IMG/VR virus record: IMGVR_UViG_3300021961_011438
Span: 1-24,160 of that record
Reading direction: 5' to 3' (one strand)
Length of the DNA stretch: 24,160 nucleotides
From: a virus
In this document: piece by piece, positions 1-24,160 of the stretch
How positions within the stretch are numbered: position 1 is the first letter of the stretch
Layout: the number at the start of each line of letters is the position of its first letter
Program-made: the position numbers and the translations under genes
The notes under the pieces: generated by a model
What the model was told of the DNA's origin: nothing
The model's input: only the letters and a program-made list of their open reading frames with translations
Databases searched by the model: none

Positions 1-2396
1 CTTCCCCAATTGGTGTTACGATTAATACCAATTGTTTTTTGAGTTTTTAACCAATCTTGGAACTCTTTAGCTCTTTTCTGCTCGTATTTATCTTTTATAG
101 CTTGACGTTTTCTTTCTAATTCAGCTAGTCTTTCAGGGGATTGAGCAATAGATAAAGATGTGGCTAATCTATTTAGACTATTAACCTCTCTTTGGATTTC
201 TTTTTCTATCTTTTGTTGTTGTCTTTTTTCTTGTTCTTTTCTTTTTTTAGTTAGTTCGGCTCGTTCGTTTATTTCTTGCTTAGTTTTAGGAATACGATTA
301 AGTTTATCGGTTTCTTGCTTAACCGCAATCTTTCTAGCAGACTCTAACTTTTCTAATAATTGAATAGCTCTATCACTGTTAACTCCAAATTGTCTGATAG
401 CAATTTGAACAGCTTTTTGCAATTTATTTAAATAATCGTCATTAATTTGTGGCGAAGTTAAATTTGGACGAGTATAAATTCCTTTTAATTCACTTAAAAC
501 TGGACTAGGTATGCTTTGCCCTTGTTTTAACTTAGATTCAATAACTCGCTCTAATCGCAATTGTCGTTTTAAGTCAGGATTAGCAAAGTTACCGTCAATC
601 TGTTTTGATGCGTTTTTAGACTCTTCAACAATTAATTTAATCTGCTCTTTAATGTAATCACTGGTTTTTTTCCAGTTTTTACGAGCATTAAATGTGGGTC
701 CAGGTGACGCTTCTGATATACCTCCTTGTATTTTTTTAGAATTTCTTTGTGACTCCTGTGTAATCTCATTAATATTTTCTTTAATTGATGCAGTTGTTTT
801 GTCCCAGTTTTGAGATGCTTGTCCAGAAGAAATGGCTTTAAAAATTTGTTTTTCTACATCTGTTTTTGGTGCGCTAACAAAAGCCTCTGTAGCACTAATA
901 GCTTTTTGCGCTGTATTTTTCCGATTAGCAATATCGGCTTGAATTCTTTGAAATTCTGTTCCAAATTTTTTATCTTTTTCTGGCAGATTTTTACCTAAAT
1001 CATTGATTCTTCCTTCTGCTCGTTTTGCTATATCATCATTCAACAAAAACTCAGCTTTTCCTCTTATTTCTCTTATTATTTCTAACGCTTCTGCCAATTC
1101 TTTAGGGTTTAATTTTCTTTTCCCTTTTTCTGCTTTATTAAGTAAAGTTTTTAACCTTTCTCTTTTATCGCCTGTTTTATTAAGTGCCTGCGCTACACTT
1201 TGATACATTTTTGATTGATGCCGAACGTGCGACATCGTTTCTTCAATAAAAGCATCAGTATTTTGCTCTAAATCTTTGTAGTTCCCAGCTATTTCTAACT
1301 TAGGCGCATTTTGTTGTGTAGCTCTTGGTGTACTAATAGCTTGTTCTGACGCTATTTTGCCCGCATTTAATGCGTTGGATTTAAGACTAGGGCTTCTTTC
1401 GGCTAAGACGGGAACTGGCTCTAATCTAGGAATATTTTTGATATTAGCAAGATCAGGTTTAAAAGACTGAGTGTCATTAGCAATATTTGATAGCACTGAA
1501 GACACCAAATTAATAACCGACTCTATGTTCTCTACGGTATTGGCAAATTTAACTGCATTATCAGTTATTTTGTCGATAGCTTGCGCTGTTTTTTGAATGC
1601 TTTTGGCAATTGCATCAGACTGTTCAGTATTAGAAAGTTTTTTAGGTTTAACTCCGTCTTCTGTTTCTGCACTTGATATTCTTTTTGTGTTTTTTTGATT
1701 TTTATTAGTAGCTTTAACGTTTCTAACGTTTAAACTTAGTCCCGCCGTTTCGTCAATTTGAGATAATACTTCGCTAGTTACATCTCCTAAAAATCCTCCT
1801 ATTCCTTCAAGTGAAATATTTGTAGATTTTTTTAAAGAAGATTCTAATCCTTTGCCAATTTTTTTAGATATAACGTTCCCAATTCCTTCAAAAACACCCG
1901 TAAAAACAGCTTCAAAAGGAGCCGTAGCAAATTTTGCAAAATTGGCAGTATTCTGTTTAAATGCTTCTAGATTTTCTTGTAAGCTGTTTTGTGCTGACTC
2001 AGCCATTGAATCAAGGGAGCTTTCAAATCCACTAGAATCAAGAGATATTTCTAGTGAACCTGATAGCAAATCTTGAATTGATTCTAGCTTTTCAAAAAAA
2101 TCATCTAATTTAATTAGATCAACTGATGGAGCTATTGTTTTATCGCTAACCCGATCAATGTGTTTTTCTTTTTCTGATAAATGTTTATTTAAACCATGCA
2201 ATGGACGGTGATCTACTGATGGAACAATTGTTAACTTAGGAATACTTTGTTTAAGAGACCATTCCATGTCTCTAGTGATTTTTTGGGCATGATCCTCAAG
2301 AGAAGAAAGCTGGTCTTTAGCCGATTTGATACCGCTATCATATTGGGCTGTATTTAGCCCTAGACCGATTTCTAAAGTACCAAGCGATAAAGACAT
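1..2396 (-). CDS. phage tail tape measure protein, N-terminal part (runs off the window)
   Basis: An uninterrupted minus-strand frame runs from an ATG at 2396 to the left edge, about 798 codons, with no stop. The start overlaps the stop of the chaperone extension as TAATG, which indicates translational coupling. The first 35 residues have the usual tape-measure opening (alternating hydrophobic strand, then an amphipathic helix with LNTAQYDSGIKSAKDQL). The rest is Lys/Glu/Gln/Ser-rich and helical, with a charged coiled-coil stretch near the window edge. In siphophages this protein sets tail length, sits inside the tail tube and is chaperoned by the G and GT proteins encoded just upstream. Gene order (major tail protein, G/GT, then this gene) supports the call more than sequence does. 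The C-terminal half, with any lysozyme or peptidase domain, lies outside the window. Confidence 0.85.
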   Translation of the reverse strand, partial: MSLSLGTLEIGLGLNTAQYDSGIKSAKDQLSSLEDHAQKITRDMEWSLKQSIPKLTIVPSVDHRPLHGLNKHLSEKEKHIDRVSDKTIAPSVDLIKLDDFFEKLESIQDLLSGSLEISLDSSGFESSLDSMAESAQNSLQENLEAFKQNTANFAKFATAPFEAVFTGVFEGIGNVISKKIGKGLESSLKKSTNISLEGIGGFLGDVTSEVLSQIDETAGLSLNVRNVKATNKNQKNTKRISSAETEDGVKPKKLSNTEQSDAIAKSIQKTAQAIDKITDNAVKFANTVENIESVINLVSSVLSNIANDTQSFKPDLANIKNIPRLEPVPVLAERSPSLKSNALNAGKIASEQAISTPRATQQNAPKLEIAGNYKDLEQNTDAFIEETMSHVRHQSKMYQSVAQALNKTGDKRERLKTLLNKAEKGKRKLNPKELAEALEIIREIRGKAEFLLNDDIAKRAEGRINDLGKNLPEKDKKFGTEFQRIQADIANRKNTAQKAISATEAFVSAPKTDVEKQIFKAISSGQASQNWDKTTASIKENINEITQESQRNSKKIQGGISEASPGPTFNARKNWKKTSDYIKEQIKLIVEESKNASKQIDGNFANPDLKRQLRLERVIESKLKQGQSIPSPVLSELKGIYTRPNLTSPQINDDYLNKLQKAVQIAIRQFGVNSDRAIQLLEKLESARKIAVKQETDKLNRIPKTKQEINERAELTKKRKEQEKRQQQKIEKEIQREVNSLNRLATSLSIAQSPERLAELERKRQAIKDKYEQKRAKEFQDWLKTQKTIGINRNTNWG

Positions 2397-2848
2397 TAGC
2401 TTTTCTCCCCTATTAATTGAATTATTTCGTCGTATAGTCCGCAATCGACTATTATCTGAGTGGCGAAGACTGGCACTTGTCCAGTTTTCATGGCTTCTAA
2501 CAAAATTTGAGCGGTTTCTTGATCAAGAAAATATTTTTTATTTTCTTTGAACTGGTAAGGCAGAAAATCACTAGGATTAAGACTTTGTGACTTGGAACCT
2601 TCCTTAGATTGCGCTATTAGGTAGGCGTGAACCATGGCGGCAATCTGACTAACCGTACCCGATAGCGAATTGATCTCTTCTGCCTTGACTTTTTGAATCC
2701 CTGAATATTTTTTTAGGATTAACCAGTCTGGCCACTCTTCCCACTCTTCGATAGATAACCCCCATGCACACCATTTGTAATAGATTTCTTCCCAATTAAT
2801 GGGGTTAGCGATTGCTTCTAACCGCGCATTAATTGCGTCTTCTATTCG
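2396..2848 (-). CDS. T-type extension of the tail assembly chaperone, made by -1 frameshift (GT fusion)
   Basis: This frame has no good start of its own near its beginning. It is open from a TGA at 2858-2860 and continues to a TAA at 2396-2398, while the first in-frame ATG is only at 2635. The codons before that ATG read like protein (Trp/Glu-rich, including WEEIYYKWCAWGLSIEEWEEW). It lies in the -1 frame of the upstream G gene, exactly at the slippery heptamer at 2848-2854. Slippage would add 150 residues to 260 residues of G, giving a fusion of about 410. This matches the G/GT pair known from lambda and many siphophages, where the T part binds tail tube subunits and G binds the tape measure. 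An independent 79-residue product from the ATG at 2635 cannot be excluded. Confidence 0.8.
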   Translation of the reverse strand, partial: RIEDAINARLEAIANPINWEEIYYKWCAWGLSIEEWEEWPDWLILKKYSGIQKVKAEEINSLSGTVSQIAAMVHAYLIAQSKEGSKSQSLNPSDFLPYQFKENKKYFLDQETAQILLEAMKTGQVPVFATQIIVDCGLYDEIIQLIGEKS

Positions 2849-2854
2849 TTTTTT
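2803..2854 (-). promoter_or_regulatory. programmed -1 ribosomal frameshift site with downstream hairpins
   Basis: The minus strand reads A_AAA_AAC at 2854-2848 in the zero frame, one of the strongest bacterial -1 slippery heptamers. The zero-frame TAG follows two codons later. Downstream there is a small CGCA/TGCG hairpin (2837-2825) and a 6-bp hairpin GGTTAG/CTAACC (2823-2803) that could act as the stimulator. The hairpins are short, so the pausing structure is less certain than the heptamer. Confidence 0.8.
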
Positions 2855-3627
2855 TCGTCATCCTCCGTTGGCTCTGACTCTGTTTTTTCAGGTTCTGGTT
2901 TTTCAGGTTCTGGGTTTTGCCACTGGGTTATATCCTGCCAGAGATAGTCTTGATAGAGTTTTACTACCATAAATTGGGACATATCATTAATGTCTTCTAT
3001 AGTAAAGTCAACAGAAGATTTATCTTTGAGCTTAACTACCCGGCGAGGACTACCTAAAAAGTTAGCTAACAAGGCTTTATTGTAAGTTTCGTAGGTTGTT
3101 TCTCGATCCTTAAATAAAGCGTTTAATTCATCGAGATAAGGCTCTACAAGTTCTATAGATTCTCTTGTTAGTTCTCTTGTTTTTTTGCGGTTGTTTAATA
3201 TCGATTGCTGTACAATAGCGGCGGTTTCTACTTTTTGCTCTACGCTGTCAGATTTTACCCCGTCAAGGGCATCAACCATTACTTGCTCAATCCGCTCTCG
3301 GATCGAACCGTCATTAACTACCACCCCTTCAATTTCAGAGGTGGATAGCCCCGTTTTTTGCCCAATAGCTTTAATTCTCTCAAGATAAGCTTTATCAGCT
3401 TTTTCTCGTGCTTCTAGGTATTCCTTAACTGTTTCATTTTCCTTTGGATTAATCCCGTATCGTTTTAAAAACTTAATACCGATTTCCCCGTTTTCTTCAG
3501 TAGCAATTGCGTCTATCTTTTCTAATAAAGCATCATTGTCTTGGATATAATAAAGCCATTCTTTTTTTAAAGGGAAAAAGAATGTTTCATTGAACTTCAC
3601 TTTTCCTAACACGCTTAACTTCGCCAT
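2842..3627 (-). CDS. tail assembly chaperone (G-like protein)
   Basis: A 261-residue, highly charged protein with predicted helices, ending in a low-complexity acidic tail with PEPEK-type repeats (about residues 236-261). The ATG at 3627 has an AAAGGT Shine-Dalgarno-like sequence upstream. It lies between the major tail protein and the tape measure gene, the conserved position of tail assembly chaperones. The last codons before the TAG contain A_AAA_AAC in the correct phase (GAA AAA AAC), so a share of ribosomes should continue in the -1 frame. I recognise it by position and frameshift, not by a sequence motif. At 261 residues it is longer than lambda gpG (140). The first 41 bases overlap the 3' end of the preceding gene. 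Confidence 0.75.
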   Translation of the reverse strand: MAKLSVLGKVKFNETFFFPLKKEWLYYIQDNDALLEKIDAIATEENGEIGIKFLKRYGINPKENETVKEYLEAREKADKAYLERIKAIGQKTGLSTSEIEGVVVNDGSIRERIEQVMVDALDGVKSDSVEQKVETAAIVQQSILNNRKKTRELTRESIELVEPYLDELNALFKDRETTYETYNKALLANFLGSPRRVVKLKDKSSVDFTIEDINDMSQFMVVKLYQDYLWQDITQWQNPEPEKPEPEKTESEPTEDDEKNE

Positions 3628-3883
3628 TTATTTTTACCTTTTGATTTCTTTTTGCACTTTGTTCTGTATTGAGCCACAGAGGATCAAGGGTTACAGATAC
3701 CTGTATTCTTTCTTGATTTTTTGTTCCGTCTGGTGGTTCGATTAATGTTTTTTCTTGTTGACCTATTTCTCGATCAAACGTACCGAAGGAAAACAAGAGG
3801 TAATTATTAATTATTTTGCAGTTAACTAACATCACCTCTTCGTTTTCATCAACAAGAAGGTTAACCGTTTTAATTGAGGTCAT
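3587..3883 (-). CDS. small conserved-position tail operon protein, unknown function
   Basis: A 98-residue protein encoded between the major tail protein and the chaperone. Its ATG at 3883 lies inside the last codons of the major tail protein gene (overlap ATGACCTCAATTAA), and its 3' end overlaps the chaperone start by 41 bases, so translation is coupled on both sides. The sequence is beta-rich in its first half (repeated short hydrophobic strands) and basic at the end (KRVRKSEVQ). I see no recognisable motif. Its place suggests a minor tail or tail-assembly role, but that is inferred from position only. Confidence 0.65.
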   Translation of the reverse strand: MTSIKTVNLLVDENEEVMLVNCKIINNYLLFSFGTFDREIGQQEKTLIEPPDGTKNQERIQVSVTLDPLWLNTEQSAKRNQKVKINGEVKRVRKSEVQ

Positions 3884-4601
3884 CGGCTACATTGGGAGAG
3901 AATGGCGACGTTGCCATCGGTTTAATGTCGATTACATTGCCACTAATGGTTAGTGTGATATTCCCCTGTAAGAAGTTACCCTTTTCTCCACTAACATTTT
4001 GGCTAACATTTGTCTGGAATCCTAAACCGCCGCGCTGTCCCATGTAGATAATTTCGAGATAAATTCGCGCACCTTTTTGCTCTGCAGCCTTAATGATTTC
4101 ATAACCAGGATCGCCAAATACAACCGCACCCGATACCGATCCGGTACTCATAATCTCGGAGATGAATTTTTCAACCGCAATTTCGGTGAAAACACTATCA
4201 CTTACCTCAGTAGTAGAAGTATCAACGTTAAAGGTTTTTGCACTTATAAGCGGAACCCAAGATTTAAGCGTGCATTTTTGCGCGGGGGTAGCAAGGGATG
4301 CGGCAACTTTAGCAGGCTCGATCTGAATTGCTGTCTGAGTGGCTGTGGTTTTTGTCCGAACCACAACGTAGTCGCTACTACTAGCACCGAGATAAATAAG
4401 AGTACCGGGGTAAAGGATTCTACCAAATCCCCCCGTAGCCACAGTGAGGGTCGTGTCACCCAAGACAACCGCGGCAGCTAAATCGGCTTCTCGCGTCGGA
4501 GGATCTTCTCCAAACCCGTAAACACCCGATATGAAAAATCTTGTATCACGGGACGGTGTGAGGTTGTCACTCCGATTCAACTCTAAAATCTGATTACTCA
4601 T
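3870..4601 (-). CDS. major tail protein (tail tube subunit)
   Basis: A 243-residue protein beginning MSNQILELNRSD. I chose the ATG at 4601; an in-frame GTG lies at 4610 and would add MIR. The sequence is Thr/Val/Gly/Ala-rich and largely beta, with the layout of siphophage tube proteins. A conserved-looking stretch VPLISAKTFNVDTSTTEVSD is followed by a mid-protein helix and a C-terminal beta region (FLQGNITLTISGN). It sits between the tail terminator candidate and the chaperone, exactly where the tube subunit is expected. Function comes from order plus composition; no catalytic residues are expected. The leader contains an inverted repeat (4614-4650) that may regulate this highly expressed product. 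Confidence 0.75.
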   Translation of the reverse strand: MSNQILELNRSDNLTPSRDTRFFISGVYGFGEDPPTREADLAAAVVLGDTTLTVATGGFGRILYPGTLIYLGASSSDYVVVRTKTTATQTAIQIEPAKVAASLATPAQKCTLKSWVPLISAKTFNVDTSTTEVSDSVFTEIAVEKFISEIMSTGSVSGAVVFGDPGYEIIKAAEQKGARIYLEIIYMGQRGGLGFQTNVSQNVSGEKGNFLQGNITLTISGNVIDIKPMATSPFSPNVADDLN

Positions 4602-4613
4602 TCTGATCACTAA

Positions 4614-4650
4614 CTAAACTTTTCTAGTTATATTGTACTATAAAGTTTAG
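4614..4650 (-). promoter_or_regulatory. inverted repeat in the leader of the major tail protein
   Basis: Nine-base arms CTAAACTTT and AAAGTTTAG are separated by 19 bases that include TATAGTACAATAT, a possible -10 (TACAAT) without a good -35. It may be a hairpin or an operator over a local promoter. This is a weak call from symmetry alone. Confidence 0.35.
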
Positions 4651-4670
4651 AAAGTTAGTATTTATGTACT

Positions 4671-5120
4671 CTAGAAATCTAAAAGTCTAGCAGTAGTGAT
4701 TTTAAAAGTCGCTTTTGGTCTAATAATCCCTTCAGAAGTTTTGGTGTAAGGAGTTAGGCGCGGCTGATCTAGAAAATTCCAGTAGCGAGAAGATTTAAGT
4801 CTTTCAATTACTGGCGTTAAAGATTTCTCTAGATTATATTGTTTTAAGGTAATGCAATAGTTATTTATGCCTACGGTATAGCCTAATAGGTTTTCGTGAT
4901 AGGGGTCGGGTTCCCTCTGAATAATCGCTTCGATTCCACTATTAGGCTTTATTTTATAGTTAGCGGGTAGTTCGGGAGGTTCTACCCAGATAGCGTCAAT
5001 TTCATTTAATTTTTGCCCTGTAGGGCTTGTTATTTCGTATTTACCTAAGTCAATACCGATAAGTATTTTTAAATTGTTTCTAATACCTAACAAAATATCT
5101 CTTAATTCTGATTCAGTCAT
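4671..5120 (-). CDS. tail terminator / minor tail protein candidate
   Basis: A 149-residue protein whose start ATGA overlaps the 3' end of the gp10-like gene by 8 bases. It opens with an amphipathic helix (MTESELRDILLGIRNNLKIL), followed by beta strands containing WVEPPELPANY and a C-terminal segment. Tail terminator proteins (lambda gpU-like, HK97 gp9-like) are about this size and are encoded between the gp10-like completion protein and the tube protein, which is the arrangement here. No diagnostic residues are visible. The assignment rests on size and order, and a head-tail joining role is an alternative. Confidence 0.6.
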   Translation of the reverse strand: MTESELRDILLGIRNNLKILIGIDLGKYEITSPTGQKLNEIDAIWVEPPELPANYKIKPNSGIEAIIQREPDPYHENLLGYTVGINNYCITLKQYNLEKSLTPVIERLKSSRYWNFLDQPRLTPYTKTSEGIIRPKATFKITTARLLDF

Positions 5121-5511
5121 TTAATTTTTCCTTTAAAATTTCACTATAAGCTTCAATTGGATTATAGTCTTCTATAGCTGTGTCTATAAAAGGTCGTGCG
5201 GGAACGTCTGTCACTGTCCCGTCGTTACGCTCTATCTGGTATCCTTCATGAACAAGAGCGGCGTAATCAGCCGTATAACCGACTACTTTATAGGTATCCG
5301 AAACATCTTCGATAAATTGACTATTTTTTAACTCACCTGTATCTACAATGTCCCGGGGTGAGCCAACTACACTACCATTTTTTCGCACGGTTTCCCGTGG
5401 CCAAGGCCATTTAGTATCTTCTATCTGAAAGTTAATCTCTTGGGCAAATTCGCCCACCATTTCGTCAAAAGACTCTATGGCTAATTGTTTTCCTAAATTC
5501 CAGTTAATCAT
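5113..5511 (-). CDS. HK97 gp10-like tail completion protein
   Basis: A 132-residue protein with the features of the HK97 gp10 family: a long N-terminal amphipathic helix, a basic/hydrophobic centre containing DTGELKNSQ, then YAALVHEGY followed by the PARPFIDTAIEDY motif before a C-terminal helix. The H-E-G...ARPF combination is the hallmark of this family, which caps the tail during head-tail joining. It is the first gene of the tail operon. Its ATG lies directly after a hairpin with a T-run, so its expression may need antitermination or a promoter I cannot see. No portal or capsid genes precede it, although in most siphophages they would. Confidence 0.8.
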   Translation of the reverse strand: MINWNLGKQLAIESFDEMVGEFAQEINFQIEDTKWPWPRETVRKNGSVVGSPRDIVDTGELKNSQFIEDVSDTYKVVGYTADYAALVHEGYQIERNDGTVTDVPARPFIDTAIEDYNPIEAYSEILKEKLND

Positions 5512-5544
5512 TAAAAAATAGCCGTAAAGACAACTTACAGCTAT
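5512..5544 (-). terminator. intrinsic terminator or attenuator just before the tail operon
   Basis: On the minus strand, about ten base pairs form between ATAGCTGTAAG and CTTTACGGCTAT (with G-T pairs), and the stem is followed by TTTTTT and then at once by the ATG of the gp10-like gene. It would stop transcription arriving from the accessory genes. Confidence 0.65.
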
Positions 5545-5567
5545 TATAACAAGTTTGAATTAGTCGC

Positions 5568-5912
5568 TTATGGACAGTCGGTATTAATCCCCATAATCTC
5601 GCAAGCTTCAAAAAATTTATCTATTCCCCCAAATGTGTCAGGAGTAAGATTCTCGTGGGTAAATAAGCATCGAAGTTCTTCAATAATGCGATCACCCCTA
5701 AGTTTTCTTTGATAATCTTCTGGAGATGCGTATAACTCCCATTTATGCCCTTTTATTGCGCGATGGGTTTTAATATTGAACTTTTTGCCGTCAACCACTA
5801 TATATTTTTGATCAACTGATTCAATAGCTCCCCATCTACAAGTTCCATCTTCATAGGGAATCACCGCCCATACTTTAACCCCTTCTTTAATCTCGAAATC
5901 TTTCGGTAACAT
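5568..5912 (-). CDS. hypothetical protein, SH3-like N-terminus
   Basis: A 114-residue protein with an AAGGAAAC ribosome binding site before the ATG at 5912. The first 60 residues are a run of short beta strands (KEGVKVWAVIPYEDGTCRWG, then YIVVDGKKFNI) resembling a small barrel. The rest is helical and acidic with two cysteines. I do not recognise a family. It is followed by a terminator, so it ends its own transcription unit rather than opening the tail operon. Confidence 0.6.
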   Translation of the reverse strand: MLPKDFEIKEGVKVWAVIPYEDGTCRWGAIESVDQKYIVVDGKKFNIKTHRAIKGHKWELYASPEDYQRKLRGDRIIEELRCLFTHENLTPDTFGGIDKFFEACEIMGINTDCP

Positions 5913-5925
5913 AAGTTTCCTTAAT

Positions 5926-6207
5926 CTAAAACCCTGATTGAATATAGGTCACGACGACATCGTGAATAAACTTAATATCTGTAGTTATACTTGTTTGATC
6001 GCCATAGTCTTTATCGTTATTCTGCAAAATGACGATAAATTTATTCAATCGACAAAGATAACGTACTCCTATCTGGGAATTTTTTATTCTTGCCCAATAT
6101 CCGTCATTATTGTCAGGAGATTGATTTTGCTCAAATTCCCAAAATTCCCAAAGATAATAGGGAATATTTTTTTTGATTGTAGATTGAAACTCTTGAAATG
6201 ATAACAT
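5926..6207 (-). CDS. hypothetical protein
   Basis: A 93-residue protein with an AGAGG ribosome binding site. It is rich in aromatic residues (YYLWEFWEFEQNQ near the start) and has a central segment with RIKNSQIGVRYLCRLNKFIVIL that looks like paired beta strands. No family is recognised. It sits 13 bases upstream of the next gene, probably in one operon with it. Confidence 0.55.
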   Translation of the reverse strand: MLSFQEFQSTIKKNIPYYLWEFWEFEQNQSPDNNDGYWARIKNSQIGVRYLCRLNKFIVILQNNDKDYGDQTSITTDIKFIHDVVVTYIQSGF

Positions 6208-6230
6208 AATTGCCTCTGTTGATTTGTTGC

Positions 6231-6250
6231 TGATAGCTGATAACTGATTA
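6231..6250. repeat. heptamer tandem repeat (TGATAAC type)
   Basis: About three units of a seven-base tandem repeat (TGATAGC TGATAAC TGATTA) lie between two genes. The same family recurs at eight other intergenic places in this window. Such short tandem repeats are typical of filamentous and colonial cyanobacteria. Confidence 0.7.
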
Positions 6251-6254
6251 GGAA

Positions 6255-6977
6255 CTAATTGTCACAGACTACCCGGAAGCCATAGTTAAAATCTGAGACA
6301 CGGTGATGGAGACAGCCTCGGTAGCTGCAATAGCAGTTAATCACATCGTTAACCCAAGAGCCACCCCGACGCACGACAATATCTTTGTAAGATTTATTGC
6401 TAGTTTCTGTCCAAGCACTGCCATCTGTCGGCGCACCGTCATAGCTATCGTGCCAAGTATCAGCGCACCACTCCCAAACATTACCAATCATGTCATATAA
6501 TCCCCAATTGTTAGGCCGTTTTAATCCTACAGGATGAGTTCTTTCCTGAGAATTTCTGTAATACTAAGCGTAGTCTCCTAACTCATTAGCATCATTGCCA
6601 TAATAAAAGCGAGTAGTAGTCCCTGCCCGACAAGCATACTCCCATTCGGCTTCCGTCGGTAGGCGATAGGTTTTGCCGGTTATTTGACTTAATTTCTGAC
6701 AAAAAGCTTGAGCATCGTTCCAACTAACATTTTCTACCGGATTTTGAGGATTATTTGAAAAATGAGAGGGATTTATTCCCATTACTGCTTCATATTGTGC
6801 CTGAGTCACTGGATATTTTCCAATCGCAAAACTTATAAGGTAAACCTTGTTGCAAGGTTTTTCATCTTTGGGATGGTTGCAATCTAAAGACAAAGTACCC
6901 ATCAAAAAGTTTCCTGTTGGCACGATTATCATTTCTAATGCGACCTGATTAGGCAAGGTTTCAGTAAATTGGTTCAT
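6255..6977 (-). pseudogene. formylglycine-generating-enzyme-like (SUMF1/C-type lectin fold) protein, interrupted by an amber codon
   Basis: Two open stretches (6977-6564 and 6563-6255) lie in the same frame and join across one TAG at 6564-6566, codon 138. Before it come PTGNFLMGT, YPVTQAQYEAVMG, NPVENVSWNDAQAFC and RLPTEAEWEYACRAGTTT. After it come WGLYDMIGNVWEWC, RRGGSWVNDVINCYCSYR and YGFRVVCDN. Together these are all the landmarks of the FGE-sulfatase domain, 240 codons long. Homologues normally read DYAWYY at the break, so TAG most likely arose from TGG. An AGGAG site precedes the ATG. Cyanobacterial FGE-like proteins serve as modifying enzymes, ligand-binding domains or targets of diversity-generating retroelements. 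The C-terminal composition favours the last (see findings). The downstream part could restart at the ATG at 6491 but would lack the N-terminal half of the fold. Confidence 0.8.
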
Positions 6978-7009
6978 TTCTTACTCCTAAGTGTTTTGTT
7001 TTTGACGGA

Positions 7010-7046
7010 TGATAGCTGATAACTGATAACTGACTACTGATTACTG
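7010..7046. repeat. heptamer tandem repeat (TGATAAC/TGATTAC type)
   Basis: About five consecutive seven-base units (variants TGATAGC, TGATAAC, TGACTAC, TGATTAC) sit between the broken small gene and the FGE-like gene. Same family as at 6231. Confidence 0.75.
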
Positions 7047-7048
7047 TT

Positions 7049-7324
7049 TCACCAAATTACTGAAAAGATAGACGGGATTAATAGCCTAAGTGGACAAATA
7101 ACACCGTTACTTTTAAACTGAATAACGTTACACTGCCTCATCCACTCAATATGATAGTAGTAGTAATGACCGTCTCCGTCTTTCTCTTTAACTATTACTG
7201 GATACTATCCAGTAATTATTTTTCTTAGCGAAGAAAAACTTAAAAGAGGTTTTTTCTCAGAAAATAACTCTTGATATTTTGCTTCGTCTATCTTAAACCG
7301 TTGGTATTCTGCTTTAGTTATCAT
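7049..7324 (-). pseudogene. small hypothetical gene with an in-frame amber codon
   Basis: From the ATG at 7324, preceded by TTAGGAGTATCAAA, a 39-residue frame ends in TAG at 7205-7207. The same frame then continues for 51 sense codons to TGA at 7049-7051, with a coding-like sequence (YPVIVKEKDGDGHYYYYHIE, then WMRQCNVIQFKSNG). One stop therefore splits an original protein of about 90 residues. No family is recognised. It is encoded just downstream of a 48-residue gene that has one of the repeated promoters. Alternatives are a genuine 39-residue peptide, amber readthrough or a sequencing error. Confidence 0.5.
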
Positions 7325-7350
7325 TTTGATACTCCTAAGTGATTTGTTTT

Positions 7351-7377
7351 TGATTACTGATAACTGATAACTGATTA
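7351..7377. repeat. heptamer tandem repeat (TGATAAC/TGATTAC type)
   Basis: Nearly four units of the seven-base repeat. Its end overlaps the stop codon of the 48-residue gene, which suggests the repeat has grown into the 3' end of that gene. Confidence 0.7.
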
Positions 7378-7521
7378 TAACGCCGGATATTTGTCTAGCA
7401 CTGTTTGTGCTTCCTGATTTAAAGATTGAGCAAATAACTCAATCTCTTTGCAGAAAATTCGAGCCTTTTTAATTTCAGGTGGAGTTTGCGTTGTTTCGAT
7501 TAGTTGTTTGACGTTATCCAT
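7375..7521 (-). CDS. small hypothetical protein (48 residues) with its own repeated-type promoter
   Basis: The ATG at 7521 has GAGGACACAAG upstream, the same leader as the larger cassette genes, and the promoter at 7557-7585 fits at the correct distance. The product begins MDNVKQLIETTQTPPEIKKA and is mainly helical and charged. It is not recognised. The promoter and ribosome binding site make it a real gene despite its size. Confidence 0.65.
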   Translation of the reverse strand: MDNVKQLIETTQTPPEIKKARIFCKEIELFAQSLNQEAQTVLDKYPAL

Positions 7522-7556
7522 AATCTTGTGTCCTCGTGTTTTGTTTACTTGATCCT

Positions 7557-7621
7557 ATCTTACGATATTCTCCCAGAAATGTCAACTATCTGGGAGAATT
7601 ATTTTTCTGAACGTTTGTACT
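7557..7621 (-). promoter_or_regulatory. repeated cassette promoter, copy 1 (drives the gene at 7521)
   Basis: Minus strand: -35 TTGACA (7585-7580), 17-base spacer, -10 TAAGAT (7562-7557). Nine-base arms ATTCTCCCA (7599-7591) and TGGGAGAAT (7575-7567) flank the -35. A GTAC-N4-GTTC box (AGTACAAACGTTCA, 7621-7608) lies upstream. Confidence 0.8.
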
Positions 7622-7640
7622 ACTGATAACTGATAACTGG
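7622..7640. repeat. heptamer tandem repeat, short
   Basis: Two and a half units (ACTGATAACTGATAACTGG) lie between copy 1 of the repeated promoter and the end of the coiled-coil gene. Confidence 0.6.
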
Positions 7641-7643
7641 TAT

Positions 7644-8699
7644 TTAACTAATCTCTATATCATTAGCATCAGCAAAATCGTTAATGTCCATAAACCAGTC
7701 TTCCCAGTCATCGGGGTCAGACAGATTGACTTTATCCATTGACCAGTGTCCTAGCTGTAAATATAGCCCTGCCTTCCACTTATCAGGATATGGATACAAC
7801 TGATTCTCTTTTTCGGTATCAGTAGGGGTGAGGATAAACTGGAGAATATCTTTCCCCCACTTGCCTTTTTTGACGCTATAGAAGCAGGATAAGGCATTAA
7901 TGAGGTCGTCGCACTCCTGCTGGTAGTCAGCAAAGTTCTCAGGGAGTGTAAATTTGGGTCGCTTTTTAGCCGTCCGTTTAGGTTTTGGTTGAGGCTCTGA
8001 TTGATTTTTTAGTTGCTTATTTTCCTGTTCTAATTCGTGGATACGAATGTGTAACTGAGTAACAGATTCGTTTAAGACTGTTATCTGATTTGTTTTTTGT
8101 TGCAGTAGATAAACCGCACATTCTAAATCGTGAACTCGTTGTTTTAGGCTGTCAATCCATGCTTCGTTGTATTCTTTACTCTGTTCTAATTCTTGATTTT
8201 TTTTCTCCAGAATTTCATTTTTTGTTTCTAGTTCCTCAACTAATTCGTTTAGGGTAGAAGCTTCGGTATTTAATCGAGGTGATTGAGGTATTAAACTAAT
8301 AGTCCAATCATCCAGTCCAGAAGACTCAGGTTCACCTAACAGTATATTGACAAGCGCAACTTGTCGTTTTTCAGAAAACGATAACTCGTCATCGGTCTTT
8401 AATTCATTTTCCTGATTTTCTGGAAGGGTGTATTCACAATCATCTAGGTAATCCCAAAGATCGTAACAATTGCGAGACTTGTAATCTTCTTGACTAAAGT
8501 TTTCTAGTGCGTCAAAAAGCTTCTGAGTGTCATAGTCAGCTAAATAAACACCTCGATTTTTAATCGTAACGTAATCGTCATTATCAGTCACTGATAATAT
8601 TCCGTGGTTCCCTTCAAAGTATCTTTGGTTAATTTGATCGAGATTGTTCTCAATACGTTTAATAATTGTCGATCTTTCGTAAAATTCGATGGAAGTCAT
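7644..8699 (-). CDS. coiled-coil accessory protein sharing a domain with its neighbour
   Basis: A 351-residue protein. The start is the ATG at 8699: it follows GAGGACACAAATC, and the upstream ATG at 8762 lies inside the promoter. Residues about 1-95 contain LFDALENFSQEDYKSRNCYD and LWDYLDDCEYT, closely matched in the gene at 8795-9331. Residues about 150-235 are a long coiled coil (leucine heptads, Gln/Glu-rich). A basic PKPKRTAKKRPKF linker is followed by a C-terminal domain of about 100 residues rich in Trp and Asp (WEDWFMDINDFADANDIE). No catalytic motif is recognised. The paired paralogue and separate identical promoters suggest co-regulated early or stress-induced phage proteins, but this is inference. 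Confidence 0.7.
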   Translation of the reverse strand: MTSIEFYERSTIIKRIENNLDQINQRYFEGNHGILSVTDNDDYVTIKNRGVYLADYDTQKLFDALENFSQEDYKSRNCYDLWDYLDDCEYTLPENQENELKTDDELSFSEKRQVALVNILLGEPESSGLDDWTISLIPQSPRLNTEASTLNELVEELETKNEILEKKNQELEQSKEYNEAWIDSLKQRVHDLECAVYLLQQKTNQITVLNESVTQLHIRIHELEQENKQLKNQSEPQPKPKRTAKKRPKFTLPENFADYQQECDDLINALSCFYSVKKGKWGKDILQFILTPTDTEKENQLYPYPDKWKAGLYLQLGHWSMDKVNLSDPDDWEDWFMDINDFADANDIEIS

Positions 8700-8733
8700 G
8701 ATTTGTGTCCTCGTGTTTTGTTTGCCTAGATTT

Positions 8734-8796
8734 ATCTTACAAGATTCTCCCATAAAAGTCAATAGATTGGGAGAATTATTTCTGAACAGGTGTACT
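8734..8796 (-). promoter_or_regulatory. repeated cassette promoter, copy 2 (drives the gene at 8699)
   Basis: Minus strand: -35 TTGACT (8762-8757), 17-base spacer, -10 TAAGAT (8739-8734). Arms ATTCTCCCA (8776-8768) and TGGGAGAAT (8752-8744). Upstream box AGTACACCTGTTCA (8796-8783), which begins at the stop codon of the previous gene. Confidence 0.8.
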
Positions 8797-9331
8797 AATA
8801 TGAGTAATAAAACTCATCTACTTTTTGAGGTGTAATACCAGCATCATAAATGCGTCGGCGAATATCAATTGCGTCACCTTTGGCACTTAATCCGTAAAAT
8901 TTGCATAACTTACGAAGTTCACCCCAAGACAATTTATACAGTCGTCTTTTAAGACGACTGTAATCGTCGTCATACTCCGTTTCCTCGCTGATAGTTTGGC
9001 TGTCTTGTTTTGTAGAGTTTTCTAGAATGCCACTAACTTCTGGAGTATATTCGCAATCTCGAAGGTAATCAAAAAGATCATAGTAGCCGCCGTTGTCAAA
9101 ATCTTCATCGGTATAATTACATAAAGCATCCAAGAGCGACGGAACATGGTATTCAACCCCATCAATTGTCGCCACTAATAAATCGCTCAAGCGATTAACC
9201 GATATTTCTGAATGAAAAGTGGCACTAAAAGAATTGTTTATGATTAATTCCATGCGGGACTCAATTTCTTTAGCAAGTTCACCTACAGTGAGATCGGAGA
9301 ACAATTCATCAAACCATTTATGGTTAGCCAT
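8795..9331 (-). CDS. SAP-domain accessory protein, paralogue of the coiled-coil gene
   Basis: A 178-residue protein with a GAGAGG ribosome binding site before the ATG at 9331. Residues about 60-110 (PSLLDALCNYTDEDFDNGGY then YDLFDYLRDCEYT) match the N-terminal domain of the gene at 7644-8699. The C-terminal 45 residues (LSWGELRKLCKFYGLSAKG then DAIDIRRRIYDAGI) have the helix-extended-helix pattern of a SAP domain, which usually binds DNA or RNA. This suggests a nucleic-acid-bound protein with a shared partner-binding domain. The stop TAG forms part of the next promoter's upstream box, so gene and promoter form a tight cassette. Confidence 0.7.
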   Translation of the reverse strand: MANHKWFDELFSDLTVGELAKEIESRMELIINNSFSATFHSEISVNRLSDLLVATIDGVEYHVPSLLDALCNYTDEDFDNGGYYDLFDYLRDCEYTPEVSGILENSTKQDSQTISEETEYDDDYSRLKRRLYKLSWGELRKLCKFYGLSAKGDAIDIRRRIYDAGITPQKVDEFYYSY

Positions 9332-9364
9332 GTTTAGTACCTCTCGTGTTTTGCTTACATTTCT

Positions 9365-9427
9365 AATGTATCTGATTCTCCCAATAAAGTCAATAGATTG
9401 GGTGAATTATTTTTGAACGTTTGTACT
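9365..9427 (-). promoter_or_regulatory. repeated cassette promoter, copy 3 (drives the gene at 9331)
   Basis: Minus strand: -35 TTGACT (9393-9388), 17-base spacer, -10 TACATT (9370-9365). The arms are ATTCACCCA and TGGGAGAAT, one mismatch from the other copies. Upstream box AGTACAAACGTTCA (9427-9414). Confidence 0.75.
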
Positions 9428-9808
9428 ACTACGTCTTTGTTTGTAGCGTTGATGCTGAGATCGTTTTCTTTTGGGATCAAGTTCTCGGTGTTCCAAACAA
9501 TACCCAGAACTGTTACGGCTATTAAGTGCCGTAAACTTACCTATGGCTAGGCAAGCGACACAGTATTTAGTTTCAGGGATACTTACTTCTACAGAGAAAT
9601 TAATCCCTTTTATCTTAGGCTGTTTATCACAGATTAAAGCCACTCTTGTTAAGGCTATGCCAGATAGAGAGTAATCTTGTAATTTAATTAAGTTAGTGTC
9701 GATATTGTCGATATTGTCGATTTTTTGAACAGAAGATTTTAAAACTTCAAAATCTTCTGACTTGAGAGATAGGATTAGGATCATCGTAGTATTTATTGGT
9801 GTTAACAT
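9407..9808 (-). CDS. hypothetical protein with a CxxC...CxxH zinc-ribbon-like motif
   Basis: A 133-residue frame. The C-terminal half holds YCVACLAIGKFTALNSRNSS and GYCLEHRELDPKRKRSQ: Cys-x2-Cys, then Cys-x2-His about 20 residues later, then a basic tail. That pattern resembles a small zinc-binding module as in HNH-type or phage zinc-ribbon proteins. The N-terminal part contains a repeat from a nine-base tandem (GTCGATATT, 9699-9722) giving IDNIDNID. The start is uncertain: a hairpin sits directly before the ATG at 9808, and a second ATG lies at 9784. Its 3' end runs through promoter copy 3, whereas most cassette genes stop at its edge, so a shift or extension at the 3' end is possible. Confidence 0.5.
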   Translation of the reverse strand: MLTPINTTMILILSLKSEDFEVLKSSVQKIDNIDNIDTNLIKLQDYSLSGIALTRVALICDKQPKIKGINFSVEVSIPETKYCVACLAIGKFTALNSRNSSGYCLEHRELDPKRKRSQHQRYKQRRSSTNVQK

Positions 9809-9809
9809 G

Positions 9810-9831
9810 AAACGGGGAATTATCCCCGTTT
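9810..9831. terminator. bidirectional hairpin terminator
   Basis: Perfect eight-base arms AAACGGGG and CCCCGTTT with a six-base loop, followed by a short T-run on both strands. It separates the frameshifted gene from the zinc-ribbon-like gene. Confidence 0.6.
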
Positions 9832-9837
9832 TGACTT

Positions 9838-10221
9838 ACCAAATGCTGTAAAAGTGATAACCACCTTTTATGGCCTCTACGCCGCTAAAATGGGCGTTAT
9901 TGTGTTTGTAAGCGTCGTATATTTCTTTTTCCGTCGGCAACTCTAGAGACAAATCAACTAAAGCCGTCACACTGTACAGCGTGTCGTGGCATCCGTGGCT
10001 AAACTCCCCGCAGGAACCATAACCAGTTCCGAGACATAGATAGTGGTGTAGTCTAAAATGTCGTGGTGAATATGTCCGTGTTTTGCCTGAATAGCTTTTG
10101 CTATAAAACTAGCAATCGTGTGACTTCCCCAATGCCATCCGTGATTGCCAATATAGCCATCTTCGTAGATACGAAGTTCTTTTGCTTTAAACTTCTTAAA
10201 CCCGACTTGTTCTGTGTTCAT
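9838..10221 (-). pseudogene. frameshifted hypothetical gene
   Basis: From the ATG at 10221, preceded by AGGAGG, the frame reads sensibly (MNTEQVGFKKFKAKELRIYE, then GYIGNHGWHWGSHTIASFI) through about residue 58. It then ends in an unlikely tail at a TGA (9967). In the -1 frame a coding-like stretch starts at about 10050 and continues to a TAA near 9838: LCLGTGYGSCGEFSHGCHD, then VDLSLELPTEKEIYDAYK and GGYHFYSIW. Joining the two gives one protein of about 125 residues, so the gene carries an indel near 10030-10060. No family is recognised. I see no slippery heptamer at the junction, so a mutation or sequencing error is more likely than programmed frameshifting. Confidence 0.55.
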
Positions 10222-10276
10222 GGTATCCTCCTAAATAATAAATTAAATTAAGCAGTTTACTGACTTGCTTGGGTGA

Positions 10277-10630
10277 CTAAAATTTAAAAGTGATAAATTG
10301 TTCTAAGTGTTTGTTTTCCAAATCACGGAACTGTATTTGCTGTAAAGCGATATTCTCCGCTTCTTTATCAATCACAAAAGCGTTAATCATCTCGATGTCG
10401 GGAGATTTCTGATTAGCGATAACAGAAGCATAATATTCTAAATCTCCACTGATAATGTCATAGCGTTCACCAACTTTTTTATTATCAGCTTTTTTGAGGA
10501 TAACAGGGCGAATAAGTCCACCCATTTCAATAATAAGATTGGCTAAATTATCTAATTTAGTTTCGGAGAAGGTTTCTCTGGGAAGGGAAGGATTAATATC
10601 AGTAATATCAACTTGTAAAAATTTCCACAT
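10277..10630 (-). CDS. ParB/Srx-fold nuclease-like domain protein
   Basis: A 117-residue protein with the ParB N-terminal pattern: LQVDITDINPS, a helix LDNLANLIIEMGGLIRPVIL, then YDIISGDLEYYASVIA in the place of the usual GERR-x-RA motif. The family's Arg pair is replaced by Asp-Leu-Glu, so CTP or nuclease function is doubtful. There is no HTH or C-terminal dimer domain, so it is a stand-alone ParB-like domain as found in phages, not a complete partition protein. Promoter copy 4 lies upstream, and CAGGAGTTAAATAA serves as the ribosome binding site. Possible roles are DNA binding or modification; partition is less likely. Confidence 0.65.
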   Translation of the reverse strand: MWKFLQVDITDINPSLPRETFSETKLDNLANLIIEMGGLIRPVILKKADNKKVGERYDIISGDLEYYASVIANQKSPDIEMINAFVIDKEAENIALQQIQFRDLENKHLEQFITFKF

Positions 10631-10663
10631 TTATTTAACTCCTGAAATTGTGTGTCTAGACTT

Positions 10664-10726
10664 ATCTTACAATATTCTCCCAAAAATGTCAACTATTTGG
10701 GAGAATTATTTTTGAACGTTTGTACT
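10664..10726 (-). promoter_or_regulatory. repeated cassette promoter, copy 4 (drives the ParB-like gene)
   Basis: Minus strand: -35 TTGACA (10692-10687), 17-base spacer, -10 TAAGAT (10669-10664). The arms extend to 11 bases here (ATTCTCCCAAA / TTTGGGAGAAT). Upstream box AGTACAAACGTTCA (10726-10713). Confidence 0.8.
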
Positions 10727-11528
10727 ATTCAACGTTAAGCTCTTCTACAAGTTTGACGTATTCCTCGTACGTCGCTGAAAACCAATTGTCTCCAGCCATT
10801 TTTTCGACAAGATAGCAAGCATAAAGGGGCATTCCAGATTCTCGCATTTTTTTTGCAAGAGACCAAATCAGGCACGCCATGTCATTGTCGTCATCACCTA
10901 AAAACTTATCTCCGTCAAACCAGTCAGGAAACATTGGCTTAACTAATGCAATTTGTTCGGCTGTTACAACAGGCAGTTGAATTACATTTGATTTATTTTT
11001 AACTTCAGGTGTAGTTACTGTTGTAATTGCAGGTTTAGCGTTAACAGGCAATTGAATTACATTTGATTTATTTTCAGATTCGGATGCAGTTACTAGATCA
11101 GACAAAGCGGTATCAACCACGGGTTTATTGATAATTTCTGGACTTTTTAATCGAGAGTCCTTTTTCTGCTCATAATATCCGTCAGGAAGTATACTAAAAT
11201 ACTCATTGTCGGCAATTTTTGCAGTAATCTTCCAATCGTCCCCAGACATTTCTTTTATCTCTTGTAAATTAGATCTATAATCGGCATTCTCTACTTGAAT
11301 TACTGTATTGTTAGGATCGACGTAATCAATGTATCCTTTGTAATTATGATACTTTTTAGCAACTGCTTTAACTTCTGACATGGTATAGGAAGAACCGACT
11401 ATAGCTGCAACAGTAACAATGATCAACGAACCTGTTTTAGATTTGCCCATTCTGCAAGTCTTTACAGAAAACTTTAATTCTGGGAATGTTTGAGATAGTT
11501 CTTTTTTGAGTTGGTGTGATTTAGCCAT
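10725..11528 (-). CDS. LPD29-like N-terminal domain protein with internal KSNVIQLPV repeats
   Basis: A 267-residue protein. Residues about 5-75 (LKKELSQTFPELKFSVKT, then YTMSEVKAVAKKYHNYKGY) resemble LPD29, a domain found in large polyvalent phage/plasmid proteins, and match the start of the next gene upstream. The middle is a low-complexity linker with KSNVIQLPV twice (about residues 155 and 180). The C-terminal 80 residues (MFPDWFDGDKFLGDDDNDMA then LIWSLAKKMRESGMPLYACY) form a helical, acidic domain. The ATG follows ACGAGGACACAAACC. It has its own copy of the repeated promoter. Function is unknown; the sequence suggests a nucleoid- or defence-related phage accessory protein. Confidence 0.65.
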   Translation of the reverse strand: MAKSHQLKKELSQTFPELKFSVKTCRMGKSKTGSLIIVTVAAIVGSSYTMSEVKAVAKKYHNYKGYIDYVDPNNTVIQVENADYRSNLQEIKEMSGDDWKITAKIADNEYFSILPDGYYEQKKDSRLKSPEIINKPVVDTALSDLVTASESENKSNVIQLPVNAKPAITTVTTPEVKNKSNVIQLPVVTAEQIALVKPMFPDWFDGDKFLGDDDNDMACLIWSLAKKMRESGMPLYACYLVEKMAGDNWFSATYEEYVKLVEELNVE

Positions 11529-11564
11529 GGTTTGTGTCCTCGTGTGTTTTGTTTGTCTAGATTT

Positions 11565-11628
11565 ATCTTACGATATTCTCCCAATAAAGTCAAGTATATG
11601 GGAGAATCTTTTTTTGAACAGGTGTACT
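11565..11628 (-). promoter_or_regulatory. repeated cassette promoter, copy 5 (drives the gene at 11528)
   Basis: Minus strand: -35 TTGACT (11593-11588), 17-base spacer, -10 TAAGAT (11570-11565). The arms are ATTCTCCCA and TGGGAGAAT. Upstream box AGTACACCTGTTCA (11628-11615) overlaps the stop TAG of the gene ahead. Confidence 0.8.
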
Positions 11629-12454
11629 AGGCGGCTAAAAGGATAGAACCGATGTACTCACAGACAGAATGAACCTTAGAAGTTTGGTTTTGTTTTAAAT
11701 TCTTAATTGTTTTTGCGCGTCTATATTGATTGTAGTAATCGTTAATGTCTGGTATCTCAAAAGAGAGATTTAACGCTAGTTCGCCAGTTTCGGACTTAAG
11801 GACTATTTGTTTGTCGGTAATCTCAATTTGAGCGTCCTTAAATTTAGACTCAAGGAATTTGATTGTTGTTTTTTCTGGTTTTTTACAAAACTCGTCTTTT
11901 TTAATCACGGGAGCATCAACTGATTTTAATTGGCTGATTTCCTTCTTAACTTCTACTGGTTTCTTTTGAATTGGTTCTGATTGTTCAATACCTGATTCTA
12001 TTTTTAAGATTTCTAAAACTAATTTAGCTTTATTCCGATTACCTTTGGTAATCGATAATTGGGCATTTAGGCGAGTTAGTTTAATCTGTAGTTTAGCTAT
12101 TTTGTTTTGCGGGGTAACTTCTTTGACTGTTCTAACTACAGTGTTATCGATGGCTTCTTCTTTGGTTTCTTGAATTGTTTCAATTACAGGGTTATCAATT
12201 TCTTCTTTGGTTTCTTCATCAGCATTGACAATAACATTAGTGTCACCAGTAACTGTTTGCCAATCCCAGTTGTGATATTTATTAGTGATTTCTTTTATCT
12301 CCGCTATTGTATAATCAGAATCTTTTAATCCTTTGATAGTTACTGCAATTTCAGTAATATTACCTTTACAAACCATTTTGGTTTTTACAGAAAACTTCAG
12401 TCCCGAAAATGCTTGAGTTAATTCCTTTTTTAATTCTTGTCCTTTGGTAGTCAT
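11627..12454 (-). CDS. LPD29-like N-terminal domain protein, paralogue of the next cassette
   Basis: A 275-residue protein. Residues 1-70 (ELKKELTQAFSGLKFSVKTK, then YTIAEIKEITNKYHNW) align with the gene at 10725-11528. A Glu/Thr-rich linker (about 85-110) follows, then a basic helical part (IAKLQIKLTRLNAQLSITK) and a C-terminal domain ending YYNQYRRAKTIKNL...VCEYIGSILLAA. The two paralogues share only the N-terminal domain and differ completely beyond it, which suggests domain shuffling behind a common N-terminus. The ATG at 12454 follows AAGGATCAAGACA. Promoter copy 6 precedes it. No enzyme motif is seen. Confidence 0.65.
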   Translation of the reverse strand: MTTKGQELKKELTQAFSGLKFSVKTKMVCKGNITEIAVTIKGLKDSDYTIAEIKEITNKYHNWDWQTVTGDTNVIVNADEETKEEIDNPVIETIQETKEEAIDNTVVRTVKEVTPQNKIAKLQIKLTRLNAQLSITKGNRNKAKLVLEILKIESGIEQSEPIQKKPVEVKKEISQLKSVDAPVIKKDEFCKKPEKTTIKFLESKFKDAQIEITDKQIVLKSETGELALNLSFEIPDINDYYNQYRRAKTIKNLKQNQTSKVHSVCEYIGSILLAA

Positions 12455-12488
12455 TGTCTTGATCCTTGCGTGTTTTGCTTACATTTTT

Positions 12489-12551
12489 ATTATGGATCGT
12501 TCTCCCAATAAAGTCAACTATCTGGGATAATCTTTTTTGAACGTTTGTACT
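12489..12551 (-). promoter_or_regulatory. repeated cassette promoter, copy 6 (drives the gene at 12454)
   Basis: Minus strand: -35 TTGACT (12517-12512), 17-base spacer, -10 CATAAT (12494-12489). The arms are weaker (ATTATCCCA / TGGGAGAAC). Upstream box AGTACAAACGTTCA (12551-12538). This is the first copy of the array in transcription order. Confidence 0.75.
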
Positions 12552-13016
12552 AAGTATATTTACTCGTTATCATTGTAGATAGATTGTAGATAGGGTGATC
12601 GACAACCGAAACCGTTACCCCGTAAAGGTTCTAGACTTTGTAGATAATGTCAATGCACTATAGAGGAAAAAAGAAGAAAGATAGAACAATAAACCAGACT
12701 GGACAATAAAAAACCGCAAGAGATAAACAAAGTCAACAGTAAAGCTGTTAGTTTGTATCTCGATTGTAGATAAGGTTATCTACAATCGAAAACCTTACAG
12801 GGTATAGGTTTCGAGGTTTGTTTATCTTGTCGATACTCTATACAGGGAAGAGAAAAGATAGAGAGAGATAAACGAACTGGACAATAAGAAAAGGATAAAA
12901 AATCTTGGCACGGGAAAATAGATCAACAATATAAACAAAGTCTAGAATCTATATATATCAATGCTTTTCAATGTTGATCACCTTATCTACAATCTATTTA
13001 CAAACCAACAAACTAT
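12552..13016. repeat. noncoding AT-rich region: degenerate 180-bp tandem duplication plus palindromic element
   Basis: No gene is supported here. Two related blocks (about 12565-12745 and 12755-12930) each contain GATTGTAGATA-RGGTNATCNACAA, then an AAACC/AGGTT part, then ACTGGACAATAA. The second block holds a perfect 28-base palindrome at 12761-12788 with 13-base arms CGATTGTAGATAA. A third element at 12925-13013 has AACAATATAAACAAAG, TATATATATCAA and CTACAATCTATTTACAA. It recurs in the same internal order at 13919-14003 and, inverted, at 23827-23912 and 23960-24085. It resembles replication-origin or segregation DNA rather than a gene. Confidence 0.6.
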
Positions 13017-13044
13017 AAACCCCCTATGAGTCCATAGGGGGTTT
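13017..13044. terminator. bidirectional intrinsic terminator
   Basis: Twelve-base perfect arms AAACCCCCTATG and CATAGGGGGTTT around a four-base loop, placed downstream of the antirepressor-like gene (minus strand). The A/T-rich flanks serve both directions. Confidence 0.75.
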
Positions 13045-13062
13045 ATATGGGTTTAGGTATTT

Positions 13063-13767
13063 TTACCGTTTTTTATCGTTCCGCATAAGCATTCGACCGC
13101 CTCGCCATCCCCGTGCTTTTTCCCGTTCGGTTTCGAGTAGGTTGAATTTGGCTATGTCTCGCTCTTTTTCGGCGTGTAGCTCTTCGATAACCAGACGCTT
13201 ATAGTCAATCATTGAGTTTTTACTGCTAAAGTCAGCGATCATAGTCTTTTGAGTTTTGATCAACTCCTCTAGTATTTGCTTTTCTTCGCTTAGTTTGACG
13301 ATTTGGCTCTCAAGTTGCCTTACTTCTGTAATTGCCTCGCTCTTGACGCGAAAACCAGCTAAGGTGTGAAGGAATAATCGGACTCCTAACTTAAGCACTT
13401 GAGAGGTTAACTCAGGATTATCCTTTGGCAACCACTTACAGATTAGGTCTTCTGGGATTAAATAAACCCCTTGCAACCCGCCCTCTGTTTGAATTTGAGC
13501 CTGCTTTAGTAATCCTAAGCCTAACCCTTTTGTGTTACCCCCTTGTAATCCGCTCCCTGCCTGAATTTGAGGGTGATTTGGAGATTCAGAAGTTACCCCC
13601 TTGCCATCTTCTTTAGACAGCCGGTTTAATCGCATAATGATGGCGTTGTGACTTTTCCCAGACATCCGTGCGTATCCCTTGATCGATGCGAAGCTTTCAC
13701 CAGTCTGGGTATCGATTATCAGTTCAATACCATCTTGATCAAATCGTTGTAAACTAGAAACAGCCAT
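13063..13767 (-). CDS. antirepressor-like protein, paralogue of the gene at 22537
   Basis: A 234-residue protein. The first 45 residues (SSLQRFDQDGIELIIDTQTG then ESFASIKGYARMSGKSHNAI) are almost identical to those of the gene at 22537-23217. They resemble the helix-turn-helix/BRO-type start of cyanobacterial plasmid and phage regulators. A central Gly/Gln-rich region contains an internal duplication (HPQIQAGSGLQGG and KQAQIQTEGGLQG). After a helical segment, residues about 150-215 are a coiled coil, and the basic C-terminus reads GWRGGRMLMRNDKKR. AAGGAGTCAAT precedes the ATG. The promoter has an extended -10 and a 5' hairpin like the paralogue's. It may bind DNA as an antirepressor or replication-related regulator. 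Confidence 0.65.
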   Translation of the reverse strand: MAVSSLQRFDQDGIELIIDTQTGESFASIKGYARMSGKSHNAIIMRLNRLSKEDGKGVTSESPNHPQIQAGSGLQGGNTKGLGLGLLKQAQIQTEGGLQGVYLIPEDLICKWLPKDNPELTSQVLKLGVRLFLHTLAGFRVKSEAITEVRQLESQIVKLSEEKQILEELIKTQKTMIADFSSKNSMIDYKRLVIEELHAEKERDIAKFNLLETEREKARGWRGGRMLMRNDKKR

Positions 13768-13789
13768 ATTGACTCCTTATTAGTCTTAT

Positions 13790-13834
13790 TGGTTAGTCCC
13801 TCGCGTCAACGAGGGCATATTAGTATTGTACCAC
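13790..13834 (-). promoter_or_regulatory. extended -10 promoter with 5'-end hairpin
   Basis: Minus strand: TGGTACAAT (extended -10, hexamer 13830-13825), nine bases, then the hairpin CCCTCG-loop-CGAGGG (13815-13798), then ACTAACCA. The same layout with compensatory stem changes precedes the paralogue at 22537. Confidence 0.65.
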
Positions 13835-13849
13835 TTTAAATAATTAATT

Positions 13850-13883
13850 ATTCCCCAATACAGAATTTTCTGTATTGGGGAAT
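13850..13883. repeat. perfect 34-bp palindrome
   Basis: Sixteen-base arms ATTCCCCAATACAGAA and their exact complement around a central TT. It lies upstream of the antirepressor-like gene. No T-run follows, so an operator or replication structure is more likely than a terminator. Confidence 0.7.
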
Positions 13884-13918
13884 CTGGACACAGAAAAAAC
13901 GAGAATCAGGAAACCTAT

Positions 13919-14003
13919 TAACAAAGATAACAAACTAATAAAACCTATATATATCAATACTTTTCACTGTCAATACCCTTGCTAACAATCTGGTAACAAT
14001 ATT
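13919..14003. repeat. AT-rich palindromic repeat element, copy
   Basis: Contains AACAAAG, TATATATATCAATAC, CTTTTCACTGTCAATACCC and GCTAACAATCTGGTAACAA in the same order as the element at 12925-13013. It lies just before the terminator of the next operon. Confidence 0.6.
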
Positions 14004-14007
14004 AACT

Positions 14008-14037
14008 AAAAACCCGTCAATCAGTTGACGGGTTTTT
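14008..14037. terminator. intrinsic terminator
   Basis: Arms AACCCGTCAA and TTGACGGGTT with loop TCAG and T-runs on both sides. It lies directly behind the stop codon of the HTH gene (minus strand). Confidence 0.8.
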
Positions 14038-14039
14038 AG

Positions 14040-14285
14040 TTAATTAAATTTTTCGTATTCTCTTAATATTATTTGGGTTGCCTCCTCGATTTGTTTTCCT
14101 TTTGATAGTAAGTTGAGAATTTTAGCTAGAACTTGCCTGACTCGTTCTTTACCTATTCCTAATTCTGCTGTAGTTGATGCCACTTTAAAGCGATAGTTCC
14201 GATGCCGGGAAGTGACAGGCACTGGGTCAAGATTGTTGTTTTTAGCCCACACCAGATAGATGTAAGCTTGTCTAGGAGTAATCAA
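14040..14285 (-). CDS. small HTH protein
   Basis: An 81-residue protein starting at a TTG codon (14285) with AAAAGGACAA upstream. Residues about 35-58 (STTAELGIGKERVRQVLAKI) fit a helix-turn-helix like sigma region 4 or a winged-helix regulator. The rest is helical. It lies 21 bases after the preceding gene on the same strand and is followed by a terminator, so the two genes form an operon. It probably binds DNA as a small regulator. The TTG start follows from the Shine-Dalgarno spacing. Confidence 0.6.
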   Translation of the reverse strand: MITPRQAYIYLVWAKNNNLDPVPVTSRHRNYRFKVASTTAELGIGKERVRQVLAKILNLLSKGKQIEEATQIILREYEKFN

Positions 14286-14306
14286 AGTAATTGTCCTTTT
14301 AAAAGT

Positions 14307-14684
14307 TTAGGCATAAAAAACACCATCAGGATCATTTTCGTCAACTACTTCGCCGTCCTCGTTGTACAGTAATTTTACTTTTTCTGGCTTAAAATAAGCA
14401 ATTTTGAATTGTTCCGAAAGTATCTTGATTAAATCTTTAACTTCAGACTGTATCCCGTATTTAAAGCCAAAATAACCACCTTTAAATTCTTCGCCAATTT
14501 TCTTAATAGAAAAATAGCCTTCGCTGCCATTAAAGTAAACACGAATCTCGTCAGGTTTTTTGTCCCAAACACTAGCTTTTACAAAGCAACAAGCTTGCGA
14601 ATGCCACTCCGATCCTTTTGATTGGTTCCAGAGAGTTTGGAGTTTTTGTGCAAACTCTAGTCCTGAAATTAACTTTGCATCCAT
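14307..14684 (-). CDS. hypothetical protein
   Basis: A 125-residue protein starting at 14684, with AAAGGACAAATCAA before the ATG and the AAACAAAACAC leader shared with the promoter-cassette genes, but without the repeated promoter itself. It contains VWDKKPDEIRVYFNGSEGYF, a mixed beta/alpha centre and an acidic end (DEDGEVVDENDPDGVFYA-like). It is not recognised. It is the first gene of a two-gene operon with the HTH protein. Confidence 0.55.
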   Translation of the reverse strand: MDAKLISGLEFAQKLQTLWNQSKGSEWHSQACCFVKASVWDKKPDEIRVYFNGSEGYFSIKKIGEEFKGGYFGFKYGIQSEVKDLIKILSEQFKIAYFKPEKVKLLYNEDGEVVDENDPDGVFYA

Positions 14685-14757
14685 TTGATTTGTCCTTTTG
14701 TGTGTTTTGTTTATATTTTTATAGTAGATCGATTTTCTTGATAGGTGTTGGTCAAGT

Positions 14758-14787
14758 GTGACAGTTTATCAAGTGACACTGCGGGTA
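14758..14787. repeat. 30-bp direct repeat, left copy
   Basis: Reads GTGACAGTTTATCAAGTGAC then ACTGCGGGTA. It matches 15075-15104 at 27 of 30 bases. The two copies flank the structured region and are 317 bases apart. Confidence 0.7.
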
Positions 14788-14799
14788 TCATTGAAAATA

Positions 14800-15025
14800 C
14801 TTTAAAACTATAATCCCAATGCTTTATTAGCATTGGGATTATAGAGAACCACTAGACCAAGTGCGTGCATTAGCTATCTACTATTTCAAGATAGTTACTG
14901 GACTTACACCAGCAAGCTTAGAACGACTTGTTAACCAGTCTCACTAGCCGACTACTATTTCAAATCGGTTGCTGATCTACCCAGTAGCTTATGGAGTCTC
15001 TAATTAATGGATGCACTCGGTTTAC
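14800..15025 (-). ncRNA. candidate structured RNA ending in a terminator hairpin
   Basis: No ORF covers this stretch, yet it is rich in helices. The closing stem is ACC-AGTGC (14856-14864) with GCACT-GGT (15013-15021). Inside are CTATCT/AGATAG (14874-14894), CTGG/CCAG (14898-14912), AGCCGA/TCGGTT (14946-14970) and CTAC/GTAG (14977-14987). The first and third hairpins carry the same 12-mer CTACTATTTCAA. At the minus-strand 3' end is a perfect 15-bp stem (14808-14844, loop 7 bases) followed by TTTT, as in an intrinsic terminator, which favours the minus strand. I do not recognise it as tmRNA, 6S RNA, RNase P or a known riboswitch. A DNA structure is an alternative. Confidence 0.5.
14808..14844 (-). 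terminator. 15-bp perfect stem, terminator on the minus strand
   Basis: Arms CTATAATCCCAATGC and GCATTGGGATTATAG with a seven-base loop. The minus strand continues with TTTTAAAG. It closes the candidate structured RNA. Confidence 0.65.
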
Positions 15026-15074
15026 TGTCCATATTCTAAATATATCATGATAATTTTCAGATAGTTGGCGAAGA

Positions 15075-15104
15075 GTGACGGTTTATCAAGTGTCACTGCG
15101 TGTA
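15075..15104. repeat. 30-bp direct repeat, right copy
   Basis: Matches 14758-14787 except for three substitutions. It includes GTTTATCAAGTG and a near-palindromic AGTGTCACT, so it may be a protein-binding site. Confidence 0.7.
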
Positions 15105-15339
15105 CTTTTGTACTGGACTGATTGAATATCCGATTTATTACTGATTTTCAGTATATTTGGTTGTTTTACGTTCGTTCTCGTTGATTATTGATACTGAGAA
15201 TATTGTTAAGCATTTTTAACTATCATAAAGGTTTTTTCCTTTAGAACAATTTAATTTTGTCGGTTTATTTTTTGGTTGCACGGCACAAAAGCTGTCATTT
15301 TGGCATAATATTGATTAATCGAGATTATATCTTAATTTA
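15105..15339. other. intergenic region before the terminase genes
   Basis: AT-rich leader with a palindrome TACTGA-TTT-TCAGTA (about 15136-15150) and a hairpin AAAGG-TTTTTT-CCTTT (about 15227-15242). I see no clear -35/-10 pair with correct spacing for terS. GGCATAATATTG near 15305 is a possible -10 only. Confidence 0.4.
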
Positions 15340-16029
15340 ATGCCAAGACGAAAAAAAGCATCACCAAATAACTCAACCTCGACACCTAAAAGTCCTGTGT
15401 CAGGCAAAGTTAGTCGGTTTGATAATCTAATACCAAACTCACCTATCGAGTTTGGTCACTATCCTATCTGGGAAAGACAGCCTTGCGAAATGTCTCAATG
15501 GTTTGAAAAATTTCAAGCTTTTTACATTCATCTTCCTGCGGGGTACAGAACATTAAATCGTGCTTTCAATGATTGCGCTACGTCGGCAGGCGAGGAGATT
15601 CCAAAGACTGAAAGTAAGCGCAATATTACCGCACCAGAACAATGGCAATTAGCTTATAAAATGTATCGATGGGAGGATCGAGCTAAGGCGTATTGGCTTA
15701 AAAAGATACAAGATCAAGAGGCTTATAGAAATGAAATCCTAAACCAAATAATAGATAAAAGCATAAAGAATGCTTTTAAAACACTCGAAAAAAGCGAGGA
15801 GATAAACAATCGTTCACTGGACGATCCTAACGGCAATTGGAGTCATAAAGACGCTGTAATTATGACTAAAGCTGTCACTGAAATAGTAGAAAAAGCATTA
15901 GGGCTTGACACTGTAGAATATGCTATTAGTATTTTACAAAAAAATGGGTTAAAAGCAATTGATCCTGACGGGAACTTAATAGGACAGCCAACAGATAAGG
16001 GTAATTCAGAAGATGAAACTATCTTATAA
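15340..16029 (+). CDS. terS: terminase small subunit (TerS-like)
   Basis: A 229-residue protein directly before terL, overlapping it by 17 bases in another frame. It has a basic, Pro/Ser-rich N-terminal tail (MPRRKKASPNNSTSTPK), then PEQWQLAYKMYRWEDRAKAY, a pattern common in small terminase subunits of cyanobacterial and other siphophages, and a helical C-terminal half. Its role is to recognise the packaging site and recruit the large subunit. Pairing with the large subunit makes the call secure in function, less so in sequence. No good Shine-Dalgarno sequence is seen upstream, and translation may be leader-poor. Confidence 0.75.
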   Translation: MPRRKKASPNNSTSTPKSPVSGKVSRFDNLIPNSPIEFGHYPIWERQPCEMSQWFEKFQAFYIHLPAGYRTLNRAFNDCATSAGEEIPKTESKRNITAPEQWQLAYKMYRWEDRAKAYWLKKIQDQEAYRNEILNQIIDKSIKNAFKTLEKSEEINNRSLDDPNGNWSHKDAVIMTKAVTEIVEKALGLDTVEYAISILQKNGLKAIDPDGNLIGQPTDKGNSEDETIL

Positions 16030-18889
16030 AAATCTCTCAAAGATAAAAACAGCAACCGAAAAATATCGACTTGTTAACACCAAAGAAGAAATTGTTTTTC
16101 CTCAATTACAAGAGGGAAAACAAGCTTTATTTGGAACAATTGATGCTGATGTAATCTTCTATGGCGGAGGCGCAGGAAGTGGAAAAGCAGGACGTGCATC
16201 CAAGACAGGAAAAGCGATTCGAGATAAAATGCTTTCTATGGCGGATGCGCTTTTAGGGAAAAAACTATTATCATATAATAGTAGTTTTAATGAATCGCAA
16301 ATGAAAGATTCAAAGGTCTTGGGATGGAGTGGTCAATGGATTGACTTCTCTGATCTTAAAGTCGGGGATAAGATTATGAATCCTGATGGCCAGTATCAAG
16401 AAATCATCCAAATTCATGAACAGGGATTCAAACAATTTTATCGGGTTTCTTTTGAAGACGGTACAAGTACAGAATGCTGTGGTGATCATTTATGGTCTTT
16501 TTGGGAATCTCGCCGTAATAGCCGCAGGAAGTCTAGTAATGGGATTAATCGAATTGAGTCGAATCTGACACCTCGAGGATGGAATACTAATTACATTACA
16601 AGAGCAAGGGTTAAGGATACTAATTGGTTGATTACTGAAATTAGTAAAGGAAGACGATTTATTATTCCAATTAACGCGCCATTGCAATTTACGGCACTCA
16701 ACAGGTCTGATACTGGCAGAGCCTATTTTTATGGTTGTTTAATAGGTGATGGTTCTTATTGTAGTGATTCAATTGTCGTAACAACTTCTGATAAGTTTAT
16801 TGCTGATAAACTTGTTGATATTTTAGGGAAAGAAGCTACTGTTAAAACACGAACACCAATAAAAGATGACCGCTTAGAAGTTTTATCCGTCAATGCGACA
16901 AAAGTTCAATGGGTTAAATCTTGGATAAGCAACAATGAATATAAAGGAAAAAGAGCGTGGGAAAAAGTATTTCCCGACGGCTATTTATCAGCATCTCTTG
17001 ATTTTCGTTATGCGTTTGCTCAAGGTCTTTTTGATACAGATGGAACTGTTGGAGATAAAAAAAGAGAAGTCTCCTATTGCACAACCAGTAAAGATTTGGC
17101 TATTCAGGTAGCTTCTTTGGTTCGTTCTTTGGGTTATATGGCTAAGATTACGGAAAGACAACCAAAATATAGATACAAAGGGGAACATTTAGATGGTCGT
17201 ACGGCTTACGTTGTGGCTGTTGAGGGAAATCATCTTGAATTACTTTTTAGTTTGCCGCGTAAAGTTAAACGAGCGAAAATACTTGGACAATTCAATGGAG
17301 GATCAAGTTGGCCGGGTAAAAGAATTGTTTCTATTGAACCAACTGAAATTGATTACGCTCGTTGTATTACTGTTAGTAATCCAAATCATCTTTATTTAAC
17401 AGACGATTATATAGTTACGCATAATAGCTTCGCATTATTAGCCGATTTTGCCCGTCAAGAATTTGTCAGCAATCCTGACTATCGGGCTGTTATTTTTCGC
17501 CGGACTTACCCTGAATTTACTCAAGCGGGCGGTTTAATAGATGAAAGCCAAAAAATCTATCAGGCAATAAAAGGCAATTTTATCGAAAAACCTCCGGGGT
17601 GGCGATTTCCATCTGGATCAAAAATAGCTTTTAGGCATTTACAATACGAAAAAACTGTCTATGTTTATCAAGGGGGGCAAATTGCAAAAATAGGTTTTGA
17701 TGAATTGACTCACTTTACAGAAGAGCAGTTTTTCTATCTTCTCTCTAGAAACCGATCTGTATCAGGGATTAAACCAGCAGTTAGAGCAACTTGTAACCCT
17801 GACGCTGACTCTTGGGTAGCTAGTTTTATCTCTTGGTGGATCGACCCTAAAACTGGGTATGCTATCGAGGAAAGAGCGGGAATAGTTAAATATTTTATTA
17901 GGCAAGGGGGCGCGGTTCATTGGGCTGACAGTAAACAAGAATTAATTGATAAGTTTAGTCTTAAAGATGAACTTTTTGATATTATCCCTGATGATAAAAA
18001 AGAAAAGTTTTTATCAGATACAGATGTAAATATTACACCAGATAAACTGATCAAAAGTTTTACTTTTATTCCTGCTACAATCTTTGATAATCCAGCTTTA
18101 ATTAGAGTTAACCCTACCTATTTGGCTAACCTTTACGCTTTACATCCTATTGAGCGGGAAAGACTTCTCAGGGGTAATTGGAAGATTAAATATGAATCTG
18201 GCACTGTATTTGATCGGACTTGGTTTGAGATACTCGATAAAGTACCCGATGATTGGAGACTAATAGGTAAGGTGAGGTTTTGGGATTTAGCGGCAACTGC
18301 TAAAGAGAATGCTGAAAACTATCACTGTTATACCAGTGGCACTCTTGTTTATAAGTATCAAAGAATTAAAAATACACTGCCAGATTCAACTGAGATTAAA
18401 GAATTTGCTTATGTGATTGCTGATAATATCTGTGAGCAGAAAAAGGTCGGGGAAGTGGAGTTAATGCTCAAAAATACTGCTGAATTAGATGGTAGAACCG
18501 TAGCCGTAAGATGGGAACAGGAAGGGGGATCGAGCGGTAAATTTGTTGAAAATACGATTACTAATGTAATTAGGGAAAACCACCCGAACCATGATGTTAG
18601 AGCTATCGCACCTCAAGGGGATAAACTCACTAGGGCTTTACCCGTAGCAACGGCGGCTAGTAGAGGACAAGTCTTTATCTTGAGAGATGGGATATGGAAT
18701 ACTCGATTTTTAAATGCTTGTCAGGGTTTTGATGGCAGTAAAAAAACACCCCCGACTAACGATATTGTGGATAGCTTATCAGGGGCTTTCTATTCTCTTG
18801 AAAATGAGTTTCAGGGACATGAGGAGGTTATTAGTGCGATTGTTACTAATATTCCCATTAATCGGTTTAGGGGCGGTTTTAGTCGCTAG
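16013..18889 (+). CDS. terL: terminase large subunit with an in-frame intein
   Basis: A 958-residue precursor. The Walker A motif GGGAGSGK (residues 51-58) is cut immediately after its Lys by a 413-residue intein (59-471). The next extein residue, Ser472, completes GSGKS. Downstream are the ATPase Walker B region IGFDEL with the following FTEEQFFYLLSR, and a nuclease domain with acidic residues in RFWDLAAT, WEQEGGSSGK and TNDIVDSLSGAF. Spliced, the protein would be 545 residues, a normal TerL length. It cuts and packages DNA with TerS. It needs splicing to rebuild the ATP-binding loop, so intein activity controls packaging. The gene converges with the 62-residue gene on the other strand. Confidence 0.9.
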   Translation: MKLSYKNLSKIKTATEKYRLVNTKEEIVFPQLQEGKQALFGTIDADVIFYGGGAGSGKAGRASKTGKAIRDKMLSMADALLGKKLLSYNSSFNESQMKDSKVLGWSGQWIDFSDLKVGDKIMNPDGQYQEIIQIHEQGFKQFYRVSFEDGTSTECCGDHLWSFWESRRNSRRKSSNGINRIESNLTPRGWNTNYITRARVKDTNWLITEISKGRRFIIPINAPLQFTALNRSDTGRAYFYGCLIGDGSYCSDSIVVTTSDKFIADKLVDILGKEATVKTRTPIKDDRLEVLSVNATKVQWVKSWISNNEYKGKRAWEKVFPDGYLSASLDFRYAFAQGLFDTDGTVGDKKREVSYCTTSKDLAIQVASLVRSLGYMAKITERQPKYRYKGEHLDGRTAYVVAVEGNHLELLFSLPRKVKRAKILGQFNGGSSWPGKRIVSIEPTEIDYARCITVSNPNHLYLTDDYIVTHNSFALLADFARQEFVSNPDYRAVIFRRTYPEFTQAGGLIDESQKIYQAIKGNFIEKPPGWRFPSGSKIAFRHLQYEKTVYVYQGGQIAKIGFDELTHFTEEQFFYLLSRNRSVSGIKPAVRATCNPDADSWVASFISWWIDPKTGYAIEERAGIVKYFIRQGGAVHWADSKQELIDKFSLKDELFDIIPDDKKEKFLSDTDVNITPDKLIKSFTFIPATIFDNPALIRVNPTYLANLYALHPIERERLLRGNWKIKYESGTVFDRTWFEILDKVPDDWRLIGKVRFWDLAATAKENAENYHCYTSGTLVYKYQRIKNTLPDSTEIKEFAYVIADNICEQKKVGEVELMLKNTAELDGRTVAVRWEQEGGSSGKFVENTITNVIRENHPNHDVRAIAPQGDKLTRALPVATAASRGQVFILRDGIWNTRFLNACQGFDGSKKTPPTNDIVDSLSGAFYSLENEFQGHEEVISAIVTNIPINRFRGGFSR
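16187..17425 (+). other. class 3 (WCT) intein with LAGLIDADG homing endonuclease domain, inside terL
   Basis: The intein spans Ala59 to Asn471 of the precursor. Its N-terminal residue is Ala, not Cys or Ser. The C-terminal end is VTHN followed by Ser. Residues matching the class 3 WCT triad are visible: Trp161 in block B (GDHLW), Cys451 at the block F position (YARCITV) and Thr469 before His470-Asn471 in block G. The endonuclease part carries two LAGLIDADG motifs, YGCLIGDGSY (about 240-249) and AQGLFDTDGTV (about 336-346), both with their acidic residue, so it may be active. Class 3 inteins were described in mycobacteriophage terminases and DnaB. A 35-residue insertion between Ala59 and the first Hint strand (SKVLGWSGQW) is unusual. 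Confidence 0.85.
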
Positions 18890-19067
18890 TCCATCCACAA
18901 TGCCAAACGATACCAGAGGTACTAATATCAATGCGTTCTATTTCGACTGGGTTGTCATTTTTATTGCTAAAATAACGACACCAATGCCAGATAGCCTCTG
19001 GTTCGGATTTTGATGCGATAAGAAGACTGAATGACGTGACCGAATCTTTAATTAGATACAAATCCAT
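18879..19067 (-). CDS. small hypothetical protein
   Basis: A 62-residue protein with a GAGGATTT ribosome binding site before the ATG at 19067. It contains IWHWCRYFSNKNDNPVEIER and ends with GIVWHCGWTSD. It is rich in Trp, His and Cys, with no known family. It is the last gene of the minus-strand operon and overlaps the 3' end of terL by 11 bases (tail to tail). Its position after the HigA-like gene makes a link to that pair possible but unproven. Confidence 0.55.
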   Translation of the reverse strand: MDLYLIKDSVTSFSLLIASKSEPEAIWHWCRYFSNKNDNPVEIERIDISTSGIVWHCGWTSD

Positions 19068-19095
19068 AAATCCTCGTTAATAGTTGTAAAATATC

Positions 19096-19374
19096 CTAAT
19101 CGATTTGATTTACTAGGGATTCTCGGTAAAGTCTTTCACGCTCTATCCAGAAACGAGCAGAAGGTACGCCTAAAGCTAACTCCATTTTGTAGGCAATACG
19201 GATAGTAATTTCTGCTTTACCTTTTATGATTTGATTGATAGTCTTTTTTGGCAACCCCATTCGATTGGCAAATTCAGTTCTAGTTATTTTTCTTTCCTTT
19301 AGGATGCCAGCAAGGGTTTCTCCTGGTGGAGAAACCCAATCGGGTGTAAATCTGTTCTCAATAGTATTAGTCAT
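19096..19374 (-). CDS. higA: HigA-family antitoxin (XRE-type HTH)
   Basis: A 92-residue protein with the HigA signature: PPGETLAGILKERKITRTEF, the helix-turn-helix RMGLPKKTINQIIKGKAEIT and the following LGVPSARFWIERERLYRE. Its ATG lies three bases after the stop of the preceding gene, so translation is coupled. The usual partner, a HigB RelE-fold RNase of about 90-100 residues, is absent next to it. Its neighbours are a dioxygenase-like protein and a 62-residue protein instead. It may repress the operon and neutralise an unusual partner. Confidence 0.8.
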   Translation of the reverse strand: MTNTIENRFTPDWVSPPGETLAGILKERKITRTEFANRMGLPKKTINQIIKGKAEITIRIAYKMELALGVPSARFWIERERLYRESLVNQID

Positions 19375-19377
19375 GAA

Positions 19378-19920
19378 TTAATCTTCGTTATGTAAAAAAT
19401 CGTGAACAAAATAATTGACAACTTTGATAGCCTCTTTAGTTTTTGGGATAAAATCAAGGTCTAAAGCAATAAAAACAAAAGGGTCTTTTGTTTTTATTGT
19501 ATTTTCTAGCTTGTGAAAACAAGATATATCTAATAATAAAATATCTCCTGCTTTTACTGTTAGTCTTTGAGTGTCTTTTCTGCGAACTAACAGATTATCT
19601 ATTTGTTTATTGGGAATACTAAAGTAATCTGTTTTTAGGAGTTTTTCTATTTTTTTATTATTTACTGGGGATGCGTAAAGTTCATAACGATCACTTTCAA
19701 TAACTAAAATAATTGAGTATTTTCTGTCATCATTAATGTCATCGACGTGCCATTCTACTCCTAGCGTCCCCCATAAAGCATGAGAGTAATCGGACATATC
19801 ATAGAGAGGTGTCACATAATTATGTCTTATAGGAAATTTGACAGTAAAACAAGGATTATTTGCTATTTTGCTTAGATTGTCTAGATTATGGTATTTACCT
19901 AGTTTATGCAAAGATTTCAT
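19378..19920 (-). CDS. possible 2-oxoglutarate/Fe(II) dioxygenase fold protein
   Basis: A 180-residue protein. The segment GTLGVEWHVDDINDDRKYSI contains an HxD pair, and KAGDILLLDISCFHKLEN has the distal His in the expected GD-hydrophobic-F-x-x-H setting. FVFIALDLDF follows. The spacing fits a jelly-roll 2OG-Fe(II) oxygenase, though I see no clear 2OG-binding Arg. An alternative is a cupin. It stands directly before the HigA gene in a coupled operon and could act as the effector in an unusual toxin-antitoxin pair. The ATG at 19920 lacks a clear Shine-Dalgarno sequence. Confidence 0.5.
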   Translation of the reverse strand: MKSLHKLGKYHNLDNLSKIANNPCFTVKFPIRHNYVTPLYDMSDYSHALWGTLGVEWHVDDINDDRKYSIILVIESDRYELYASPVNNKKIEKLLKTDYFSIPNKQIDNLLVRRKDTQRLTVKAGDILLLDISCFHKLENTIKTKDPFVFIALDLDFIPKTKEAIKVVNYFVHDFLHNED

Positions 19921-19940
19921 TTTTTTGTTTGGTTGAGGAT

Positions 19941-19968
19941 TACTAACTGATAACTGGTAACTGATTAC
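19941..19968. repeat. heptamer tandem repeat (TGATAAC type)
   Basis: Four units (TACTAACTGATAACTGGTAA then CTGATTAC) between the DUF6876-like and dioxygenase-like genes. They overlap the last codons of the DUF6876-like gene. Confidence 0.7.
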
Positions 19969-20462
19969 CTACCAAATAAAAAAGATGCAGCGCCAAGTAA
20001 ATACACCCATTCTTCTTCAAGCATTAATTCCGTTTTAGAAGGATCAGCTATATCAAATAAACAAAAGTCAACTTCATCTATACGATCACCGTCGTAATAT
20101 AACTCAATATCAGTTTCTGGAAATACTGTCATAAAGCTAAATTTAAATACGGCATCTTGACGATTCTCGCAAGTTAATGTAGCTGAATGACTTGGATTTT
20201 CCCACGGAATACGATCTCTAAAGTTTTGATAGGTTACTTTTAACTTCCAGTCAATAATTGAGGGAAAATCTTCTTTAAAATGATTTTCCTTTACCCATTT
20301 AGCAATTTCGTCTATTATCCATCCTTGATCCTTTTGGATAAAATAGTGAATGCCCTCTGAATATCGAAACGGATAAATTAACTTTGTTTCGTACCAGTCC
20401 AACTTAAATTCTTGCGGTTCCGATTTTATCTTAGGAAATTGTCCTATGTCTATTATTGTCAT
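19965..20462 (-). CDS. DUF6876-like protein, divergent paralogue
   Basis: A 165-residue protein. Residues about 25-55 (YETKLIYPFRYSEGIHYFIQ then GWIIDEIAKWVKEN) parallel the next gene upstream (YRNKNYPFEYTDGIKYLAEN then YWLLDAIASWQKEL). Further shared elements are the order Tyr-Pro-Phe-x-Tyr, Asp-Glu-Ile and SATLTCENRQDAVFKF. It is longer at the C-terminus (FDIADPSKTELMLEEEWVYL). It is likely a duplicated and diverged member of the same family. Function is unknown. The gene follows a GGAGT ribosome binding site and a heptamer-repeat spacer. Confidence 0.55.
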   Translation of the reverse strand: MTIIDIGQFPKIKSEPQEFKLDWYETKLIYPFRYSEGIHYFIQKDQGWIIDEIAKWVKENHFKEDFPSIIDWKLKVTYQNFRDRIPWENPSHSATLTCENRQDAVFKFSFMTVFPETDIELYYDGDRIDEVDFCLFDIADPSKTELMLEEEWVYLLGAASFLFGR

Positions 20463-20482
20463 AATTTTTACTCCTAATTTTT

Positions 20483-20516
20483 TACTGATATCTGATAACT
20501 GATTACTGATAACTGA
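20483..20516. repeat. heptamer tandem repeat (TGATAAC type)
   Basis: Five near-perfect seven-base units between the two DUF6876-like genes. Confidence 0.75.
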
Positions 20517-20519
20517 GAA

Positions 20520-20858
20520 TTAATATTCACTAGATAGCAACAAAACACCGTCATACAACCAAAGCGTGACCTCTGGAATAGGAAAATCGGTAAATGGTAT
20601 CTGCTGAGTTACAACAAGTCCATCGTCTTGTTCGCAGCTAAGAACTGCCGAGTTATCGGCATTAACTATCAGCATCCAAAACTGAATCTGGCTTGAATCA
20701 AGTTCTTTTTGCCATGACGCAATGGCATCAAGCAACCAGTAAGCTCCTCCATTTTCTGCTAAATACTTGATGCCGTCAGTGTACTCAAATGGGTAATTTT
20801 TATTGCGGTAATAGTTTTCAGTACCCGTAAAATTGCTAAGATTTTCTAGTTTGTTCAT
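20520..20858 (-). CDS. DUF6876 family protein
   Basis: A 112-residue protein with the pattern of DUF6876: LSNFTGTENYYRNKNYPFEY, TDGIKYLAENGGAYWLLDAI, IQFWMLIVNADNSAVLSCEQD and the ending IPFTDFPIPEVTLWLYDG...SSEY. Such proteins are common in phages and plasmids, and no biochemical function is known to me. It lies in the minus-strand accessory operon after the 90-residue gene. Confidence 0.75.
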   Translation of the reverse strand: MNKLENLSNFTGTENYYRNKNYPFEYTDGIKYLAENGGAYWLLDAIASWQKELDSSQIQFWMLIVNADNSAVLSCEQDDGLVVTQQIPFTDFPIPEVTLWLYDGVLLLSSEY

Positions 20859-20880
20859 GATTTTAGTCTCCTAAATAATT

Positions 20881-20930
20881 GTTAGCTGACAACTGATTAC
20901 TGATAACTGATTACCGATAACTAATAACTG
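20881..20930. repeat. heptamer tandem repeat (TGATAAC/TGATTAC type), longest array
   Basis: About seven units with substitutions (TGACAAC, TGATTAC, TGATAAC, CGATAAC). It is the longest array of the family in the window. Confidence 0.8.
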
Positions 20931-20934
20931 CTAT

Positions 20935-21207
20935 TTAGTCAGGAATACCATACCCATCTTCAAACCGTCCAGCGATCTGCTCATCAATCCATTGTCTTAT
21001 TTTTGGTGACAACTCAGCCACCGTAATAATCGGAGGCAGATTTAAATCAGGATAAAACATCACATAGTATTGTTCAATGCTTTTAAACGCTGGCCAAGGC
21101 AATACATCTTCATAGATAGTTAAAACTGTCAGTATGTGTTTTGAATCAACAACAAGAGCAACTTTGCCTGTGTTTGGAGAGATGCCTTCAATACGAATAC
21201 CTTTCAT
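20935..21207 (-). CDS. hypothetical protein
   Basis: A 90-residue protein beginning MKGIRIEGISPNTGKVALVV, with a beta-rich first half and WPAFKSIEQYYVMFYPDLNL in the centre. It is not recognised. It has a GGAGT ribosome binding site and sits between two heptamer-repeat spacers in the minus-strand accessory operon. Confidence 0.55.
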   Translation of the reverse strand: MKGIRIEGISPNTGKVALVVDSKHILTVLTIYEDVLPWPAFKSIEQYYVMFYPDLNLPPIITVAELSPKIRQWIDEQIAGRFEDGYGIPD

Positions 21208-21232
21208 TTTTTTGACTCCTAAATAATTGTTG

Positions 21233-21260
21233 GCTGATAACTGATAACTGACAACTGATA
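21233..21260. repeat. heptamer tandem repeat (TGATAAC type)
   Basis: Four units between the 163-residue and 90-residue genes. Confidence 0.75.
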
Positions 21261-21262
21261 TA

Positions 21263-21754
21263 TTAAAACTCTTGCCATGTCATCGGATCAGACATTGGCT
21301 CGCTGTACCGACTTAAATCCGATGGCTCGGTATCTTCATAAATGAAGTCGTCATCAGGCTCATTTGAGGGGAATAAGTAAGGTCGTCCTGCACACTCTAT
21401 CCAATCTGAGTAACCAAAAATAGGTAACTGCGAAGGAACGCTAGAGCGCACAGGTTCAAATTCGATCTCAGGTAATTCGCAACCTGGGATTTTTTTCTCG
21501 GCATCAAAGCCACGGCGTAGTTTCCCATTAAAGGTATCGAAAAACCATTCACGCCCAGTCTTCTGGCAAATGACTCGGAGGGTCGTGATTTGACCCTCTC
21601 CCCATACTTCGAGGGATACACGGTGTTTTTGACCTCGGGCGATCATAGTGAAATCACCAGAGGTAATGGGGGCTTTGACGGAAACGCGATTGGATGGTAT
21701 CATGGCTTTGACCTTTACTAGGGTTGACGGAAAGGCGATCACACTAATTTGCAC
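21263..21754 (-). CDS. hypothetical protein, first gene of the minus-strand operon
   Basis: A 163-residue protein starting at a GTG codon (21754); an ATG lies further in at 21703. The N-terminal 95 residues are beta-rich with HRVSLEVWGEGQITTLRVIC and REWFFDTFNGKLRRGFDAEK. The C-terminal third is acidic and Pro/Ser-rich (NEPDDDFIYEDTEPSDLSRY). It has no recognised family. It is transcribed from the promoter at 21785-21814, which shares an operator with the divergent Cro/CI-type gene. Confidence 0.55.
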   Translation of the reverse strand: MQISVIAFPSTLVKVKAMIPSNRVSVKAPITSGDFTMIARGQKHRVSLEVWGEGQITTLRVICQKTGREWFFDTFNGKLRRGFDAEKKIPGCELPEIEFEPVRSSVPSQLPIFGYSDWIECAGRPYLFPSNEPDDDFIYEDTEPSDLSRYSEPMSDPMTWQEF

Positions 21755-21784
21755 TTGGGAGTGGTCGTCTTTCTCTATATCTGT

Positions 21785-21839
21785 ATATTACAATCATACT
21801 TGTAATATTGTCAAGGGGTATTCCAAAAAAAGTTATAAT
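21785..21839. promoter_or_regulatory. divergent promoters with a shared palindromic operator
   Basis: Operator ATATTACAA-TCATAC-TTGTAATAT (21785-21808). For the minus operon: -35 TTGACA (21814-21809), 18-base spacer filled by the operator, -10 TAATAT (21790-21785). For the plus gene: -10 TATAAT at 21834-21839, 25 bases beyond the operator. Confidence 0.7.
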
Positions 21840-21867
21840 AAATATATCGAGTGCAAAAACTAATACA

Positions 21868-22071
21868 ATGGTACTAAAAAACAGGGTCAAGGAATTTACG
21901 GAGAACAAAGGTATTACGATTTACAAGTTTGCTAAAGATGTAGGCATATCCTTTAATACGGGGTATAGATTATCAAATGATCCGACTCACTTACCCTCTA
22001 TTACTGTCTTAGAAGCAATCTGTGATTATTATAAGGTCGATCCTAACGAAATTATCTATCGCATTGATTGA
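21868..22071 (+). CDS. Cro/CI-type HTH regulator
   Basis: A 67-residue protein that is essentially one helix-turn-helix domain: FTENKGITIYKFAKDVGISF then NTGYRLSNDPTHLPSITVLE, ending DPNEIIYRID. I chose the ATG at 21868 because the in-frame ATG at 21808 lies upstream of the -10 (21834-21839) and inside the operator. The gene divides two divergent transcription units and probably represses both through the palindrome at 21785-21808, as Cro/CI switches do. It is too short to include an oligomerisation or cleavage domain. Confidence 0.8.
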   Translation: MVLKNRVKEFTENKGITIYKFAKDVGISFNTGYRLSNDPTHLPSITVLEAICDYYKVDPNEIIYRID

Positions 22072-22091
22072 AAGTGTGATATGCTAGTAAA

Positions 22092-22164
22092 GCGGGGTGA
22101 GTGAAATGGTTTCCACATAGGCCTCATAAGCCTAAAACACTAAGTTCGACTCCTAGACCCCACA
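22092..22164 (+). tRNA. tRNA-like gene, anticodon CAU (Met or Ile2), degenerate
   Basis: A 73-base cloverleaf can be drawn: acceptor GCGGGGT/ACCCCAC (one mismatch at position 2), a three-pair D stem (GTG/CAC) with a GG in the D loop, a perfect anticodon stem TAGGC/GCCTA with loop CTCATAA, a five-base variable loop, and TTCGACT as T loop with one mismatch in its stem. The 3' end is A without encoded CCA, as often seen in cyanobacteria. Position 8 is G instead of U. It may be a phage tRNA, a decaying tRNA or an integration remnant. Confidence 0.55.
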
Positions 22165-22168
22165 CTAA

Positions 22169-22462
22169 TTAAACAAAATCCCAATTAAGAGAATTATTAA
22201 ATTCTTGTATATCAGCAAGGGCTTTTTCCCCTGATTGGGTAATCCGATAGTATCTTTTTCTAGCACCGCCTCTATCGTTAGATCGCTCGGTTCCCCATCG
22301 GGATTTAATGAGTTCTTTTTCCTCTAATTTCTGGAATACAGAGTAAAACAAGCCAATATCAAGGCTTTTACCTTTAATATCAGCTATAGATTGAATTATC
22401 TGCAATCCTGATAATTCTTTATTGTAAAGAGTCCGCAAAACAAGGATTTCTTTAGGTCTCAT
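22169..22462 (-). CDS. PadR-family transcriptional regulator
   Basis: A 97-residue winged-helix protein: MRPKEILVLRTLYNKELSGL, LQIIQSIADIKGKSL, then SVFQKLEEKELIKSRWG and ARKRYYRITQSGEKALADI. The KRYYRIT-x-x-G wing is the PadR signature. It lies divergent to the antirepressor-like gene at 22537, with overlapping -10 regions (TATTAT on minus, TATAAT on plus), so it may control that gene and itself. The leader is very short. Confidence 0.8.
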   Translation of the reverse strand: MRPKEILVLRTLYNKELSGLQIIQSIADIKGKSLDIGLFYSVFQKLEEKELIKSRWGTERSNDRGGARKRYYRITQSGEKALADIQEFNNSLNWDFV

Positions 22463-22469
22463 CTAAATA

Positions 22470-22513
22470 TGGTATAATATTGATACGCCCCCGCGTTAAC
22501 GGGGGACTAACCA
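22470..22513 (+). promoter_or_regulatory. extended -10 promoter with 5'-end hairpin
   Basis: TGGTATAAT (extended -10, hexamer 22473-22478), nine bases, then the hairpin CCCCCG-CGTTAA-CGGGGG (22488-22505), then ACTAACCA. The layout and spacing match the promoter of the paralogue at 13767. Confidence 0.65.
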
Positions 22514-22536
22514 CAATTACTACTACACAGTAAATC

Positions 22537-23217
22537 ATGACTGATTCTAGTTTACAGCGTTTTGATCAAGATGGTATCGAACTGATTATCAATACCGAGA
22601 CTGGCGAAAGCTTTGCTACGGTGCGAGGATATGCCCGTATGTCTGGAAAAACACACACAACAATTTTACGGCGTTTAAAGGTGGTAACACCCGATGTTTT
22701 AAATCATGCTCAAATCCAGACAGCAGGCGGGCTACAACAATCAATGCTAATACCTATTAATATTGTTACGTCCATGCTTTTAAGTGATTATAATCAGACG
22801 CCAACGCAAAAACTATTTGAGTCTTTAGTGGCAATTTACAAGCATCAAGGGTTAGATACCAGTGGTTTTAATTTACACAATTTTAACAAAGATAAATCAA
22901 GGGTTTTAAAAGTCCGTGACAGAGAAAAGCAAATACAATTGGCTTATCAATCAAAATATGGGGGAGTAATAGAACATTCTACCGCTAACGGACGAATAGA
23001 TCTACTTACCGACACTACGATTTATGAGTTTAAATCGTTTAAAAATTATAAAGATTGCTTAGGTCAGCTACTTGCTTATCATGACTGCATCCCTGAAGCT
23101 AAACTTGTAGCTGTTTTATTTGGTGTACCTAAAGCAATAGCCTTTAATAGTCCAGAATGCAATCGGATAAAATCCTTGTTAAATAAATACGGAATTACAG
23201 CCGAATTTTTACGTTAA
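22537..23217 (+). CDS. antirepressor-like N-terminus fused to a PD-(D/E)XK-like nuclease domain
   Basis: A 226-residue protein. Residues 1-45 (SSLQRFDQDGIELIINTETG then ESFATVRGYARMSGKTHTTI) nearly match the gene at 13063-13767. After a linker with AQIQTAGGLQQSMLIP, residues about 135-215 contain YGGVIEHSTANGRIDLLTD and TTIYEFKSFKNYKDCLGQLL. The order E...D...E-x-K...Q fits a PD-(D/E)XK core as seen in phage and large-virus proteins. No good Shine-Dalgarno sequence is seen. It is likely a DNA-binding and possibly DNA-cleaving phage or plasmid protein. Confidence 0.65.
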   Translation: MTDSSLQRFDQDGIELIINTETGESFATVRGYARMSGKTHTTILRRLKVVTPDVLNHAQIQTAGGLQQSMLIPINIVTSMLLSDYNQTPTQKLFESLVAIYKHQGLDTSGFNLHNFNKDKSRVLKVRDREKQIQLAYQSKYGGVIEHSTANGRIDLLTDTTIYEFKSFKNYKDCLGQLLAYHDCIPEAKLVAVLFGVPKAIAFNSPECNRIKSLLNKYGITAEFLR

Positions 23218-23303
23218 CTGGGTCTATCGTGTTTCAATTGCGAAAACTCTACCCTAGAGGAACAAATCGAGTTAATGGGGGGATATTAGGCAAAAGCAGT
23301 AAA
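23218..23303 (+). pseudogene. remnant of a duplicated higA 3' end
   Basis: Bases 23259-23303 repeat 23594-23639 with one indel. The frame ends EEQIELMGGY before TAG, the same as the end of the HigA gene that follows. The N-terminal HTH part is missing here, so this is a leftover from a tandem duplication or deletion. Confidence 0.65.
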
Positions 23304-23327
23304 ACTGGTACATAAAGGAGTATAAAC

Positions 23328-23624
23328 ATGGTTCGCACACCTACCCATAGAAGACCCACCCATCCGGGTGAAATGCTGAACGAGGAATTTTTAAAGCCGA
23401 TGGGCATCACACAGAGTCAACTCGCTGATGCGATTGGGGTTCCTTACCAGCGAATTAATGAAATTGTCAACCGTCGCCGGGGGATTACCCCTAGCACCGC
23501 TTTAAGACTTGCTAAATACTTCCAAGTCTCTCCTGATTTTTGGTTGAATCTTCAAACCCGATTGGATTTGTTTGACACTAAACAGAAAGAGGGGGAACAA
23601 ATCGAGTTAATGGGGGGATATTAG
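23328..23624 (+). CDS. higA: HigA-family antitoxin (XRE-type HTH)
   Basis: A 98-residue protein with AAAGGAGTATAAAC before the ATG. It has the HigA start HRRPTHPGEMLNEEFLKPMG, the helix-turn-helix TQSQLADAIGVPYQRINEIV and NRRRGITPSTALRLAKYF, and the ending FQVSPDFWLNLQTRLDLFD. No higB toxin gene is adjacent, because the preceding 110 bases hold only the duplicated 3' fragment. It is therefore an orphan antitoxin-like regulator, unless its partner lies elsewhere. A terminator follows at 23707. Confidence 0.85.
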   Translation: MVRTPTHRRPTHPGEMLNEEFLKPMGITQSQLADAIGVPYQRINEIVNRRRGITPSTALRLAKYFQVSPDFWLNLQTRLDLFDTKQKEGEQIELMGGY

Positions 23625-23689
23625 GCAAAAAGCAGTAAATAAAGTTATTTACTGCTAAAATAAAAGGTACTTGAAATTGACATCATAAT

Positions 23690-23701
23690 TGATAACTGAT
23701 A
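23690..23701. repeat. heptamer repeat remnant
   Basis: Just under two seven-base units (TGATAACTGATA) directly before the terminator. Confidence 0.5.
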
Positions 23702-23706
23702 AAACC

Positions 23707-23735
23707 AACCCCTGTAGGGACTACAGGGGTTTTTT
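23707..23735 (+). terminator. intrinsic terminator after higA
   Basis: Eleven-base arms AACCCCTGTAG and CTACAGGGGTT, a three-base loop, then a T-run on the plus strand. Confidence 0.85.
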
Positions 23736-23741
23736 ATTGCC

Positions 23742-23821
23742 TAATGTTCGGAGCTTAGTGGGTAATGTTCGGAGCTTAACAGCTTAATGTTCGGAGCTTA
23801 GTGGGTAATGTTCGGAGCTTG
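23742..23821. repeat. four iterons, 21-22 bp apart
   Basis: TAATGTTCGGAGCTTA occurs at 23742, 23763, 23785 and 23806 (the last ends in G). Spacing of 21, 22 and 21 bases places all copies on one helical face, as in iteron-type replication origins or multi-site operators. Confidence 0.75.
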
Positions 23822-23826
23822 GCTAG

Positions 23827-23912
23827 TTTGTTAGATTGTAAATAGATTGTAGATAAAGGTATTTACAATAGAATCCTTGATATATATAGATTTCAGACTT
23901 TGTTTATATTGT
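23827..23912. repeat. AT-rich palindromic repeat element, inverted copy
   Basis: Read on the minus strand it gives AACAATATAAACAAAGTCT, TATATATATCAA, ACCTTTATCTACAATC and TATTTACAATCTAACAA, in the same order as at 12925-13013. TTGTAGATAA...TATTTACAA forms an imperfect palindrome. Confidence 0.65.
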
Positions 23913-23959
23913 TATCCCTATCCCTGTGTCAGGATTTTTTGTGTTTTTATTGCTGACCT

Positions 23960-24085
23960 CGATTAATTAGATTGTTACTTTGTAAATAGATTGTAAATAA
24001 GGGTATTAACAAAAATAGAAAAGATGAAAGTATTGATATATATAGCTTTTATCATTTTTTTACCTCTTTGTTTATATTGCTCATA
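23960..24085. repeat. AT-rich palindromic repeat element, second inverted copy
   Basis: Minus strand: AATATAAACAAAG, TATATATATCAATAC, AATACCCTTATTTACAATC and TATTTACAAAGTAACAA. It follows the copy at 23827 in the same orientation. The remaining bases to 24160 are T-rich with no gene. Confidence 0.65.
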
Positions 24086-24160
24086 ATTACCCCGTGTGTA
24101 TTTTTTTTGCTTTACTGTTGAGATTGTTGTTTTTTTTTTTTTCTTACTTTGTTTTATTTT

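Follow-up and report, generated by a model that had tools for sequence, protein, structure and literature searches.

Six promoter copies, all on the minus strand, were located by sequence scan between positions 7557 and 12551 of the window, the 24,160-nucleotide stretch of viral DNA analysed here. Their -35 to -10 spans (7557-7585, 8734-8762, 9365-9393, 10664-10692, 11565-11593 and 12489-12517) each enclose a spacer of exactly 17 bp, and the -35 hexamer is TTGACT in four copies and TTGACA in two, confirming for all six the near-identical promoters described in an initial annotation of this DNA. The TAAGAT-like -10 described there is TAAGAT itself in four copies, but TACATT in the 9365 copy and CATAAT in the 12489 copy. 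Similarly, the arms that had been noticed around the -35 form a dyad, ATTCTCCCA-N15-TGGGAGAAT, which is centred on this hexamer and whose 9-bp arms both match exactly in four of the six copies; the left arm is ATTCACCCA in the 9365 copy, and the arms are ATTATCCCA and TGGGAGAAC in the 12489 copy. The leader AAACAAAACACGAGGACACAA, said to be common to several copies, is exact in two, lengthened by 2 inserted bases in a third, and incomplete in the others.

All six copies include a second conserved element, the outer box TAGTACANNYGYTCA, centred at about -62 and present in the form TAGTACANNYGTTCA at a distance of 6-8 bases 5′ of the left arm. Within the window, AGTACANNNGYTCA has exactly six occurrences, all of them at the outer-box position. 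This box had been overlooked in the initial annotation. The complete unit reads as outer box, A-rich UP-like stretch, dyad, near-consensus -35, 17-bp spacer, -10 and shared leader, with the dyad arms at about -45 and -21. The arms are 24 bp apart from centre to centre, a separation that is wide for an ordinary HTH dimer. With a 47-column weight matrix, whose training set includes the six window sites, these sites score 50-66, compared to -13 for the next site in the window and -3.5 for the best of 200 dinucleotide shuffles. The six sites are not a product of chance. A scan of the window revealed no terminator-like site beside them.

Genes and promoter units of the array

The unit is repeated in front of different genes, all of which lie on the minus strand. 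Copy 1 (12489-12552; box TAGTACAAACGTTCA at 12552-12538, TTGACT, 17, CATAAT) precedes cassette gene 1 (11627-12454, 275 aa), whose product begins with a weak LPD29-like domain followed by a NKIAKLQIKLTRLNAQL module that is N-terminal in related cassette genes. The stop codon of this gene (11627) is the TAG of copy 2 (11565-11629; box TAGTACACCTGTTCA, exact arms, TTGACT/TAAGAT), behind which lies cassette gene 2 (10725-11528, 267 aa), with an LPD29-like N-terminus that scores 26.9 bits, just under the cut-off of 27 (E 8e-6). Copy 3 (10664-10727; exact arms, TTGACA/TAAGAT) is followed by gene 3a (10277-10630, 117 aa), carrying a ParB N-terminal domain only (PF02195, E 5e-9), by gene 3b (9967-10221, 84 aa) and by gene 3c (9407-9808, 133 aa). 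Positions 10121-10279 match the DNA of Microcystis phage MaMV-CH01 at about 86% identity. Gene 3c is kept in all related large phages and runs into copy 4 (9365-9428; variant left arm, TTGACT/TACATT), ending at the TAA of that copy.

Cassette gene 4 (8795-9331, 178 aa) encodes an acidic protein that has its N-terminal module in common with gene 5, and its stop codon (8795) is the TAG of copy 5 (8734-8797; exact arms, TTGACT/TAAGAT). The product of cassette gene 5 (7644-8699, 351 aa) is likewise acidic (family pI about 4.7) and is predicted to have a globular N-terminus, a long coiled coil and a C-terminal alpha/beta part. A domain library search assigned it to no known family above threshold, and PADLOC and Pfam matches of the coiled-coil protein look like coiled-coil artefacts. 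Behind copy 6 (7557-7622; exact arms, TTGACA/TAAGAT) are a 48-codon ORF (7375-7521), which belongs to family D2 of related loci, and then an FGE-sulfatase-domain gene (6255-6977) that is split into ORFs 6564-6977 and 6255-6491. FGE-type genes are common to the window phage and all phages of the second lineage described below (lineage B). No reverse transcriptase was found, and a diversity-generating retroelement that targets the FGE gene was therefore rejected. Structure predictions for the two commonest cassette families were of low quality (pTM 0.31 for each), and searching for similar folds with the first of them yielded no match below E 0.1.

One accessory gene per promoter, as initially proposed, is not a strict rule in this array, as evident by the three genes behind the 10664 promoter and by the 48-codon ORF and split FGE-type gene behind the 7557 promoter. 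The reported coincidence of promoter edges with stop codons at 8795, 10725 and 11627 is real with respect to the TAG, but it is uncommon family-wide: a frame of at least 80 codons ends at the TAG of the element in 8 of 146 related copies. A different type of promoter (14686-14790, minus strand) carries the -10 surroundings and leader of the array, which are the only parts it has in common with the unit, joined to another upstream control region without dyad or box. This type recurs in four related loci (L063, L072, L086 and L189).

Distribution of the unit and exchange of genes

The composite element is present in about 146 copies in roughly 70 virus loci, and its carriers are a group of uncultured freshwater cyanobacterial viruses. 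The large phage records hold one to six copies each, all on one strand, with no other matches above a score of 16. Among the ~146 distinct relatives, the N15 between the arms is invariant and the box almost so. The repeats are not found equally at non-promoter places, an outcome that would have counted against the initial annotation, since a gene lies downstream at a nearly fixed distance in 143 of the 146 copies (median 30 nt from the end of the matrix). When searches were begun with the box, matches other than coding ones carried the dyad, and therefore the parts of the unit travel together. The short box searched alone matches unrelated sequence, and the symmetric variant arms described below, also searched alone, match unrelated and apparently coding places.

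The initial annotation had suggested a search of cyanobacterial phages, plasmids and genomes, and of these only the viral loci yielded the unit. None of 84,980 genomes matched the strict pattern, and when one unit was compared by blastn to named phages and to plasmids, no meaningful match emerged. Among 390 cyanobacterial genomes, 16 have one-mismatch matches to the dyad pattern, which is chance level because a reversed control gave a comparable number; the contexts shown for some of these matches contain no promoter unit. The unit is restricted to phages, and two unrelated phage lineages (A and B) have it in common.

The carrier is probably a lytic phage of a phycobilisome-bearing freshwater cyanobacterium, and Microcystis is its likely host. 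The cyanophage setting assumed initially is borne out by a close relative (G002) that encodes NblA. Neither an S24-type repressor (Peptidase_S24, 13 phage records) nor a tyrosine integrase (PF00589, 14 records) was found, and therefore lysogeny control is unlikely. The terminase is nearest to that of Aphanizomenon phage CL131 (40%), few virion genes can be named, and a conserved protein of these phages has no match in named phages. An FGE query against genomes matched only distant cyanobacteria and other bacteria.

Across seven phages, syntenic core flanks that are mostly 80-97% identical enclose a variable array. One upstream context, U0, stands in front of four different gene families (D1, D8, D6 and D2), and D1 is found behind several upstream contexts. 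These patterns agree with the initial view of a cassette array in which genes are swapped behind a common switch and, as judged from sequence comparison, upstream contexts have been re-paired with downstream genes at the unit. Box columns are informative on upstream context (the best three at 0.2-0.3 of entropy), -10 and leader columns are informative more on the downstream gene (mostly 0.15-0.38), and dyad columns carry little information on either. Promoter columns thus follow upstream context at first and the downstream gene further on, so that crossovers probably fall inside the unit, by homology. Sequences of related units do not count as independent samples. Context and gene are themselves correlated, and box columns track the gene too; therefore, the linkage gradient is no clean separation. 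Homogenisation of units within a record was set aside as too weak an effect to build on (identity 0.796, against 0.782 when shuffled).

Candidate control of the units

The explanation we favour, and consider reasonably probable, is that the units are portable promoter-operator joints in phage that are swapped by crossover and stand under one control. Crossovers by homology inside the unit would swap the downstream genes, and host SigA RNA polymerase would read the promoter strongly. A dimeric or tetrameric protein on both arms would block the -35 of all units until a particular stage or host state is reached, and any gene gained by crossover would therefore come already controlled. Because viruses have traded genes at these switches, a newly gained gene is probably controlled in the same way as the others. 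The initial proposal that one repressor could cover every promoter is plausible given the geometry of the candidate operator, namely a dyad over the -35 and a single case (L025) in which both arms switch symmetrically to ATTAACCCA/TGGGTTAAT. Candidate HTH proteins of the phage are encoded at 19096-19374, 21808-22071 and 22169-22462 of the window. The left arm accepts more change than the right, and therefore the two arms are unequally constrained.

The repeats could instead be strong constitutive early promoters that are kept alike by recombination, with a dyad and box that serve no regulator. A good -35, the 17-bp spacing and an A-rich stretch at the UP position fit this explanation, as does the consulted part of the Ma-LMM01 report, in which promoters of all classes are said to be SigA-like (PMC5780444). 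However, the arms, the exact N15 and the box are better conserved than the -10, spacer bases adjoining the arms vary freely whereas the arms do not, and the symmetric arm switch is not what such promoters would predict. We regard constitutive promoters as unlikely.

The nature of the protein bears on a further claim, that of a phage-encoded regulon. Three lineage-B records (G001, G012 and G014), which may be incomplete, have no recovered DNA-binding protein in common with lineage A and share only FGE-type genes with it. The claim as stated is therefore not supported, and a host protein may bind instead. For example, a LexA-type regulator of stress or DNA damage on the outer box would allow the phages to sense host state. 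Host LexA may be involved, in that no phage-encoded S24-type repressor was found in the 13 records. The gap between box and dyad varies by 1-2 bp, and therefore the box may act alone. The cyanobacterial LexA consensus is AGTACWNWTGTACT or RGTACNNNDGTWCB (PMC3091678), half of the outer boxes carry a GTAC-N4-GTTC core as LexA boxes do, and the best box variants reach scores of 13-14, where published sites have a median of 14.3. However, the median box scores 8.3, its last base is always A rather than the published T (or B), GCTC is present in half of the boxes, their place is about -62, predicted Microcystis LexA sites look different, and the dyad is not above chance in the 390 cyanobacterial genomes. 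Control by such a host protein seems to us rather improbable. We are somewhat more doubtful of a fuller version, in which host proteins read the unit as a composite switch, one of them bound to the dyad and another, of stress type, to the outer box. Such a switch would be a common socket of unrelated cyanophage lineages, whose genes would be expressed according to host state without a phage regulator.

It is very unlikely that the box or the dyad serves as a target for site-specific recombination, with a dedicated recombinase moving cassettes as in an integron. The sharp upstream edge of the unit at TAGTACA and its cassette-like junctions would suit such a site, but no tyrosine integrase was found in the 14 phages, a resolvase-type gene is found in lineage B only, the information in the columns changes gradually along the unit instead of at a single position, and every unit includes a full promoter. 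Least probable is a hairpin formed by the arms, whether in DNA or in RNA, that would act as a terminator, cruciform or single-strand promoter. Single-strand folds of four of the six copies clearly beat shuffles (z about -4 to -5) and those of the remaining two are weaker, but no T run follows the stem, the -35 sits in the loop, which spans up to 15 bases, a mismatch in one arm is seldom compensated in the other, and the dyad lies upstream of its own transcript.

As portable promoter-operator joints, the units offer a natural case, with more than 100 sequenced variants, of a regulatory element that doubles as a gene-exchange joint in phages not recognisably T4-like. Searching for the element is also a way to collect a catalogue of uncharacterised cyanophage accessory genes. 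Moreover, it becomes testable whether phages without a common regulator gene can use one control element because the protein that reads it comes from the host.

Comparison with known systems

As in the SPbeta system, one short element lies at the promoters of many phage genes without known function. The SPbeta element SPBRE is a 15-bp motif bound by MrpR, a prophage repressor with a tyrosine-recombinase fold (PMC10516654), whereas no PF00589 match was found in the 14 records examined here, although a very diverged member could escape this search. In cluster K mycobacteriophages, a subset of genes is similarly preceded at close range by conserved repeats that include an inverted repeat, namely a 13-bp SAS at the translation start and ESAS with 17-bp inverted repeats and a variable spacer (PMC3203893). 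In contrast to ESAS, the inverted repeat of our unit is 9 bp, with a fixed N15 around the -35. SigA-type promoters are also described for the Microcystis phage Ma-LMM01, with none phage-specific in the consulted part of that report (PMC5780444), and our unit was not found in named phages. The tyrosine integrase of an integron-like array was not found in the 14 records.

Promoter early stem-loops (PeSLs) are reportedly a feature of T4-type phages (Arbiol 2010 and Comeau 2014, as cited in PMC4503421). Like PeSLs, our units are short promoter-bearing repeats before variable accessory genes, and comparative evidence indicates that modules are exchanged between related phages through homology in the unit. 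Unlike PeSLs, the unit combines operator and promoter, its dyad being placed over the -35 and complemented by an outer box; it includes no stem-loop terminator, and its carriers are not recognisably T4-like. The unit works like the shuffling cassettes of T4 PeSLs, yet it is a different element.

A composite promoter unit and its distribution

As the initial annotation had proposed, the window, a 24,160-base fragment of an uncultured virus, carries six promoter units, which lie on the minus strand between positions 7557 and 12552. In each, TTGACA or TTGACT is separated from a -10 hexamer by exactly 17 bases. The -35 element is central to the inverted arms ATTCTCCCA and TGGGAGAAT, which are separated by 15 bases and are exact in four of the six units, with one or two changes in the other two. 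Each unit also carries a second element, TAGTACANNYGTTCA, located 6 to 8 bases upstream of the left arm, that had previously been missed; the window holds six copies of the sequence AGTACANNNGYTCA, all of them at units. With the -10 hexamer as reference, this outer box would be centered near -62 and the dyad near -33 relative to the putative start, and the stretch between them is A-rich and resembles an UP element. Weight-matrix scores for the units range from 50 to 66, compared to -13 for the next site in the window and -3.5 for the best of 200 dinucleotide shuffles, values that describe separation rather than an independent test because the matrix was built with the six sites included. Chance estimates for the six units were also made from patterns. 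The matrix scan found no comparable site elsewhere in the window.

A different repeat family (TTGTAGATAGATTGTAGATAAGG and relatives) is present in both orientations at 12573-13015, 13924-13999 and 23824-24065, surrounding paralogous genes at 13063-13767 and 22537-23217. Short intergenic repeats of the TGATAAC type also occur (e.g. 7009-7041, 20485-20519 and 20879-20931).

The dyad pattern matched 96 stretches in IMG/VR. About 146 distinct units with enough flanking sequence were collected from 67 loci, some of which are parts of one contig, and related sequences among them are not independent. In the resulting consensus, CCCA and TGGG are invariant by design because the pattern demands both, while the right arm beyond TGGG is 96-100% conserved except for its last base, the left arm is 89-99% conserved, and there is almost no variation at box positions AGTACA and G.TCA. 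The distance from box to CCCA is 11 in 125 of 139 units, and the -10 and leader are more variable than the arms and box. When the box was searched for first, 94 of 112 matches carried the strict dyad; three of the remaining 18 are coding and the others are units with small changes. Thus, box and dyad travel together outside coding sequence. A reading frame follows nearly every unit (143 of 146), starting a median of 30 bases past the matrix, and a scan of larger records revealed one to six units per phage, on one strand only within any record. One unit used as a query yielded no match among named phages, and matches in cyanobacterial genomes were at chance level only. The element is real and widespread, and we found no description of it in the literature.

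A relative of the window phage encodes NblA, a phycobilisome degradation protein, and therefore the host is a phycobilisome-bearing cyanobacterium. Microcystis is a likely but unproven host; over 160 bp, the array matches Microcystis phages at ~86% identity.

Exchange of genes behind the unit

The proposal that the array is a set of cassettes is well supported by comparison with related phages. Six related records (G002, G003, G005, G008, G009 and G010) and the fragment G016 carry most of the genes that flank the array in the window, with amino-acid identities mostly of 80-97%, whereas the array genes vary among these records. A separate comparison also groups G007 with these relatives. Their terminase large subunits differ in form: the window gene (16013-18889) contains a LAGLIDADG intein and is equal in length in G002 and G005, and the protein is ~550 amino acids without an intein in G003, G009 and G010.

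Upstream contexts are re-paired with genes. The end of a 133-amino-acid gene (9407-9808, minus strand), which precedes the fourth unit, is found ahead of downstream gene families D1, D8, D6 and D2, and family D1 lies behind at least five upstream contexts. Two units that share a context but not a gene agree at ~88% upstream and drop to background past the leader. For two units that share a gene but not a context, agreement upstream is no higher than background and increases at the box. Downstream columns are blurred by indels. The three most informative box positions share 0.2-0.3 of their entropy with upstream context and about as much with the gene, dyad columns carry little information on either, and -10 and leader columns mostly share 0.15-0.38 with the gene and less with context. 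This gradient is support rather than proof that crossovers fall within the unit, because context and gene are correlated.

Another promoter, at 14686-14790 (minus strand) and in loci L063, L072, L086 and L189, has the array's -10 surroundings and leader with a different upstream region. This combination suggests that the switch itself is also exchanged. Direct repeats lie at 14747-14787 and 15064-15104, and the repeat GTTGG..GTTTATCAAGTG.CACTGC recurs ahead of the divergent gene at 15340.

Genes 1 and 2 (11627-12454 and 10725-11528, minus strand) encode a weak N-terminal LPD29-like domain, below the curated cut-off, and gene 3a (10277-10630, minus strand) a ParB N-terminal domain; no family was found for the other array genes. 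Family D1 proteins are acidic (mean pI 4.7) with a predicted long coiled coil. By analogy to other phage accessory genes, our guess is that cassette genes might act in early takeover or counter-defence.

A putative operator and its reader

The dyad centered on the -35, its conserved arms and spacing, and one paired arm change make it plausible that the unit is an operator. At L025:4221-4280, both arms of one unit are changed symmetrically to ATTAACCCA and TGGGTTAAT, and the contig's other units have the usual arms. Since the -35 itself lies close to consensus, a putative protein on the dyad would most simply act by repression; common control of the six units is plausible.

Phages G001, G012 and G014 of a second lineage share only FGE-type genes with the window's lineage; G004 and G013 share a few more, including one HTH protein in G004. 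No HTH_3 protein was detected in G001. These findings leave three readings: the unit is read by a host protein, the second lineage carries it with a different reader or with none, or the gene is hidden by incomplete records. An FGE-sulfatase-type gene at 6255-6977 is split between two frames and has longer homologues in related phages. The window also carries a perfect 37-bp direct repeat (23259-23295 and 23594-23630), whose second copy overlaps the end of an HTH gene (23328-23624).

In its core, the outer box is similar to the LexA sites of cyanobacteria (PMC3091678), but most copies score below those sites. A LexA-like near-palindrome, AGTACAAAAGTACA, is present at 15101-15114, in the intergenic region between divergent genes that precedes the gene at 15340. 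In locus L107 of G001, several palindromes of the GTACACTTGTAC type, perfect or nearly so, lie at ~4185, 6769-6782, 6871 and 7082 and are closer than the array boxes to the LexA consensus. A lysogeny switch is disfavored, as neither an S24 repressor nor a tyrosine integrase was found in the phage records examined.

Comparison with known systems

SPBRE/MrpR and ESAS each have only single aspects in common with the units. Among known systems, the PeSL of T4-type phages comes closest. Like PeSLs, the units probably act as shuffling joints. However, they lack the terminator stem-loop of PeSLs and carry a putative composite operator, and therefore we do not class them as PeSLs.
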